Positions 1 through 64,000 of a stretch of 64,000 nt of DNA are shown one piece after another (position 1 is the stretch's first letter; each line of letters starts with the position of its first letter). Origin of the DNA: Bacteroidales bacterium (GTDB taxonomy: Bacteria > Bacteroidota > Bacteroidia > Bacteroidales > UBA7332); assembly GCA_028687995.1 (NCBI GenBank), contig JAQTZA010000005.1:186001-250000 (forward strand), read 5' to 3'. The notes below the pieces were generated by a model. The model saw only the letters and a program-made list of their open reading frames with translations. It was not told the DNA's origin and made no database searches. The position numbers were made by a program, and so were the translations under genes.

Positions 1-663
1 TCGTACGAATTGCAGAAGCTATGGGCAGAAAAATTCGAAGCGCAACGCCGCCGTATGCCCGATCGTTATCCCGAAGAGGTGGATGCCGCCATTGCATTCA
101 GTCAAGAAGCTGGAATTTATGCCGAGTTTGGTAGAATCGTCTGCATCTCGGTGGGGTTGGTCTTTTTCAGAGAGGGCGAAAAGTTTATTCGGCTGAAATC
201 GTTTGCCGGAGACGACGAAAAGGCACTGTTACTCGATTTCGCTGCGTTGATTCAGAAAACCTTCACGCCCGACCACAACATTTGCGGACACAATATCAAG
301 GAGTTCGACATTCCGTACATTGCCCGCCGGATGCTGATTAACGGTGTGGCGCTGCCGCCCGTGCTCGACATTGCCGGAAAAAAACCGTGGGAAGTGCGCT
401 TTATCGACACGCTCGAAATGTGGCGCTTTGGCGATTACAAAAACTACACCGCGCTGAAACTGCTCACCGCCGTGTTTGGCATTCCCACACCGAAGGACGA
501 CATCGACGGAAGTCAAGTGGCATCGGTCTATTATGGTGAAAACGATGTACAACGCATTGCCACCTATTGCGAAAAAGATGTGATAGCAACGGCGCAACTT
601 TTCCATCGCTTCAATGGATTGCCGTTGATTGAGGAAGGGAATGTGGAAATTGTAGGGAGATAG
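1..663 (+). CDS. 3'-5' exonuclease, PolB-like DEDDy family (5' end cut by window)
   Basis: Predicted 3'-5' exonuclease resembling the proofreading domain of family B DNA polymerases, acting on single-stranded DNA ends. The frame is open to the left edge (S-Y-E before the TTG at 10), so the true start and the ExoI motif lie outside the window. Visible are an ExoII-like segment (GHNIKEFDIPYIARR) and an ExoIII motif with the DEDDy tyrosine and aspartate (YCEKDV). There is no polymerase domain, as expected for the stand-alone family. A short unknown gene follows. The family call is good; the biological role is not known. Confidence 0.75.
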   Translation, partial: SYELQKLWAEKFEAQRRRMPDRYPEEVDAAIAFSQEAGIYAEFGRIVCISVGLVFFREGEKFIRLKSFAGDDEKALLLDFAALIQKTFTPDHNICGHNIKEFDIPYIARRMLINGVALPPVLDIAGKKPWEVRFIDTLEMWRFGDYKNYTALKLLTAVFGIPTPKDDIDGSQVASVYYGENDVQRIATYCEKDVIATAQLFHRFNGLPLIEEGNVEIVGR

Positions 664-688
664 TTTCTGACAAAAAAAATGAAATTGT

Positions 689-1234
689 ATGATTCAAGAC
701 GGATTAATATACTACAAAACCGTTGAAACGAATAAGATCGTTTTCAAAGGACAGACATATCAGAAAATCACGAGTTATATTTTTACTTTAATAATATTTT
801 GTTGGGCACTAGGTGTAAGTTATTATATTATAACAGAACAGATTAAAAATAATCCTTCTATCGCTGACTATTTCATAGCAATCTTTTTCTCAGGATTAAT
901 TTTAGCTTTGTCAAGTTTTGAAATTCGAACGTTATTGACAAGAGACAAATTAAAAGAAATTGAAATAACAATCAGTGTTGGAAAAGCAAGAACCAAACTA
1001 TTAGAAGCCACAGCTAATTTAAACTGGGAACTATATTCAAATTTTGATAATTATATGGTTTTTAGAACAAAAAATAGTTTTTTGAATGATTGCCAAACTG
1101 TTACTTTGATATTTTTTCCTAGCAATAGAGTATTTTTTCATAGTATAAATTTCCCTAATGATTATATCAGACGCTCAAGATTCAATTATAATTACGAAGA
1201 GCTTTTAAGAGAATATCAAAGGATAGAGAAATAA
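689..1234 (+). CDS. Hypothetical two-TM membrane protein
   Basis: Unrecognised 181-residue protein. Two hydrophobic stretches, about residues 28-48 and 60-80, suggest a hairpin in the inner membrane, followed by a soluble domain of about 95 residues rich in Asn, Phe and basic residues. The gene is clearly more AT-rich than the exonuclease and murC genes on either side, which hints at later acquisition. It starts 25 nt after the exonuclease stop and is followed by a palindromic element abutting murC. No function can be assigned. Confidence 0.6.
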   Translation: MIQDGLIYYKTVETNKIVFKGQTYQKITSYIFTLIIFCWALGVSYYIITEQIKNNPSIADYFIAIFFSGLILALSSFEIRTLLTRDKLKEIEITISVGKARTKLLEATANLNWELYSNFDNYMVFRTKNSFLNDCQTVTLIFFPSNRVFFHSINFPNDYIRRSRFNYNYEELLREYQRIEK

Positions 1235-1269
1235 AACGAATTATAAAAACTAAATATATTTCCGCTTCA

Positions 1270-1301
1270 AAAGCCCCCTTCGGGGGTTGGGGGTTCCTCT
1301 T
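1270..1301 (+). repeat. Short palindromic G/C element directly before murC
   Basis: A hairpin of CCCCC, a TT-C loop and GGGGG is followed by TTGGGGG and then a pyrimidine-rich stretch that ends at the murC ATG. The same layout (perfect hairpin, then TTGGGG, then the start codon) recurs at 17792-17824 before legF. It looks like a dispersed Bacteroidota palindromic repeat and not an operon-specific regulator. Confidence 0.55.
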
Positions 1302-2675
1302 ATGAAAAACTTAAAAAACATCACTTCAGTCTATTTCGTAGGTGCCGGTGGCATCGGGATGAGCGCTTTGGTTCGCTATTTTCTGGCAAAAGGAAAAAAA
1401 GTGGGCGGATACGACAAAACCGCCACCGAGCTCACTCGCCAACTGATTGCTGAAGGAGCTGACATACATTTCGAAGACAACGTTTCGCTCATTCCCGATT
1501 ACTGCAAGGATGTGGAAAGCACCATCGTGGTGCGCACACCCGCCGTGCCCGAAGACCATTCGGAGCTGACCTATTTTCGCAACAACGGATTTTGGATGGT
1601 GAAGCGCGCCGAAGTGCTGGGTGAAATCACCAAGACCGACCGTGGCATCTGCGTGGCTGGTACACACGGTAAAACCACCACTTCGACAATGACGGCACAT
1701 CTGCTCAAGCAGTCATCGGTCGATTGCAACGCATTCCTGGGTGGCATTCTCAAAAACTACGACAGCAACCTGATGCTTTCGGAGAAAAGTGACCTCACAG
1801 TGATCGAAGCCGACGAATACGACCGCTCGTTTCATTGGTTGCAACCGTACATGGCAGTCATCACCTCGTCCGATCCCGACCACCTCGATATTTACGGCAC
1901 AGAAGAGGCATACCTCGAAAGTTTCCGCATCTTTACCTCGCTGATTAAGCCGGGCGGTTGCCTCGTGATGAAAAAGGGCATCACCGTGCAACCCGATTTG
2001 CAAGAAGGGGTTAAACTCTACAGCTACTCGATCGAAGAGGGCGATTTTCATGCCGAAAATGTGCGAATTGGCAACGGAACGATCTTGTTCGACTTCGTTA
2101 CGCCAACGGAAAAAATAACCGATGTGGAACTCGGAGTTCCCGTTCGCATCAACATCGAAAACGGCATTGGAGCGATGGCTTTGGCGTGGTTGAACGGCGT
2201 TTCGGCAGATGAACTCCGCAACGGAATGAAAAGCTACGGCGGTGCAAAACGTCGATTCGATTTTTACGTGAAATCGGAGAAATTCGTGCTGCTCGACGAC
2301 TACGCGCACCATCCGGAAGAGGTGAAGGCGAGCATTTCGTCGCTGAAACAGTTGTATCCCGATCGCAAATTGACGGTTATTTTCCAACCGCACCTGTTTA
2401 GCCGGACAAACGATTTCTACCGCGCGTTTGCCGAAAGCCTCTCGCTGGCTGATGAGCTGATTTTGCTCGACATCTATCCAGCACGCGAATTGCCAATGGA
2501 AGGCGTAACTTCGCAATTGATTTTCGACTTGGTGACGGCACAGAAAAAAACATTATGCCTGAAAAGTGAATTGCTTGACGTTTTTGCAAAAGGAGATTAC
2601 GACGTGGTGATGACCCTTGGAGCAGGCGATATCGATACTTACATTCCTAATATCAAAGAGATTCTGGAGCGATGA
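1302..2675 (+). CDS. murC: UDP-N-acetylmuramate--L-alanine ligase MurC
   Basis: Cytoplasmic ATP-dependent ligase that adds L-alanine to UDP-MurNAc, the first peptide-stem step of peptidoglycan synthesis. An N-terminal Rossmann motif GAGGIGMS lies at about residues 14-21, the Mur ligase P-loop GTHGKTTT at about 120-127, and a C-terminal ligase domain contains DDYAHHPEE. The ATG at 1302 is chosen over the in-frame TTG at 1287, which lies inside the palindromic element and adds only non-conserved residues. The length of 457 residues is normal. The stop overlaps the ftsQ ATG (ATGA), so the two are translationally coupled. murG and ftsW, which often precede murC, are not upstream here. Confidence 0.95.
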   Translation: MKNLKNITSVYFVGAGGIGMSALVRYFLAKGKKVGGYDKTATELTRQLIAEGADIHFEDNVSLIPDYCKDVESTIVVRTPAVPEDHSELTYFRNNGFWMVKRAEVLGEITKTDRGICVAGTHGKTTTSTMTAHLLKQSSVDCNAFLGGILKNYDSNLMLSEKSDLTVIEADEYDRSFHWLQPYMAVITSSDPDHLDIYGTEEAYLESFRIFTSLIKPGGCLVMKKGITVQPDLQEGVKLYSYSIEEGDFHAENVRIGNGTILFDFVTPTEKITDVELGVPVRINIENGIGAMALAWLNGVSADELRNGMKSYGGAKRRFDFYVKSEKFVLLDDYAHHPEEVKASISSLKQLYPDRKLTVIFQPHLFSRTNDFYRAFAESLSLADELILLDIYPARELPMEGVTSQLIFDLVTAQKKTLCLKSELLDVFAKGDYDVVMTLGAGDIDTYIPNIKEILER

Positions 2676-3403
2676 TAAAGAAAATTTTAAAAATAGTGGC
2701 AATTCTCTTGTTCAGTGGTTATGCTATTGTTGCAGCTGCTTGGTTTTATCAAACTCCCAAAAAGGAGATTTGCAAAGAGATGCGGGTGGAAATTGCAGAT
2801 GCAAACGAGGTACATTTTATCGACAAAGCAGAAGTGGAACGAATGATGACGGCTGCCGAACTAATGCCTACGGGATTGCCGATGGGAGAAATTAACACCG
2901 AAGCCATCGAAATGTGCATGAAAAGAAATCCGCTGATACGAAATGCGGAATGCTTTAAAACGAACGATAACAAAATAAAATTGAAAATTGAGCAACGTAT
3001 TCCGATACTTCGTGTGATGTCTTTTTTTGGAAATTACTACGTTGATAAAGAGGGAAAAGCGATGCCCGTTTCGTCAAATTACTCTGCCAGACTAACAATT
3101 GCATCGGGATACATAGAAAAACAGTTTGCAGAGGGAGAATTATACAAATTTGCACTATTTTTGCGAAACGATTCGCTGTGGAATGCTCAAATTCAACAAA
3201 TTGATGTGCAGCAAAACCACCAAATCACGCTTATCCCAACCGTGGGAACGCAACGGATTGTGATGGGAAAGATTGATAACTTTGAGCAAAAAATGGGCAA
3301 TTTGCGTGCATTTTACCTCGACGGATGCAACCGATTCGGTTGGAACAAGTACAAAACAATCAATTTAAGATACAATGGACAGGTCATCTGTTCAGCCAAT
3401 TAA
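2672..3403 (+). CDS. ftsQ: Cell division protein FtsQ
   Basis: Bitopic divisome protein that links cytoplasmic FtsA/FtsZ to the periplasmic synthesis machinery. It has 243 residues, with one TM segment near residues 5-25 and then a periplasmic POTRA-type and beta domain. Primary sequence conservation is low, as is usual for this family in Bacteroidota, so the call leans on size, topology and position between murC and ftsA. It overlaps murC by 4 nt, and its stop is 10 nt before the chosen ftsA start. Confidence 0.9.
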   Translation: MIKKILKIVAILLFSGYAIVAAAWFYQTPKKEICKEMRVEIADANEVHFIDKAEVERMMTAAELMPTGLPMGEINTEAIEMCMKRNPLIRNAECFKTNDNKIKLKIEQRIPILRVMSFFGNYYVDKEGKAMPVSSNYSARLTIASGYIEKQFAEGELYKFALFLRNDSLWNAQIQQIDVQQNHQITLIPTVGTQRIVMGKIDNFEQKMGNLRAFYLDGCNRFGWNKYKTINLRYNGQVICSAN

Positions 3404-3413
3404 ACAGTTAACT

Positions 3414-4808
3414 ATGGAACCCAAAGAGTACATCGCAGCCATTGATTTAGGCTCCTCTAAAATTGTGGGAATGATCGGTTGGAAACGACCCGACAACACG
3501 CTGGAAGTAGTAGCCATGGAGAAAATCGATTCTTCTACTTGCATCCGTCGAGGTACAATCCACAATCTGGAAGACACGTCGATAAACGTGAAGCATCTGT
3601 TGAGGAAAATGGAAAATACCATTCATCCCAATAAATTTATCAGCGTGTATGTAGGAATGGGTGGTCAATCCATTCATACACTTACCGACAAAGTAAAACG
3701 TGTTTTCGGACAAGAAGAGATTATTTCCGCTAAAATTGTAACTTCCATCAACGACGAATGTTACAATTTCGATTTGGACGATAAAGAGGTTTTAGAAGTG
3801 GTTCCGAACGAATATCGCATCGATGATCGAAAAACTGAAATCAACCCGATTGGAGTCTCATGCGAAGAGATTGAAGCCAACGTAAAACTCATCGTCGGTA
3901 GAGCGGCCATGAAAGAAACGGTAGCTCGTGCCATTGAAGACAAATCGGATGTAGAAGTAGTTGGCTCACCTATTTCACAACTTGCGGCAGCATCGCTTTT
4001 ACTTTCTGAAACAGACAAAATGTTGGGTTGTGCGCTGATTGATTTTGGTGCTGGTACAACCTCGGTTACCATTTACAAAGATGGATTGTTCCGCCATTTG
4101 GCAGTTATTCCTTTCGGTGGAAATGTGGTAACCAAAGATATTTGCAGTGCAAACTTGATGGAATCGGATGCAGAATTATTGAAAACCACTTACGGAAGTG
4201 CTATCTTGAATGCAGAAGCAGAAAATCTGAGTGTGAGTGCGAATAATGGTGTTGACGAAGCTCATTCCATCGAACTTCATACGCTGAACAACATCATCGA
4301 AGCACGAATGACGGAGATCGTTCAAAATATTTGGGCACAGATTGAATCCGCTGGTTTTGCAAAAGGCTTAGGAGCAGGTATTTACTACACTGGAGGAGCT
4401 TCTCAACTCGATAAAATTGGTGATTTAATTAAATCTATTACCAAAATAAATGCAAAAAAAGCAACGAATAACGTTTCGATATACAACTCAACCCTTCCGA
4501 GTGAAGTGATGCTCGATCCTGCTTATGCGGTCGTTTTGGGTATGTTATTGAGTGGAACCAAAAATTGCGTGAAAATTGTTCACGCTTCTACATCGAAGCC
4601 AGCGACTATCGAATTCCCTTCGGAGGATGAGATTCTCGAAACAACCGTTTTTGCCAAACACGAAGAGCCGAAAAAGAAGGAAGAAAAAGAGAAAGAGAAA
4701 AAAGAGAAGAAAAAAAGCAAATTATTTGGTGTTGGCGACAAAATGAGCACCATGTTTGGCAATCTTTTCAGCGATTCAGAAAACGACGATACAGCAGAAA
4801 TGAAGTAA
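3414..4808 (+). CDS. ftsA: Cell division protein FtsA
   Basis: Actin-like ATPase that tethers FtsZ filaments to the membrane. It opens with the actin-family phosphate-1 motif AIDLGSSK, and a second glycine-rich motif IDFGAGTTS lies near the middle. A Lys/Glu-rich linker (about residues 418-442) precedes a C-terminal amphipathic stretch (LFGVGDKMSTMFGNLF) that would be the membrane-targeting helix. ATG 3414 (MEPKEY...) is preferred to the upstream in-frame ATG at 3375, which lies inside ftsQ. ftsZ starts 3 nt after its stop. Confidence 0.95.
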   Translation: MEPKEYIAAIDLGSSKIVGMIGWKRPDNTLEVVAMEKIDSSTCIRRGTIHNLEDTSINVKHLLRKMENTIHPNKFISVYVGMGGQSIHTLTDKVKRVFGQEEIISAKIVTSINDECYNFDLDDKEVLEVVPNEYRIDDRKTEINPIGVSCEEIEANVKLIVGRAAMKETVARAIEDKSDVEVVGSPISQLAAASLLLSETDKMLGCALIDFGAGTTSVTIYKDGLFRHLAVIPFGGNVVTKDICSANLMESDAELLKTTYGSAILNAEAENLSVSANNGVDEAHSIELHTLNNIIEARMTEIVQNIWAQIESAGFAKGLGAGIYYTGGASQLDKIGDLIKSITKINAKKATNNVSIYNSTLPSEVMLDPAYAVVLGMLLSGTKNCVKIVHASTSKPATIEFPSEDEILETTVFAKHEEPKKKEEKEKEKKEKKKSKLFGVGDKMSTMFGNLFSDSENDDTAEMK

Positions 4809-4811
4809 AAA

Positions 4812-6140
4812 ATGGAGATTATGGCAAATATAACAGATGCAACGATAGATTTTCAATATACAGGCAAAAGCTCATCAATTATAAAAGTCATCGGCGTTGG
4901 TGGCGGCGGTGGCAATGCAGTAGAGCACATGTATCGCGAAGGGATGCACGATGTTTCATTCGTACTTTGCAACACCGATAATCAGGCTCTGGATAAATCG
5001 AAAATTCCGAAAAAAATACAACTTGGCGTAACCACTACTCAAGGGTTGGGTGCGGGCAATCGTCCCGAGAAAGCTAAATTAGCAGCTGAAGAGAGTCTCG
5101 ACGAAATCCATAACCTTCTGAACGATGGCACCAAGATGGTTTTCATCACTGCAGGAATGGGTGGTGGAACAGGAACAGGCGCAGCACCCGTAATTGCTAA
5201 AATTGCAAAAGAAAAAGGTATTTTGACTGTCGGAATCGTCTCAATTCCTTTCCTTTTCGAAGGAACGCGCAAGATTTTACAAGCGCTCAAAGGCGTGGAG
5301 GAGATGAATCGTCACGTAGATGCGCTTCTTGTGATTAATAATGAACGTCTTCGCAGCATTTACACCGATCTTGATATCCCGAATGCTTTCCAGAAAGCAG
5401 ATGAAACGCTCACAACAGCAGCCAAAAGTATAGCCGAGATTATTACAATTTCTGGTATTATGAATCTTGATTTTGCCGATGTGCAAAACACACTCAAAGA
5501 TGGTGGTGTTGCCATTATGAGTACTGGTATTGCAAGTGGCGAACAGCGATTGACGCAATCAATCGAAAATGCGTTGCATTCGCCATTGCTCAACAACAAC
5601 AATCCATTTACCGCTAAAAAAGTATTGTTCAATGTCTATTTTAGCAGCAAAAATCCGCTGAAAATGACCGAGATGGATCAGATTCACGAATTCATGCGCA
5701 AATTTGACCAACACAAAATTGAGGTCATTTGGGGATTGGCTTATGACGAAACATTGGATGACTCATTGAAAATGACACTTCTAGCCAGTGGATTCGAAAT
5801 GTCGAACATCAACGATATCAGTGCATTGGACGCGGAACAACGGAGAATTGCCGACGATGTTGAGCAAGAAGAACAACGGAAAGCTTCTGAGTTGATTGGC
5901 AAAGTGTACGGATCAAGTGCAATGGCTAATGGAGGAAAGGTTCGTCTGAAACCAATTATTCTTGCAACCGAATCGCTCGACGACGACGCACTCATTGAGC
6001 AATTAGAACAGCATCCTGCGTATAATCGCGACATTCAATTTGTACAAAATATAAAACAACAAATGAGCGCTGAAACTTCGAGTGACGATTCAAACGAAGA
6101 ACAAGAGGTAAACAACGCCAATGAAGCAACACTTTTTTAA
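4812..6140 (+). CDS. ftsZ: Cell division protein FtsZ
   Basis: Tubulin-like GTPase that forms the Z-ring. It has the glycine-rich N-terminal loop (GVGGGGGN) and the tubulin signature GGGTGTG at residues 117-123. Length is 442 residues. A second ATG at 4821 could be the true start. The C-terminal variable region is acidic. A PAYNRD motif about 45 residues from the end probably corresponds to the conserved C-terminal peptide that binds FtsA, but it is not terminal. It lies 3 nt after ftsA and 23 nt before yqeY. Confidence 0.96.
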   Translation: MEIMANITDATIDFQYTGKSSSIIKVIGVGGGGGNAVEHMYREGMHDVSFVLCNTDNQALDKSKIPKKIQLGVTTTQGLGAGNRPEKAKLAAEESLDEIHNLLNDGTKMVFITAGMGGGTGTGAAPVIAKIAKEKGILTVGIVSIPFLFEGTRKILQALKGVEEMNRHVDALLVINNERLRSIYTDLDIPNAFQKADETLTTAAKSIAEIITISGIMNLDFADVQNTLKDGGVAIMSTGIASGEQRLTQSIENALHSPLLNNNNPFTAKKVLFNVYFSSKNPLKMTEMDQIHEFMRKFDQHKIEVIWGLAYDETLDDSLKMTLLASGFEMSNINDISALDAEQRRIADDVEQEEQRKASELIGKVYGSSAMANGGKVRLKPIILATESLDDDALIEQLEQHPAYNRDIQFVQNIKQQMSAETSSDDSNEEQEVNNANEATLF

Positions 6141-6163
6141 TCGAAAAATAAAAAAACAATCTT

Positions 6164-6613
6164 ATGAATCTATTTGATCAAATAAGCGAAGATATAAAAA
6201 AAGCCATGTTAGCAAAAGACCGAGTAAGACTGGATGCTTTGCGTGGTGTGAAAAAAGAGTTTCTAGAGGCTAAAACAGCAAAAGGAGCCGATGGTGAATT
6301 GAGCGACGAAGTTGCTACCAAAATTATTCAGAAATTGGTAAAACAACGCAAAGAAAGTGCCGAAATATTCTCGACGCAAAACCGCCCCGAATTAGCTGCC
6401 AAAGAGCTTGAAGAGGTTGGTCACATCGAAATCTATCTACCCAAACAAATGAGCGCAGAAGAACTTGAGGCTGTGCTGACAGCATTGATAGGCGAAGTCG
6501 GAGCAACTGGTCCACAAGATATGGGCAAAGTGATGGGTGCAGCTACTAAAAAGCTCGCTGGACTGGCAGAAGGCAAAATGATTTCGGAAACAGTGAAGCG
6601 ATTGCTAGCATAA
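6164..6613 (+). CDS. GatB/YqeY domain protein
   Basis: Small 149-residue helical protein of the YqeY family, related to the tail domain of the amidotransferase subunit GatB. The typical N-terminus (ISEDIKKAMLAKDRVRLDALR) and the later segment ending GKVMGAATKKLAGLAEG support this. Its proposed role is linked to tRNA-dependent amidation, but the stand-alone proteins are not well characterised. Placement straight after ftsZ is common in Bacteroidota. A terminator hairpin follows at 6640-6675. Confidence 0.85.
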   Translation: MNLFDQISEDIKKAMLAKDRVRLDALRGVKKEFLEAKTAKGADGELSDEVATKIIQKLVKQRKESAEIFSTQNRPELAAKELEEVGHIEIYLPKQMSAEELEAVLTALIGEVGATGPQDMGKVMGAATKKLAGLAEGKMISETVKRLLA

Positions 6614-6639
6614 TCTAAAAGGATAACTTTATCATACAG

Positions 6640-6680
6640 CAACCCGCCTACTGAAATATCAATCAGTGCGGGTTGTTCTT
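6640..6680 (+). terminator. Rho-independent terminator after the fts operon
   Basis: Perfect 8-bp outer stem CAACCCGC/GCGGGTTG (6640-6647 and 6668-6675), with an inner ACTGA/TCAGT pairing and an eight-base loop. It is followed by a T-rich tail (TTCTTCTTT). It separates yqeY from nadD. Confidence 0.75.
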
Positions 6681-6707
6681 CTTTAACTCCATAACTTCTT
6701 TACTATC

Positions 6708-7277
6708 TTGAGTTCGCAAAAAATAGGCATCTTCTCCGGCTCGTTCAATCCTATCCACATCGGACATTTGGCATTGGCGAATTACTTGTGCGAATACGAG
6801 CAGCTCGACGAAGTGTGGTTTGTAGTATCGCCTCACAATCCGTTGAAGAATAGTGAAGACTTACAAAATGAAGAACAGCGATTGGAATGGACAAAGCTCG
6901 CCATAGGCAGCTATCCTAAATTTCGAGTGAGTGAAATTGAATTTACTCTTCCCCGCCCATCATATTCTATTCAGACACTTCATGCTTTGCGTAAGCAATT
7001 CCCCGAAAAAGAATTTATATTGATAATTGGGGCCGATAACTGGGATTGTTTCAACAAATGGCGAGACTACAAAACTATTTTGGCAGAATTTCCGATATTG
7101 ATCTATCCGCGTAAAGAATTTAATGTTGTAATTCCAGTAGAACTATCTTCCACAGTGAAACTAACAAATGCACCCATGCTCGAAATTTCCTCTACGTTTA
7201 TCCGTGAAGCTATTTCCGAAGGGAAGGATGTGCGTTTCTTTTTACCAGAAAGAATTCGAGACGTAATTCTTAATTGA
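6708..7277 (+). CDS. nadD: Nicotinate-nucleotide adenylyltransferase NadD
   Basis: Adenylates nicotinic acid mononucleotide to deamido-NAD in NAD synthesis. The nucleotidyltransferase motif is near the N-terminus (GSFNPIHIGH) and the C-terminal ISSTFIREAI motif is present. It has 189 residues. No in-frame ATG precedes the motif, and a TAA lies at 6684, so the TTG at 6708 is the best start. It ends one base before the convergent glycosyltransferase stop at 7279. Confidence 0.92.
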   Translation: MSSQKIGIFSGSFNPIHIGHLALANYLCEYEQLDEVWFVVSPHNPLKNSEDLQNEEQRLEWTKLAIGSYPKFRVSEIEFTLPRPSYSIQTLHALRKQFPEKEFILIIGADNWDCFNKWRDYKTILAEFPILIYPRKEFNVVIPVELSSTVKLTNAPMLEISSTFIREAISEGKDVRFFLPERIRDVILN

Positions 7278-7278
7278 T

Positions 7279-8034
7279 TTACACTCTTCCCGTCACCAAT
7301 TTTGCGAAGAAGAAACGTATAGCAAACCAAATGTGTAGTAGTGTGACGGTCACAATGCCATAATGCTGCTGCATAATTTGATAGCGCTCTTTCAGTGAGT
7401 CTTTTCGTCTAGAGGTAGAGAGACCACCTTCTAGAAAATTCGAAAGCACAAGGTGAGAATTGTGAATCGTTTTAGCCTTTTTTAGGCATTGAATCGTCCA
7501 TTCGTAGTCGGCAGAATGCTTGTATTCGAGGTTAAATTCCGGTGCAATAGTAAGTTTTGTGACGAACGATTGATGACAGACCAGCATTCCCATTTTGAAA
7601 CTTTTCCACGTCAGCCGTTTCGGAGCTTTCAATCGGCGCATTCCCACGAAATCACCATTTACATCCACAATGGCAGTTTCACCATAAATCACATCTGGCA
7701 TTGTTTTTCCAGGAACAGATTCCACCATATTTTCAATCGTTTCGTTCGTGTGGAGCGTATCTCCGGCATTGATGAACCAGATGTAGTCGCCTGTTGCCAG
7801 CTCCATCCCTTTGTTCATGGCATCGTAAAGACCGTTGTCTGGTTCACTTTTCCAGGTCAGATGTGGATTTTCCTTGTATTTTTTGACGATTTCCATCGTT
7901 TCATCCGAAGAATTTCCATCGATAATGATGTATTCGATATCAGAATAGGTCTGATTTAGGACGCTTTGGACTGTTCTTTCAATCACTGCTTCCGCATTGT
8001 AGGCGACTGTGATGATGGAGATGAGAGGTTTCAT
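7279..8034 (-). CDS. Family 2 glycosyltransferase
   Basis: GT-A fold transferase. The N-terminus has the GT2 pattern ISIITVAYNAEAVIERTV, then IIIDGNSSDET (first Asp site) and INAGDTLH, which fills the DXD-like position. A C-terminal hydrophobic segment (about residues 225-245) may anchor it to the membrane. Length is 251 residues. Its ATG overlaps the stop of the upstream GT4 gene by 4 nt, so the pair is co-transcribed and probably adds sugars to the same surface glycan. Donor and acceptor are unknown. Confidence 0.85.
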   Translation of the reverse strand: MKPLISIITVAYNAEAVIERTVQSVLNQTYSDIEYIIIDGNSSDETMEIVKKYKENPHLTWKSEPDNGLYDAMNKGMELATGDYIWFINAGDTLHTNETIENMVESVPGKTMPDVIYGETAIVDVNGDFVGMRRLKAPKRLTWKSFKMGMLVCHQSFVTKLTIAPEFNLEYKHSADYEWTIQCLKKAKTIHNSHLVLSNFLEGGLSTSRRKDSLKERYQIMQQHYGIVTVTLLHIWFAIRFFFAKLVTGRV

Positions 8035-9308
8035 CGTTTTTTCTTAGCTAAGAGTTGCGAATACAAATGTACATATTCTTTTGCTACGTAAGATTCTGAA
8101 TAACAATCTTCTACTTTTTTTCGGGCATTAGAAGATAAAACTTTGTAATCAGCCTCCCAGAGACACCAATGAATTCCTTCAGCTAGATTTTCAGCGGACT
8201 TATAAATCGATAGAAAACCGTTTTGTTTGTGTTCAATCATTTCGGGAATTCCCCCAACATAAAATCCTGTTGCAGGTGTACCACAAGCCAAAGATTCCAT
8301 AATGGTGTTAGGTAAATTTTCTTCGAGCGATGGAGTAACAAATAAATCTACCGCACAATAGAGATCTCTGATAGCCTCATTATTGGTTAAATAACCAATT
8401 TGATGAATTGGAAATGGAAATAATGAATCGATATTCTCTTTTGATTTACCAAAAAATACCAATTCAATTTCATTGTTTGTGTCGGGGTATTTTTCTGCGA
8501 GAATCTTACATCCATTCACATAATAATCAATCCCTTTTCGTTTATCGGTGACGTTTGCCGCACCGTAAAGCAGTAATTTCTTATTTACAGGTAGACCAAA
8601 TCGTTCCCTTGCTTTTGCTTTATCCGAAGGTTTGTAGAAATCAATATCCAATGGGTTCGGAATCGCTCTTACATTTTTTGGATTAATCAGTACACTCAGC
8701 TTTGTTCTTCTTTCGAGCCATTTGCTACAGGTCACAAACTCAATGTTGGCTTGTTGCCAGATGCGTCTTTTTTTATAAAAAACTTTGTTTGAAAGGTCAT
8801 TTTCGCTTCTCGTTTCAAGAAAATAACACTCTTTGCACTCTCGTTGATAGTTTTCGCAATCGCGAGAATGGTGACATATAGCAGTCGCTGGCCACATGTC
8901 GTGCATTGTCCAAACAATTGGTTTGCCAAGTTTTGAGAGTCGTTTGATTTCTGATAATGAAAGAAAACCTTGATTGATCCAATGAATGTGAAGTATGTCA
9001 GCCTCTTTAACGGCGGGTAGTTTGCTAATGCGAATTCCAGTATTGGCGATGGATACAGCAAAAAGATTATCTAAACTCAATCCTTTGCCAATGTAAATGA
9101 CCAATCTTTCAAATGCAAATCGGAATTTATTCATCCAAAATGCTACTTTCCCCGAATTAGCAGCAATCACATCTGCATCATCCGTTGATTTATCACGAAC
9201 CAGCATTTTTACCTCTACATCCGATTTCTGAAGTGCACGCATCAATCTTTTGCAAGCCACAGCGGCTCCACCAGTCTGTTCGGATGTATTTATAAGGAGG
9301 ATTTTCAT
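8031..9308 (-). CDS. Family 4 glycosyltransferase
   Basis: GT-B retaining transferase of 425 residues. The N-terminus carries the GT4 glycine motif (TSEQTGGAAVACKRL) and the C-terminal domain the nucleotide-sugar motif EENLPNTIMESLACGTP. A cysteine/histidine cluster near residue 147 (CHHSRDCENYQRECKEC) is typical of a Bacteroidota subgroup and may bind metal or form disulfides. The gene starts 17 nt after a promoter-like TACCTTTG. It is coupled to the GT2 gene downstream. The substrate is unknown. Confidence 0.87.
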   Translation of the reverse strand: MKILLINTSEQTGGAAVACKRLMRALQKSDVEVKMLVRDKSTDDADVIAANSGKVAFWMNKFRFAFERLVIYIGKGLSLDNLFAVSIANTGIRISKLPAVKEADILHIHWINQGFLSLSEIKRLSKLGKPIVWTMHDMWPATAICHHSRDCENYQRECKECYFLETRSENDLSNKVFYKKRRIWQQANIEFVTCSKWLERRTKLSVLINPKNVRAIPNPLDIDFYKPSDKAKARERFGLPVNKKLLLYGAANVTDKRKGIDYYVNGCKILAEKYPDTNNEIELVFFGKSKENIDSLFPFPIHQIGYLTNNEAIRDLYCAVDLFVTPSLEENLPNTIMESLACGTPATGFYVGGIPEMIEHKQNGFLSIYKSAENLAEGIHWCLWEADYKVLSSNARKKVEDCYSESYVAKEYVHLYSQLLAKKKR

Positions 9309-9325
9309 TATATTTGAATTAAAAA

Positions 9326-9333
9326 CAAAGGTA
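9326..9333 (-). promoter_or_regulatory. Promoter -7 box for the GT4-GT2 pair
   Basis: TACCTTTG on the minus strand matches the Bacteroidota -7 consensus TAnnTTTG and lies 17 nt before the ATG at 9308. No clear TTTG is present at the -33 position, so the call is tentative. Confidence 0.4.
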
Positions 9334-9413
9334 GTAATATTTTTTAATCTATAGATTTAGAGCCAAATGGAGAAATATTATTAAGAATGTGCGATGTCGT
9401 TCACAAGATTGGT

Positions 9414-9421
9414 TAAATTTG
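9414..9421 (+). promoter_or_regulatory. Promoter -7 box for the legionaminic acid operon
   Basis: TAAATTTG matches TAnnTTTG and lies 22 nt before the ATG at 9444, leaving a short leader. It is divergent from the box at 9326-9333. The -33 element is not recognisable. Confidence 0.45.
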
Positions 9422-9443
9422 CACATATAATGACGAAAAACGA

Positions 9444-10289
9444 ATGACCACTTTCTGGGATAAAGCGCAAAAAACGGTAGATAATTTGGTGCAAACTTCA
9501 CTTTCATTGGTGAAGATTGTCCTGTTTTCGCGCAAACCGACAACCATTCCTGCCGATTTTACACAAAATCGGGAGATTGTGGTATTGGGAAACGGCCCCT
9601 CGTTGCTAAAAACGATTGGTGAAAAGAGCTATTTCCTCGAAAACAAAGATTTGCTGGCGGTCAACTTCGCGGCTACATCCGACTATTTTCAGCAGATTCG
9701 CCCCAATTTGTATGTGGCGGTGGATATGGCTTTCTTTCAGAACGAGGAGTATTGCGAACGGCTTTTCTCAAATCTTGCAAAAAAGGTGGAGTGGCCGTTG
9801 CTGCTTTTTCTACCCGCTAAAGCGAAAAAATATTCCAATTGGCAAAAATACATTTTCGGCAATAGTCAGATTCAGGTTTGCTTTGTCAACATCACCCCGG
9901 TGGTGGGTTTTTCGTGGTTTACTCATCGGTTTTATGCGAATGGATGGGGGATGCCGCGTCCGCGCAATGTGCTTATTCCGGCCATTATGCAGGCTCTGCG
10001 AATGAACTACGCAACGGTGTATGTAGCAGGTGCCGACCACTCGTGGCCACGACAGGTAGCGGTGGATGACGAGAACCGGGTGTACGAAGATTTGCGTCAT
10101 TTCTATTCGGAAAACGAACCGCCCAACCGACACTATTTCACCAAACGATTGGATGAAATTCTCGAAAGCATGGTGGTTGCCTTTCGTTCGTATCACATCG
10201 TGGAGGCATTCAGTCGCTCCATAGGAAAAAAAATATTCAACATCACCGAGGGCTCGTATATCGATGCCTTCGAACGCAAAAAGATATAG
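9444..10289 (+). CDS. MptE-like (DUF115/Maf-related) protein, candidate glycosyltransferase
   Basis: 281-residue protein with the DUF115/MptE-like nucleotide-binding pattern: EIVVLGNGPSLL at about residues 34-45, then LAVNFAATSDYFQ and LYVAVDMAFF. A later segment (VYVAGADHSW) also fits. Proteins of this superfamily include the flagellar Maf proteins linked to transfer of pseudaminic or legionaminic acid. It is the first gene of an operon making CMP-legionaminic acid, 5 nt before legB, so a role as the sugar transferase is a reasonable inference. A different glycan-related role is possible. Confidence 0.7.
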   Translation: MTTFWDKAQKTVDNLVQTSLSLVKIVLFSRKPTTIPADFTQNREIVVLGNGPSLLKTIGEKSYFLENKDLLAVNFAATSDYFQQIRPNLYVAVDMAFFQNEEYCERLFSNLAKKVEWPLLLFLPAKAKKYSNWQKYIFGNSQIQVCFVNITPVVGFSWFTHRFYANGWGMPRPRNVLIPAIMQALRMNYATVYVAGADHSWPRQVAVDDENRVYEDLRHFYSENEPPNRHYFTKRLDEILESMVVAFRSYHIVEAFSRSIGKKIFNITEGSYIDAFERKKI

Positions 10290-10294
10290 ATTTT

Positions 10295-11278
10295 ATGCAG
10301 AAAAAACAGGTTTTGGTGACAGGTGCCGATGGGTTTATCGGGTCGCACCTGACAGAGGCTTTGCTGGCCGAAGGGTTTCGGGTAAAAGCTTTGTCGTACT
10401 ACAATTCGTTCAACGACTGGGGTTGGCTCAATGGGATGAAGCACCCTGATCTTGAAGTGGTAACCGGCGATGTGCGCGATCCACATTTTTGCAAATTGAT
10501 TACGCAGGGAATTGATACTATTTACCATTTGGCGGCATTGATTGCCATTCCATATTCGTACGTTGCACCAGATTGCTACGTAGATACAAATATAAAAGGC
10601 ACACTCAATATATGTCAGGCAGCCAAAGAAAACGGAGTGAAACGCATTTTGGTCACTTCCACATCAGAGGTTTATGGCACTGCAAAATATGTGCCTATCG
10701 ACGAGAAACATCCGAAGCAACCACAATCGCCCTATTCGGCCTCGAAAATCGGAGCAGATGCCATTGCGATGAGTTTTTATTACGCGTTTGAGTTGCCGGT
10801 TACGATTGTCCGTCCGTTCAATACTTACGGTCCGCGTCAGTCGGCGCGTGCCATTATCCCAACGATTATTACTCAGATAGCTTACGGGAAACGGGAAATT
10901 AAACTCGGAGATCTGACTCCTACACGCGATTTCAACTTTGTAAAAGATACCTGTCGCGGTTTTATTCAACTGGCTAACTGTGAGGCATCTGTAGGTAAGG
11001 AGGTAAACATCGCGAGCAATTTCGAGATTTCGATGCGCGACACGCTGGAGCTGATTGCGAAACTGATGAATGCCGATGTACGTTTTGTGGAAGATGAACA
11101 GCGCCTGCGTCCGAAAGATTCGGAGGTTTTCCGCTTGTGGGGCGACAACTCGAAAATCAAATCGCTGACCGGATTTGAGCCGCTTTATGATATCGAAAAA
11201 GGGTTGAAAGAGACCATCGACTGGTTTCTGGATCCCGAAAATCTATCTAAATACAAAGCCGATATTTACAATGTTTGA
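10295..11278 (+). CDS. legB: NAD-dependent sugar 4,6-dehydratase LegB
   Basis: Short-chain dehydrogenase/reductase that in the legionaminic acid route converts GDP-GlcNAc to the 4-keto-6-deoxy sugar. The NAD motif VTGADGFIGSH is at about residues 7-17, STSEVYG contains the catalytic Ser/Thr, YSASK supplies Tyr and Lys, and RPFNTYGPRQSARAIIP is typical of the LegB group. It has 327 residues. The last 8 nt overlap legC. Donor specificity (GDP rather than UDP) is inferred from the PtmE-like gene downstream. Confidence 0.87.
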   Translation: MQKKQVLVTGADGFIGSHLTEALLAEGFRVKALSYYNSFNDWGWLNGMKHPDLEVVTGDVRDPHFCKLITQGIDTIYHLAALIAIPYSYVAPDCYVDTNIKGTLNICQAAKENGVKRILVTSTSEVYGTAKYVPIDEKHPKQPQSPYSASKIGADAIAMSFYYAFELPVTIVRPFNTYGPRQSARAIIPTIITQIAYGKREIKLGDLTPTRDFNFVKDTCRGFIQLANCEASVGKEVNIASNFEISMRDTLELIAKLMNADVRFVEDEQRLRPKDSEVFRLWGDNSKIKSLTGFEPLYDIEKGLKETIDWFLDPENLSKYKADIYNV

Positions 11279-12410
11279 CGCGACAATCGACTACATCAAA
11301 GAGCTGTACGGAAATCCTGCTTTTGTGGGGTTGCACGAACCCCGTTTTGCGGGCAACGAAAAACAGTATGTGGCAGATTGCATCGATTCTACCTTTGTGT
11401 CGAGTGTCGGGAAGTACGTCGATCGGTTTGAACAAATGGTGGAAGAGTTTACCGGATGTGCCAAAGTGGTGGCTTGTGTGAACGGTACAAATTCGTTGCA
11501 TCTGGCTTTGACGCTGGTGGGCGTTGAACAGGATGACGAGGTGCTGACACAAGCTTTGACTTTTATTGCCACAGCCAATGCAATCAGTTATTGCGTAGCG
11601 ATTCCTATTTTTCTGGATGTAGATAAAGATACGATGGGGCTTTCGCCGGATGCTGTGAGAGCTTTTCTGGAGAAGAATGGCGAAAAACGGGGAGAATTTA
11701 CCTACAACAAAACTACAGGTCGCCGCATAAAAGCCTGTGTGCCCATGCATACGTTTGGCCACGCAGTCCGAATGGACGAACTGATCGATGTCTGCGCGGA
11801 ATACAACATTTCGGTCGTAGAAGATGCAGCGGAAAGTCTCGGTTCTTATTATAAAGGAAAACATACGGGAACGATTGCCGAAATCGGGATTTTGAGTTTC
11901 AACGGAAATAAGACGATTACCACAGGCGGTGGCGGAATGCTTTTGTTCAAAGACAAGGCATTGGGAATGCACGCCAAGCACCTGACTACGCAGGCCAAAT
12001 TGCCTCACCGTTGGGAATTTGCTCACGATGAAATCGGCTACAACTACCGGATGCCCAATCTGAATGCAGCTTTAGGCTGTGCGCAGATGGAGCAACTTCC
12101 CCTATTTTTGGAGAAGAAAAAAGAGTTGGCGCAACTCTATCGCTTGTTTTTTGAAAAACAAAATATTCAGTTTGTTACTGCACCTGAGCATTCAGATTCC
12201 AATTATTGGCTGAATGCCGTGATTCTCAACGACATCAAAGAGCGAGATGCTTTCCTGGCTGTCACGAACGACAATGGTGTAATGACGCGTCCGATTTGGA
12301 GATTGATGAACCGGTTGCCTATGTTTACGCGTTGTCAGACGGACGATTTGGTTAATTCTATTTGGCTTGAAGAGAGAGTGGTTAACATTCCAAGCAGTGT
12401 GAGATTATGA
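11271..12410 (+). CDS. legC: PLP aminotransferase LegC (DegT/DnrJ/EryC1 family)
   Basis: Transfers an amino group to C4 of the keto sugar made by LegB. The internal aldimine lysine is probably K214 in SFNGNKTITTGGGG, and the cofactor-binding aspartate D185 in VVEDAAES. Length is 379 residues, normal for sugar aminotransferases. It overlaps legB by 8 nt and legH by 4 nt. The LegC name rests on operon context; the fold-family call is secure. Confidence 0.87.
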   Translation: MFDATIDYIKELYGNPAFVGLHEPRFAGNEKQYVADCIDSTFVSSVGKYVDRFEQMVEEFTGCAKVVACVNGTNSLHLALTLVGVEQDDEVLTQALTFIATANAISYCVAIPIFLDVDKDTMGLSPDAVRAFLEKNGEKRGEFTYNKTTGRRIKACVPMHTFGHAVRMDELIDVCAEYNISVVEDAAESLGSYYKGKHTGTIAEIGILSFNGNKTITTGGGGMLLFKDKALGMHAKHLTTQAKLPHRWEFAHDEIGYNYRMPNLNAALGCAQMEQLPLFLEKKKELAQLYRLFFEKQNIQFVTAPEHSDSNYWLNAVILNDIKERDAFLAVTNDNGVMTRPIWRLMNRLPMFTRCQTDDLVNSIWLEERVVNIPSSVRL

Positions 12411-12988
12411 AGAAAATTGTTGTAATAGGTGGTGGCGGTCATGCCAAAGTGCTTATTAGCATTCTTAAAAAAAACGCTGATTTTGAATTAATTGGCTATA
12501 CTGATCCCGAAGATAAAGGCGCATTGCTTGGCATTTCATATCTTGGGGAGGACGAAGTTATTCCTTCTCTTTTGGCAAATGAAAAAGAGCTTTTTGCCGC
12601 GATGGGCGTGGGTAGCGTGAATGTGAACGGATACCGCGAAAAGGTCTATTCTACCATTAAATCGTTCGGGATTGAATTTCCGGCGATAGTTTCTAAAGAT
12701 GCGATTGTGAATGAAGATGTTGAGCTCGGCGAAGGCACGGTTGTGTATGACGGAGTAGTCGTTAACAGCGGCACTCGAATCGGTATCGGAGCGATTATCA
12801 ACACCAACTCCACGGTAGAACACGACTGTGTGATAGGTGATTTTACGCACGTTGCGCCAGGTTCCACGCTTTGTGGCGAAGTCAATGTTGGGAGAAACTG
12901 CATGATTGGAGCCGGAAGTACTGTTATTCAATCCATCACAATTCCTGCAAACAGTTTGGTAAGAGCTGGTTCTGTGGTTGTGAAATAG
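12407..12988 (+). CDS. legH: Sugar O/N-acetyltransferase LegH (NeuD/PglD-like)
   Basis: Left-handed beta-helix acetyltransferase of 193 residues. The N-terminal motif VVIGGGGHAKV is typical of the NeuD/PglD group and binds substrate. Hexapeptide repeats run from about residue 95 to the end (GTRIGIGAIINTNSTVEHDC and following). In context it would acetylate the C4 amino group of the 2,4-diamino sugar using acetyl-CoA. It is coupled to legC by an ATGA overlap, and the DUF4062 gene starts 21 nt after its stop. Confidence 0.85.
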   Translation: MKKIVVIGGGGHAKVLISILKKNADFELIGYTDPEDKGALLGISYLGEDEVIPSLLANEKELFAAMGVGSVNVNGYREKVYSTIKSFGIEFPAIVSKDAIVNEDVELGEGTVVYDGVVVNSGTRIGIGAIINTNSTVEHDCVIGDFTHVAPGSTLCGEVNVGRNCMIGAGSTVIQSITIPANSLVRAGSVVVK

Positions 12989-13009
12989 TTAGTTGAAGCA
13001 TTAGGATTT

Positions 13010-14491
13010 ATGGCAAAGAAAAAAATATTCATAAGCAGTGTCCAAGCCGAATTCAGTGCGGAGCGAAAAGCTTTGCGCGAATATATCTTGTCCGATGCGT
13101 TATTGGGTAAATTTTTTGAGCCTTTTATTTTTGAATTATTGCCTGCTGTTGAACAACGTGCGGATGAGCTCTATTTGCGAGAAGTTGAAAGAAGTGATAT
13201 TTATCTTGGACTCTTGGGGAAGCAATATGGGTACGAGGATAAAGACGGTATTTCTCCTACAGAATTAGAATTCAACGCTGCAACCGAGCATCATAAAACG
13301 CGTCTAGTTTTTCTCACTAGCGACCAAAATAGCGATCGTCACCAGAAAGAACAAGCCTTTATATCTAAAGTGCAAGATGTATTGGTGCGAAAGAAGTTTG
13401 CAGCTATCGATGATTTGAAATCGGCAGTTTATACTTCGCTGATTCGTTATCTTGAAGAGAAAGAGATTATTCGAGTTGGTCCATTTGATGCCACCTTTAA
13501 TCAGTCGGCTAAAATAGAAGACTTGGATGTGGAGAAAATCAAAGAGTTTGTGAGAATTGCTCGTTCAAAAAGAGGATTTCCACTTGACGAAAACAGTAAT
13601 CCTGTCAAAATTCTTTCACATCTTAATTTGCAGGATGATTCGCGTATTACGAATGCTGCGCTTTTGCTATTTGGTAAATTCCCACAGCGCTATTTTATCA
13701 ATTCTGAAGTCAGATGTGCCTCCTTTCACGGAACAATTGTCGAAAAACCGATTGCTTCGTACAAGGTTTTTAAGGGGACAGTTTTTGAACTGGTCGATCA
13801 GGCGGTTGAATTTGTACTTGCGAAATTAGATTATCGGATTGGAACCCGTTCAGTGGAAATTAGTATTCCTGGAAGTTATGAAATTCCAAAGGAAGTCATT
13901 GCCGAAGCCATTGTGAATGCTATTGTGCATAGGGATTACACAAGTAATGCAAGTGTGCAGATTATGTTGTTTGCTGATCGGCTTGAGATTTGGAATCCGG
14001 GATCTTTACCTTTAGGTTGGACGACCGAAAAGTTAAAGCATTTGCATACTTCTATTCCTGCCAATCCATTGTTGGCCGAGCCGATGTATTTGTCTGGCTA
14101 TATTGAGCGGTTAGGAACAGGAACTGCTGATATTATTCAAAAATCGGTTGATTCTGGTCTTAGAGAGCCGGAGTTTATTCAGGAAGATGACTTTCGGACG
14201 GTTATTTATCGACCAGTTACCCCGCAAGCTACCATGGAAGCTACCATGGAAGCTACCATGGAAGTTCAGAAATTAGTACTCGTGGTAGAAGGTGAAATGA
14301 AGCGTTTAGAAATACAAAAACTACTTCAACTAAAGAATGACGATTATTTCAGACTAAATTACATACTTCCAGCGCTTGATTTCGGGTTGATTGAGTTCAA
14401 ATATCCTGAATCGCCACGACATCCAGACCAAAAATATCATCTAACTGACAAAGGATTAGCTTTACAAAAGAAATTGAAAAACGAGAAATGA
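13010..14491 (+). CDS. DUF4062 plus AlbA/RecG-like ATPase domain protein
   Basis: 493-residue multidomain protein unrelated to sugar synthesis. Residues 1 to about 100 match DUF4062 (KKIFISSVQAEFSAERKALR). A central region (about 165-380) resembles the GHKL-type ATPase C-terminal part of AlbA/Schlafen-like RecG-related regulators, with EVIAEAIVNAIVHRDY and YIERLGTGTADII. A 12-bp tandem repeat gives ATMEATMEATME, followed by a winged-helix-like tail. Related architectures occur in defence and transcription-control proteins. It starts 21 nt after legH and overlaps legI by 4 nt, so it is embedded in the operon. Its function is unknown. Confidence 0.8.
   Translation: MAKKKIFISSVQAEFSAERKALREYILSDALLGKFFEPFIFELLPAVEQRADELYLREVERSDIYLGLLGKQYGYEDKDGISPTELEFNAATEHHKTRLVFLTSDQNSDRHQKEQAFISKVQDVLVRKKFAAIDDLKSAVYTSLIRYLEEKEIIRVGPFDATFNQSAKIEDLDVEKIKEFVRIARSKRGFPLDENSNPVKILSHLNLQDDSRITNAALLLFGKFPQRYFINSEVRCASFHGTIVEKPIASYKVFKGTVFELVDQAVEFVLAKLDYRIGTRSVEISIPGSYEIPKEVIAEAIVNAIVHRDYTSNASVQIMLFADRLEIWNPGSLPLGWTTEKLKHLHTSIPANPLLAEPMYLSGYIERLGTGTADIIQKSVDSGLREPEFIQEDDFRTVIYRPVTPQATMEATMEATMEVQKLVLVVEGEMKRLEIQKLLQLKNDDYFRLNYILPALDFGLIEFKYPESPRHPDQKYHLTDKGLALQKKLKNEK
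14229..14264 (+). repeat. Three tandem copies of a 12-bp unit
   Basis: GCTACCATGGAA occurs three times in direct tandem inside the DUF4062/ATPase gene and encodes ATME each time. The unit keeps the reading frame, so copy-number change would lengthen or shorten the linker between the ATPase-like domain and the C-terminal tail without a frameshift. Confidence 0.9.
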
Positions 14492-15501
14492 GCATTTCAA
14501 CAAAAACATATATCATTGCCGAAGCCGGTGTGAATCACAACGGCGACATAAATATGGCTAAGCGACTGATTGAAGTAGCCAAAGCGGCAGGTGCCGATGC
14601 GGTGAAATTTCAGACGTTCAAAACCGAACTTTTAGTCAGCAAAAATGCGCCAAAAGCGGATTATCAAAAAGCCACCACAGATGCCGAAGAGAACCAATTC
14701 GACATGATCAAAAAGCTCGAATTGTCGGTAGAAGACCATGCTGTTTTGATGGATTATTGCCGCGAGATTGGCATAGAGTTCTTGTCGTCGCCATTTGATT
14801 TGGAAAGTATTGATTTGCTGCACGAAATCGGATTGCCGTTGTTTAAAATTCCCTCGGGAGAAATCACCAACTTACCTTATCTGAAAAAGATTGCGGCGTT
14901 CAACAAACGAGTCATTCTCTCCACCGGAATGTCCACATTGGTAGAATTGAAAGAAGCTGTTAATCTGATTGTTGCTAATGGAACAGACAAAAATAAAATC
15001 ACACTTTTGCATTGCAACACCGAATATCCGACGCCTTACGTAGATGTCAATCTGAAAGCTATGCAAACACTGAAAGCCGCTTTTAATGTTGAGGTGGGGT
15101 ATTCTGACCATACGCAGGGCATTGAAGTATCAATTGCGGCTGTGGCATTAGGCGCTACGGTGATTGAGAAGCACTTCACGCTCGATAAATCGCTTCCAGG
15201 TCCCGATCAGTTAGCATCGTTAGACCCACAGGAGTTGAAGCAGATGGTAGATAGCATTCGACATATCGAGAAAGCGTTAGGTAATGGAGTGAAGGAAGTT
15301 TCAGCTTCTGAAAATAAAAATATAGCCATTGCTCGCAAAAGCATTGTGGCAGCGGTTGACATCAAAAAAGGAGAGTTGTTCTCCGAAAAAAATATAACGG
15401 TGAAACGACCTGGCAATGGAATTTCGCCCATGAAATGGGAATCGGTGTTAGGCGAAATCGCCAAACGGGATTTTTTGGCTGACGAATTGATAGAATTATG
15501 A
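14488..15501 (+). CDS. legI: N,N'-diacetyllegionaminate synthase LegI (NeuB family)
   Basis: Condenses 2,4-diacetamido-2,4,6-trideoxymannose with phosphoenolpyruvate to give legionaminic acid. The NeuB TIM barrel is marked by EAGVNHNGD, KFQTFKTE, KIPSGEITNLPYL, STGMSTL, GYSDHT and EKHFTLDKSLPGPD. The C-terminal SAF (antifreeze-like) domain covers about residues 275-337. Length is 337 residues. Overlaps of 4 nt join it to the DUF4062 gene and legG. A sialic or pseudaminic acid synthase is the alternative, but the neighbouring LegB/C/H/PtmE set favours legionaminic acid. Confidence 0.92.
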   Translation: MSISTKTYIIAEAGVNHNGDINMAKRLIEVAKAAGADAVKFQTFKTELLVSKNAPKADYQKATTDAEENQFDMIKKLELSVEDHAVLMDYCREIGIEFLSSPFDLESIDLLHEIGLPLFKIPSGEITNLPYLKKIAAFNKRVILSTGMSTLVELKEAVNLIVANGTDKNKITLLHCNTEYPTPYVDVNLKAMQTLKAAFNVEVGYSDHTQGIEVSIAAVALGATVIEKHFTLDKSLPGPDQLASLDPQELKQMVDSIRHIEKALGNGVKEVSASENKNIAIARKSIVAAVDIKKGELFSEKNITVKRPGNGISPMKWESVLGEIAKRDFLADELIEL

Positions 15502-16667
15502 GAAAAATCTGCGTTGTAACTACCACCCGGGCCGATTATGGCATACTCAAACAACTGATGTTTGCTATCAAAGCCGACCCTGAGCTTCAACTTCAGGTGA
15601 TTGCAACAAATATGCACCTTTCTGCCGAATTTGGGAATACGTACCAAGAGATTCTGAACGACGGTTTTGTGATTGACAAGAAAGTGGAAATGCTGCAATC
15701 GACCGATTCGGCGAATGCTATCTGCAAATCGATTGGGAAAGGTGCAATGGGCTTTGCCGATGCTTACGAAGAGTTGAATCCCGATTTAATCGTGGTATTG
15801 GGTGACCGATACGAAATGATTGCGATTGTTTCGGCAGCACTTTTCTGTCGGATTCCAGTGGCACACATTCACGGAGGGGAAATTACGGAAGGAGCTTACG
15901 ACGATGCCGTTCGCCACGCTGTGACCAAGATGAGCCACTTGCATTTTGCTTCGACGGAGTCATACAGAAATCGGATTATCCAAATGGGCGAACAACCTGA
16001 AACGGTTTTCAACGTAGGTGCGATGGGCGTAGATGCCATTCGCTCGCTCAAATTGATGCCGAAAGAGGCATTGGAAGATTCACTCGGTTTCACGTTTTCT
16101 TCACCCACCGCATTGATAACCTTTCATCCAGTTACGCTCGACAATCAGATGAGTTCTCTCGAGCAATTGTCGAATCTCTTGACTGTTTTACGAGCTAAAA
16201 AAGAGCTCTGTTGCTTGTTTACCTATCCGAATTCGGATACTGACGGACGACAAATCATTGAAATGATAAATGCCTTTGTTGAGGAAAATAAAGAACGCTC
16301 ATTTTGCATTCCATCCTTGGGTCAGTTTCGCTATTTCTCGGCATTGAAGCAGGTTGATTTTGTGTTGGGTAACTCGTCCAGCGGCATCATCGAAGTTCCA
16401 AGTTTTGGTATTCCAACAGTCAATATTGGCATTCGCCAGAAAGGAAGGCTTCGTGCTGAAAGTGTAATCGACTGCGCGCCAAGTGTCGAAGGAATCTCAA
16501 AAGCGATAGATAATGCGTTGAACACTGAGTTCGCACGATTTGCAAAAGAAGTCGAAAATCCCTACTTTCGCCCCGATTCGGCGCAACAGATTTTGCACAT
16601 ACTGAAAACAGCCGACTTATCGCAGATTCTGCAAAAACGGTTTTACGATATACCCTTTCAACTATGA
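15498..16667 (+). CDS. legG: Hydrolysing nucleotide-sugar 2-epimerase LegG (NeuC family)
   Basis: Removes the nucleotide and inverts C2 to give the free 2,4-diacetamido mannose derivative used by LegI. The GT-B-like fold is marked by TTTRADYGILKQL at the start, VVLGDRYEM, HIHGGEITEGAYDDAVRHA (active-site region) and GNSSSGIIEVPSFG near the C-terminus. It has 389 residues. It is coupled by 4-nt overlaps to legI and the PtmE-like gene. Confidence 0.92.
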   Translation: MRKICVVTTTRADYGILKQLMFAIKADPELQLQVIATNMHLSAEFGNTYQEILNDGFVIDKKVEMLQSTDSANAICKSIGKGAMGFADAYEELNPDLIVVLGDRYEMIAIVSAALFCRIPVAHIHGGEITEGAYDDAVRHAVTKMSHLHFASTESYRNRIIQMGEQPETVFNVGAMGVDAIRSLKLMPKEALEDSLGFTFSSPTALITFHPVTLDNQMSSLEQLSNLLTVLRAKKELCCLFTYPNSDTDGRQIIEMINAFVEENKERSFCIPSLGQFRYFSALKQVDFVLGNSSSGIIEVPSFGIPTVNIGIRQKGRLRAESVIDCAPSVEGISKAIDNALNTEFARFAKEVENPYFRPDSAQQILHILKTADLSQILQKRFYDIPFQL

Positions 16668-17713
16668 AGAATTACTCAAAATACGTGATTCCAAGTTCGG
16701 CAACCATTTACGATGCGTTGTTGCGACTGAACGAACTTTCGTCTGATATACGCACGCTGCTTGTGCTGGATGCTGATGGGCGAATGATTGGTACTGTGAC
16801 CGATGGAGATGTTCGTCGTGGACTAATCGCCGGAAATCAACTTTCGGATTCACTGACGGCAATTTCTTTTGATGATTTTTTCTCGTTCAATGCCGAAAAC
16901 TATTCCATTCAGACTATTAAAGCGGCTCGAGCCAAAAAACTCGACTTGGTGCCTTTTCTGGATGCAAATGGGCGAATTGTGAAACTTTTTAATTTGAAAG
17001 ATAACCATTCTGCACTGCCTGTCGATGCAGTCATTATGGCAGGAGGCAGAGGTATTCGTTTGGCTCCGCTGACGGATAATGTGCCAAAACCGATGTTACC
17101 TTTGGGGAACAAACCCATCATAGAGCACAATGTCGATCGTTTGCTTCAGTTTGGAATTGAAAACATTTGCATCACCGTTCGTTACCTTGGCGAACAGATT
17201 ATTTCGCATTTTGGGAATGGAACTGAAAAAGGGGCAAATATCTCGTATTACGAAGAGAATTTGCCGCTGGGAACCATCGGCTCCGTTGGTCAATTGCCTG
17301 AATTTAAGAATGATACTGTGTTGGTGATGAATTCTGATTTGTTTACCAATATCGATTTTGAAGAGTTTTACCTTCACTTCGTCGAGTCGGATTCGGACAT
17401 GGCAGTGGCCTCTATTCCGTACAATGTAAGTGTACCCTATGCCGTGCTCGAAGTGGAAAACGAACAGATTGTGGCGTTGAAAGAGAAGCCAACTTATACC
17501 TATTATTCGAATGCAGGTGTTTATTTGATGAAAAAATCGGTTGTTGACAAAATACCCAAAGATCAACCTTTCGATGCTCCCGATTTAATTGAATTGGTTG
17601 CTAAAAATGGTGGTAAGGTGACCACTTTCCCGATTATGGGCTATTGGATTGATATTGGTAAGCACGAAGATTATGCAAAAGCAAAGGATTTTATCAAATA
17701 TTTGAAACAGTGA
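16664..17713 (+). CDS. ptmE: CBS-domain sugar-1-phosphate nucleotidyltransferase (PtmE-like)
   Basis: 349 residues: a tandem CBS module at about 1-115 (the first CBS repeat includes GTVTDGDVRRGL) and a nucleotidyltransferase domain at about 122-349, with VIMAGGRGIRLAPLT and a downstream lysine in PKPMLPLGNKPI. This is the architecture of Campylobacter PtmE, which makes GDP-glucosamine and so commits the pathway to GDP-linked intermediates. The CBS domains may sense nucleotides. The gene overlaps legG by 4 nt. Guanylyl specificity is inferred from the architecture and the operon. Confidence 0.87.
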   Translation: MKNYSKYVIPSSATIYDALLRLNELSSDIRTLLVLDADGRMIGTVTDGDVRRGLIAGNQLSDSLTAISFDDFFSFNAENYSIQTIKAARAKKLDLVPFLDANGRIVKLFNLKDNHSALPVDAVIMAGGRGIRLAPLTDNVPKPMLPLGNKPIIEHNVDRLLQFGIENICITVRYLGEQIISHFGNGTEKGANISYYEENLPLGTIGSVGQLPEFKNDTVLVMNSDLFTNIDFEEFYLHFVESDSDMAVASIPYNVSVPYAVLEVENEQIVALKEKPTYTYYSNAGVYLMKKSVVDKIPKDQPFDAPDLIELVAKNGGKVTTFPIMGYWIDIGKHEDYAKAKDFIKYLKQ

Positions 17714-17791
17714 ATTAGTAAACAAGTTGACAAGTAAACGAGTAAATAAAGTCAATTGTGAATTAAATAATACGAATTAAGACTTTCTTTC

Positions 17792-17824
17792 ACCCCTCCT
17801 TTGGAGGGGTTGGGGAAGGCTCCT
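17792..17824 (+). repeat. Short palindromic G/C element before legF
   Basis: A perfect 8-bp stem ACCCCTCC/GGAGGGGT with a TTT loop (17792-17810) is followed by TGGGGAAGG and reaches to within a few bases of the legF ATG at 17830. It has the same layout as the element before murC at 1270-1301. It lies in a 116-nt gap, the only sizeable gap in the operon. Confidence 0.6.
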
Positions 17825-17829
17825 GACTT

Positions 17830-18516
17830 ATGACTAAAAAAACGCTTTATCTGATTCCTGCCCGTGGCGGCTCAAAGGGAATTCCACATAAAAATATCAA
17901 GCCGTTAAATGGGAAACCATTGATTCTCTATTCGGTGGAAGTGGCCCGACAATTGGCTGATGATGCGGATATTTGCGTCTCGACCGATGACGATGCCATT
18001 ATTAAAGTGGTGGAAGAATCTGGTCTCAAAGTGCCTTTCAAACGACCGGAGGCATTGGCTACCGATACAAGCGGAAGCTATGAGGTGATTCTTCACGCTT
18101 TGGATTTCTATACCCAAAAAGGCATAAAATATGATGTTGTCGTTTTATTGCAGCCTACATCACCTTTTCGAACAGCCCAACACGTAATTGAGGCAATTTC
18201 GCTTTACGATGACTCCATAGATATGGTCGTGTCTGTTTGTGAAGCCGCGGCAAATCCCTATTATACTTTATTTGAGGAGAATGAAAATGGCTTTCTCGAT
18301 AAATCGAAAAAAGGAAATTTCAACCGCCGACAGGATTGCCCGAAAGTTTATGAGTATAATGGTGCTATCTATGTGATTAGCGTGAAGTCGTTACGTGAAA
18401 AATCGCTATCAGAATTTGTGAAAATCAGAAAATATGAGATGCCACGGGAACTAAGTATCGATCTGGATACTCCGCTTGATTGGAAAATGGCAGAACTAAT
18501 TTTTAGAGAAATATAA
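17830..18516 (+). CDS. legF: CMP-N,N'-diacetyllegionaminic acid synthase LegF (NeuA family)
   Basis: Activates legionaminic acid with CTP to CMP-Leg, the donor for transfer to surface glycans. The N-terminal IPARGGSKGIPHKNIK motif binds CTP; LQPTSPFR and YEYNGAIYV are family motifs, and SIDLDTPLDW lies near the C-terminus. It has 228 residues, normal for the family. It ends the legionaminic acid operon and is separated from the PtmE-like gene by the palindromic element. Confidence 0.92.
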   Translation: MTKKTLYLIPARGGSKGIPHKNIKPLNGKPLILYSVEVARQLADDADICVSTDDDAIIKVVEESGLKVPFKRPEALATDTSGSYEVILHALDFYTQKGIKYDVVVLLQPTSPFRTAQHVIEAISLYDDSIDMVVSVCEAAANPYYTLFEENENGFLDKSKKGNFNRRQDCPKVYEYNGAIYVISVKSLREKSLSEFVKIRKYEMPRELSIDLDTPLDWKMAELIFREI

Positions 18517-18556
18517 AATAAAGTCATAATTAATTGTTTGTTATTTGTAAGTTATT

Positions 18557-18564
18557 TATATTTG
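18557..18564 (+). promoter_or_regulatory. Promoter -7 box for the LamG gene
   Basis: TATATTTG matches TAnnTTTG and is 47 nt before the ATG at 18612. A TTTG lies at 18537-18540, but the 16-nt spacing is shorter than the usual 19-21, so the -33 part is doubtful. Confidence 0.45.
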
Positions 18565-18611
18565 CATTATAATTGATTTTATTTAGTACTTAACTATAAT
18601 TGTTTTTCTCG

Positions 18612-19973
18612 ATGAATGCGAAAATTATTTTTTTGACTGTGTGCTTTTTTACTTTTATGTCGATTAAAGTAATGAGTGAAATTCCTCGCTATATAACTAC
18701 TCAAGGTTTAGTTGGATGGTGGGGTTTTAATGGAAATGCTAAAGATGAAAGTGGACAAAATAATGATGGAACTGTTTATGGTGCAACGTTGACTAGTGAT
18801 CGTTTTGGAATTGATAGTAGTGCTTATAGTTTTAATGGAATAAGCAATTATATTGAAATGATTAAGAATGATGTTCCGACAAATTTCCATAAAGGACTTA
18901 CCGTTTCATTTTGGTTTAAAGCGCCAACGGAGTTAGATTCGACTGCCCGACATTTTATATTGAGTAAATATAATGGTATGGGTTTACAAATCGAATTATT
19001 TAAGAAGAATGATAGTATTCCAGTAGGTTCATTAAGAACAGACATAAGAGAAAATGGCAGTCCAAAACCTGAAGTTGATATATATTCAAAACAAAGATTT
19101 GATGATAATCAGTGGCATTTAGGGGTTTTGCGGTGGAATGCGCCTTATCTTTCTCAGTTTGTTGATGGAGTTTTAATTTCTACAATTAAATCTGAAAATA
19201 CATATTTTGATGCTCCAGATGCGCTACTTCGGTTTGGTTGTCTTAATAGTTACTGGATTAATCCTTCCCGATATTTCTACAAGGGACAATTAGACGATAT
19301 AGGAATTTGGAATAGATCTCTTTCCGATCGTGAGATTACCTCTGTCTATAATGGCTGTAAACTTATTTTTGTTCAGCCAATGGATCAGATTGCTAGTACA
19401 GGCCAAGATGTTGTTTTCTCAGTTGATAAGAGTGATTCATTGACATCTTATCAATGGCAATCAAACGCATCAGATTTGGGTTGGTCGAATGTTCCAGAAA
19501 ACGCTACATATTCAGGAGTCAAATCAAATGAGCTTAAAATCAATAAAGTTCAATTATCGAACTACAACCAAAGGTTTAGAGTGTTAGCATCTTATGAATC
19601 TTGTGTAGATACATCTAAAATTGTCACACTAAGTATTGCTGATACTTGTATTATATCTCAAACGGTAACAGACACATTGATGATAGAATATATCCCTGTA
19701 GGAATAGATAAGCTATTAAATTCTGGTATTATTAAGATATACCCAAATCCAGCTAAAGACCATGTCGTTTTAGATATGGGAAACAATACTTTAGTTAGTG
19801 GAAGTAGTGTTAGAATTAGTAATTCTTTAGGACAGACTGTCTATAATTCACAGATTAATTCTCAAATTATGAATATTAATTTGGAAAGCTGGACTGGCAA
19901 AGGGGTATATGTATTTGAACTTCTGGATAATAGTAATTCTACTATTGCGAAAAAAATAATACTGATAAAGTAA
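18612..19973 (+). CDS. LamG-domain protein with type IX sorting tail
   Basis: Probable secreted or surface protein of 453 residues. ATG 18612 gives a clear signal peptide (NAKIIFLTVCFFTFMSIKV); the in-frame TTG at 18600 is less likely. A concanavalin-A/LamG domain covers about residues 35-220 (GLVGWWGFNGNAKDESG is its usual start), followed by an Ig-like segment and a type A C-terminal sorting domain at about 380-453 (IKIYPNPAKDHVVLDM, ending KKIILIK). Type IX cargo is cleaved and often linked to A-LPS. The gene is more AT-rich than the leg operon and stands alone before a strong terminator. The ligand is unknown. Confidence 0.85.
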   Translation: MNAKIIFLTVCFFTFMSIKVMSEIPRYITTQGLVGWWGFNGNAKDESGQNNDGTVYGATLTSDRFGIDSSAYSFNGISNYIEMIKNDVPTNFHKGLTVSFWFKAPTELDSTARHFILSKYNGMGLQIELFKKNDSIPVGSLRTDIRENGSPKPEVDIYSKQRFDDNQWHLGVLRWNAPYLSQFVDGVLISTIKSENTYFDAPDALLRFGCLNSYWINPSRYFYKGQLDDIGIWNRSLSDREITSVYNGCKLIFVQPMDQIASTGQDVVFSVDKSDSLTSYQWQSNASDLGWSNVPENATYSGVKSNELKINKVQLSNYNQRFRVLASYESCVDTSKIVTLSIADTCIISQTVTDTLMIEYIPVGIDKLLNSGIIKIYPNPAKDHVVLDMGNNTLVSGSSVRISNSLGQTVYNSQINSQIMNINLESWTGKGVYVFELLDNSNSTIAKKIILIK

Positions 19974-19999
19974 TCCGAGTCTTCAAAGAGTTCTATTAA

Positions 20000-20056
20000 A
20001 AATTTGGGTAAACATAAAGAGGAGCTAAATGCTCCTCTTTATGTTTACCCAAATTT
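20000..20056. terminator. Bidirectional terminator, 26-bp perfect palindrome
   Basis: Two perfect 26-nt arms (20000-20025 and 20031-20056) enclose the loop TAAAT. The G/C-rich core GAGGAGC/GCTCCTC is flanked by A/T-rich ends that supply a U tract in either direction. It lies between the convergent LamG gene and the minus-strand glycosyltransferase gene. Confidence 0.9.
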
Positions 20057-20098
20057 ATTGCCTATTAGCAATAATATGAAATATACAGGAATTTTGAT

Positions 20099-21103
20099 TT
20101 AATTTGGAAGAGGTATCAGTTTAGAAATTGACTTTCTAGTTAACGTCAAAAACTTTCTTAAAATTGATTTTAGAGTGGTTTTTTCTGTCTCTTTTTTTGA
20201 TTCCAGCAATTTAATTCGTTCTGGACAAATCGTAAGAACTTTTCCATAAAGTTCTTCCTTTTTTTTAGTCATTTGTTTTTCAACATATAGCTGGTGTAAA
20301 GAAATAGAGATATTCATCCACGAATTTCTTAGTCTATTGTAAACCTCTTGGTTTTTCTTAAAATAGTCCATTAAGAGTTCTCTTATCTGAAGTGAAATCT
20401 TCCATCGCTTTTCCATTCCGGAGTCGCTCCAAATTCCCTTTTCGTGTATTCTATAGACAGCCATTACTTTAGGAGAGTAATAGATATCGCCATATTGAGC
20501 GTTTATCAAATGAATAGCATAGTCATAGGTAGAAACATTAGCAAACCAAGTTGGCAATTTACCAAAAAGACCACGTCTAAAGAGAATAGAAACGTTAGTA
20601 ATGTAATTTGATGTTGCTAAATCTAATATCGAAGTAATGCGTTTTTGTCCACCATTAGAAAGGCTTTTGCTATTGTCTTTCTCAAAATAATTTAATACGC
20701 GGTGAAAACACATTGAATATTGAGAATTGACCTCTAAAACTGAAACTTGGCGACTGAGTTTCTGTTTGCTAATCCAGTAATCATCACCTTCACAAATGGC
20801 GATGTATTTACCCGTGCAACGGTTGTAATTTTTAATGAAGTTCTGCTGCAACCCAAGATTGAGAGAATTCACCTCTAGTTTTATTATATCCGGGAATGTT
20901 AATTGAAATTCGCTGCAAATCTTTGCCGTTTTGTCCGTACTGCAATCGTCTCCGATAATCAATTCAAACTTGAAGTTTGTCTTTTGTCGAATAACACTAC
21001 GAATAGCTTGCGCGATGTAGTTTTCTTGATTGTAAGTCAGCATTAAAACACTAACCATCATTTCGTTAACCTGATTTGGATTTGATTCAATCTTGTTATT
21101 CAT
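20099..21103 (-). CDS. Family 2 glycosyltransferase
   Basis: GT-A transferase of 334 residues. The N-terminal pattern VSVLMLTYNQENYIAQAIRS is followed by LIIGDDCSTDKT and by CEGDDYW, which provides the DXD-like metal site. The C-terminal part is basic and has no clear TM segment. It starts 7 nt after the stop of the upstream flippase gene, so it probably builds the glycan that the flippase exports. Substrate is unknown. Confidence 0.85.
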   Translation of the reverse strand: MNNKIESNPNQVNEMMVSVLMLTYNQENYIAQAIRSVIRQKTNFKFELIIGDDCSTDKTAKICSEFQLTFPDIIKLEVNSLNLGLQQNFIKNYNRCTGKYIAICEGDDYWISKQKLSRQVSVLEVNSQYSMCFHRVLNYFEKDNSKSLSNGGQKRITSILDLATSNYITNVSILFRRGLFGKLPTWFANVSTYDYAIHLINAQYGDIYYSPKVMAVYRIHEKGIWSDSGMEKRWKISLQIRELLMDYFKKNQEVYNRLRNSWMNISISLHQLYVEKQMTKKKEELYGKVLTICPERIKLLESKKETEKTTLKSILRKFLTLTRKSISKLIPLPN

Positions 21104-21110
21104 AGATGAG

Positions 21111-22550
21111 CTAATCTCTTTTATTGGATGTCAGAAATTCAAACAAATCTGAGAATATTTTTGAGCCGGAAATTCGGACAATTGCAATGTAAATAATGAT
21201 AAATAGTGTACCACCCAATAACATTTGAACGAGATAATTATCAAAGAAATGAACTGTCAGTAGACTAAAAAAACCTGCAATTAATGAGATTCCAAAATAA
21301 GGTACTATGTCTTTAATTTGCAAATTCAATCGGTAATCAACGATTCGACCTACTATCCAAGTAGTTGCAACATACACAAAAAGACGAGTAGCTGCTAAAC
21401 CATAAACAATCATTAGAATTCCATAACGATAGGTGATTGCAATTGCTACAAAAGAGAAAAATAGTTTCCAGATTTCGATACGAAATAACAAAGCAGATTT
21501 ACCAGCAATGGTAGCGAAATTTTGATTTAAAACCGAGAAAACTGTGACGATACCAATGCTGCTTAATAATTGTATGTAGATAATTGATTGTTCCCATTTG
21601 GTTGATAACATGACCATCACAATTGGTCGGGCGAAAAATGCTAACCCCAAAAGTAGAGGGAAAGTGATAAATGCGGCAAGTCTCATCATTTTTCGATAAG
21701 ACCGAATGAGTTGATCTTTATTGTCTTGAATGGCTGAAAATACGGTCAATGTTGAACTTTGAAAAATTCCACCAAGAGAATTGACAAACATATCGCTCCA
21801 TTTCGTTCCTTGTGAATAATAACCTAGTGCTGATAATGAAAATAATCGACCAATAATGAATGAATAGCTGTTCAGATAGATAAGATTGACGATTGATGCA
21901 CCTAAAATTGACAAACTAAACGAGAGCATCTCTTTAATAGACTGAAGTGAAAAAAGAAGTTTGGGTCTCCAATCGGAGATATACCATACAAATATAGTTT
22001 TAACAATCGCCCCCGAAATCATTTGTATTATTAAAGACCAAACACCAAAATCATTGAAAGCAGCAGCAATGCCAAACACTCCTCCAACAAATAAAGAGAG
22101 CATATTGGCAATCGTTTTGTTCTTAAAATCGATCTCTTTGGTCAACTTAGTTTGTTGAATCGATCCCAGTGCATTCACCAACAAAACTGTAAATCCTACT
22201 CGAGCTAAAACCGTTAACTCTTGTTTGTTGAAAAAATAAGCAATACTGGGAGCCACCATCCAAAGGAGAATATAGAGGAGAAGGCAAACGATCAGATTGA
22301 AATAAAATATCGAGTTATAGTCCTCTTCGGTTACCTCTTTTTTGCGAATAAGAGCAATGCCCAATCCGCTATCAATTATTGTGCCTGCAAAAACCGTAAA
22401 TATGGAGAGAATGCCCATTACACCGTAGTCATTTGGCGATAATAATCGGGCTAAAACGATGCCAAGAATGAGATAGATAATGTTTGCCCCAAACTTATCC
22501 AGTCCGTTCCATATTAGGGCAAATATCGTCTTGTTTTTAATATCTGACAT
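21111..22550 (-). CDS. Polysaccharide flippase, Wzx/MOP family
   Basis: Inner-membrane lipid-linked oligosaccharide flippase of 479 residues with 12-14 hydrophobic segments. The N-terminal pattern (TIFALIWNGLDKFGANIIY, then ARLLSPNDYGVMGI) is typical of the lipopolysaccharide translocase group of the MOP superfamily. Flanked by a methyltransferase gene and a GT2 gene in one transcription unit, it would move lipid-linked O-antigen or A-LPS units to the periplasm. Confidence 0.87.
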   Translation of the reverse strand: MSDIKNKTIFALIWNGLDKFGANIIYLILGIVLARLLSPNDYGVMGILSIFTVFAGTIIDSGLGIALIRKKEVTEEDYNSIFYFNLIVCLLLYILLWMVAPSIAYFFNKQELTVLARVGFTVLLVNALGSIQQTKLTKEIDFKNKTIANMLSLFVGGVFGIAAAFNDFGVWSLIIQMISGAIVKTIFVWYISDWRPKLLFSLQSIKEMLSFSLSILGASIVNLIYLNSYSFIIGRLFSLSALGYYSQGTKWSDMFVNSLGGIFQSSTLTVFSAIQDNKDQLIRSYRKMMRLAAFITFPLLLGLAFFARPIVMVMLSTKWEQSIIYIQLLSSIGIVTVFSVLNQNFATIAGKSALLFRIEIWKLFFSFVAIAITYRYGILMIVYGLAATRLFVYVATTWIVGRIVDYRLNLQIKDIVPYFGISLIAGFFSLLTVHFFDNYLVQMLLGGTLFIIIYIAIVRISGSKIFSDLFEFLTSNKRD

Positions 22551-22603
22551 TCTTATTGTGTTTTTGTAGAAAGAAACTTGCAGAAAAGATACTAAAGTTA
22601 CTT

Positions 22604-23506
22604 CTACTTTTTGGTTCCAATGATTAACCCTTTACGGAAATCGAAGGGTGCTACCGATGAATAGTTTGGATTTTCCAAATGAAAGAATATGTATCCGGGT
22701 GGTGAAACAAAATTAAACCCAGAGCGATTCATCCATTTCGAAAACTCCTCGAAATCTCCCGTTTTATGGTAGGTGCATAATAAAATCTTCTCCACAGAAT
22801 CATCGATCAATGTCTTTTTACCTCCATTTAGAACTCTTCTTTCAGCGCCTTCTACATCTATTTTGAACAAAGTAGGTTTTTCTTTGTCCTCAAAATAATC
22901 ATCCAATCTTACGCAATCTCGATTCGATTCATCGGAGACATATTTTTTTACGATTGTAATTTTCTCTTTCCAAGGTTCGAAAGTCGCTTCAAGTGCCTCA
23001 ATCCATGGATCTTCGCATTCGAACAGATAGATGTGCTTTACCTGATCTACAATACTCAGACTAAAGTTTCCTTCCGCGGAGCCTATATCTGCTAAGATCG
23101 TATGGGTCGCTGCTTTAAAGTTATTGTAATAGTAGTTATGGGGTGAATTTTTGTCTTGTTCTAGGCATAATGTGTTGTAATTTGTTCGGATTGTGCTATG
23201 ACTTAATCCTCTTTTGAAGTACAATTTTCTGCCTTGATCAGTAACTACATAACTCAATCCTTTCGATTTGTCATCTAGTACAGGAGTTTTACGAAAATGA
23301 TAGTTTGCGACAAACGAATAATTAAAAATTTCTACTAAATTGAATGATAGAAATTTCAATAATTTTGTTCGTTCATCCTCTGATAAGTTAGTATTTTTAT
23401 TCTCAGCAAAATATTTTTTTACACGTTGTGTCAGTTGATACCTTGGTGTTTTCTTAATCTTCTGTTTCGTGTATTTAAGCAGATTTAATACTTTACCTAT
23501 CGTCAT
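22604..23506 (-). CDS. FkbM family methyltransferase
   Basis: SAM-dependent methyltransferase of 300 residues. The SAM motif is LADIGSAEGNFSL (about residues 137-149), followed by YLFECEDPW. FKIDVEGAERRVLNG is the hallmark FkbM motif. In this setting it probably O-methylates a sugar of a surface glycan. It lies 42 nt downstream of metG and 53 nt upstream of the flippase gene, on the same strand. Confidence 0.87.
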   Translation of the reverse strand: MTIGKVLNLLKYTKQKIKKTPRYQLTQRVKKYFAENKNTNLSEDERTKLLKFLSFNLVEIFNYSFVANYHFRKTPVLDDKSKGLSYVVTDQGRKLYFKRGLSHSTIRTNYNTLCLEQDKNSPHNYYYNNFKAATHTILADIGSAEGNFSLSIVDQVKHIYLFECEDPWIEALEATFEPWKEKITIVKKYVSDESNRDCVRLDDYFEDKEKPTLFKIDVEGAERRVLNGGKKTLIDDSVEKILLCTYHKTGDFEEFSKWMNRSGFNFVSPPGYIFFHLENPNYSSVAPFDFRKGLIIGTKK

Positions 23507-23548
23507 ATTACTTTCATTTTGAAATTTCGAACAAGAAAAGGTATGTTT

Positions 23549-25588
23549 TTATTTTACTTCGCTACCCGGTTTCACCAATTTCTCAGGCGTAATTACAGCA
23601 AGCGAACCGTCGTTATTTTCTGCAGACAGAATCATTCCTTGCGACTCGATACCTTTCAGTTTACGTGGTGCAAGGTTGGCGATAAAACACACCTGTTTGC
23701 CTACCAACTCTTCTGGTTTGTAGTGCTGGGCAATACCCGAAACGATGGTGCGGGTTTCGAGCCCATCGTCAATTTTGAATTGCAACAACTTATCGGCTTT
23801 CGGCACTTTGGAGCATTCCAAGACAGTTCCCACGCGGATATCGAGTTTGGTGAAGTCGTCGAATTCGATGTTGGGTTGAATAGGATTTGCTTTGTAGTTG
23901 GCTTCGTCGTTCGCTTTTTTGGTATCGAGCAGTTTTTGCACTTGCGCTTCGATGGTGGCATCTTCTATTTTTTCGAAAAGAAGAATAGGCTCTTTGAGTT
24001 GAGCGCCTTCTGCCAGAATATTTGTGCTGCCCAATTGCTTCCAGTCAAACGAAGCTATTCCCAATAAGTCGCGCAATTTAGCTGCTGTGAATGGCAGGAA
24101 CGGCTCGAAGGCAATCGCCAAATTGGCGGTGATTTGCAATGAAATATTCATAACGGTGGTCACACGCTCCATGTCTGTCTTGGCAAGTTTCCAAGGTTCC
24201 ATGTCGGCAAGGTATTTGTTGCCGATGCGGGCGAGGTTCATCGCTTCTTTCAATGCATCGCGGAAGCGGTAGATGTTGAGGTAATCTTCGACATGTTTTT
24301 TTACGTCGGAAAATTCTGCTAATGTCGATTTATCGTAGTCGGTCAGTGCGCCGCAAGCGGGAACTTTTCCTTCGAAATATTTGTGCGTCAATACCAACGC
24401 GCGGTTCACAAAGTTGCCAAACACCGCCACCAACTCGTTGTTGTTGCGTGCTTGAAAATCTTTCCACGTGAAGTCGTTGTCTTTCGTTTCGGGGGCGTTT
24501 GCCGTCAACACATAGCGCAACACATCCTGTTTGCCGGGGAACTCTTCGAGGTATTCGTGCAGCCACACCGCCCAGTTGCGCGAGGTGGATATTTTGTCGC
24601 CTTCGAGATTGAGGAACTCGTTGGCCGGTACGTTTTCCGGAAGTTGGAACGAGCCTTCAGCCTTCAGCATGGCCGGGAAGACGATGCAATGGAACACGAT
24701 ATTGTCTTTTCCGATGAAATTGACGATTTTAGAATCTTCGCTTTTCCACCATTTCTCCCAGTCGTTGGGCAGCAGTTCAATGGTGTTGGAGATGTATCCG
24801 ATGGGCGCATCGAACCACACGTAGAGCACTTTTCCTTCTGCGCCTTCTACTGGCACGGGTACACCCCATTCGAGGTCGCGGCTCACTGCACGAGGCTGCA
24901 AGCCCATGTCGAGCCACGATTTACATTGTCCATAGACGTTGGTTTTCCACTCTTTGTGGTCTTCGAGAATCCATTTGCGCAACCACGCTTCGTGTTGGTC
25001 GAGAGGGAGATACCAGTGTTTGGTCTCTTTCAATACGGGATTCGAACCGCTTATTGTTGAACGCGGATTAATCAAATCGGTAGGGTTGAGCGATGTACCG
25101 CACGCTTCGCACTGATCGCCGTAGGCACGGTCGTTTTTGCAATGCGGACAGGTGCCGGTGATATAGCGGTCGGCGAGGAATTGTTTCGCCTCTTCGTCGT
25201 AATATTGTTCGCTGGTTTTCTCGATAAAACCGCCTTTGTCGTAGATGGTGCGGAAAATATCGGAAGCCGTTTTCTTGTGAATATCGGATGTGGTGCGCGA
25301 ATAGATATCGAACGTGATGCCGAAATCTTCGAACGATTTCTTGATAATACCGTGATAGCGATCGACCACATCTTGAGGTGTGATGCCTTCGTTTTTCGCC
25401 TTTATGGTAATGGGAACACCATGCTCGTCGCTACCGCCAATCATCAACACCTCTTCGCCTTTGAGGCGCAGGTAACGTGCATAAATGTCTGCGGGAACGT
25501 AAACTCCGGCCAAATGCCCGATGTGCACTGGTCCGTTAGCGTAAGGTAAAGCTGTTGTAATCAGTGTTCTTTTAAAATTTTTACTCAT
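23549..25588 (-). CDS. metG: Methionyl-tRNA synthetase
   Basis: Class I synthetase that charges tRNA-Met, including the initiator. HIGH is at residues 22-25 (VHIGHLAG) and the KMSKS-equivalent is KISTS at 332-336. A zinc knuckle has C147, C150, C160 and C163. The anticodon-binding domain follows, then a C-terminal EMAP/Trbp111-type tRNA-binding domain from about residue 575 ([14 protein letters not shown]), used for dimerisation. Length is 679 residues. Confidence 0.97.
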
Positions 25589-25608
25589 CGTTTTGTTGCT
25601 AAAATTAG

Positions 25609-25638
25609 AAAGCGCAAATGTACAACATTTTGCGCTTT
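25609..25638 (-). terminator. Hairpin between the GT9 gene and metG
   Basis: AAAGCGCAAATG (25609-25620) pairs with CATTTTGCGCTTT (25626-25638), with one bulged base. On the minus strand it follows the GT9 stop and could act as a weak terminator. The metG -7-like box TACATTTG (25615-25622) overlaps it, so terminator and promoter may be merged. Confidence 0.5.
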
Positions 25639-25655
25639 TCCGATACGTTTATTTT

Positions 25656-26684
25656 TTATAAAAACCGCTGCTTTATTCGTAGCGAAAGCATTTGAGGAGA
25701 GATTTCGTTGAGACAGGCATAATCTCCTCGGTGGCACTCTTTGTTGCCATAAATTGAGCAAGGGCGACAATCAAGATCGATTTGCACGGCATCTGTCGGA
25801 TTTTGATTCCAGCCATAGAAGCCAGCTAAAGTGTGAGTCGCCCCCCAAACCGAAACAACAGGACAACTAACCAACGATGCGAGGTGCATATTGCCGGAGT
25901 CCATCGTTACCATTCCGTCGAGGTGGCTCATCAGAATGAGTTCTTTTTCCATATCAATCCGTCCGACGGTGCTGATGACGTTTGGATAGGTTTCTTCCCA
26001 TTTCCCGAGAATCATTTTTTCTTTGTTTCCACCACCAAAAAGGTAGATCTTGACGTTTTCTTTTGACAAAAGTGCGACCATTTTCTCCATTTTCTCGATG
26101 GGATAAATCTTGCCGGTATGCTTTGCGAAGGGTGCGATGCCGATCCATTTCTCCTTTTTTTCAGAAATAACGTCTCCTAGTTTCGTGGTGTCGCCTTTGG
26201 TCGCAAATATGGAGGTGAATTGTGTTTCGACCACGAATCCAAGTTGGCGGAACACCTTTTCGTAGCGTTCGAAAGAGGTAGGGAGTTGTTGTTTATCCTC
26301 ACTTTTTGCAGCGATTAACTCGCGTTTGGCTTTGCGCTGTTTGTCGATAGACGCAATCTGGATGCCCGTAAACCGGAAGAAAAAAGACAGGATGTGACTG
26401 CGTAAAACGCTGTGCAGATCGGCAATCTGATCGAAATCTTGTTTGCGGAGTTCGCGGAAAAGTCGCCACAATCCGGCAATGCCTTTGTGTCGGTTTTTGA
26501 AGTCGATCTCTTCGAATGTGAAATTGTCGGGGGCGTTGAAAAAGAGTTTCCGTAGCGCAGGTTTCGATAGAAATACAAACTCCGTCTCTGGATTTTGTTT
26601 TGCTAACGAATATACCACTGGAATTGTCATGGCGACATCACCAAGTGCAGAAAAACGGATAATTAATACTTTTCTCTTTTCCAT
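25656..26684 (-). CDS. Family 9 glycosyltransferase (heptosyltransferase-like)
   Basis: GT-B transferase of the ADP-heptose:LPS heptosyltransferase family, 342 residues, acting at the inner face of the membrane on lipid A-core. The N-terminus VLIIRFSALGDVAMTIPVV is the family signature. VTMDSGNMHLASLVSCPVVS near residue 260 is the donor-binding motif, and a C-terminal cysteine group (CRPCSIYGNKECHRGDYAC) is common in Bacteroidota members. It is downstream of the DUF4254 gene and a palindromic element. Confidence 0.88.
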   Translation of the reverse strand: MEKRKVLIIRFSALGDVAMTIPVVYSLAKQNPETEFVFLSKPALRKLFFNAPDNFTFEEIDFKNRHKGIAGLWRLFRELRKQDFDQIADLHSVLRSHILSFFFRFTGIQIASIDKQRKAKRELIAAKSEDKQQLPTSFERYEKVFRQLGFVVETQFTSIFATKGDTTKLGDVISEKKEKWIGIAPFAKHTGKIYPIEKMEKMVALLSKENVKIYLFGGGNKEKMILGKWEETYPNVISTVGRIDMEKELILMSHLDGMVTMDSGNMHLASLVSCPVVSVWGATHTLAGFYGWNQNPTDAVQIDLDCRPCSIYGNKECHRGDYACLNEISPQMLSLRIKQRFL

Positions 26685-26704
26685 TTAATCTAAAAGAAAG
26701 AATA

Positions 26705-26770
26705 AACGCAAAGGTGCTAAGATGCAAAGGCTTAAACAGGTTTTTCTTCGCGACTTTGCACCTTTACGTT
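26705..26770. repeat. REP-like palindromic repeat
   Basis: Arms of 13 nt, AACGCAAAGGTGC (26705-26717) and GCACCTTTACGTT (26758-26770), differ at one position. Inside, GCAAAG and CTTTGC give further pairing. The composition (CGCAAAGG..GC..AAG..GCAAAGG) resembles dispersed palindromic repeats common in this phylum. It fills the gap between the DUF4254 gene and the GT9 gene. Confidence 0.65.
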
Positions 26771-26779
26771 CCGTAAATC

Positions 26780-27385
26780 TTATTTTTTAGCGTACAATAC
26801 CGGATTTAAAGATGGATCGTTATACATTTTCATCTGTTTGTAAACTTTCATCACTTTCGTGCCGGCCTCGTATCCAGCAAGCAGTTGGTCGATAGCAGTG
26901 GTGAGGTCTTTGTGTTGCTCAAGCAGAATATTGAGTTTCGTTTGGCATTGCGCAAGGTGAGCTGGTTCTGCATCGGTGCGATCTACCTCTTGCTGCATGT
27001 GATAGACTTTGAGCGCAAGAATTGACAAACGGTCGATAGCCCAAGCTGGACTTTCGGAGTTAATCGTCGCACTAGCCAAAGGTTGCACGTCTTTGTATTT
27101 ATCGTAAAAGTAGCTATCGATAAGCTCCACCAAATCGGTGCGATCTTGATTTGATTTGTCGATGCGGCGCTTCAAAGTGAGAGCAGCCACTGGGTCGATA
27201 TTTGGGTCGCGAATAATATCTTCGAAATGCCACTGCACGGCATCAATCCAGTTTTTGAGGTAAAGAAAATATTCGATTGTTTGAAATTCGTAAGGATTTT
27301 TGATTTCAGCATCCACATGGTCAGTTACATGATACTGGCGGGTGCTATCTTCAAAAATTGAGTAGCTCAGTTGGCTAAATGTCAT
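26780..27385 (-). CDS. DUF4254 domain protein
   Basis: 201-residue, mostly helical, soluble protein of the DUF4254 family. Conserved stretches include QTIEYFLYLKNWIDAVQWH, ALTLKRRIDKSNQDRTDLVE and a helical C-terminus. No signal peptide or TM segment. The family commonly sits beside GT9 heptosyltransferases in Bacteroidota, which hints at a role in core oligosaccharide work, but no biochemical function is known. It has the best minus-strand promoter in this region, at 27420-27451. Confidence 0.78.
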   Translation of the reverse strand: MTFSQLSYSIFEDSTRQYHVTDHVDAEIKNPYEFQTIEYFLYLKNWIDAVQWHFEDIIRDPNIDPVAALTLKRRIDKSNQDRTDLVELIDSYFYDKYKDVQPLASATINSESPAWAIDRLSILALKVYHMQQEVDRTDAEPAHLAQCQTKLNILLEQHKDLTTAIDQLLAGYEAGTKVMKVYKQMKMYNDPSLNPVLYAKK

Positions 27386-27419
27386 AATATTGGATTGTTT
27401 TGGTGAAAAGTTTGAATTG

Positions 27420-27451
27420 CAAACTTACTAATTGTTTTGGTAAAAATCAAA
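27420..27451 (-). promoter_or_regulatory. Promoter of the DUF4254-GT9 unit
   Basis: On the minus strand, TTTG (27448-27451), a 20-nt spacer and TAAGTTTG (27420-27427) match the Bacteroidota sigma consensus closely. The -7 box is 34 nt before the DUF4254 ATG. The rest of the 300-nt gap 27386-27685 is AT-rich; I see no credible gene in it and no clear plus-strand promoter. Confidence 0.7.
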
Positions 27452-27685
27452 TTGATAGTTATTTGACTGGAGAAATATTTGAATAAATAAGTAGTTTTTT
27501 TAGCATTAAGCTTGTGGAATGCAAAAAATATCAAAAGTGATTTTTTTTGACACCAAAAATAGAACATTGCCACGTTTCTCTATTTATATTTACATGCTTT
27601 TTGCGGAAGAATCACACACAAAAATGTATCAATTTTGGTTTTTCTCTCATTGATTTTAAATTACAGGTTATAAATATTATTTACA

Positions 27686-30600
27686 ATGCCCAACAAACCC
27701 CGTCAGATTTTTCAAACCGATGAGCCAAAACGTTGGAAGCGTTTTCAGTGGCTTTTCAGATCATTCTTGGTCGTCTTTACACTTCTATCCGTTACCTTCA
27801 CTATCTCTATCTTAGGGCATCAGCAGAAAATCAAGTTGCCCGAATTAGAGGTGAAAAAGCAAATTCTAAAAAAGCTTACCACCGATGAGATGAGTGCCGC
27901 CTATTCGCCTCAGGCAAGAAAAGAGTTTAAAAGTGACATTCGAAAAATCAGGTCATTGCACAAAGACCATGATTTATACGAAAAAAAGGTTGCGCTTCCT
28001 GCCAATCGAGAAATTGAATTTCCAATTCGGGCAGCGTTTTATGTCAATTGGGATCCACAAGCGAGGTATTCGCTTGAATACAATGCTTCGGAGCTAAACA
28101 TGGTGCTGCCAGAGTGGTTTTTTGTGACCGATAGCACGGATGAAATTGCTGTTAAAATCGACTCTGTGGGATTGGACATTATGCGTAAAGAGAAAGTAGC
28201 GATAGTGCCAATGATTACCAATATTTTCAAAGGCTCATTTAATGGAAAAAACGTTAATCGAATTATTTCATCCTCCAAGAGAAGAACAACTTTTATTAAC
28301 AGCGTGGTAAAAGTACTCGATAAATACAAATTTCAAGGAGTAAATATTGACTTCGAAAATCTTGAAGATTTTACGAAACGGGAATATATAGTTGCCTTTC
28401 AGAAAGAGTTATACGAAACTCTCCATACGAAGAAATACATTGTCACTCAAGATATTCAACCTTATAATGATGCCTACGATTTAAAGCAACTTGCCAAAAG
28501 AAACGATTTTATTTTTTTGATGGCGTATGATCAACACAATGCACCTGGATTACCTGGACCCATTGCGGCTCAAAAATGGGTGGAAGAGGCGATGAATGAA
28601 GCATTGAAAGAAATTCCCTCCAATAAATTGATTTTGTGTATTCCATCCTATGGATACGATTGGCCTGAAGGATGCCAAGGCACTAGCATGTCGTATCAAA
28701 AGGCGATAACTAAAGCGTCACAAACAGGCGCAAAAATTAATTATGATAACAATAGTTATAATCTGAATTACGATTATTGGGATGATAATAAAGTGAAACA
28801 CACGGTCTTTTTTGCAGATGCAGCTACCAATTTTAATGCGATGCGTGCCTCTGAGGATTTTGGTGCAGCGGGTGTTGCATTGTGGCGACTGGGTGCTGAA
28901 GATATTCGAATCTGGCAATTTTTCGCACGCGATTTGTCGTTTGAGTCACTCAAAGAGGACAAATTTGATTACACGGTATTGCGAAATTCAAAATCGAATT
29001 ACAACATCGATTTTACTGGAAGTGGAGAGATATACGACATCCAAAGTTTGCCGATAGATGGGTTGATAGATGTGGAAACAACATCAGGTGATGAGCTGAT
29101 AACTGAAGAAAACTACAAGATATTACCAGCCTCGTGTAGTGTCTTCAAATCAGGTTTTCGGAATGAGAAGTGGGTTTCTATAACGTTCGATGATGGTCCA
29201 AGTGAGGAATATACACCCAAAATCCTCGACATATTGAGCAAATATCATGTGAGAGCTACATTCTTTATTATTGGTACAAATGGTGAAGATAATCTCCCCA
29301 TTGTCGATCGTATTTATAGAGAAGGTCATGAGTTGGGGAATCACACTTATACACATACAAACTTGAGTACTGCAGGAGTAGAGCGTGCAAAAATTGAAAT
29401 TCGCTCTACTAATAAAGTAATTCAAGCTGCAACAGGGCATTCAACGATGCTTTTTCGTTCACCCTATACCTCAGAACCCAGAAGTTTAGATGAATTTATT
29501 CCACTTTTTACAGCTAAAGAAGAAGGATTGATTACAGTCTCGTCTTCATACGATCCACGAGATTGGGAAGCTGGTGTTTCTGCAGATACTATTCTTGAAC
29601 GCATTGAAACTGCCAATCGGTATGGAAATATTGTGTTACTACACGATGCGGGTGGTGATCGGACTCAAACAATCTTAGCATTGCCTCGTATTATTGAGTA
29701 TTTTCAGAAACAAGGATATAAATTTGTAACGGTTGCTGACTTAATGGGAAAGAAACGGGCAGATATTATGCCAAAGATTCCTGAGAATTATGAATCGTTT
29801 GTAGATCAAACGGTAGTAGAAGGCACTTATTACTGGCAAAGTTTTCTATTCGCTTTGTTTTTAGTAGCGTTGGTATTGAGCACATCGAAATTGATTTTAT
29901 TAGTCGTTTTGGCGGTGATAAATCGCAGTAAAGAGAAAAGACGAGCTAAAATAAATCAAGCTGATACAACTTTTCGAAGAGTCAGCATCATCGTGCCAGC
30001 ATATAATGAAGAGGTGAATATCGAAAAAAGTCTGCTCAATCTGCTTAAGATTGACTATGCAAATTACAACATCGTTTTTGTAGATGATGGATCGAAAGAC
30101 TCCACCTATCAGAAGGTGTATGACCGCTTTAACCAAAACGAGAAGATGAAAGTGTTCACCAAGCCGAATGGTGGTAAAGCGTCGGCTTTAAACTTTGGAA
30201 TCGAACAGGCAGATGGTGAGATTTTGGTTTGCATCGATGCCGATACTATTTTGAAACCCGATTCCATTTCATTGATGGTTAAACAATTTCACGATGATGA
30301 GGTGGCAGCCGTTGCTGGAAATGTGAAAGTCGGTAATCGCCGAAATCTGCTCACCAATTGGCAATCAATTGAGTACATAACTAGTCAGAATTTTGATCGT
30401 CGAGCATTCGATTTTCTCAATGCAATCATGGTTGTACCTGGTGCAATCGGTGCATTTCGTCGGGAAGCTTTGATTGAAGTAGGTGGATTTACCGTTGATA
30501 CATTAGCCGAAGATTGTGATTTGACCATGCGTTTCTTACGGGCTGGGTATAAGGTAACTAATTGCAACGAAGCACTTTCGTTTACCGAAGCACCCGAAAC

Positions 30601-31054
30601 GTTGAACATGTTTGTCAAACAGCGTTTTCGTTGGTCGTTTGGCATTATGCAGAGTTTTTGGAAGCACAAAGAGTTGTTATTTAATTTAAAACAGCCAAAT
30701 TTGGGTTGGGTGATTCTACCCAATGTATTGATTTTTCAAATGATTTTGCCACTCTTTTCACCTATTGTGGATATCCTGATGATCTACTCAATATTTTGGG
30801 GGAATTCAGATTATGTTCTCGAATTTTATCTTGGATTTTTGCTGTTTGATAGTGCCATTTCGTACGTAGCTTTCCATTATGACAATGAAAAATTTACATT
30901 TAGGACTTTCTGGCTTTTTGCTTTACAACGAATACTTTATCGCCAAATCATGTGGTTTGTTTTAATAAAAGCCTACAATAAAGCCATAAAAGGTGAAATG
31001 GCACATTGGGGCGTTCTTAAAAGAACCGGTAACGTGGAAGATAAAACCGTTTAA
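27686..31054 (+). CDS. GH18 / NodB deacetylase / GT2 fusion protein
   Basis: 1122-residue membrane protein with three enzyme-like modules. One TM lies at about residues 26-46. A GH18-type domain (about 110-440) has GVNIDFENLED at the catalytic DxxDxDxE position. A NodB polysaccharide deacetylase domain (about 490-690) has SITFDDGPS and HELGNHTYTHTNL. After a TM near 710-740 comes a processive GT2 domain (about 765-1000) with VSIIVPAYNEE, CIDADT, EDCDLTMRF and QRFRWSFG, then C-terminal TM segments. The set parallels PgaB plus PgaC, so synthesis and modification of a beta-linked amino-sugar polymer is plausible. The GH18 first aspartates are replaced, so it may bind and not cut. Confidence 0.85.
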   Translation: MPNKPRQIFQTDEPKRWKRFQWLFRSFLVVFTLLSVTFTISILGHQQKIKLPELEVKKQILKKLTTDEMSAAYSPQARKEFKSDIRKIRSLHKDHDLYEKKVALPANREIEFPIRAAFYVNWDPQARYSLEYNASELNMVLPEWFFVTDSTDEIAVKIDSVGLDIMRKEKVAIVPMITNIFKGSFNGKNVNRIISSSKRRTTFINSVVKVLDKYKFQGVNIDFENLEDFTKREYIVAFQKELYETLHTKKYIVTQDIQPYNDAYDLKQLAKRNDFIFLMAYDQHNAPGLPGPIAAQKWVEEAMNEALKEIPSNKLILCIPSYGYDWPEGCQGTSMSYQKAITKASQTGAKINYDNNSYNLNYDYWDDNKVKHTVFFADAATNFNAMRASEDFGAAGVALWRLGAEDIRIWQFFARDLSFESLKEDKFDYTVLRNSKSNYNIDFTGSGEIYDIQSLPIDGLIDVETTSGDELITEENYKILPASCSVFKSGFRNEKWVSITFDDGPSEEYTPKILDILSKYHVRATFFIIGTNGEDNLPIVDRIYREGHELGNHTYTHTNLSTAGVERAKIEIRSTNKVIQAATGHSTMLFRSPYTSEPRSLDEFIPLFTAKEEGLITVSSSYDPRDWEAGVSADTILERIETANRYGNIVLLHDAGGDRTQTILALPRIIEYFQKQGYKFVTVADLMGKKRADIMPKIPENYESFVDQTVVEGTYYWQSFLFALFLVALVLSTSKLILLVVLAVINRSKEKRRAKINQADTTFRRVSIIVPAYNEEVNIEKSLLNLLKIDYANYNIVFVDDGSKDSTYQKVYDRFNQNEKMKVFTKPNGGKASALNFGIEQADGEILVCIDADTILKPDSISLMVKQFHDDEVAAVAGNVKVGNRRNLLTNWQSIEYITSQNFDRRAFDFLNAIMVVPGAIGAFRREALIEVGGFTVDTLAEDCDLTMRFLRAGYKVTNCNEALSFTEAPETLNMFVKQRFRWSFGIMQSFWKHKELLFNLKQPNLGWVILPNVLIFQMILPLFSPIVDILMIYSIFWGNSDYVLEFYLGFLLFDSAISYVAFHYDNEKFTFRTFWLFALQRILYRQIMWFVLIKAYNKAIKGEMAHWGVLKRTGNVEDKTV

Positions 31055-31064
31055 GTTTTTTGTG

Positions 31065-31072
31065 TATTTTTG
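31065..31072 (+). promoter_or_regulatory. Promoter -7 box for gldA
   Basis: TATTTTTG matches TAnnTTTG and is 25 nt before the gldA ATG, inside the 43-nt gap after the fusion gene. No TTTG is at the -33 position. Confidence 0.4.
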
Positions 31073-31097
31073 TATCTTAAAACTTGAGAATTAATTT

Positions 31098-31997
31098 ATG
31101 TCCATTCAATTATCACATATCCAGAAAAGCTATGGAACGCAAAAAGTCCTTCGCGATTTGAATATCGAAATCGCGAAAGGAGAAATTGTGGCTTTTCTTG
31201 GTCCTAACGGTGCCGGCAAATCGACTACCATGAAAATCATGACCGGTTTGCTTCGGGCAGATTCCGGTTCGGTGTCGGTGTGTGGCTTCGATATAGAGAA
31301 AGATTTGAAGGAAGTGAAGCGGCGCATCGGTTATCTCCCCGAAAACAATCCGCTTTATCTCGATATGTATGTGCGAGAATACCTCGAATTTGTGGCAGGA
31401 TTTTACAAAATAAATGGAGAAATCAGATCTCGTGTAGATGAATTAGTGCAACAAATTGGTCTCGCACCCGAAGCGCATAAACGCATCGGTCAACTCTCGA
31501 AAGGGTATCGCCAACGAGTAGGATTAGCGCAGGCGTTGATTCACAATCCTGAGGTGCTGATTCTCGATGAGCCTACTACTGGTTTAGATCCCAATCAAAT
31601 TATCGAGATTAGAAATTTCATCAAAGAGTTTGCCAAAGAGAGAACCGTCATCCTCTCTACGCATATTCTGCAAGAGGCGGCAGCTATGTGCGATCGGGCA
31701 CTCATTATTCATAATGGAGAAATCGTTGCCGACAAATCAACCAAAGAGCTACAAACCAATCTTTCGTTGCAGACTTACGAAGTTGAGTTTTCTGCCCCAA
31801 TTAATGCGGCTGCCTTGCAACAATTAGCTGACATTACCTCTATCGAAGAGGTTTCTGAAACTCATTTCATCCTTCATTGCGAAAAAGATGTTCGCGAAAC
31901 GCTTTTCCATTTTGCAGTAAATCAAGGTTGGGTGATTTTTTCCATCCAACGACGAGAGCAGTCTCTCGAAGAAGTATTTGGGATGTTGACAAAATAA
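31098..31997 (+). CDS. gldA: ABC transporter ATP-binding protein GldA
   Basis: ATPase subunit of the GldAFG-type ABC transporter, first known from gliding motility but widespread in non-gliding Bacteroidota. Walker A is GPNGAGKST (about residues 34-42), the signature motif is LSKGYRQRVGLAQAL, Walker B is LILDEPTTGLDP, and the switch is STHILQEA. Length is 299 residues, with the usual C-terminal regulatory part. No gldF or gldG follows, so the permease must be encoded elsewhere. Gliding cannot be concluded. Confidence 0.85.
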   Translation: MSIQLSHIQKSYGTQKVLRDLNIEIAKGEIVAFLGPNGAGKSTTMKIMTGLLRADSGSVSVCGFDIEKDLKEVKRRIGYLPENNPLYLDMYVREYLEFVAGFYKINGEIRSRVDELVQQIGLAPEAHKRIGQLSKGYRQRVGLAQALIHNPEVLILDEPTTGLDPNQIIEIRNFIKEFAKERTVILSTHILQEAAAMCDRALIIHNGEIVADKSTKELQTNLSLQTYEVEFSAPINAAALQQLADITSIEEVSETHFILHCEKDVRETLFHFAVNQGWVIFSIQRREQSLEEVFGMLTK

Positions 31998-32013
31998 AGA
32001 ATTTTAAAGAGAG

Positions 32014-32041
32014 TCAATTCAGAATTGAATGATTATTTTTG
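32014..32041 (+). promoter_or_regulatory. Promoter -7 box and palindrome before the DUF3467 gene
   Basis: TATTTTTG at 32034-32041 matches the -7 consensus. Just upstream, 32014-32028 is a perfect 15-bp palindrome TCAATTCAGAATTGA lying where a regulator could overlap the -33 region. AGGAG at 32051-32055 resembles a Shine-Dalgarno sequence but is 25 nt from the ATG, too far to act as one. Confidence 0.45.
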
Positions 32042-32080
32042 TTTTTAATAGGAGAAACTCAAAAAAATAAATAAAAAAAT

Positions 32081-32377
32081 ATGGAAAATCAAATTGAAAT
32101 TGAACTATCTGAAGAGGTTGCTCAAGGAATTTACACGAATTTAGCTGTGATTACTCATTCTAGCTCTGAATTTGTACTTGACTTTGTAAGAATGATGCCA
32201 GGTGTGCCTAAAGCGCAAGTCAAAACTCGCCTCGTGATGAGTCCCGAGAATGCGAAACGACTGCTATTTGCATTAGGTGATAATATTGGCAAATTCGAAG
32301 GGAAATACGATGAAATCCGCCTACATGATGAAGGTGGACAAATTCCAACTATTCTAGGTGTTGGAGGTAAAGCTTAA
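32081..32377 (+). CDS. DUF3467 family protein
   Basis: 98-residue soluble protein. The sequence (IELSEEVAQGIYTNLAVITH, then EFVLDFVRMMPG and VKTRLVMSPENAKRLLFAL) is the typical DUF3467 profile, a small conserved family in Bacteroidota and other phyla. Its role is not established. It has its own promoter-like box and ends before a bidirectional terminator. Confidence 0.85.
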   Translation: MENQIEIELSEEVAQGIYTNLAVITHSSSEFVLDFVRMMPGVPKAQVKTRLVMSPENAKRLLFALGDNIGKFEGKYDEIRLHDEGGQIPTILGVGGKA

Positions 32378-32401
32378 GACTTGGGAAATGGTAATGTATG
32401 G

Positions 32402-32429
32402 AAAAGCGGATTCGAAAGGGTTCGCTTTT
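32402..32429. terminator. Bidirectional terminator between the DUF3467 gene and murI
   Basis: A 12-bp stem, AAAAGCGGATTC (32402-32413) with GGGTTCGCTTTT (32418-32429), closes a GAAA tetraloop; some pairs are G-U in the plus-strand RNA. A/T runs flank the stem on both sides. It sits between convergent genes, one base from the murI stop. Confidence 0.75.
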
Positions 32430-32430
32430 G

Positions 32431-33273
32431 TTATTCTAAGCTGAGGTGTTCCACATCGATATTTTCGCTCAAAAAGATAGACGCCATATCAGAAAACTTC
32501 TCGACCGATTCTGTTGTGTAAAATTTACAAGTTCCCCCTTTTGTGCACTTATCTGACATCTCTGGATGAACTTGTAGATAATGGTGTAAACTCTCTGCAA
32601 CATATTTTCCTTGCGAAAGGATTTGCACGCCTTCAGGAATAAACCTTTGGATTTTATCCACAAGTAGTGGATAGTGCGTACATCCAAGTACCAATGTATC
32701 TATTTGGGAATCTCGATGAAGGATTTCATCAATGTGTTTCTTTACAAAATAGTCTGCTCCAGGGTGATCAAATTCTCTGTTTTCGACCAAAGGAACCCAC
32801 ATGGGGCATGCCTCACCAGTGGTTATAATATGAGGGAATAATTTGTTGATTTCGATGTTGTAGGTTTCTGACTGTATCGTTCCTGTTGTGCCTAATACAC
32901 CTATGTGTTTTGTTTTGGTAATACCATCTATGATTTCGATAGTAGGTCTTATTATTCCTAAAACTCTACGTGTCGGGTCGATATTTGGTAGGTTTTTTTG
33001 CTGAATATTGCGAAGCGCTTTGGCAGAAGCGGTGTTACAAGCCAATATTACTAATTGACATCCCTCTTCGAATAGTCGATTTACCGCTTGTAAGGTAAAT
33101 TCATATACTACCTCGAACGAACGAGAGCCGTAGGGAGCTCTAGCATTATCACCTAAATATAGGTAGTCGTATTCTGGCAAAATTTTCCGAAATTGTTGCA
33201 AAATAGTCAATCCTCCATATCCGGAGTCGAACACGCCAATTGGACCTGATTTCGATGATAATTGTTGATTCAT
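32431..33273 (-). CDS. murI: Glutamate racemase MurI
   Basis: Makes D-glutamate for peptidoglycan. Two catalytic cysteines are seen, in LACNTASAKALRN and in LGCTHYPLL, and the N-terminal GVFDSGYGGLT motif is present. ATG 33273 (MNQQLSSK...) is preferred to the in-frame TTG at 33291, which lies inside the terminator hairpin. Length is 280 residues. It follows the OmpH genes, as in many Bacteroidota. Confidence 0.94.
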   Translation of the reverse strand: MNQQLSSKSGPIGVFDSGYGGLTILQQFRKILPEYDYLYLGDNARAPYGSRSFEVVYEFTLQAVNRLFEEGCQLVILACNTASAKALRNIQQKNLPNIDPTRRVLGIIRPTIEIIDGITKTKHIGVLGTTGTIQSETYNIEINKLFPHIITTGEACPMWVPLVENREFDHPGADYFVKKHIDEILHRDSQIDTLVLGCTHYPLLVDKIQRFIPEGVQILSQGKYVAESLHHYLQVHPEMSDKCTKGGTCKFYTTESVEKFSDMASIFLSENIDVEHLSLE

Positions 33274-33289
33274 AGTAGTATTAAAAAAC

Positions 33290-33323
33290 AAGAAGGATGA
33301 GACTCGGTTGTTTCATCCTTCTT
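33290..33323 (-). terminator. Rho-independent terminator after the bamA-ompH unit
   Basis: Perfect 11-bp stem AAGAAGGATGA/TCATCCTTCTT (33290-33300 and 33313-33323) with a 12-nt loop. Read on the minus strand it is followed by GTTTTTT, the expected U tract. It lies between ompH and murI, so murI probably has its own start or depends on readthrough. Confidence 0.85.
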
Positions 33324-33351
33324 ATTCGATATTAGTCAAAGGAATGATTCC

Positions 33352-33921
33352 TTATCTTTTTGGTTTAACTGGTTGAGTTTTTACTGGTGCAGAAGTAGAT
33401 GCAGGAGCAGCAGTTTTCACACGTGTAGCTAATTTCGCTTTCACTAAATCCATCACATCAGTACTTTTAGTAGAAGAGATGTAGAGTGTGTTGTTTTTGT
33501 CCATAATATAGACATATCCATTCTCGTCACCTACCTCTTTTACTGCTTTGATAATTGCTTCCATGACAGAGCGCTCTAATTCACCTTGTTGTTTTTGAAC
33601 TTCTTCGGTGCTACTTTGACGGAAGTTATTGAAACGTTGCTCTAACTCTTGTAATTCTTGAGTGCGTCTTGCTTTGATGGCATCTGTCAATGAATCTTTA
33701 GCCGCTACGAAATCGGTATATTTCTTGTTTAGCTCTTCATACATCTTGGCTAATTCGCCTTCGTATTGTTTTGAAATTCCATCAAGTTTGGCTTTTCCCT
33801 CTTTCATTTCTGGCATTCCAGCTGCCAATTCTTGAATATTTACATGACCGAATTTAAGATCTTGAGCAAAAATTCCTACTGTACATACGAGTAGGAGTGA
33901 TAACATGATTTTTCTAAGCAT
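33352..33921 (-). CDS. OmpH/Skp family periplasmic chaperone (second copy)
   Basis: Periplasmic chaperone that holds unfolded outer-membrane proteins for BamA. It has 189 residues with a signal peptide (MLRKIMLSLLLVCTVGIFA) and then a long charged coiled-coil (about residues 35-125), as in the tentacles of Skp. A Pro/Thr/Lys-rich tail ends the protein. It follows another ompH paralogue and bamA. A -7-like box TATTTTTG at 33960-33967 could give extra transcription. Confidence 0.88.
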   Translation of the reverse strand: MLRKIMLSLLLVCTVGIFAQDLKFGHVNIQELAAGMPEMKEGKAKLDGISKQYEGELAKMYEELNKKYTDFVAAKDSLTDAIKARRTQELQELEQRFNNFRQSSTEEVQKQQGELERSVMEAIIKAVKEVGDENGYVYIMDKNNTLYISSTKSTDVMDLVKAKLATRVKTAAPASTSAPVKTQPVKPKR

Positions 33922-33959
33922 AAAATTTTAATTATTGGATTATAAATTGTTTTCAGTTG

Positions 33960-33967
33960 CAAAAATA
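33960..33967 (-). promoter_or_regulatory. Possible internal promoter before the second ompH gene
   Basis: TATTTTTG on the minus strand, 38 nt before the ATG at 33921, with TTAG (one mismatch to TTTG) 19 nt upstream of it. This fits the Bacteroidota pattern within one base. Confidence 0.4.
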
Positions 33968-33972
33968 GACTA

Positions 33973-34488
33973 TTATTTTGAAATACCTAATTTTGAAAGT
34001 ACATCATTACTAATATCAATCTTTGGAGAGGCAAAAATAATATTAGAGGCTGAAGCTCTGTCAATGACCATCATATAGGCTTTCTCTTCCGAAATGGCCT
34101 TTACAGCGTTGTAGATATCTTCTTGAATAGGTTTCATTAGGCTTTCTCTCTTTTTAAAAAGCTCGCCCTCTTGTCCGAAGTATTTGCGTTGTAATTCGGC
34201 TACTTCTTTCTCTTTTTTTACGATTTCTTCTTCGCGTTTGGTTTTCATCTCATCCGAAAGAAATACCATTTCAGATTGGTATTTTTTGTACATTTCTTTG
34301 GCTGCTTTCGATTGGCCTTCTACTTCGACTTGCCATTTGGTAGAGACTTGATTGAGTTGCTCGGTTGCCATTTCATAGGCAGGAATATTTTTTAAAATAT
34401 ACTCCATGTCAATCAATGCATATTTTTGAGCTGATCCCGAAAAGGTAGCGGCGATAAATAGGATGGCCGCAATTACTAATTTTTTCAT
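33973..34488 (-). CDS. OmpH/Skp family periplasmic chaperone (first copy)
   Basis: 171 residues from ATG 34488, which gives a clean signal peptide (KKLVIAAILFIAATFSGSA). The in-frame ATG at 34530 would place 14 hydrophilic residues before it and is rejected. A coiled-coil covers about residues 45-120 (charged segment ending EEEIVKKEKEVAELQRKYFG). It lies directly downstream of bamA, whose substrates it would deliver. Confidence 0.88.
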   Translation of the reverse strand: MKKLVIAAILFIAATFSGSAQKYALIDMEYILKNIPAYEMATEQLNQVSTKWQVEVEGQSKAAKEMYKKYQSEMVFLSDEMKTKREEEIVKKEKEVAELQRKYFGQEGELFKKRESLMKPIQEDIYNAVKAISEEKAYMMVIDRASASNIIFASPKIDISNDVLSKLGISK

Positions 34489-34551
34489 ATTCGATTGATT
34501 TATTAAGTGAGTCATACCCGTTAGATGCAACTGACTGGCAAAATGTTGATA

Positions 34552-37170
34552 TTAAAATTCTTGACCTATAATGAAGTGGAAATTACTTCCGCTATATTGT
34601 CTGCTATTGAATACCTTATCAAAACCATACGCCCAATCAATTCCTAGCATACCAATCATTGGAAGTAAAATACGTACACCTGTTCCTGCTGAACGTTTTA
34701 ATTGGAATGGATTAAAATTGTCTAAATTCGCCCACGCATTTCCTGCTTCTACGAATGCCAATGCAAAAATCGTTGATGTTGGTTGGAGCATCAATGGATA
34801 GCGTAATTCCATACCCAAGCGAGAATATCCATATCCCTCTTGTCCGTAAGGTGTTAACGAACCATTGGCATATCCACGTAAGGCTATAGTTTCTGTGGCA
34901 TACATACCGCTATATCCACTCATACCGTCGCCACCCATATAGAATGTTTCAAAAGGTGATTGTTTGTTTTTGTCGTAATATCCTACAAAACCATATTCAG
35001 CTCTTGTAGCAAGAATCAACTTTTGATTGTTTGAAATTGGTGTAAATGTACGAGATTTGAATTTCCATTTGTGGTACTCAATCCATTTGAATTTCGATTC
35101 ATCTGTATTTGGAATATTGGCGTAATCTTTACCATCGAACATAGAATATGGAGGGGTAAGTTGTACCGAAAGAGAGAAGCTTGATCCACTACGAGTAAAC
35201 ACAGGATTGTCAATTGAATTTCTGGATAAACTCAAGCTTAAGCTAACGTTGTTGGAAACTCCATTATGAATAACAAAGTAATTCCAATCTTTCAACTTGT
35301 ATAGTTGATATGAGAATTCAGTTGAAAATGTGAAATAGTCATCTGGCCAAGAGAGTCGTTTCCCAAATCCAATAGAAAGACCCAACATCTGAATGTATTT
35401 ATCTGGATCTAATGCCAAAGTGTAGTTTTGAGAGCCATAACCACTATAACCTCCTCCGTAACTACTTCCATAACCTCCGTAACCGCTAGTGTAAGGATTG
35501 CTCCCGTAGGTGTTGTATGGATTATATGATTGATTTATATCAGTTTGTTTACTATAATAGGCCGATACAGAGAATGAATTTGGTCTTTTTCCGCCAAACC
35601 ATGGATCCATAAAAGACATACTGTATGATTGATAATAATCTGCGTTCGTTTGACCACTAATTGTCAGTGTTTGTCCATCGCCTTGAGGAATAATGCCTTT
35701 GTATGTACTAGGATTTAGCAAGTTTTTTATAGAAAAGTTGGTGAATTTCAGACTCAGTTTACCAATAATACCTGTCTGTCCCCAACCTGCAGAAAATTCT
35801 ACTTGGTCATTTGCTTTCGACTCTAATCCATACAGAATATCAACTGTTCCATTCTCGGGATTTGGAGTTGGACGAATATCCATGTTTTCTGGATTAAAAT
35901 GTCCAGTTTGAGCAATTTCGCGAGCCGAACGTTGAATATCTGTTTTACTGAATAATTGACCAGGTTTGGTGCGCAATTCACGACGGATAACATGCTCGTA
36001 AAGGCGGTCATTACCCGTTATCTGTACTTTGTTGATAGTTGCTGGACGTCCTTCGTAAATGCGCATTTCAAGATCAATAGAGTCATTCTGCACATTCACT
36101 TCCACTGGTTCAATATTGAAAAAAAGGTAGCCTTTGTCCATATATACATTTGCCAAAGCATCCTCGTCGCTCTGTGTGCGTTCTTCGAGTAGCTTTTGGT
36201 TATATACATCTCCAGCCTTCATCCGTAGTACTGTAGAAAGATAATCAGACGGATAAACCGTATTGCCAATCCACTTAATGTCTCGTATAAAATATTTTTT
36301 TCCCTCTTCTAATTTCAAATAAACATTCACCAGTTTATCGTTCACTTTCACAACGCTATCGCTCACTATTTTAGCATCACGGTAGCCTAATTCATTGTAC
36401 TTTTGAATAATAAGGTCTTTGTCGCCACTGAAGTCCGTAGTTACAAATTTCTTTTGACGGAAGAAGTTGACCAAACGTTTTTTCTCGTTGGTTTTTTTCA
36501 TCGTGCGTTGAATTTTATTCGACGATAAAGCTTGATTTCCTGTGATAAAGATCTTATTTACTTTCGTTTTAGATTTGCGATCTACACTGATTTCAATAAT
36601 TACATTATTCTCTTTACTTAAATCGTCTTTTTGTTTAATATCAACATCAACACTGTGAAATCCCTTCTCTTCGTAATGTTTCTTGATGATTTTTTTAGCA
36701 CGATCGATTAAGTTTGGAGTCACTTGATTACCTTTTACCAATCCTAATTTTGTTTCTAAGTCCTCTTTGTCAGATTTCTTCATTCCGATGAAAACAAGGT
36801 CAGAAATACGAGAGCGTTGTTTCAATGCAATCTCTAACCAGACTTTGTTGCCTTCAATTTTGGTAGCATCAATTTTTACATCCGAAAAAAGGCCATGTTT
36901 CCAGAATCGCTTCACAGAATTGGTTATTTCATCGCCTGGTACCGAAATTATTTGTCCAACAGTCAATCCCGAGAAGCCGATTAATACATAATCCTCGTAA
37001 TTTTTAACGCCAGTAACAGCAATTCCCGCAATCTCATATTTTTTTGGTGTATTGGAGTATTTTATCACCGGTTTTGCCGCAACACTATCTGTTGAGGTGC
37101 TATTCCCTTGAGCAAAACTTCCTAAAACAAGCGAAATGAAAGTAATAAATAATAAAAGTTTTTTATACAT
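34552..37170 (-). CDS. bamA: Outer membrane assembly factor BamA
   Basis: Omp85-family insertase for outer-membrane beta-barrels, 872 residues. A signal peptide covers residues 1-20. POTRA repeats run to about residue 440, and a 16-strand barrel to the C-terminal aromatic residue (HFIIGQEF). The barrel holds a Gly/Tyr/Ser-rich low-complexity insert (SGYGGYGSSYGGGYSGYG and flanks, about residues 545-590), probably a surface loop. It is followed by two ompH genes and preceded by uppS on the same strand. Confidence 0.95.
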   Translation of the reverse strand: MYKKLLLFITFISLVLGSFAQGNSTSTDSVAAKPVIKYSNTPKKYEIAGIAVTGVKNYEDYVLIGFSGLTVGQIISVPGDEITNSVKRFWKHGLFSDVKIDATKIEGNKVWLEIALKQRSRISDLVFIGMKKSDKEDLETKLGLVKGNQVTPNLIDRAKKIIKKHYEEKGFHSVDVDIKQKDDLSKENNVIIEISVDRKSKTKVNKIFITGNQALSSNKIQRTMKKTNEKKRLVNFFRQKKFVTTDFSGDKDLIIQKYNELGYRDAKIVSDSVVKVNDKLVNVYLKLEEGKKYFIRDIKWIGNTVYPSDYLSTVLRMKAGDVYNQKLLEERTQSDEDALANVYMDKGYLFFNIEPVEVNVQNDSIDLEMRIYEGRPATINKVQITGNDRLYEHVIRRELRTKPGQLFSKTDIQRSAREIAQTGHFNPENMDIRPTPNPENGTVDILYGLESKANDQVEFSAGWGQTGIIGKLSLKFTNFSIKNLLNPSTYKGIIPQGDGQTLTISGQTNADYYQSYSMSFMDPWFGGKRPNSFSVSAYYSKQTDINQSYNPYNTYGSNPYTSGYGGYGSSYGGGYSGYGSQNYTLALDPDKYIQMLGLSIGFGKRLSWPDDYFTFSTEFSYQLYKLKDWNYFVIHNGVSNNVSLSLSLSRNSIDNPVFTRSGSSFSLSVQLTPPYSMFDGKDYANIPNTDESKFKWIEYHKWKFKSRTFTPISNNQKLILATRAEYGFVGYYDKNKQSPFETFYMGGDGMSGYSGMYATETIALRGYANGSLTPYGQEGYGYSRLGMELRYPLMLQPTSTIFALAFVEAGNAWANLDNFNPFQLKRSAGTGVRILLPMIGMLGIDWAYGFDKVFNSRQYSGSNFHFIIGQEF

Positions 37171-37202
37171 ATTTTGTTTATAAACAGCTTGTAAGCTAGG
37201 TT

Positions 37203-37943
37203 TTATTTGATTTGCTCACTAATCTTACCAAACCGACGTTCGCGAGATTGGTAGAAAAGAATGGCTTTAATTAAACTATCTTCATTGAAATCAGGCCAAA
37301 ACTCCTCTGTGAAATAGAGTTCGGAATAAGCAATTTGCCACAACAAGAAATTACTGATTCGAATTTCACCGCCTGTTCGAATCATTAAATCAGGATCAGG
37401 GATATTTTGTGTATTGATGTAAGAATCAAAAAGATGATCGTTGATATCTTCAATGAGTAGGCGATTTTCTTTCACAGCTATGGCGATTTCTTTTGCTGCG
37501 TTAGCTATTTCCCATCTGGAGGAATAGCTGAGGGCAAGTACAAGTGTTACACCCGTATTTTCAGATAGAAAGTCGATACAATTATCCAATTCTGCTCTAA
37601 CTGCAGGCGCCAATCGATTAATGTCACCGATGGCTTTCATTCGCACGTTGTTTGCGTTTAACTCTTCTCTCTCGTGCTGAATAGCGTGAACGAGCAATCC
37701 CATCAAAGCTTGCACTTCATCGTCGGGTCGATTCCAGTTTTCGTTTGAGAATGTATAAAGAGTGAGGTATTTGATACCCAAATCAGCAGCAGCTTTCAAA
37801 ACATTTCGCACACTTTCGACGCCATATTGGTGACCATAGCTGCGTGGTTTATCTTGCTGCTTTGCCCATCTGCCATTGCCATCCATTACAATTGCAATGT
37901 GCTCGGGGAGTCGGGATTTATCTATTTGATCTTTTAAAGACAT
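37203..37943 (-). CDS. uppS: Isoprenyl transferase (undecaprenyl diphosphate synthase)
   Basis: Cis-prenyltransferase that makes the C55 carrier lipid for peptidoglycan and O-antigen. Signatures are HIAIVMDGNGRWAKQ at about residues 15-29, TLYTFSNENWNRP, and the C-terminal DLMIRTGGEIRISNFLLWQ. It has 246 residues. It starts 2 nt after the upstream DUF6089 gene and precedes bamA by 32 nt, forming an envelope-biogenesis operon. Confidence 0.96.
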   Translation of the reverse strand: MSLKDQIDKSRLPEHIAIVMDGNGRWAKQQDKPRSYGHQYGVESVRNVLKAAADLGIKYLTLYTFSNENWNRPDDEVQALMGLLVHAIQHEREELNANNVRMKAIGDINRLAPAVRAELDNCIDFLSENTGVTLVLALSYSSRWEIANAAKEIAIAVKENRLLIEDINDHLFDSYINTQNIPDPDLMIRTGGEIRISNFLLWQIAYSELYFTEEFWPDFNEDSLIKAILFYQSRERRFGKISEQIK

Positions 37944-37945
37944 TT

Positions 37946-38629
37946 CTAATTTTTATTACATTTACATTTTGGTTTGATGATATCAAACGTGATGTAGCAC
38001 TTTATATAGGAATATAAATCTGTATTTTTGAAATTTGACCCACTATTTATATTGTAGGGTGAATCTAATTCAGCTGTGCGTTCGAGTCGGTCGCTAAGCA
38101 ATAAGTTGAATGACAGCTCAGAGCCTATGTTGACTCTGTGAAAGAGTTTGTATTTCAAACCAATTCCCACCGGAATGTTTAATCTTGTCATATTTGAAGG
38201 AGCTGTGACGACTGTAGCACCAAATCCTGTAAAAATATAAGGCGTGAAACGTCTTGTTTCCTTGTATTTGAATGAATCGCTGTAGCTAAAAAAACTGTAT
38301 TCTAAATGCGCATTAAAATCATAAAATGAAGTTTTGAACTTAATACTGTTATTACTCGGCAATACATTTGAACTGAGCTGAGAGTCTCCCGAAACATCTC
38401 CTTTTAACAAATCAACCTTTAACGCAGTTCTAAGATTGAAGTTTCTTCTAATACTGATTCCTTTTACCCATTCTGGACTAGTGAATAAAGCCATATTGTT
38501 GGCATCACCACTGTAATAAGACGCACCAGCAGTTGGACCTATTTCGTATTTATATTCTTGTGCCGAAATAGTTTCAAATGTGTAAACAGATAGTATTAAA
38601 AGCAGAGATTTGATTGCGATACTCTTCAT
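37946..38629 (-). CDS. DUF6089-like outer membrane beta-barrel protein
   Basis: 227 residues with a signal peptide (SIAIKSLLLILSVYTFETISA). Alternating beta strands follow, with the pattern YEIGPTAGASYYSGDANN at the start of the mature part, as in the DUF6089 family found before uppS/bamA in Bacteroidales. The end is lysine/cysteine rich (KPKCKCNKN). It is probably a small outer-membrane barrel; function unknown. Confidence 0.75.
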   Translation of the reverse strand: MKSIAIKSLLLILSVYTFETISAQEYKYEIGPTAGASYYSGDANNMALFTSPEWVKGISIRRNFNLRTALKVDLLKGDVSGDSQLSSNVLPSNNSIKFKTSFYDFNAHLEYSFFSYSDSFKYKETRRFTPYIFTGFGATVVTAPSNMTRLNIPVGIGLKYKLFHRVNIGSELSFNLLLSDRLERTAELDSPYNINSGSNFKNTDLYSYIKCYITFDIIKPKCKCNKN

Positions 38630-38697
38630 TCTTTATTCTTTTGGGATTTGCATAATAACAACGTTGAAAGAGATTGATTCCGTATTCAACACGTTAA

Positions 38698-40113
38698 TTA
38701 TTGGCGAATAAAACCATAACGGTTCAATCTGCCTCTCCATATTTCATTAAGATTTGCACTACTTCTGTCACCTGAATGATTCAGACCACCGAAAAGCCAA
38801 ATATAGTTTTCACTATCTATTAGCGTTGAAGCAAATGATCTATCAATAAATCCGGTAGGAAGTATATTCACCGTTTCCTTTTTCCAGCTAATTCCATTGT
38901 CTTTTGAAGAGTAAACCTCCTTGAAATCTTGTGTAGCATCACTTCCGCAGCTCAAGACCATTTTGCCGTCATAAAAATAGGCATTCGCTCCTTGGCGTTT
39001 CGAAAACCAATTTCCATTATTATCAATATTATAGCCACAGTGAAATCCTGATTTGTCCCAATACATTTGTTGTACAGAATTTAATAAATTCCCTGCAAAA
39101 TCTTTCCCGCCGATTAGAGTTAATTTCTCTGTTAAGCCGATTGTTTTAGAAATTGAAGCAAATCCACTCAAGGGGAAGTCGCTTGGAAGAGCAGCATCTC
39201 CAATTGCTGAAAATGTTGAACCATTTGTTGTCGACACAAAGTGATTCGAATTACCTTCGCTCGAAATCAAGATCAAATGCGAAGTAGCAAATGCATCTGT
39301 TACCGAACCAACTATTCCAATTATGTCGATGGCTGATGTTACTTTAAGCCACGCTTCTCCATCGGCAGAGGAGTATAGTTCTTTGTCAGAGGTTCCGATA
39401 TACAGTTTATCTCCAAAAGCTGTAATGGTCTGAAGGTTTGCGGTTAGAGGCAGATTCTGTGTTTGTAATGTCCACTGTTTACCATCGGTAACGGAAGATT
39501 TGAATAACATAATACCTGAGCTTGTATTCAGGTAGTTTAGAAATTCGTTTTTGAAAGAAACAGTTTTATTTAAATTAAATGCCGTGGTATTCCATCCATC
39601 AAAGGTTTGGGCATTCCAAACCAGTTCATTCGGATTTTTGGTGTGGATATTTAATTTAACAGTATACGTTTTTTTAGTTACACCATCCACCGCTGTCACT
39701 TCTACCATGAAAGGCTCGGTAAATGTAATCGAATCTGTGGTGGCATATAGCTTTTCGGTTCCAGATGGATATTTGATCATTACTTTTGATGCAGACGCAA
39801 AAGAGATTGTGGCAAATAATTTTCCTTTTTTGAGTGTCGTACCCGCTGGAAGTGAATCGAGGTTGTATATATTTCCCGTGTTTTGATCAATTGTAAAATA
39901 GACCTTATCCAGATTTTTTAATAAAGTTGCATCATCTGTTGATAACGTAGTTGCTTTTGATACAAGAGCTGAATCAGTTACGGTCAGATTAAATGAAATA
40001 ATCTTAGCATCTGTAGAGAGGGGAGTGTCGTCAACAACAGTGCTAGTTAAACAAGAATTCAATAAAAGAGATAGAAAAAGAGGTGATAAAAGTAATAGTT
40101 TGCTTATTTTCAT
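38698..40113 (-). CDS. DUF6242-type lipoprotein
   Basis: 471-residue predicted lipoprotein with the lipobox LLNSC at about residues 17-21. The N-terminal beta domain resembles cadherin-like or DUF6242 modules (TVTDSALVSKATTL, KTYTVKLNIHTKNPNELVWN). The rest looks like a sialidase/Kelch-type propeller, with repeats of the type SADGEAWLKV, STTNGSTFSAI and SSKDNGISWKKE. It is probably surface or periplasmic, and the ligand is unknown. It has a TATTTTTG promoter box at 40159-40166. Confidence 0.72.
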   Translation of the reverse strand: MKISKLLLLSPLFLSLLLNSCLTSTVVDDTPLSTDAKIISFNLTVTDSALVSKATTLSTDDATLLKNLDKVYFTIDQNTGNIYNLDSLPAGTTLKKGKLFATISFASASKVMIKYPSGTEKLYATTDSITFTEPFMVEVTAVDGVTKKTYTVKLNIHTKNPNELVWNAQTFDGWNTTAFNLNKTVSFKNEFLNYLNTSSGIMLFKSSVTDGKQWTLQTQNLPLTANLQTITAFGDKLYIGTSDKELYSSADGEAWLKVTSAIDIIGIVGSVTDAFATSHLILISSEGNSNHFVSTTNGSTFSAIGDAALPSDFPLSGFASISKTIGLTEKLTLIGGKDFAGNLLNSVQQMYWDKSGFHCGYNIDNNGNWFSKRQGANAYFYDGKMVLSCGSDATQDFKEVYSSKDNGISWKKETVNILPTGFIDRSFASTLIDSENYIWLFGGLNHSGDRSSANLNEIWRGRLNRYGFIRQ

Positions 40114-40158
40114 TTTATTCTGTGAGATAGAGTCTGTTAGTTACTTCATTAAGAGATG

Positions 40159-40193
40159 CAAAAATAGAAACATTTTTGGGTTACCGCCCAAAA
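40159..40193 (-). promoter_or_regulatory. Promoter -7 box and palindrome for the DUF6242 lipoprotein gene
   Basis: TATTTTTG (minus strand, 40159-40166) fits the -7 consensus, 45 nt before the ATG. Upstream, 40174-40193 is an inverted repeat TTTTGGG-N6-CCCAAAA whose outer half supplies a TTTG 22 nt from the -7 box. A regulator bound there would overlap the -33 region. Confidence 0.45.
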
Positions 40194-40320
40194 TGCCGTT
40201 GATTATTATGGAAATTTAGAAATATTAATGGACTCTTTCGGCAGATGTAGATGAAAAACAACGAATTGTGAAAATTTAATTTTTTTTGGATGCCAACTTC
40301 GGATTGGATATAAAAAGAAA

Positions 40321-40412
40321 AGGTTGTCATCACGACAACCTCAACCTTCTTATTAACCTTAAAAATCTAAACCATGAAAAACATATTGCAAAGATATAGC
40401 AATAATCTTTAA
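40321..40412 (+). other. Orphan leader-like element with 12-codon ORF
   Basis: Part of a 433-nt gene-free stretch (40114-40546). A perfect 8-bp hairpin AGGTTGTC/GACAACCT (40321-40341) is followed by an ATTAACCTTAAAAATCTAAACC leader split around 40351-40373 and then an ATG at 40374 that opens a 12-codon ORF (MKNILQRYSNNL, stop at 40410-40412). The ORF itself can fold (AAAGAT/ATCTTT). The layout resembles leaders found before surface-protein genes in this phylum, but no such gene follows. It may be a remnant or a small regulatory RNA. Confidence 0.4.
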
Positions 40413-40466
40413 TGGCAAATTATTAAGTAATAAAATGATATGTATTTTGTTTATTTAACATTGAAA

Positions 40467-40501
40467 TGACATAATGATTATTATTAATGCTCATTATGTC
40501 A
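40467..40501. terminator. AT-rich inverted repeat downstream of the RlmI-like gene
   Basis: Perfect 11-bp arms TGACATAATGA/TCATTATGTCA (40467-40477 and 40491-40501) with a 13-nt loop. A second small palindrome TTTGAT/ATCAAA follows at about 40510-40526. They lie within 80 nt of the minus-strand methyltransferase stop at 40547 and may help terminate it. Low G/C makes the terminator call weak. Confidence 0.4.
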
Positions 40502-40546
40502 AAACATTGTTTGATTTAATATCAAAATGATATTTATTCACATGAC

Positions 40547-41734
40547 CTACTCTACATAGAGCACTAATCCCTTTAGGTATTCTCCTTCGGGATGATATAT
40601 ATTTATTGGATGGTCTGCCGGTTGAGTCAATTGATTTAGAATTCTTACTTTTCGACCAGCTTGAGCAGCCGCACTGAAAATGGCAGTTCTGAAATTATCT
40701 TTGGTTACCACTTGTGAACAGGAAAATGTAAACACGATTCCGCCTGGTTTAATCTTTTTGAAAGCACGGGCATTGATTTTCTGGTAGCCTTGAAGAGCAT
40801 TTCGAAGTACATTTTTGTGCTTTGCAAAAGCTGGAGGATCAAGAATTATTAAATCATAATCATCGTCCATTTTATCCAAAAATTTAAATGCATCTTCAGC
40901 AAATGATTCGTGACGAGGGTCATTTGGGAAGTTTAGTTCAACGTTTTTATTGGTCAGCTCTATGGCTTTTGCCGAACTATCAACAGAATGAACGGTTGTA
41001 GCGCCTCCTTGCAAGGCGTAAAACGAGAATCCACCAGTATAACAAAACATATTCAATACCTTTCGACCTTTCGAATAATGTCCAAGTAAAGCTCGATTAT
41101 CTCGTTGGTCGATGAAGAATCCTGTTTTTTGACCTTTTAGCCAATCTGCATGGAATTTCAACCCATTTTCGATTGCAATCGTACTCACATCTTTTCCACC
41201 GAACAGATAACCATTCTCCTGACCCAAATCGGCCATGTAGGGTAGTGTAGTCTCCGATTTGTAGTAGATGTTTTCCAATTCGTTGCCCATTACATTTTTG
41301 AGAGCCTCAGCTATCTCGATGCGAGCAAAGTGCATACCTGGTGAATGAGCTTGCATAACTGCCGTTTTGGCATAAACATCAATAATCAATCCAGGAAGAT
41401 TATCGCCTTCACCATGCACTAGCCGATAGCTATTGTTTTGTTCGCCGGCAACCAATCCGATTGCTTTGCGCATTTCGAAAGCCGCATTCAATCGCTTTTC
41501 CCAAAAAGATGTGCCAATGTCTTCTTTCTCAAACGTCAGAACTCGTATAGCGATACTCCCAATTTGAGCATGGCCTATGGCGACAAATTCTTTTTTTGAA
41601 TTGAGTACTTCTACAATTTCTCCCTCTTCGGGAGAGCCTTCTGCTTCGGCAATTGCGCCAGAGAAAATCCAAGGATGAAAGCGTTGAAGAGATGCCTCTT
41701 TGCCTGGTTTTAATATAATTTTTTTGAAATTCAT
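40547..41734 (-). CDS. RlmI-like 23S rRNA (cytosine) methyltransferase
   Basis: SAM-dependent methyltransferase of 395 residues. The N-terminal PUA domain covers about residues 1-75 (LKPGKEASLQRFHPWIFSGA). The Rossmann domain has VLNMFCYTGGFSFYAL (SAM motif), VHSVDSS, and the catalytic-type motif LIILDPPAFAK. This fits the RlmI/YccW family, which modifies a cytosine of 23S rRNA. The exact target is not provable from sequence. It lies 9 nt after the exonuclease gene. Confidence 0.87.
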   Translation of the reverse strand: MNFKKIILKPGKEASLQRFHPWIFSGAIAEAEGSPEEGEIVEVLNSKKEFVAIGHAQIGSIAIRVLTFEKEDIGTSFWEKRLNAAFEMRKAIGLVAGEQNNSYRLVHGEGDNLPGLIIDVYAKTAVMQAHSPGMHFARIEIAEALKNVMGNELENIYYKSETTLPYMADLGQENGYLFGGKDVSTIAIENGLKFHADWLKGQKTGFFIDQRDNRALLGHYSKGRKVLNMFCYTGGFSFYALQGGATTVHSVDSSAKAIELTNKNVELNFPNDPRHESFAEDAFKFLDKMDDDYDLIILDPPAFAKHKNVLRNALQGYQKINARAFKKIKPGGIVFTFSCSQVVTKDNFRTAIFSAAAQAGRKVRILNQLTQPADHPINIYHPEGEYLKGLVLYVE

Positions 41735-41743
41735 AGTCGTTTT

Positions 41744-42331
41744 TTAGATGTCTTCGTCGCTATTTTCAGTCAATGCTTGATAAATGCGATAGCATGCCCA
41801 AGCATCTGTAGCGGCATATTGTTGTTGCTGTGTAGTCAGAATCTCAGCCTCCCAGTTGGTAAGTCGTTGACTTTTCGAAATCTTTTGATGAAATAAAATG
41901 GCGAAAATCTTCTGCAAACTATTATCCAGAATGTTGTAATCTTTTACAAATGTTTGTAGTTCTATGTGTCCTTTTGGTGCAAATGCGACCCAATGATTCA
42001 ATGCGCGGAAATCGTCTCGAATGGCTAATCCAATTTTCAGGATATTCTCATTTTTCAAAATCTGAGCAATTGAGTGAGGAAGTCCAATCACATTCAATCG
42101 AAATAGATAGCAGGTATCCTCGGACGAAAGCTGTAAAAGGCACACTTTGTAATTGTCTCCTTTTTTAAATGAAGGGCGAGTTTCGGTATCAAATCCAATG
42201 TATTTGAATTGTGATAAATAGGCGGCGGCGATGTCAGCCTCTTCTACCGTTTCTACGAGAATAATTTTACCCTCAAACGATACGACGGGCAGATTGTTTA
42301 TCTCTTCTTTGGTGATTTGTGATGCAATCAA
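41744..42331 (-). CDS. RNase D-like 3'-5' exonuclease
   Basis: 195-residue DEDDy exonuclease domain protein. ExoI is IGFDTETRPSF, ExoII IGLAIRDDFRAL, and ExoIII YAATDAWACYRIY with the catalytic Tyr and Asp. There is no HRDC domain, so it is shorter than RNase D and probably trims RNA or DNA ends in a more limited role. It is part of a three-gene unit DUF5063-exonuclease-methyltransferase that recurs in Bacteroidales. Confidence 0.88.
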   Translation of the reverse strand: MIASQITKEEINNLPVVSFEGKIILVETVEEADIAAAYLSQFKYIGFDTETRPSFKKGDNYKVCLLQLSSEDTCYLFRLNVIGLPHSIAQILKNENILKIGLAIRDDFRALNHWVAFAPKGHIELQTFVKDYNILDNSLQKIFAILFHQKISKSQRLTNWEAEILTTQQQQYAATDAWACYRIYQALTENSDEDI

Positions 42332-42358
42332 TGGATGAGAAGGTTTATGTAAATTAGT

Positions 42359-42922
42359 TTATAACCAATAGTCTTTTGAATCTTCCTCAGGTTCGTACGA
42401 TTCTGATTCGTCGGCATTGAAGCGTATGTGATGCAATGCGCCAAGCGCATTTACCAGTTTTTGTCCCCAAAAAATGCCGAAATTTTCTTTGCAAGCAACG
42501 AGAGCATCGTTCATCGAAATCTCGTGACCAATACTGAAAGAGGAAACGAAATTTTTCACATCTTGATAAATGTCGGCGAGATCTTCTGAAATGGATGCCA
42601 AAACAGGAGTGTCGCTAAATTTCATTTCAGGATGAAACGTTTCCAAATAATCATCTTTTTCTTTTAATAAGGATGCAATAGAATTAACTGTCATTGCATA
42701 CGATTCCTCCGTCACGAATTCTTCTGTAGAATCATCGCTTTCGGCCGCACATTCTGGTAGAAGTGTAGCTTTTAAGTAGAGAAGAGGCAATATTTTGACA
42801 GCTCTATCGATAAATTCTTTTGGCTCACATTCGGTAGCACGCTCCAATAGTAGGCAATATTCGACACCTACGGTAACAAATTCAACTACATTTTTGGAGT
42901 ATATAATTTCTTTATAGCTCAT
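42359..42922 (-). CDS. DUF5063 family protein
   Basis: 187-residue acidic, helical cytoplasmic protein without signal or TM segments. The pattern (VVEFVTVGVEYCLLLE, then LPLLYLKATLLP and ending with an Asp/Glu-rich tail) fits DUF5063. It is upstream of the exonuclease and rRNA methyltransferase genes, so a link to RNA metabolism is possible but unproven. A -7 box TACTTTTG lies 20 nt upstream of the ATG. Confidence 0.75.
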   Translation of the reverse strand: MSYKEIIYSKNVVEFVTVGVEYCLLLERATECEPKEFIDRAVKILPLLYLKATLLPECAAESDDSTEEFVTEESYAMTVNSIASLLKEKDDYLETFHPEMKFSDTPVLASISEDLADIYQDVKNFVSSFSIGHEISMNDALVACKENFGIFWGQKLVNALGALHHIRFNADESESYEPEEDSKDYWL

Positions 42923-42941
42923 TGATTTGATGATTATTTGG

Positions 42942-42949
42942 GCAAAAGT
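42942..42949 (-). promoter_or_regulatory. Promoter -7 box for the DUF5063 unit
   Basis: TACTTTTG on the minus strand matches TAnnTTTG and is 20 nt before the DUF5063 ATG. No good -33 TTTG is seen at 19-21 nt. Confidence 0.45.
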
Positions 42950-43059
42950 AGCAAAATAAATTCACTTCTGCCTTGTTCGAGGTGTTGAATTTTGTTATAC
43001 CTTTACGCCGTTTTTCGCGCACGCATTTACTCAATTAACAACTAATAAAACTGATTATT

Positions 43060-43962
43060 ATGAAGCCAACATTATTTGTTCTGGCCGCTGGTATGGGAAG
43101 TCGTTATGGTGGACTGAAGCAATTGGACGGTCTCGGCCCCAATGGTGAGACTATTATGGATTACTCAATTTACGATGCTGTGAGAGCAGGATTTGGAAAG
43201 GTTGTATTTGTTATTCGTCACAGTTTTGAAACGGATTTCCGTACAAAAATTATCAATAAATATGAGAATGTCATACCTGTTGAGCTTGTATTTCAAGAGT
43301 TAGAATATCTTCCAGAAGGATTTACGTTGAATTCAGAACGAGTGAAACCTTGGGGTACAAATCATGCTACTTTGATGGGAAAAGATGTGATCAAAGAACC
43401 ATTTGCAGTGATTAATGCAGACGATTTTTATGGTCGCGAGAGTTTCTCTATTTTGGCTGATTCGTTGAAAGAACTTGAAGGTAAGACCAACGAATATTGT
43501 ATGATTGGCTACAGAGTGGGTAACACATTGTCAGAAAGTGGATCGGTAGCACGAGGCATTTGTGAAGTAAATAGCGAAAGCTATTTGACTACTGTGGTAG
43601 AACGTACTCATATTGAACGAGTAGATGGCTTGGTGAAATACAAAGATGAAAACGATACATTTGTAACCATCAGCGATAACACGCCTGTATCAATGAATAT
43701 GTGGGGTTTTACTCCTGATTATTTCCAATTCTCTGAAGAGTTTTTTGTGAAATTCTTGAAAGAAAATGAGACAAATATCAAAGCAGAATTTTTTATTCCT
43801 TTTGTGGTAAATTCTCTTATTGAGAGTGATATCATCAAACTAAAAGTACTTGATACACCTTCTATGTGGTTTGGTGTAACGTATGCCGAAGATCGTCAAT
43901 CTGTTGTGGATAAACTCAACGCATTGGTAGAAGCTGGAGAATATCCAGAAAAACTTTGGTAG
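43060..43962 (+). CDS. Sugar-1-phosphate nucleotidyltransferase family protein
   Basis: 300-residue GT-A-like nucleotidyltransferase. The N-terminal signature is FVLAAGMGSRYGGLKQLDGLGP, where the family consensus is LAAGxGxR, and VINADDFYG carries the metal-binding aspartates. It resembles the Bacteroidota group annotated as nucleotidyltransferase or NDP-sugar synthase; the sugar is not known. It stands alone with a TACCTTTA sequence, one mismatch from the -7 consensus, upstream, and ends in a bidirectional terminator. Confidence 0.83.
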   Translation: MKPTLFVLAAGMGSRYGGLKQLDGLGPNGETIMDYSIYDAVRAGFGKVVFVIRHSFETDFRTKIINKYENVIPVELVFQELEYLPEGFTLNSERVKPWGTNHATLMGKDVIKEPFAVINADDFYGRESFSILADSLKELEGKTNEYCMIGYRVGNTLSESGSVARGICEVNSESYLTTVVERTHIERVDGLVKYKDENDTFVTISDNTPVSMNMWGFTPDYFQFSEEFFVKFLKENETNIKAEFFIPFVVNSLIESDIIKLKVLDTPSMWFGVTYAEDRQSVVDKLNALVEAGEYPEKLW

Positions 43963-43993
43963 ATTCTTTTTGACGAAAAATTGACGAAAAAAT

Positions 43994-44028
43994 AAAGAGG
44001 ATATTTGCGCATGCAAAATATCCTCTTT
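43994..44028. terminator. Bidirectional terminator
   Basis: Perfect 13-bp arms AAAGAGGATATTT/AAATATCCTCTTT (43994-44006 and 44016-44028) with a 9-nt loop and A/T runs on both sides. It lies between the convergent nucleotidyltransferase and porin genes. Confidence 0.88.
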
Positions 44029-44052
44029 TATAGCATAAAATGTTATAGTTTT

Positions 44053-45333
44053 TTATTTCAAGAAGTCTGGCTTGAAAGATATCATTACCCAAGCCCAGTT
44101 GTTTGTTGCATTATAATCGCTACCTGCATTCAGTTTTTGAAGAGTCTTAGTCCCAAACATTTGAGAATAGCCCGCGCTCAAAGTTACATTATCAACTAAC
44201 TTATATCCTGCTATCAAGTCAATTTCTGTGCCTAATGCTTTGTCCATTGTTTTAGTTGCATCTGTTGGATCTACTACATCACTAGCTGCAAGGAAATAGT
44301 GAGGAGTCAGCCCTGCATTGAACTTGCCATTTTTGTATGACAGTGTCCCAAAAAGGTCATTCAAACCTACGCTATTGATGTGATTTCCCACATAGAAATA
44401 GTCCATTGAGCCATTAAATTTATGGTTTGTTCCATAAAAAGGATTAAAAGAGTGATTGGTGTAGTTGGCATCTTTCTTGTCCACTTCACTAGTGCCCGAA
44501 AACAACTCCCAACCTAATGCACCACCCCATTTTTCGCTTAGTTTAATATTTGCACCTAACGAAGCATAGTAAGCAGCCAGTTTGCGAAGTGTGGCATCTT
44601 CACCTGAAGTGTTATAGAATGCACTATTCAACGACCAATTTTTCTCGTCGTAAGTCAAGCGCGAACCCAATGTTTGGCTGTATGCAACTTTATAAACTGG
44701 AGTAGGATCTGTCGATTTATTTTGCAAACCATTGTTGAGGAACAACAAACTAATCCCTAAGTTTTGCACTTTCTTGTTAAACCACACAAACTGCATTGCT
44801 TTATAGTTGTTCGCTACTTCATAATTTGTAGTTTTCAACAAATCAGTGCCTTGGTTGAACGCCAAACCAACATGCAATTTGTACCCCTTTTCATATTTGA
44901 ACAGAGCCACATCGTGTGAGCGAGCCTGTTGTGTCCAATCCACATTGCCAAGAATACGAGCATCGTCGTAGTCCAACTCCTGACGACCAAGTTTCATCGA
45001 ACATTCATTCGAAAACATGTATTCAGCCCATCCTTGTTGCACCATCAATTGATTTGAAATAGTGCTCAACTGAGATTGGTCGCCCCAGATGCGCACATCT
45101 TGAATCGTCAAGCGGTACTTTACTTTTTCAGAATTGAATGTAAAGTTTAATCTTGTACGCTGCGTAGTTGCAAAAGCGGCATCATCTTTGTCTGTCACCA
45201 TCGCTTTATAGCCATGACGATACTCCGTTCGAGGGCGATACTCAGCCGATACTTTTAACTGAGCCAGCAAAGAACTTACTGACATAATGCTTATTAAGCA
45301 TAACACTACAATCTGTTTTTGATTTCTTTTCAT
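44053..45333 (-). CDS. Outer membrane porin, alginate-export-like
   Basis: 426-residue outer-membrane beta-barrel with a signal peptide (about residues 1-25, ending SSLLAQ). The mature part has alternating strands (LKVSAEYRPRTEYRHGYKA, RLNFTFNSEKVKYRLTIQDVRIWG, LGRQELDYDDARILG) of the kind seen in the alginate_exp family of general porins. It lies downstream of the nitrate and cofactor genes but has its own strong promoter. A role in nitrate/nitrite passage is an inference from position only. Confidence 0.78.
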   Translation of the reverse strand: MKRNQKQIVVLCLISIMSVSSLLAQLKVSAEYRPRTEYRHGYKAMVTDKDDAAFATTQRTRLNFTFNSEKVKYRLTIQDVRIWGDQSQLSTISNQLMVQQGWAEYMFSNECSMKLGRQELDYDDARILGNVDWTQQARSHDVALFKYEKGYKLHVGLAFNQGTDLLKTTNYEVANNYKAMQFVWFNKKVQNLGISLLFLNNGLQNKSTDPTPVYKVAYSQTLGSRLTYDEKNWSLNSAFYNTSGEDATLRKLAAYYASLGANIKLSEKWGGALGWELFSGTSEVDKKDANYTNHSFNPFYGTNHKFNGSMDYFYVGNHINSVGLNDLFGTLSYKNGKFNAGLTPHYFLAASDVVDPTDATKTMDKALGTEIDLIAGYKLVDNVTLSAGYSQMFGTKTLQKLNAGSDYNATNNWAWVMISFKPDFLK

Positions 45334-45376
45334 GATCAGGGTTTTAAAGTTAATATTAAATCAATCTTTGAGATAA

Positions 45377-45389
45377 AATTGAATCAATT
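45377..45389. promoter_or_regulatory. Palindrome near the porin transcription start
   Basis: AATTGAATCAATT is a perfect 13-bp palindrome located just downstream of the -7 box, about where transcription would start. Its TTGA-TCAA halves recall CRP/FNR-type half sites, but the spacing is not canonical. A second imperfect TCAA-TCT-TTGA lies at 45361-45371. A repressor or redox regulator could bind here. Confidence 0.35.
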
Positions 45390-45396
45390 CCATTTG

Positions 45397-45427
45397 CAAA
45401 AATAATCAAAAAACAATACAAGACAAA
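45397..45427 (-). promoter_or_regulatory. Promoter of the porin gene
   Basis: TTTG (45424-45427), a 19-nt spacer and TATTTTTG (45397-45404) on the minus strand give a full match to the Bacteroidota promoter consensus, about 64 nt before the ATG. A 20-bp all-A/T palindrome at 45437-45456 lies just upstream and may act as an UP-like or binding site. Confidence 0.75.
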
Positions 45428-45479
45428 AAGGTCTTCTTATTTTATTAATAAAATAATTATATCAGCTTAGTGACGTGTC

Positions 45480-46409
45480 TCAATGTATATCGAGATCGTT
45501 GATCATGTAGGAACTGTGTATCAAGCTTTCCAAAATCTCAGTCATATACTCTTTTACGCCATTTACACTTCCGGGCAGACTATAAATCAACGTTTTCCCA
45601 ATGACACCAGCCACAGATCGACTGATAAGGGCTTTGGGATTTTGAGCACCATATTTAAGACGAATGTAATCCATAAGTCCGTTCAACTCTTTATCCAGCA
45701 ATGGGCGAACAACTTCGGGTGTAATATCGCGCGGCCCGATTCCTGTACCGCCAGTTGTAAAAATCATATCTGCGCCATCAGCTACCCACTGTTTAATTAA
45801 TGCTCCGAGTTGATCTTTCTCATCAGGGATGATTTGTTTCGTCAACTTACATTCTCTGCGTTTCTCTTTCATATATGCAGTAGCCATATTCTGAATCGTC
45901 TCCCCACTCATATCGCGATAAACCCCCTTATGAGCTCGATCGCTGAGTGTGATTATCCGAATGTCAAACACTTTGGGCTCGTACACCAAGACATCATTCA
46001 CCTCGAGCTGACCACCTTCTACTACTCTGCAAAAGATCCCCTCCTTAGGCATAATGCAGTTGCCGGTGTCGGTGTATATGGCACAACCTGTACCGTGACA
46101 GTGTTTCCCAATCTGGCTCACCTCCAACCGAATTCTATCGAAGCTAAAAATATCGAGTGGAGCGATAGTTGTAGGGATATGGTCGATGGTAATATTTTCG
46201 GCAAAATCACCGTGATTGATGGCTTTACCCATCTCCTCTATAAATTTGTCAATACTATCCTGACCCAACAAGCTGACCTGTCTGTTTTTCATACCTGCAT
46301 GAGCATCGCCCACGACTCCATCTTTATTGAGTAAGAATTGCCCAACCGGTTTCTTTACTATCCCCTTTTTCTCTGAGATATTGAGGGAAATTACTTTTCT
46401 ATTTTCCAT
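45480..46409 (-). CDS. MOSC / MogA-MoaB fusion protein
   Basis: 309 residues. Residues 1 to about 150 form a MOSC domain with VVGDAHAGMKNRQVSLL and the conserved cysteine in HCHGTGCAIY. Residues about 155-309 form a MogA/MoaB-like domain, with FTTGGTGIGPRDITPEV and LIYSLPGSVNGVKEYM. MogA adenylylates molybdopterin before molybdenum insertion by MoeA; MOSC domains handle sulfurated or bound cofactor. Fusing them suggests cofactor insertion or delivery to NarG. It is the last gene of the cofactor operon, overlapping moaC by 1 nt. Confidence 0.87.
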   Translation of the reverse strand: MENRKVISLNISEKKGIVKKPVGQFLLNKDGVVGDAHAGMKNRQVSLLGQDSIDKFIEEMGKAINHGDFAENITIDHIPTTIAPLDIFSFDRIRLEVSQIGKHCHGTGCAIYTDTGNCIMPKEGIFCRVVEGGQLEVNDVLVYEPKVFDIRIITLSDRAHKGVYRDMSGETIQNMATAYMKEKRRECKLTKQIIPDEKDQLGALIKQWVADGADMIFTTGGTGIGPRDITPEVVRPLLDKELNGLMDYIRLKYGAQNPKALISRSVAGVIGKTLIYSLPGSVNGVKEYMTEILESLIHSSYMINDLDIH

Positions 46410-46861
46410 TATATGTCTGTTTTTGTTTTGCTTTTCAATGTAATTGCACCTATTTTCATTTCTTTATCCACAGCTTTGCACATATCATAAACAGTGAGTA
46501 AAGCAACCGAAATGCCTGTAAGCGCTTCCATCTCCACACCTGTTTGCCCAATACACGAAACTGTACACTCAACACTGACGCCAGTTGTCGTGATCTCGAG
46601 TTCCATACCAATTTTGGTAATGAGTAGTGGATGACAAAGCGGTATCAACTGACTGGTCGATTTCGCTCCTTGAATCCCAGCGATGCGAGCGACAGAAATT
46701 ACATCTCCTTTTTTTAAGGCATTCTCCTTGATTAGCTCAATTGTTTTAGGCGCTAACTCTATTTCACCAGAAGCAGTTGCCACACGTTTCTGTGGGTTCT
46801 TGGTCGAAACATCTACCATTGTAGCCTTGCCATTGTTGTCAATGTGTGTTAGATTATTCAT
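46409..46861 (-). CDS. moaC: Cyclic pyranopterin monophosphate synthase MoaC
   Basis: Works with MoaA to convert GTP into cyclic pyranopterin monophosphate. The N-terminus LTHIDNNGKATMVDVSTK, the core LIPLCHPLLITKIGMELE and the segment QTGVEMEALTGISVALLTVYDM are MoaC signatures. Length of 150 residues is normal. It lies 34 nt after moaA and overlaps the MOSC-MogA gene by 1 nt. Confidence 0.95.
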   Translation of the reverse strand: MNNLTHIDNNGKATMVDVSTKNPQKRVATASGEIELAPKTIELIKENALKKGDVISVARIAGIQGAKSTSQLIPLCHPLLITKIGMELEITTTGVSVECTVSCIGQTGVEMEALTGISVALLTVYDMCKAVDKEMKIGAITLKSKTKTDI

Positions 46862-46895
46862 CTTATTATTTTTTTGTAAATGGGCAATTTATACT

Positions 46896-47699
46896 CTATC
46901 CTCCGATATTTGAGAAGCGGTTTTTAGAGTTTATTTCACCACGCTCGGGTTTATTGTCAATTGTTTTCAAGAATGCACTCTCTATGCCCTCTTCTCGTAT
47001 GCTGTATGCTCTATCGTTAAACAAGCAAGGCTTGAAATATCCATTTGCTGTAAGTCGTATGCGATTGCAAATCTTACAATCTCCTCCTTCACCACCTTCC
47101 ACAGGCCAGAAATAGCCCTTTTTGAGATCCATTTGACGGATAAATCGAAGTTGCAATCCATTTGAGTTGCAGAAATTCTCAAGTTTTGCTCTATCGGCAG
47201 CAGAGAAATCTTCGGTTCTCACACAATTAATCTTAATTGGAGAAAATCCAATCTTTTGTGCCTTTTCAATTGCTCTTAATAAATGGGGTAATTGACCCCC
47301 AGAGGTCAACCGTTCAAATTTAGCAGCGTCCAGTGTATCGAGGCTAATGTTAATGCGTTTTAGTCCAGCATCGAAAAGAGGTTGAGCGTATTTGTGAAGC
47401 AACATCCCATTTGTTGTAAGCCCAACATCATTTATTCCTTCAACAGAGGTGATAGCTTTCACAATCTCAATAATATCCGGACGAAACAGTGGCTCGCCAC
47501 CAGTCAACCGGATTTTACGAATCCCATAAGGCACCAATGTCGTAACCACATTTCGAATCTCTTCTACTGTAAGAATTTCTTCTGCGGGCATAAACTTCAA
47601 ATCCTTATCGGGTGGCATACAGTAGAGACAGCGTAAATTACACTGATCAGTGACCGAAATGCGCAAGTAAGATATACTTCTATCAAAGTGGTCTAACAT
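46896..47699 (-). CDS. moaA: GTP 3',8-cyclase MoaA, compact form
   Basis: Radical SAM enzyme for the first step of molybdopterin synthesis. The radical SAM cluster has C20, C24 and C27 (CNLRCLYC); the GTP-side cluster has C208, C211 and C225 (CKICNRIRLT...KPC). The protein ends in NIGG, the expected catalytic Gly-Gly tail. At 267 residues it is about 60 shorter than usual; the missing part lies between RFIRQM and the second cluster. All motifs are in frame, so this looks like a natural short form. It overlaps moeA by 17 nt. Confidence 0.87.
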   Translation of the reverse strand: MLDHFDRSISYLRISVTDQCNLRCLYCMPPDKDLKFMPAEEILTVEEIRNVVTTLVPYGIRKIRLTGGEPLFRPDIIEIVKAITSVEGINDVGLTTNGMLLHKYAQPLFDAGLKRINISLDTLDAAKFERLTSGGQLPHLLRAIEKAQKIGFSPIKINCVRTEDFSAADRAKLENFCNSNGLQLRFIRQMDLKKGYFWPVEGGEGGDCKICNRIRLTANGYFKPCLFNDRAYSIREEGIESAFLKTIDNKPERGEINSKNRFSNIGG

Positions 47700-48861
47700 C
47701 TACAATTTCTCCTTTCTTTATTTCTGAAACACCTTCTCCCATAATTGCAAATCCAAATATATTTTTCAATCCTGCAATGTGGGCAGAACCGTGGAATTCT
47801 GTCTTTACAACTTCTCCCTCTTGATTGAGCGCCACAGGTAAGAAAAGCACTCTTGTACTATTTTTACGTTTAAAAGCATCACCCGAAACTGCTTTAATAT
47901 TTCGTTTGTTGTGTATTGTTCCCAACAGATTTGAAATCAGTGGTTTCACAAGTAATTCGCACTGCAAAAAGGAAGATACTGGATTGCCCGACAACCCAAA
48001 TATGTGCTTTCCTTTTTTTGTTGCGTAAAGTACTGGTTTGCCTGGCTGTATGCCTACTTTCTGAAAATGCATTTGAAAGCCTGACTCTTGAAGAATCTGA
48101 GGAATGAAATCAAAATCGCCGACCGATGCTCCTCCTGTAATAATAACTAAATCGTTTTGACGAATCAATTCATCAATTTTCGTGGTTATGAGACTTCTAC
48201 TGTCTGTTATAATTCCGTGATAATGTGCTTGTGCACCAGCCTCCTCTATTTGAGCAATGATTTGCGACGAATTACTATTACGAATAGTCACGCCAGTCGG
48301 AACAACGTCTGGTTCAACCAATTCAGAGCCAGTACAAAAGAAGGCTACTTGAGGTTGTTTCGTTACCGAAATATTGGTTTTTCCCACCGAAGCAAGTGTA
48401 GCCAATATTTGAGCAGTGATTCGTGTTCCAGCACTCAATACTTCACTTCCATACTTAATATCTTCACCTCTAAAACAGATATTGGTTTGTGTTTTTGTAT
48501 CATTAATCGAAATCGTATCTTTCGAAAGTTCAGTAGTCTGCTCCACCATCACCACACAATCAGCACCATCTGGCACTTTAGCCCCTGTCATTATTTTCGT
48601 ACATTGCCCCTTCAATATCGTTTTTTGAGGCATTGTCCCTGCTGGAATCGTTTCAATAACTTCAAGGGGAAGTTCCAAATCTTCCCGACGACACGCGTAT
48701 CCATCCATTGCCGACTTGTTAAAGGGAGGCATATCTACATCCGACAAGACTGACTCTGCCAATACCCGTCCAATAGATTGGTTCAGAGGAATTATTTCGG
48801 TTTCCGAAATTGCTATGCAATTAGCATTTACTAAATCAATAGCTGTTGTGAGTGAGATCAT
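47683..48861 (-). CDS. moeA: Molybdopterin molybdenumtransferase MoeA
   Basis: Inserts molybdenum into adenylylated molybdopterin. ATG 48861 (MISLTTAIDL...) gives 392 residues, the family norm. The upstream in-frame extension to 49014 lies within mobB and is rejected. Signatures are PPFNKSAMDGYA, KIMTGAKVPDGAD, FFCTGSELVEP, ITGGASVGDFDF and FGLSGNPVSSF. It begins 1 nt after the mobB stop and overlaps moaA by 17 nt. Confidence 0.94.
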   Translation of the reverse strand: MISLTTAIDLVNANCIAISETEIIPLNQSIGRVLAESVLSDVDMPPFNKSAMDGYACRREDLELPLEVIETIPAGTMPQKTILKGQCTKIMTGAKVPDGADCVVMVEQTTELSKDTISINDTKTQTNICFRGEDIKYGSEVLSAGTRITAQILATLASVGKTNISVTKQPQVAFFCTGSELVEPDVVPTGVTIRNSNSSQIIAQIEEAGAQAHYHGIITDSRSLITTKIDELIRQNDLVIITGGASVGDFDFIPQILQESGFQMHFQKVGIQPGKPVLYATKKGKHIFGLSGNPVSSFLQCELLVKPLISNLLGTIHNKRNIKAVSGDAFKRKNSTRVLFLPVALNQEGEVVKTEFHGSAHIAGLKNIFGFAIMGEGVSEIKKGEIVDVRPL

Positions 48862-48862
48862 T

Positions 48863-49387
48863 TTATATAAATTTCCAAATTTGATTTTTAAATGTAATGT
48901 TACCAAGATTGAGATTAAACGTAAATCCATCATACCGAACAACAAAATCACCAATCCTAAAAGGCTTGCCACTATCCTCGTTTCCCAAAATGTGAAGATG
49001 AACCCCTGGCTCATAGAAATCAGCTAAACCTCCAGATTCACAAACTATGGCAGCTTCAGCATCGATATGAGGCAGCAAGGTTTTCATCGCCTCTCCAACG
49101 GCATCTTTTGCGGCAATAATAAAGTAGGCACTTTTTGCTCCAGCACGAAGCATTCGCGAACTATCTTTAGGTTGAGCGTCATTCTGTTCACGATAAATCA
49201 CATATTGATCGGACGAAGCGAGCATTGGCATCTCATAGGTTAACGACTTTTGATGATGCGTAATTTTCACACCTACAACAGGCTGATTTACACCAAACTG
49301 CTCGATAATACGACAGACGAGTGTGGTCTTTCCCGTATTTTGTCCACTCCCAGAAACAATCAACAAATTTGGCTGATAGACTCTCAT
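48863..49387 (-). CDS. mobB: Molybdopterin-guanine dinucleotide biosynthesis protein MobB
   Basis: GTP-binding adaptor that helps MobA add GMP to the cofactor. The P-loop is SGSGQNTGKTTL at about residues 12-23, and GVKITHHQKS follows. It has 174 residues. It overlaps mobA by 4 nt and abuts moeA. NarG needs the bis-MGD form, so mobA and mobB fit the locus. Confidence 0.88.
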   Translation of the reverse strand: MRVYQPNLLIVSGSGQNTGKTTLVCRIIEQFGVNQPVVGVKITHHQKSLTYEMPMLASSDQYVIYREQNDAQPKDSSRMLRAGAKSAYFIIAAKDAVGEAMKTLLPHIDAEAAIVCESGGLADFYEPGVHLHILGNEDSGKPFRIGDFVVRYDGFTFNLNLGNITFKNQIWKFI

Positions 49388-49959
49388 ATAGCTGCATTTA
49401 CTATTTGTGAATAATCCTCCTTTGTGTTTATATTAATCAACTTATTGCACTGCTCGCTATCTTCAATTTCGAAAATCAACGTATTAGCCTGCTTTAATAG
49501 GCTTTGCAACGAATGCTTGTCGTTTTCAATCTGAGATTTCAATAGTGGTAGAATATTTTTCCGATAAACACCGCATACAGGTAGTGGCCAGCCATTTATC
49601 GAAGGTACAATTGCATCGTAATTGCGTCGATTTTTCACTAATAAATCAATAATCTGACTGTTCACAAACGGCATATCACATGCTAAAAAAAGATTCCATT
49701 CTGTATTTGAAGCTTTCAGGCAAGAAAACAGTCCACCAATAGGTCCAATAGGCGCAAACTCATCAGAAATGACACGTTTCTTAAGGTAATCGTAATTCGA
49801 GCTGTTACTACTGATGATAATCTCAGAACAATAGATAGAGAGCAATGCAATAGGATAATCGATAAGCATGCGGTTGTTGTGTACCAACAAACCTTTGTCG
49901 GTACCCATGCGGCTCGATTTACCTCCTGCCAAAACGATTCCTGTGATTGCGTCTTCCAT
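49384..49959 (-). CDS. mobA: Molybdenum cofactor guanylyltransferase MobA
   Basis: Transfers GMP to molybdopterin to form MGD. The N-terminal nucleotide motif is VLAGGKSSRMGTDKGLL; GPIGGLFSCL and LFLACDMPFV are family motifs with the metal-binding aspartate. It has 191 residues. It lies 2 nt after the TauE-like gene and overlaps mobB by 4 nt. Confidence 0.92.
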   Translation of the reverse strand: MEDAITGIVLAGGKSSRMGTDKGLLVHNNRMLIDYPIALLSIYCSEIIISSNSSNYDYLKKRVISDEFAPIGPIGGLFSCLKASNTEWNLFLACDMPFVNSQIIDLLVKNRRNYDAIVPSINGWPLPVCGVYRKNILPLLKSQIENDKHSLQSLLKQANTLIFEIEDSEQCNKLININTKEDYSQIVNAAI

Positions 49960-49961
49960 TG

Positions 49962-50693
49962 TTATTGCAAATAGAGTTTGATAGCTGCAAAAATCAAAAC
50001 TACACTCAAGAAATATTTCAATCCTCGTGACGATATTTTATTGGCTCCGATGTATGAACCTGTCAATCCGCCTAGAAATGCGACCACAACCCATAGCGCA
50101 ATTCGGCTGTCAATAGCCAATGTATGACTAGTAAATAGTCCGAAAAGTGCTGCCGAAGAGTTCAAGAAAATAAATGCAGATGATATACAAGCACTCTCTT
50201 TGACATCTGCCCAACGGGATAGAACCAGTATTGGACTCAAAATGATACCACCACCAATGCCAATCATCCCCGACACCAAACCAATTGCACCTCCAATTAG
50301 AAGAGAAAGGACGTAATTGGGTGTTTTTGATTGATAAGAGGTATTTTGACTTGGCAGCAACATTTTAACAGTCGCTAATGCAAGACAGAGTGCGAGAATT
50401 TTACGATAAATGTCAGGCGAAATGGAAATATTTGCACCTAAAAAAGAGAAAGGAACCGAGCTAATAACAAAAGGCAGTAACACCCTCCACCTGAAGTACC
50501 CACTTCGATAGAAAGTTACAAAAGCAATAAGCGAAACAAAAACATTAAGGACAAGTGCTGACGACTTCATCACGGCTGGTGCTACCATAAATAGAGCCAT
50601 CAGTGCGAGATAACCACTTGCACCACCATGTCCAACAGAAGCGTAAAGATACGCAACTATGAACAGACTAATTATAAAAATTATATCCATCAA
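49962..50693 (-). CDS. TauE/SafE family anion permease
   Basis: 243-residue inner-membrane protein with about 7-8 TM segments. The family motif GHGGASGYLALMAL near residue 17 and the second GMIGIGGGIILSP near the middle identify TauE/SafE (DUF81). Members export sulfite or sulfoacetate, or are of unknown substrate. It is first in the mobA-mobB-moeA-moaA-moaC transcription unit, so movement of sulfur oxyanion or molybdate is possible. A structured leader lies upstream. Confidence 0.85.
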   Translation of the reverse strand: MMDIIFIISLFIVAYLYASVGHGGASGYLALMALFMVAPAVMKSSALVLNVFVSLIAFVTFYRSGYFRWRVLLPFVISSVPFSFLGANISISPDIYRKILALCLALATVKMLLPSQNTSYQSKTPNYVLSLLIGGAIGLVSGMIGIGGGIILSPILVLSRWADVKESACISSAFIFLNSSAALFGLFTSHTLAIDSRIALWVVVAFLGGLTGSYIGANKISSRGLKYFLSVVLIFAAIKLYLQ

Positions 50694-50815
50694 TTTCTCC
50701 TTCCAAATTCTGATAAAAAAATCTATCGTCGTGGGGAAACAACGTTTCCATCGGTTCCCATAGGTTCGATCTCGTGGTCTTGCGGACGGTAGAGAGACGA
50801 ACTCGGAGTCTATTT
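50694..50815 (-). promoter_or_regulatory. Candidate structured RNA leader of the cofactor operon
   Basis: The gap before the TauE gene is more G/C-rich than its surroundings and, read on the minus strand, can fold. GUUCG-N-CUC pairs with GAG-N2-CGAAC around an inner GUC-CGCAA-GAC hairpin. A decamer-like GAACC(U/G)AUGG repeats twice. GGAAAC-GUU-GUUUCC forms a hairpin, and a run of seven U follows just before the ATG region. This would suit a riboswitch or attenuator controlling molybdenum cofactor genes. I could not match it with certainty to the known Moco motif. Confidence 0.45.
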
Positions 50816-50821
50816 TAATTT

Positions 50822-50851
50822 CATTAAACTCCTTATTATCGGAATTTAATG
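50822..50851 (-). terminator. Hairpin after the first-listed NarK gene
   Basis: 11-bp arms CATTAAACTCC/GGAATTTAATG (50822-50832 and 50841-50851, one G-U in the RNA) with an 8-nt loop, 20 nt past the minus-strand stop at 50871. The following minus-strand sequence is A/U-rich but lacks a clean U run. It probably separates the nar genes from the cofactor genes. Confidence 0.55.
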
Positions 50852-50870
50852 AGGTCTTAAGTTTATTTTT

Positions 50871-52463
50871 CTAGCTTGGTTTTTCGCACCCTTTGCGGTT
50901 ATAAAAATACCAGTTGACAATGGTTGCAAGCACAGCAAATGCAATCAAACCATAGAAGAATGTATTCGCACTACCTGAAGCTTTAATGCTATTTCCAATC
51001 AACGAATTAAATATAAATGGACCAAATGCTGCAATGGCTGCTGTCCAGCCAATAACACCTGCTGCTTGACGCTGGTTTTCTGCAAAAATGATTGGGTACT
51101 GACGGAATGTTCCTGCATTACCAACTCCGGTGAAAAAGAAGATAGACAACATCACAGCCACAAACATTGGGAATTGATCCATAGAGGTTGGAGCAACCAA
51201 GTGCATGGTCACCAACAGCACAGAGCCTACAATAATACCAAATCCGGTAATTGTGGTCAAGATTGCACCACCCACTTTATCGGCAATAAAACCAAACAAC
51301 ACACGACTAGACGCTCCAATAAGCGGACCATAAAACGCATAAGTCAATGGATCAGGAGCATTGGGGAAATCGCCATACAAGACTTTAATCATCAATGGGA
51401 ATGCCGCGGAAAGACCTGCAAAAGTGCCAAAGGTCATCACATAAGTGATGGTACAAAACCAAGTATGTTTGCTGCCGAAGATATCCAATTGTTCTTTGAA
51501 AGAAGCTGTCACTGGAATACTTTTCAAATAAATCCAAGCAACAATTGTGAGAATAATTAGGAACGGAATAAACCAAAAACTGGCAGATTGGATATATATC
51601 TCTTTATTTTTAATACATGGCGAATTGGCATCAATTTTGCCAAGCACTTTAGCTGCAAGTTTTGGATGGCTTGCGCTAATTGCTTTGGCTTGCGCCTTTG
51701 CAGGTAAAGCAGCCAATATCAAACCTGCATTTTTAGATCCAATCGCTGTTGATACAGAATCTACTATCTTTGGTTTTGCTGCAGATAGAATCTTTGTTTG
51801 CTGAACCGAATCTAACAACAAAAACAGGGCAGAGCGCGAAGTTTGATCCATTGCCGTAAACTGTTTAACGGTCTCTTTTGTATCGATGGATGTAAAAGTA
51901 GCAGCAGCGCCGTAAGTAGCTACACCGATAATCAGTGGCGTAACGAACTGAACAACTGAAACACCAAAATTACCAATCCCTGCTTGAATACCTAATGCTG
52001 TCCCTTTCAATCTTTTAGGAAAGAAAAGGCTCGTACTTGGCATAAACGACGAAAAATCGCCTCCACCAAAACCAGCTGTAAAAGCCAGAACCATGAATAT
52101 CCAGAATGGTGTGGTTGGATCCATTACTGCAAAGCCTATCCCAACTACAGGAATCAATTTTATAAGTGTAGAAATAGAGACCACCTTACGTGTTCCGTAG
52201 ATTGGTAACAAAAATGTGTGAATGATGCGTAAAATACCAGCTGCTAGACCCGGCATTGCCGCAAGCCAAAAGAGTTGATCTTTAGTGTATGTGAATCCCA
52301 ATCCCGGTAATTTCACTACAATTGCACTCATCACAAACCACGTACTGAAAGAAAAAATTAATGCGAATGTTGTGATCCACAAAGTTTTCCAAGCAATCTT
52401 CTTTCCGGTTGATTCCCAAAAAATGGGATCTTCAACATTCCAATTCTCAATAATTTTAGACAT
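50871..52463 (-). CDS. narK: NarK-type nitrate/nitrite transporter with TM5-TM6 insert
   Basis: Major facilitator protein of 530 residues from ATG 52463; the in-frame extension to 52667 enters the preceding narK gene and is rejected. The nitrate signatures are GFGGGDFSSFMPSTSLFFP (about residues 131-149) and GVGNAGTFRQYPIIF. About 100 extra residues (191-292), Ala/Lys-rich and helical, split the protein before a later TM (SFWFIPFLIILTIVAWIYL). It follows another narK by 38 nt. Nitrate/nitrite antiport or proton symport cannot be told apart. Confidence 0.85.
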   Translation of the reverse strand: MSKIIENWNVEDPIFWESTGKKIAWKTLWITTFALIFSFSTWFVMSAIVVKLPGLGFTYTKDQLFWLAAMPGLAAGILRIIHTFLLPIYGTRKVVSISTLIKLIPVVGIGFAVMDPTTPFWIFMVLAFTAGFGGGDFSSFMPSTSLFFPKRLKGTALGIQAGIGNFGVSVVQFVTPLIIGVATYGAAATFTSIDTKETVKQFTAMDQTSRSALFLLLDSVQQTKILSAAKPKIVDSVSTAIGSKNAGLILAALPAKAQAKAISASHPKLAAKVLGKIDANSPCIKNKEIYIQSASFWFIPFLIILTIVAWIYLKSIPVTASFKEQLDIFGSKHTWFCTITYVMTFGTFAGLSAAFPLMIKVLYGDFPNAPDPLTYAFYGPLIGASSRVLFGFIADKVGGAILTTITGFGIIVGSVLLVTMHLVAPTSMDQFPMFVAVMLSIFFFTGVGNAGTFRQYPIIFAENQRQAAGVIGWTAAIAAFGPFIFNSLIGNSIKASGSANTFFYGLIAFAVLATIVNWYFYNRKGCEKPS

Positions 52464-52501
52464 AGTCAGTTTTTTTAGGTTCAAATGATATACTAGATTT
52501 C

Positions 52502-53989
52502 TTATTTTGCAGGAAGTTCCATAGTCACCTCTTTCTCTTTTTGTTTGAGCTTCTGCACAACATTGTACATCCATACAAAACAGATTACAGAAAGGAAAAA
52601 CATAAATATCCAACAACTGGTCCAAAGACCTGTGCCTTCGAGCAAATAACCAAAAAGAATAGGGCAAACAAAACCGCCGAGACCACCAATTACGCCAACC
52701 ATACCACCAACCACTCCTACTTCGTTGGGGAAATAGTCTGGAATAAGTCGATAAACGGCCGCTTTACCAATGCCCCAAATACTTCCAATCAGAAAAACTA
52801 GAATGGCAAAAATCCAAAGATTTGCTTCGAAAGTAAGAATGGTAAATCCTTTTATCAACAATTGTTTTGGTTTTACTTTATCCCCCACTTTCACCACAGG
52901 CTCTTGCCACGACTCTTTTACTGGGAATATTGAACTTTCAGTTTTCTCAGTTTCAGTCTTTACTTTTCGAGCTTCATATTTAATAGTCAAATGCCCTACC
53001 TTGACGTATTGATCAGTCACTTCAGTGACTACACCACCAAACTTTGCATTAACACCCTTTCCAGGTGATTTGAGCTCCATTTTCGGAACTATCAACAAAA
53101 AACAGATAATGATTGAAGACCCAAGAACCCAATACATTACTTTTCTTCCGCCAAACTTATCTGAAAGCCATCCACCAGCGGCTCGAATAAGACCAGATGG
53201 CAAGCTAAATACTGTTGCAAAAAGACCTGCTGTGACAAGTGGCAAATAATACACATTTGTAAAATAGGGAACTAACCATTGAGAGAATGCAACAAAGCAA
53301 CCAAATACAAGGAAATAGTACAGCCCAAAACGCCATACACGCGCACTTTTGAGAGGTTGTAGCATTTGACGAACTGTTTTCCCACTCGACTCGGGCTTTT
53401 TGTTAGTAGTGAAAAGAAGAAAGAGAATACCCATTATGACAAGCGCGATAGCATAAATCACGGGCAAAGTTCTCCAACCATCCAAATACTTACCATTGTC
53501 TGTCAGATTATTCAAAATAGATGGCGCAAGCATTGTTGTGATAGCTGCACCAGCATTTCCTGCACCAAAAATTCCAAGGGCGCGGCCTTGCCAATGTTTC
53601 GGATACCAAACAGATGTAAACGCAATACCTACAGCAAATCCAACTCCTGTAAGACCAAAACCAAAACTGCATAAAGCAAAAGCGAAAAAGCTATTTGCTT
53701 GCGACAAAAAATACATCGGAATTGCACATAAAAGCAATAAAATACCATAGACTGGTCTGCCTCCAAACTTGTCGGTGAGCATACCTGCTGGCAATCTAAA
53801 GATCGAGCCGGTCAATACAGGAATCCCCAGCAACCAACCAATCTCGACTGGACCCCAGTTGAAAATTTCATTTCCTGCTAAAAAAGTAACAAGCACACCA
53901 TTGAGCATCCAACATGCAAAACAGACGGTGAAAGCCAGCGTATTCAACGCCAATATTCGATGTGCTTTTCCTGTAACTTGTGTTTCCAT
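52502..53989 (-). CDS. narK: NarK-type nitrate/nitrite transporter with TM9-TM10 insert
   Basis: Major facilitator protein of 495 residues with 12 expected TM segments. Signatures are RLPAGMLTDKFGGRP after TM2, GFGLTGVGFAVGIAFTSVWYP, and GGWLSDKFGGRK after TM8. Residues 303-388 are an extra, largely beta domain (FGGVVTEVTDQYVKVG, later VVKVGDKVKPKQLLIKG) with a lipoyl/barrel-like look. It starts 13 nt after narI and is the first of two narK genes. Confidence 0.86.
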   Translation of the reverse strand: METQVTGKAHRILALNTLAFTVCFACWMLNGVLVTFLAGNEIFNWGPVEIGWLLGIPVLTGSIFRLPAGMLTDKFGGRPVYGILLLLCAIPMYFLSQANSFFAFALCSFGFGLTGVGFAVGIAFTSVWYPKHWQGRALGIFGAGNAGAAITTMLAPSILNNLTDNGKYLDGWRTLPVIYAIALVIMGILFLLFTTNKKPESSGKTVRQMLQPLKSARVWRFGLYYFLVFGCFVAFSQWLVPYFTNVYYLPLVTAGLFATVFSLPSGLIRAAGGWLSDKFGGRKVMYWVLGSSIIICFLLIVPKMELKSPGKGVNAKFGGVVTEVTDQYVKVGHLTIKYEARKVKTETEKTESSIFPVKESWQEPVVKVGDKVKPKQLLIKGFTILTFEANLWIFAILVFLIGSIWGIGKAAVYRLIPDYFPNEVGVVGGMVGVIGGLGGFVCPILFGYLLEGTGLWTSCWIFMFFLSVICFVWMYNVVQKLKQKEKEVTMELPAK

Positions 53990-54002
53990 AGAATTTTATA
54001 TT

Positions 54003-54725
54003 TTAATTGTTTTTAGGTTTAATTCCCATTCGTTTTTCGCGCGATGCACGCGATGCTTTTAAATCTCTATTCCAAATGACCAACTGAACATTACGCCACA
54101 AATAACGTACTGGATAAGCGACAAAATGGATCAACCGGCTAAAAGGTATTAGTCCAATAAAAACAAATGCAGAAATTACATGAAGCTTAATCATCAATGG
54201 CATTGTTGTTATTACCGCTGTATCGGGCGAGAAAATAAAGATAGAACGCAAGTAAGGCACCAACGCCGAGGCGTACCACGCAGTACCCCAACGATGAAAA
54301 TAGGCGATAGTCAAACCTGTCAAAATCTGAAAAGCAATAACGGTATAAACCACTAAGTCCATTTTTGATGTGACGGAATGGAGTCTTTTCACTTGTACAC
54401 GTCGGATAATCAACAATAAAATCCCGACAAAAGACAATATTCCGAATGCAAAAGCAGTAATCTCTATGACAAGAAGCCACAAAGGTGTTGCGGTCAGAAA
54501 AATAATTGTTTTGGGTATTAAAAACCCAACAATGTGCCCAATTAAGAGCACCACAATACCTGAATGAAACAGTCGACTTCCCCAAAACAGTTTTTTAGAT
54601 TCTAGGAATTGTGACGAATGACTTGTTACCGAATATCCGTAATAATTCACCCGAAGAATAGTGCCAATTACACATAAGAACAGAGCAGCATAAGGCAGTC
54701 CGATTAATAAAAATGAATCAATCAT
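54003..54725 (-). CDS. narI: Respiratory nitrate reductase gamma subunit NarI
   Basis: Inner-membrane di-heme b subunit that oxidises quinol and passes electrons to NarH. It has 240 residues with 5 TM segments. Histidines suited to heme b lie in LFHSGIVVLLIGHIVG (TM2) and in KLHVISAFVF...RLIHFVAYP (TM5). The C-terminus is basic and cytoplasmic. It lies 10 nt after narJ. Presence of NarI shows that direct quinol input is possible despite the cytochromes encoded upstream. Confidence 0.92.
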   Translation of the reverse strand: MIDSFLLIGLPYAALFLCVIGTILRVNYYGYSVTSHSSQFLESKKLFWGSRLFHSGIVVLLIGHIVGFLIPKTIIFLTATPLWLLVIEITAFAFGILSFVGILLLIIRRVQVKRLHSVTSKMDLVVYTVIAFQILTGLTIAYFHRWGTAWYASALVPYLRSIFIFSPDTAVITTMPLMIKLHVISAFVFIGLIPFSRLIHFVAYPVRYLWRNVQLVIWNRDLKASRASREKRMGIKPKNN

Positions 54726-54735
54726 AGCTTAGATA

Positions 54736-55353
54736 TTAATGTTTTTTACCACTTAATTTTGTAAAGTCCATACCACAAGAATAGACACCAGTGCTTTCAA
54801 TTTCTCGCTGGTTTATCTTGTATGTTTTGAATTCCGAATCCCGATAATCTGCCTCCAAAACTCGAATAAGCAGACTCAGTAGAATTTGGTATTTGTTATC
54901 TTTATTCCTGAAATTATCATACATGTGCCTCAAGGCAGGCATTATCATCGTCACCACAAGCTCTTCTCTGAAAAGGTTATCTTCTAGTTTTGGTAACAAC
55001 GTGAGCATATTGGGCAAATGATCGGCAAACTCTTTGCCACAGTCATTCTTTGCTTTTAGCTGTTCACTATTCATGTTCAACAGAAATTGCCCTCTTTTGG
55101 ACTCTTCTCCGAAAAGCACATAACCAATATCGAGGTAGCACGATGCATTTACGTCGAATGTACTGATATAATACTCCTGCAAACTTGCAGAATCATTTGT
55201 AGTAAAATGTTCGGCAACAGAGAGAAAATCATCAACAGCACCCGTTCCATAATGCGCCAATTCAGTACAGAGTTCGGCAGTTGGGCGAACGAAGTCGAGG
55301 GTGGGATAGCTAAATAATTGAGCAAATAACGGATAGGTTTTCATTCTAATCAA
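54736..55353 (-). CDS. narJ: Nitrate reductase assembly chaperone NarJ
   Basis: TorD/NarJ-family chaperone that holds apo-NarGH while the molybdenum and heme cofactors are added; not part of the final enzyme. All-helical, 205 residues, with the family N-terminus (YPLFAQLFSYPTLDF) and YYISTFDVNASCYLDIGYVLFG in the middle. A second ATG at 55344 could be the start. It lies between narH (60 nt) and narI (10 nt). Confidence 0.9.
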   Translation of the reverse strand: MIRMKTYPLFAQLFSYPTLDFVRPTAELCTELAHYGTGAVDDFLSVAEHFTTNDSASLQEYYISTFDVNASCYLDIGYVLFGEESKRGQFLLNMNSEQLKAKNDCGKEFADHLPNMLTLLPKLEDNLFREELVVTMIMPALRHMYDNFRNKDNKYQILLSLLIRVLEADYRDSEFKTYKINQREIESTGVYSCGMDFTKLSGKKH

Positions 55354-55413
55354 TTAAGATTGTGATTGGAGACTGTAACTAGTCAGCCTTGGTTTCTTGT
55401 TCTCGATTTATCG

Positions 55414-56904
55414 TTAAAAGACTCTTTTATAACCCTTATTTTCGTTGAAACCTGAGCTACCTTTGCGGTCGTCGGTACTCTCAATCATTTCGATTGCCTC
55501 TTCGCGATGAGCTGCTGGAATTACAAATCGTTCGTCGTATTTCACCAACGAAGTCAAACGATAAATGGCATCGGCAATGTCTGGGGTCAATCCTGTTGAT
55601 TTATAAGCATGCTGTATCAATTCGTCGTCGATATCATTTACAGTCACCTGACGGCGATGGTAACGAACAGCCATCAATTTACGCATCACTTCACGTATTT
55701 TCTCCTCGTTTCCAGCAGAAAATAGGTTTGCCATATATTGCATTGGAACACGAGAATCTTCAATTTTTCCCCATAAGTTCTCTGTGTTCGATTCGTAAAT
55801 TCCATCTGTCATTTTCCCCATCACTGGCAACATTGGTGGGACATAAAATAGACTTGGCAATGTGCGGAATTCAGCATGAAGTGGCAATGCAATTCTCCAC
55901 TCTTTTACAAATTTGTAAACAGGTGATTTTTGAGCAGCTTCGATAGTAGAATCGGCTATTCCATTCTTTTTGGCTTCGCGAATAACCTTTTCATCGAATG
56001 GGTTCAAGTATATATCCAACTGACGATCAATCAATTGATCTTCTGGAGCAGATGCAAACTCTTTAATTTTGTCGGCATCGTATAGCAAAACGCCTAAATA
56101 GCGAATTCGTCCAACGCACGAGTGCATGCAAGCAGGTGCTTGACCCGACTCGAGGCGTGGATAACACAGAACGCATTTTTCAGACTTTCCACTCGTCCAG
56201 TTGTAATACGTTTTTTTATACGGACATGCCGTAACACACAATCTCCAACCACGGCATTTATCTTGACTAATCAATACCACTCCGTCTTCACCACGTTTGT
56301 AAACAGCGCCGCTTGGGCAAGCCGCTACACAGGTTGGGTTAAGGCAGTGATTACACATACGTGGCAAATATTGCATCGTCATGCGCTCCAACTGAAACAT
56401 TGCTTCTTGGTCTTCTGCCGTTAGATTTCGAAGATTAACATCTTGGCGTCCATAGTCAGGAGTTCCGCTCAAATCGTCATCCCAGTTTGGTCCGCCTTTA
56501 ATATCCATTGGTTCACCTGTAACCAGTGAAATTGCTCGAGCAGAAGGCTGATCGTCTCCAGCAGGAGCTTCAAACAAATGGTCATAATCATACACCCACG
56601 GTTCGTAGTAATCGTCCATTACTGGCATATCGGGATTGTGGAAGAGTTTGGTCAGCCCAGTTGGCTTTCCAGCAACGCGAAGCTCCAATTTGTCTCCATT
56701 TTTCACCCAACCGCCTTTGTAGATTGACTGATCTTCCCATTTAGTAGGATAACCTGTTCCAGGTTTGGTTTCAACATTGTTCCACCACATGTACTCAGCA
56801 CCTTTGCGATCTGTCCAAATATTTTTGCATGCGACCGAACACGTGTGACAACCGATACATTTATCGAGGTGAAACACCATTGCGATTTGCGATCTTATAT
56901 CCAT
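55414..56904 (-). CDS. narH: Respiratory nitrate reductase beta subunit NarH
   Basis: Electron-transfer subunit with four iron-sulfur clusters. The first motif holds C16, C19, C22 and C26 (CIGCHTCSVAC). Later come CNHCLNPTCVAACP, then CRGWRLCVTACP, where Trp replaces a Cys as expected for the 3Fe-4S cluster, and CVLCYPRLESGQAPACMHSC. Length is 496 residues, close to the family norm. It lies 19 nt after narG. Confidence 0.95.
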   Translation of the reverse strand: MDIRSQIAMVFHLDKCIGCHTCSVACKNIWTDRKGAEYMWWNNVETKPGTGYPTKWEDQSIYKGGWVKNGDKLELRVAGKPTGLTKLFHNPDMPVMDDYYEPWVYDYDHLFEAPAGDDQPSARAISLVTGEPMDIKGGPNWDDDLSGTPDYGRQDVNLRNLTAEDQEAMFQLERMTMQYLPRMCNHCLNPTCVAACPSGAVYKRGEDGVVLISQDKCRGWRLCVTACPYKKTYYNWTSGKSEKCVLCYPRLESGQAPACMHSCVGRIRYLGVLLYDADKIKEFASAPEDQLIDRQLDIYLNPFDEKVIREAKKNGIADSTIEAAQKSPVYKFVKEWRIALPLHAEFRTLPSLFYVPPMLPVMGKMTDGIYESNTENLWGKIEDSRVPMQYMANLFSAGNEEKIREVMRKLMAVRYHRRQVTVNDIDDELIQHAYKSTGLTPDIADAIYRLTSLVKYDERFVIPAAHREEAIEMIESTDDRKGSSGFNENKGYKRVF

Positions 56905-56923
56905 AGTTTTAGTTATTCTAAAA

Positions 56924-59900
56924 TTAAAACTCTACTTTTTTCATCTTCTGAATCTTGACAAACGTATCGCGGTTTACACCCACTGGTCCCCAGTAGTTGA
57001 AGTGATATGTAAACTGTCCGTAACCACCAGCCATCAAATTAGGCTTCAAGCGAACTCGCGTCAAGCTATTGTGACCTCCAGAGCGTTTGCCTCCTCTTAC
57101 TTCAGATTTTGGAGTGGTATAGGTACGTTCTGGCGAGTGATAAATCAGACAAATTCCTTTTGGAATTCGAGCACTGACCACAGCCCGAGTACTATAAACG
57201 CCATAATCATTGAAGACCTCAACCCAGTCGTTATCTTTGATATCCAATCTATCGGCATCAAATTCACTGATCCAGCAAGGATACATTCCCCTCGAAAGAG
57301 TGAGCATTCGGATGTTGTCGGTATAAGTTGAGTGAATTCCCCATTTACCGTGAGGAGTCAACACATTCAGCGTGATTGAATCTCCAGTAGATTCACTGTT
57401 TTTCAGATCACCAAGGATGCCTGGAAGAGGTGAAGGTTTGTATGTTGGAAGGTGCTCTCCAAATTTAATATACATCTCATGATCGAGGTAAAAATGCTGT
57501 CTGCCTGTAAGTGTTCGCCAAGGCACAGATTTCTCCACATTGTAGGTAAATCCGGCATACGCTTTGTCTTCACCCATCGTGCCCGACCAAATTGGTGAGT
57601 TGATGTATCGACGGGGTTGAGATTTCAAATCGTCGAAATTCAATTTCACATTTTTATTTCCTTCAGACAAGTCAGTCAAGCTTAATCCAGTGCGTTTCTC
57701 AGCGTTCTCATAAGCACGATTTGCCAGCACACCATTGGTCAGAGATGAAAGGTGAAGAATAGCATTGGCAGCCTCTTCGTCATCTTTGAGTGAAGGATAC
57801 ATTACTCCATCAACCTCTTGCAAGTGCGCTTTATCTTCGAGCATATCCTCGTAGTAATCTGTACAGTTAAAACTACTGCCGTGAGCTCCTAATCCATTTC
57901 GTACATTTGGACCTAACGCTATAAATTTCTTGTAAATTTTAGTATAATCACGCTCCTGAACAACAATATTATGCATCGTTTTGCCAGGAATCATTTCGCA
58001 TTCGCCCAAACTCCAGTCTTGGATTGTCGATTGGCTGATTTCACCTACCGAGTCATGAGCAATGGGTAAATTCACTATATCTTTTACTGGGCGAGGCATG
58101 TGCACCTCTGCCAATTCTGAAGTAACACGGGCTATCTCTTTGAAAATATCCCAGTCGGGTTTTGCTTCCCACGATGGCTTCACCGCCGCCGACAAAGGAT
58201 GAATAAACGAGTGCATATCGGTTGAGTTCAAGTCGTTTTTCTCATACCACGATGCAGTTGGCAACACAATATCGGAATACAACGCCGAAGTGTCCATGCG
58301 GAAATTGATATCGACAATCAAATCGAATTTTCCTTCTGGGGCATTTTCTTTCCACTCAATATCTGTTACTAAATCCTTGGCCACTTCGTCAGCAATCGAG
58401 TTGTTGTGTGTACCGAGATAATGTTTCAAGAAGAATTCGTGGCCTTTAGCACTCGACATCAAAGCATTTCCACGCCAGATGTACCATACACGAGGGAAAT
58501 TGATTTCAGCATCTGGATTAACAACCGAGTGCGTCAGTTTTTTGGATCGGAGTTGCTCGACAACATAATTTACAATCTCTTTGTCGTCTTTAGCTCCTGC
58601 AGCAATTGCATCTTTTGCAATTTCAAGATTGTTTTTATCGTATTGTGGATAGAAAGGCATCCAACCGTTTCTGACTGCTTTTACAATCATATCGGCGGTA
58701 TGTTTCTCCGAAAGTTCATTTTTCGGAACGGTGTTGTAGTCGGAATGATTTCCGTCGTAACGCCATTGATCAGAATTGATATAATGCCAAATCGGAGCTT
58801 GCTGCAGACGTGTAGGGCCTTGCCAATCTTTTCCAGACATTATTGCTGCCCAAGAGTCCACTGGCGCTAACTTTTCTTGACCGACATAGTGATTGATTCC
58901 TCCACCATTTTTGCCGATGCAACCAGTTAATGCCAACGCCAACTGACCTGCGCGGTAAGTCAAATTGCCATGATACCAGTGGTTGATTCCGGCACCAATG
59001 ATAATCATACATTTACCTTTGGTGGCACCTGCGGTGCGAATCCATTCAGCAGCGAATTGCAACAGAGTATCACTACCAATACCAGTAAACAACTCTTGCC
59101 AAGCTGGTGTGTAGGCCGCATTCTCATCGGTGTAATCTTTCGGATAATCGCCAGACAATCCTCGACCAACACCATACTGAGCCATGATTAAATCATAAAC
59201 AGTAGTGACTGGAACTTTGCCATCAATGGTGTCGATAAGTTTGACAGGTACGCCTCTCCAGCGCTTGTTGTCCATTCCGTATTCTACACACTCTACTTGA
59301 TAAACATCGTCTTTGTTTTCAAGCAATGTCAATAGTGGTGTATAGTCGGTGTTGTCTTCTCCATCGATTGGGAGTGTACTCCAGTTTCCATGTTTGCTAT
59401 CCCAGCGGTGACCAACGCTTCCTCGTGGACAAACCAATCGGCCACTCTCTTTGTCGATATTCAAAAATTTCCAATCGCCATTCTCAGCCGCTTTGAATTT
59501 TTCAACTCTATTTGCGCGTAAGAGTTTACCTGGTGTATAACCATCGCCACACTTCTCTAGCTCAACAAGGAATGGGCTATCTGTAAATTTAGCAACGTAG
59601 TCGAGGAAGTATGGTATTTGTTTTTCATGATGTGCCTCTTTCAGAATAACGTGAGTTACCGCCATCCAGAATGCACCATCTTGCCCAGCGTGAACAGGAA
59701 TCCAAGTATCGGCATATTTCGCCACCATATTGAAATCAGGTGAGAAAACCACTGTTTTGGTACCATTATGACGCGACTCTGCAAAAAAGTGAACATCAGG
59801 TGTTCGTGTCATTGCAAGGTTAGCTCCCATTACAGCAACGAATTTTGCATTGTACCAATCGGCACTCTCTGCCACATCGGTCTGTTCGCCCCACATTTCG

Positions 59901-60535
59901 GGGAATGATGGTGGTAGATCGCAATACCAATCGTAGAAACTAAGATTCAGACCGCCCATCAATTGCAAAAATCGAGAACCCGCAGCATAACTCAACATCG
60001 ACATCGCTGGAATTGGCGAAAAACCCGCCAATCGATCGGGACCATACTTCTGCACCGTATAAATATTTGAAGCCGCAATCATTTCTAATGCATCTTCCCA
60101 CGACACACGACGAAGGCCACCTTTGCCTCGAGCTGTTTGGTATTTTTTTCGTTTCTCAGGATCCTCCTGAATGTTCTTCCATGCAGAGACTGAATCACTA
60201 GCTTTTCTCTTCTCAGCCACAAATAGGTCGAGCAGAGCTCCTCGCATCAAAGGGTATTTTACACGAATAGGGCTGTAGAGATACCACGACGCTGAAATGC
60301 CACGTTGGCATCCTCTTGGCTCATAAGGAGGAAGGTTTTTGTCGAAAACAGGATAATCGACAGCTTGTGTTTCCCATACCACAATTCCCTCTTTGACGTG
60401 AATGTTCCAACTACAACCTCCAGTACAATTGACACCGTGTGTGCTGCGAATCACTTTATCGTATTGCCAGCGACTACGGTAGAAATCCTCCCATTTGCGG
60501 GTTTGTGGCGAAATTAAGTCTTGTATCCAACTCAT
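56924..60535 (-). CDS. narG: Respiratory nitrate reductase alpha subunit NarG
   Basis: Catalytic subunit reducing nitrate to nitrite at a Mo-bis-MGD site. The FS0 cluster ligands are H33, C37, C41 and C76 ([13 protein letters not shown] and EPRGCQRG). The Mo-ligand aspartate lies in [10 protein letters not shown], followed by [13 protein letters not shown], as in NarG. There is no Tat signal; it starts [20 protein letters not shown], which suggests a cytoplasmic, membrane-bound enzyme. Length is 1203 residues. The sequence after residue 1150 ([18 protein letters not shown]) is the usual C-terminal fold. Confidence 0.96.
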
Positions 60536-60556
60536 ATCATTCTGAATATTATGTCG

Positions 60557-61426
60557 TTATTTTGAAATTTTTTCTTGTCTTTTGATAATCTCCTCGTTCA
60601 CACTCGTGCGACGACGACGTCCCCAAATAAGCAATATAGCGGCTACAATCAAGAAGGCAGCCACAAGGGTATAGCTTATCATCCACGCACTCGATTTTGC
60701 GGGTTCAGTAGCATTTTGCTCATCTGTGTGTTTGAGAAACAATCCGATGTAAGCTATTTCATCGTCAGTTACAGGAGCATTTTTGTAGCTTTGGTTCATC
60801 GAAGGAAATGGTGCAGACTGTATAAATCCTTTAACACCTGCAAATCCACCAACTCGCGAATGTACTTTAGTAAGATCTTTGGCAAGTATTCCCCCTCTAT
60901 TTTCGCCATCAGAAGTTGCATTGTGGCACGATGCACACGAAACACCTCCATTTGTAAATGAACGAGTTCCGTAGAACAGTTCACGCCCAACTTGAATATC
61001 TTGTGGCGAATTTGCTTTTAATATAGAATCAACACGGTGTTGCGATGCTGCCGCAAGTGGATCGACAGTCTCTGCGCCTGAGCTTCCACCATCAATATGG
61101 TCGAGAAGTTTTACTACCTGTTCATCTGTCATTGCATTGTCAGGCATCGGCATATTGTTGTACTCCTTAAATAGGGCTACAGCATCTGCATCGCCTGCTT
61201 TTTGAATTTTCACTGGCGACTGAATAAATTTCACGAGCCACTCTTTAGTCCTACGCTTGGTCACACCTTTTAAATCGGGCCCAACCGTTTTTCCTCCACC
61301 GATTGTATGACAAGCCACACACGATTTATACAGTGTGGCACCATCTTGCGCTTCAGTTGTCACACTACAAAGCAAAGCTGTTGTCAGTAATCCGAGTGAT
61401 ACAAATGTTTTAAAACGTATTTTCAT
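60557..61426 (-). CDS. Di-heme cytochrome c, NarC-like
   Basis: 289 residues from ATG 61426; the TTG at 61435 is a weaker start. A signal peptide (residues 1-26) leads to two class I cytochrome c modules with CVACH at 36-40 and CASCH at 164-168, and a C-terminal TM (about 240-262, SYTLVAAFLIVAAILLIW) anchors it with the hemes in the periplasm. It lies 21 nt before narG, the place held by narC in Thermus-type nar operons. It may pass electrons to or from the Nar complex; the partner is inferred. Confidence 0.87.
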   Translation of the reverse strand: MKIRFKTFVSLGLLTTALLCSVTTEAQDGATLYKSCVACHTIGGGKTVGPDLKGVTKRRTKEWLVKFIQSPVKIQKAGDADAVALFKEYNNMPMPDNAMTDEQVVKLLDHIDGGSSGAETVDPLAAASQHRVDSILKANSPQDIQVGRELFYGTRSFTNGGVSCASCHNATSDGENRGGILAKDLTKVHSRVGGFAGVKGFIQSAPFPSMNQSYKNAPVTDDEIAYIGLFLKHTDEQNATEPAKSSAWMISYTLVAAFLIVAAILLIWGRRRRTSVNEEIIKRQEKISK

Positions 61427-61469
61427 AGCATTCAAATAAATTGTTTTTATCGTATTTGTTTTGTTTCAC

Positions 61470-61946
61470 CTACGCAGTTAATTCAAATTCTGTTTTCCAA
61501 ACGGTCCCAGTCTCTTCCGACGAAATAGTGAGTTCGAGCATCTTTTTATTTGCATCGGTCACCACCTCTTTACGATCAATAACTTTACCATTTCCATTCT
61601 CCTTATGTTTCACTATATCTCCAATGCGAGGCATAAAAGGGTATGTGATTGTAAGTCGTTGATCCTCATCTTCGACTAATTTTATAGCTTCATTGAATAG
61701 AATTGTTTCAAACATCTCTACAAACTCCTCCTCTTTCATTGTTTTCAACTCATTCTCTGTCAAACCTTCAACCCATTCCAAGAAAATGGTTGAAGTTCGT
61801 TTTCGAGTGGTCTCTTTAATTGCTTTTGGGAAAGGACTACGAACGTGTTGATGATCTGTGAACCAATAATCAAATCCTGGCTCGATAAATCTGCTTTTTA
61901 TCGCCTCATGAACTTTCGATAAATCTGTCGTATCTGTTTGGCACAT
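61470..61946 (-). CDS. Unknown protein between two cytochrome genes in the nar operon
   Basis: Unrecognised 158-residue acidic protein (ATG 61946; an in-frame TTG at 61955 is possible). No signal peptide, TM or CXXCH. The first 100 residues are helical and charged (FLEWVEGLTENELKTMKEEE). The C-terminal part, starting PFMPRIGDIVKHKENGNGK, looks like a small beta barrel with SH3-like character. Encoded between two c-type cytochrome genes in one operon, it probably acts in the cytoplasm as an assembly or regulatory factor, but this is only inferred. Confidence 0.75.
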   Translation of the reverse strand: MCQTDTTDLSKVHEAIKSRFIEPGFDYWFTDHQHVRSPFPKAIKETTRKRTSTIFLEWVEGLTENELKTMKEEEFVEMFETILFNEAIKLVEDEDQRLTITYPFMPRIGDIVKHKENGNGKVIDRKEVVTDANKKMLELTISSEETGTVWKTEFELTA

Positions 61947-61957
61947 ATTGTACAAGG

Positions 61958-62842
61958 CTATTTAGTGAATATTTTTCCTGCTTTCTTCAATTTAGCTAGG
62001 CTGAAAATGACATAGAAAATGGCTGACCACACGCCAAGTATAATCGCATTAGCGAGTAATAGCAACCAAATTGGAGCTTTATCCTGCGCTCCCCATAGTT
62101 CTCGTTGATTAAACTGTTCGTCGTAGGTTGCTAACTGTTTTCCCCACTGTTTTGTCACACTAGATTCTACATCATTATAGAGAAAATTATTTTCAATTTT
62201 GGTCACAATAGTTAGATTTCCCTCTGAATTACCGATAATATCATCAGGTACAACCACTGTTACTTTACCATCCGCCGAGGTTGGATTGGACGCGTGTCCA
62301 ATTCTCATCATCCCAAAATCGCGCTTTACATAAAAATGCACGTCTATATCAGCAATGGGTGTTTTGGTTGAATCGGACGCTGTCACAAAAGCTGTCACAG
62401 AGTTTGGAGACTCGGATGTGGTTATGTCCAATTTTACGTCCACCGCAGCTGGCACCATGGTCGGATTAACCAAAACCCTTAAATAGTTTACCAAGGCCCA
62501 ACGATCCTCCTCCTTTAAACTCTTAAATGAAGGCATCTGTCCCTTTCCTATACTCAACTTATAAAAAATTGCACCGTCGGTTTGCTTCTGAAAGACAGCT
62601 GAAATAAGCGATGTACTTTTCATCAATCCATTTCCATCGGCTTTGCTGCCGTGGCAAGAAACACAAGATTGAGCAAAAATATTTTTCCCAACCGCGACGT
62701 TTTTGGGTGTGACTGGGAATGAATTTATTTTTGCTGCATCGGATTCCGAGACAAGCCATGGTGAAGTTTGTGCAACAATTTCAGAAGAAAATACGATACA
62801 AACCAAAATAATCAGGATGTTGATAGATGCTCTCATTTGCAT
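61958..62842 (-). CDS. Mono-heme cytochrome c with C-terminal membrane anchor
   Basis: 294 residues. A signal peptide covers about 1-24, a single heme site CVSCHGSKADG lies at C60-C63-H64, with a likely Met ligand in GKGQMPSF. A beta-rich domain (about 130-245) without heme follows, resembling Ig-like or CcoP-accessory folds (VTASDSTKTPIADIDVHFYVKR). A TM lies at about 255-278. It overlaps the upstream nrfD-like gene by 10 nt, which argues for a joint complex. Confidence 0.85.
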   Translation of the reverse strand: MQMRASINILIILVCIVFSSEIVAQTSPWLVSESDAAKINSFPVTPKNVAVGKNIFAQSCVSCHGSKADGNGLMKSTSLISAVFQKQTDGAIFYKLSIGKGQMPSFKSLKEEDRWALVNYLRVLVNPTMVPAAVDVKLDITTSESPNSVTAFVTASDSTKTPIADIDVHFYVKRDFGMMRIGHASNPTSADGKVTVVVPDDIIGNSEGNLTIVTKIENNFLYNDVESSVTKQWGKQLATYDEQFNQRELWGAQDKAPIWLLLLANAIILGVWSAIFYVIFSLAKLKKAGKIFTK

Positions 62843-64000
62843 GAATTCTTTATTATACCATTACTTATTCCTTTTTCGTGTGCCGTTTCCCAAATTGGAA
62901 TAATTGGAAAAACCTTAAGAAAAAGTGTGATTACCAATGCCACACCTGCAAAGCTGCCAACAACAATCAACGACTCAGGGATCGTTGGAGTATAGTGATG
63001 GTAGCTTTCGGGATAATTCTGCACGGGTAGAAATGGGTGAAGCATAGTTGGTGTTACTATCAGAAATCGTTTTAGAAATGCACCAATAATAACGAATATA
63101 GAAATTACAAGTACGGCTTTTGGTTTGCGAAATGGCTTAAAAATCATCAGAAAGATTGGGATAACCATACCAGCAATTTGTACAAACCAAAACATTGATG
63201 AAAAATGGCCAAAGAACAAACCATTGATGTGTTCTCCATCAAGGGTTTTCATTTTATAGGCAGGTACAAGGTATTCGTTGATATTAAAATATAGATAAAC
63301 TAAGGAGGTCAAAACCAATAATTTAGCCATCATATCAAAATGATAATCAGTAATGTATTTCGCATAGTTGTATCGGATTCGAACAATAAACATGAGTAAT
63401 ATTACTGCCGCAGCACCAACCATAAAAGCCCCTGACACAAAATAAGGACCAAAGATGGTGGAATCCCATCCTGGTCGGAGTGTGGTTGCAAATAGCCACG
63501 AAGTTACTGTGTGTATCGCCAGTGCAACGGGCACAATAAGCACGATTAGAACATTGATTGAACGCTCCAGTATTTTGAACTGCTCATCAGTTCCTTGCCA
63601 TCCCATCGATAATATTTGGTAAGTCTTTTGTTGCCATTTAGGTTTGTTATTCATCCTTTGTCGAAGCAAAGCAATATCGGGTATCATTGGCAAATAGAGC
63701 AAAAGCAAACTGATGACCAAATAGGTATTCACTACAATAATATCCCATACAATGGGAGATTGAATACGACCATAAACGAAAATATGCCACAGCCGATCTG
63801 GCCGGCCCATATCTACTACAATAATTGTAAGTGCTCCTACAACTGCTGCTACAGCTATCACTTCAGCTATTCGAGTTAGTGGTGTTGTCCACTTTACGTT
63901 CGACAGTTTAAGTATTGCTGTTATCAACGAACCAACGAGACTGACAGCAATCAAAAACACAAAGTCGGAAATGTAAAGCCCCCACGATGCAATGTCGCGC
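62833..64000 (-). CDS. NrfD/PsrC-family membrane subunit (5' end cut by window)
   Basis: Polytopic quinone-interacting subunit of the NrfD/PsrC/ActC type with about 9-10 TM segments. The reading frame is open to the right edge (RDIASWGLYISDF before the GTG at 63960), so the N-terminus is outside the window; WGLYxxDF is typical of NrfD proteins. Conserved-looking parts include MGRPDRLWHI and the later PTMLHPFLPVQN. Such subunits normally pair with an iron-sulfur subunit, expected just beyond the edge. It overlaps the cytochrome gene by 10 nt. Confidence 0.86.
   Translation of the reverse strand, partial: RDIASWGLYISDFVFLIAVSLVGSLITAILKLSNVKWTTPLTRIAEVIAVAAVVGALTIIVVDMGRPDRLWHIFVYGRIQSPIVWDIIVVNTYLVISLLLLYLPMIPDIALLRQRMNNKPKWQQKTYQILSMGWQGTDEQFKILERSINVLIVLIVPVALAIHTVTSWLFATTLRPGWDSTIFGPYFVSGAFMVGAAAVILLMFIVRIRYNYAKYITDYHFDMMAKLLVLTSLVYLYFNINEYLVPAYKMKTLDGEHINGLFFGHFSSMFWFVQIAGMVIPIFLMIFKPFRKPKAVLVISIFVIIGAFLKRFLIVTPTMLHPFLPVQNYPESYHHYTPTIPESLIVVGSFAGVALVITLFLKVFPIIPIWETAHEKGISNGIIKNSCK

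Follow-up and report, generated by a model that had tools for sequence, protein, structure and literature searches.

The DNA window analysed here, 64,000 nucleotides of a Bacteroidales contig, ends inside a row of minus-strand genes that places an NrfD-like membrane subunit and cytochromes c directly ahead of a complete narGHJI. The preliminary description had reported an NrfD-like subunit, a monohaem and a dihaem cytochrome c and an unknown protein at this place, and its reading frames and strand were confirmed, as were the families by Pfam and NCBIfam matches (NrfD, 1.9e-34; NarG, TIGR01580 at 1431 bits; NarI; cytochrome c domains). The features are as follows, with L003 positions for what lies beyond the window:

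L003:14628-15098, divergent: Rrf2 regulator, beyond the window
L003:13794-14495: RIC, an NO-damage repair protein, beyond the window
L003:13182-13787: hemerythrin, beyond the window
L003:12208-13134: Tat 4Fe-4S subunit (308 aa) upstream of nrfD, beyond the window
62833 to 64000, minus strand, cut by the window end: NrfD/ActC-like quinol-binding membrane subunit (complete at L003:10834-12195, 453 aa)
61958-62842, minus strand: monohaem membrane-anchored cytochrome c (one CxxCH, C-terminal transmembrane helix)
61470 to 61946/61955, minus strand: u161, a soluble protein of 158-161 aa without a named family
60557 to 61426/61435, minus strand: NarC-type dihaem membrane-anchored cytochrome c (two CxxCH, C-terminal transmembrane helix)
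56924-60535, minus strand: narG, Thermus-type
55414-56904, minus strand: narH
54736-55344, minus strand: narJ chaperone
54003-54725, minus strand: narI (four haem ligands kept, quinol-site motif lost)
52502-53989, minus strand: narK-like MFS nitrate/nitrite transporter 1
50871-52463, minus strand: narK-like MFS nitrate/nitrite transporter 2

From nrfD to the narK genes, spacing ranges from a 10-bp overlap to gaps of 60 bp. The start of the operon lies outside the window, where the Tat 4Fe-4S, hemerythrin, RIC and divergent Rrf2 genes stand past position 64000. Because the sole Bacteroidota-type promoter pattern on the operon strand precedes RIC, the genes from RIC through narK probably form a single operon. 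An independent promoter and terminator between the cytochrome genes and narG had been named as evidence against a connection; that stretch holds no terminator-like site, and the only promoter pattern is the one ahead of RIC.

In the trio of FeS subunit, NrfD and monohaem cytochrome we see an abbreviated alternative complex III, with ActB2- and ActC-like subunits and a probably ActE-like cytochrome. NrfD matches ActC at 1e-48 to 1e-49, and for the FeS subunit the match is to the FeS part of ActB, whereas the cluster is without the multihaem ActA, the molybdopterin-like half of ActB, ActD and ActF. The preliminary description had asked whether iron-sulfur/molybdopterin ActB-like subunits precede nrfD; extension of the contig revealed an ActB-like Tat-exported 4Fe-4S protein without a molybdopterin domain. 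The window NrfD has the quinol-site residues D128, S146 and D151 and the gate residue R376 (named after PMC8076601), and all 41 module NrfDs compared share, without exception, the quinol-site Ser and Asp and the gate Arg. The monohaem cytochrome consists of a haem domain that resembles ActE (Z 11.9-12.2, with other class-I cytochromes scoring close), a beta-sandwich for which we found no convincing named match, and the C-terminal membrane anchor. The best NCBIfam scores of the FeS subunit and NrfD are to DsrO and DsrP of DsrMKJOP, and the quinol-site Asp is shared with DsrP, but both scores fall under the equivalog cut-offs (DsrO, 181.5 versus 200 bits; DsrP, 158.1 versus 350 bits), and the operon here is without DsrM, DsrK and the trihaem DsrJ, the partner being a monohaem class-I cytochrome. 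Elsewhere, trios in the FeS-NrfD-cytochrome order mostly stand alone or serve a caa3 oxidase. A paralogous trio in the same genome lies ahead of SCO and caa3 oxidase genes, and this fits a quinol:cytochrome c role; no haem-copper oxidase other than this caa3 was found there (one COX1-family gene).

The remaining cytochrome is less unusual than it had seemed. The preliminary description set the cytochromes here against the one NarC of Thermus-type operons; the dihaem protein is the ordinary NarC of such operons itself, signal-bearing, C-terminally anchored and homologous to NarC. The locus resembles that of the Thermus NarCGHI heterotetrameric nitrate reductase (PMC7694296), in which a dihaem membrane cytochrome directly precedes narGHJI in identical order. 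The NarC profile match is 1e-46, and NarG is 58% identical to the Thermus protein versus about 47% to proteobacterial NarG; the Thermus cluster differs in having no FeS-NrfD-cytochrome module. No Tat motif was found in NarG, as for a cytoplasmic catalytic subunit. Located ahead of narG in 44 of the 45 loci examined, NarC is the rule rather than the exception in Bacteroidota nar operons. Its Thermus counterpart interacts with NarI and is required for membrane assembly (PMC7694296).

A synteny comparison recovered the gene order in five further Bacteroidota genomes. The full FeS-NrfD-cytochrome-u161-NarC-narGHJI order recurs in four (L124, L125 with L176, L126 and L150), and L130/L158 have the identical order without u161, so that the trio is joined to narC-narGHJI in six genomes, the window genome included. 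This recurrence is more than chance. In separate trees of NrfD, of FeS subunit plus cytochrome, and of NarG, the nar-linked operons form one clade each time, and the branching order of linked operons matches between the NrfD and NarG trees. The linked operons share one ancestor, so that the NarI change described below counts as one or two evolutionary events, not as six independent ones. It had been proposed that NrfD modules routinely occurring without nar genes would speak against coupling. Such modules are indeed common, but they do not refute it, because the nar-linked ones form their own clade that matches the NarG clade.

To examine NarI, we settled on E. coli K86 and the haem ligands before looking at the alignment. 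The K86A substitution in E. coli NarI is reported by Bertero and co-workers (2005) to affect quinol binding, and the quinol role of this position is known for E. coli and not for Thermus-type enzymes; our literature search on K86 returned only the PDB titles NarI-K86A and H66Y. The window protein retains haem ligands H54, H64, H182 and H200, and the four ligands together with R112 are kept in all NarI compared, linked and unlinked. At the position of K86, codon 54477-54479 (minus strand) is TGG, encoding Trp83. This position is Arg in 50 of 50 unlinked Thermus-type NarI, Thermus included. Among linked NarI it is W, G, G and G in four and W in L176, which was fetched afterwards, whereas L158 is linked and yet keeps Arg. 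The basic residue is thus lost in 5/6 linked versus 0/50 unlinked proteins. The neighbouring W and N of the motif are changed in 6/6 linked NarI, whereas each is kept in 49/50 of the unlinked. Linked genomes have therefore lost the W-x5-R/K motif of the quinol site with all haem ligands retained.

These substitutions might instead reflect tuning to another quinone or neutral drift, with trio and nitrate reductase as separate enzymes and the module acting as a general anaerobic quinol:cytochrome c oxidoreductase under the nar promoter. The standalone position of most homologous modules and the Arg of L158 agree with this explanation, as do unlinked NarI that drift at other conserved positions (12/69 in L159, 11/70 in L163). 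However, both of these, like every drifting unlinked NarI, keep the Arg, and W, N and R persist in Thermus NarI, although it departs at 21/70 conserved positions. Together with the match between module and NarG clades, this makes separate enzymes an improbable explanation. We favour a connected chain, in which NarI is probably fed by cytochrome c rather than quinol because it shares an operon with a quinol-oxidising complex and has lost a conserved quinol-binding residue.

Family searches of the 99.99% complete genome (G000) covered NrfA (PF02335), NirK, cd1, haem-copper NOR and NosZ and detected none of them. TIGR04246 was used in place of PF18764; TIGR04246 matched in seven other genomes and PF18764 in no control. 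We therefore rejected NrfA, NirK, cd1 and NosZ as recipients of electrons from the trio, and likewise haem-copper NOR, the sole COX1-family gene being that of caa3. The suggestion that the module feeds a later nitrite or NO step thus finds no enzyme of these families here, and nitrate is the likely acceptor of the chain in the window genome.

The same inventory bears on two further explanations. As in Thermus, NarGHI could itself oxidise quinol, while module and NarC supply a cytochrome pool for other acceptors, here chiefly caa3 and in relatives NrfA. In Thermus, nitrite and NO respiration require NarC, which has been proposed as an outward electron carrier from NarI (PMC7694296); NrfA is present in three linked genomes; and the paralogous module serves caa3. 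Against such a branch point, the genome is without the five reductases, caa3 already has a module of its own, and it is exactly the linked genomes whose NarI motif has decayed, so that we regard the branch point as rather unlikely. The enzyme could also run in reverse as a nitrite oxidoreductase, from nitrite through NarGH, NarI and NarC to caa3, with the NrfD module driving reverse electron flow to quinone. The Nitrobacter enzyme has a similar cluster whose NarC homologue passes electrons outward (PMC7694296), a NarI quinol site is dispensable for oxidising nitrite, and caa3 is at hand. But RIC, hemerythrin and Rrf2 at the operon head fit NO stress during nitrate/nitrite reduction, the NrfA of linked relatives is a nitrite-reducing trait, and the tree places NarG with those of ordinary Bacteroidota nar operons. 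Nitrite oxidation is thus highly improbable.

We propose, with moderate confidence, that these genes specify an electron chain for nitrate respiration whose main menaquinol oxidase is the abbreviated alternative complex III module and not NarI. This would bear out the earlier suggestion of a second quinol-oxidising module, which probably does feed nitrate reduction, given its co-inheritance with nar and the loss of the quinol-site Arg/Lys from linked NarI. Menaquinol would bind NrfD at the periplasmic side, and electrons would pass through the Tat-exported 4Fe-4S subunit and the anchored monohaem cytochrome to the dihaem NarC. A presumed physical contact of NarC would then deliver them to the haems b of NarI, inward across the membrane to NarH and to NarG, which would reduce nitrate in the cytoplasm. 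NarI would have turned into a haem b wire that accepts electrons from cytochrome c. In textbooks NarGHI stands as the redox loop that oxidises quinol, and it moves 2 charges per 2 electrons. NrfD-type subunits are believed to translocate ions, and with the extra complex this loop could therefore gain a further coupling site. It is conceivable, at somewhat less than an even chance, that NarI gave up quinol oxidation after an ion-moving trio was captured ahead of narC, yielding a single-operon nitrate respirasome with an additional coupling site.

Some observations run against the proposed chain. L158 is linked and retains Arg, the common ancestry of the linked operons reduces the NarI change to one or two events, the quinol role of the position comes from E. 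coli, and the trio's paralogue can feed an oxidase. L152 counts on both sides: it independently carries a complete actABCDEF directly ahead of narCGHJI, which speaks for the chain, while its NarI, beside a full alternative complex III, has the whole quinol motif intact. Thermus NarC is also thought to move electrons away from NarI, in the opposite direction (PMC7694296). In favour of the chain, NarC in the linked set retains its two haem motifs and almost every conserved position.

The proposed chain has a precedent in Streptomyces coelicolor, where Nar1 requires bcc-aa3 and copurifies with it (PMC7931247). There too, a menaquinol:cytochrome c complex would supply the NarI haem b in place of direct quinol oxidation; the donor, however, is a bc-type complex encoded elsewhere, whereas here an NrfD module lies inside the nar operon together with NarC. 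An NrfD-type complex also adjoins nar in 13 instances from Planctomycetota and KSB1 MAGs (PMC10732223), but these six-gene ACIII-like clusters are full-size and lie downstream of nar, and the authors consider that they may encode a nitrite reductase or a respiratory complex.

We suggest that a small group of Bacteroidota probably feeds its membrane nitrate reductase by cytochrome c and not by quinol. In its linked lineage one can ask directly whether electrons reach a cytoplasmic nitrate reductase from the periplasmic side via cytochrome c, the route put forward for Streptomyces Nar1. If so, the chain could give more energy per nitrate through an extra energy-conserving step. For structural work, the trio also provides a compact relative of alternative complex III with three subunits.

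No Pfam or NCBIfam family reaches its cut-off with u161, the soluble protein between the two cytochromes. Its fold combines a helical N-domain with a weakly SH3/KOW-like C-domain (best match the SH3-like domain of EF-P/CarD, weak at E 0.03). In other nar loci, homologues of u161 lie close to narK or narC, and our guess is a cytoplasmic accessory role.

We find that an FeS-NrfD-cytochrome module stands in the nar operon, has been co-inherited with it, and is matched by loss of the quinol motif in NarI; for these reasons a new variation on nitrate respiration is likely, though not proven. The preliminary description had placed an NrfD-like subunit, a monohaem and a dihaem cytochrome c and an unnamed protein (u161) directly before a complete narGHJI (window 60557-64000). 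The positions are right, and all genes lie on the minus strand and lead with short gaps or overlaps into narGHJI, followed on that strand by two narK-like transporters. One half of the observation, the dihaem cytochrome, is the already known NarC. nrfD is cut by the window end, and the contig continues for 3.2 kb beyond it. It had been proposed to look there for iron-sulfur/molybdopterin ActB-like subunits; a Tat-signal 4Fe-4S protein (FeS) does precede nrfD, with 12 bp spacing, but the molybdopterin-like half of ActB is missing. The operon starts beyond the window with a divergent Rrf2-family regulator, the di-iron Fe-S repair protein RIC, a hemerythrin-domain protein and the FeS protein.

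The Rrf2/RIC intergenic region carries a Bacteroidota-type promoter pattern, TTTG-N20-TACATTTG, its sole match on the operon strand within 15 kb, which overlaps a candidate operator of the Rrf2 regulator:

L003 (stretch covering nrfD and the contig beyond the window end), 14496-14627 region: near-perfect palindrome TTTACGTTTGCAAATGTAAA between Rrf2 and RIC, where it coincides in part with divergent promoter-like sites

In 52-64 kb, terminator-like sites number 14, close to the shuffles (10.5, sd 3.1); the stretch from the cytochrome genes to narG has none. An independent promoter and terminator there, named beforehand as counting against the linkage, were found by neither scan. Together these results favour a single transcript, inferred to run from RIC to narK.

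The FeS protein, NrfD and the monohaem cytochrome form one unit. In searches, NrfD hits ActC from alternative complex III (1e-48 to 1e-49), the FeS protein is akin to the FeS part of ActB and also to DsrO, and the haem domain of the cytochrome is akin to ActE (Z about 12), with similar scores for other class-I cytochromes. Unlike alternative complex III, the trio has no ActA, ActD or ActF, and its FeS protein does not include the large molybdopterin-like half found in ActB. With residue roles as defined in PMC8076601, NrfD retains Ser146 and Asp151 of the quinol site and Arg376 of the gate, and has Asp128 where ActC has His139, like DsrP.

The dihaem cytochrome is NarC: of 45 nar loci examined, 44 have it directly before narG and the remaining one is of conventional type, a profile of such cytochromes finds Thermus NarC at 1e-46, and the window NarG is nearer to that of Thermus (58% identity) than to proteobacterial NarG (about 47%). 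Thermus NarC is reported to interact with NarI (PMC7694296). At two loci, L163 and L168, Thermus-type and conventional narG lie side by side on the same contig.

Routine occurrence of the module without nar had been put forward as an argument against a role in nitrate reduction, and such occurrence was indeed found: the trio, in the same order, often stands alone or before caa3. The host genome has exactly two NrfD genes, and the second belongs to an abbreviated form of complex III that serves the sole haem-copper oxidase of the genome:

L005 (host stretch, G000:C3), 7315-14862: paralogous FeS-NrfD-monohaem cytochrome trio, then SCO, then caa3

Among 40 nar neighbourhoods taken from the class sample, some of them truncated at contig ends, none has the trio. 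Six genomes (the host, L124, L125 with L176, L126, L150 and L130/L158) have it fused to narC-narGHJI. No close NrfD occurs in genomes of the host's genus and family, and the only narG of G397, a family member, is of conventional type (46% identity). Tandem modules, two or three per cluster, occur in L137 (Lutibacter) and L138.

The linked operons group together in trees of NrfD, of FeS plus cytochrome (clade support 100/99) and of NarG (aLRT 99), with branching orders that agree between NrfD and NarG. The modules found without nar do not refute the coupling, as those linked to nar make up a clade of their own that matches the clade of NarG. The closest unlinked NarG, L159, already has u161-narC-narG and is without NrfD. 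The simplest reading of these sequences is that the trio was acquired once before a pre-existing narC operon and kept with it since.

If the trio feeds nitrate reduction, quinol oxidation by NarI would no longer be needed. E. coli NarI K86 is known to take part in quinol binding, and the PDB has entries named NarI-K86A. K86 and the haem ligands were chosen before the alignment was read; the E. coli sequence used agrees with the aligned PDB chain except at a few residues differing in that entry. No aligned NarI, linked or unlinked, has lost R112 or any of the four haem ligands. The K86 position is Arg in 50/50 unlinked Thermus-type NarI, Thermus included. Linked NarI of the first alignment have Trp (window, Trp83), Gly, Gly, Gly and, only in L158, the most basal, Arg; L176, the second half of the L125 operon, obtained later, has Trp. 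A conserved Trp and Asn shortly before this position are altered in all linked NarI. Fast drift alone explains the Arg loss poorly, as Thermus and L159 depart from conserved positions (21/70 and 12/69) yet keep Arg. Since the linked operons share one ancestor, the loss represents one or two evolutionary changes.

In the host genome (99.99% complete), family searches found no NrfA, NirK, cd1 or haem-copper NOR, and no NosZ, for which the same search was positive in seven other genomes. NrfA is present in three linked genomes. The recognised consumers of periplasmic electrons left in the host are caa3, which a separate module supplies, and Nar, reached by way of NarC. Electrons would most likely flow from menaquinol through NrfD/FeS, the monohaem cytochrome, NarC, the NarI haems, NarH and NarG to nitrate. 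The thermodynamic argument published for Streptomyces Nar1 with bcc, with about 505 mV from menaquinol to nitrate (PMC7931247), is applicable here too and allows for a further coupling site. RIC, hemerythrin and Rrf2 at the operon head fit protection from by-product NO.

A related arrangement, independent of the trio cases, retains the NarI quinol-site motif:

L152 (G480:C24:900-20800), one strand: hexahaem ActA, ActB (1008 aa), ActC, ActD, ActE and ActF (complete actABCDEF), immediately followed by narC-narGHJI-narK-narK

PMC10732223 describes 13 cases of nar beside ACIII-like six-gene clusters in Planctomycetota and KSB1 MAGs.

In many nar loci of Bacteroidota, u161 has homologues near narK or narC:

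window 61470-61946, minus strand: u161, unnamed 158-aa family, conserved near narK/narC

The family matches no Pfam or NCBIfam model and has invariant RxPFP and YPxxPR motifs. A confident AlphaFold model (pLDDT 91) predicts a helical N-terminal domain and a small C-terminal one that is SH3/KOW-like, the latter with only weak fold matches. With no TM segment or signal predicted, u161 is probably cytoplasmic; a role in assembly or regulation is our guess.

Molybdenum-cofactor genes come after the narK genes:

window 45480-49959, minus strand: mobA, mobB-like, moeA, moaA, moaC and a MOSC/moaB-like fusion (names assigned on sequence alone)

A porin-like outer-membrane protein (EYRPRTEYRHG / ELRPRFEY), possibly a nitrate or nitrite porin, lies near the nar operon in two genomes (window 44053-45333; L125 about 7630-8991).
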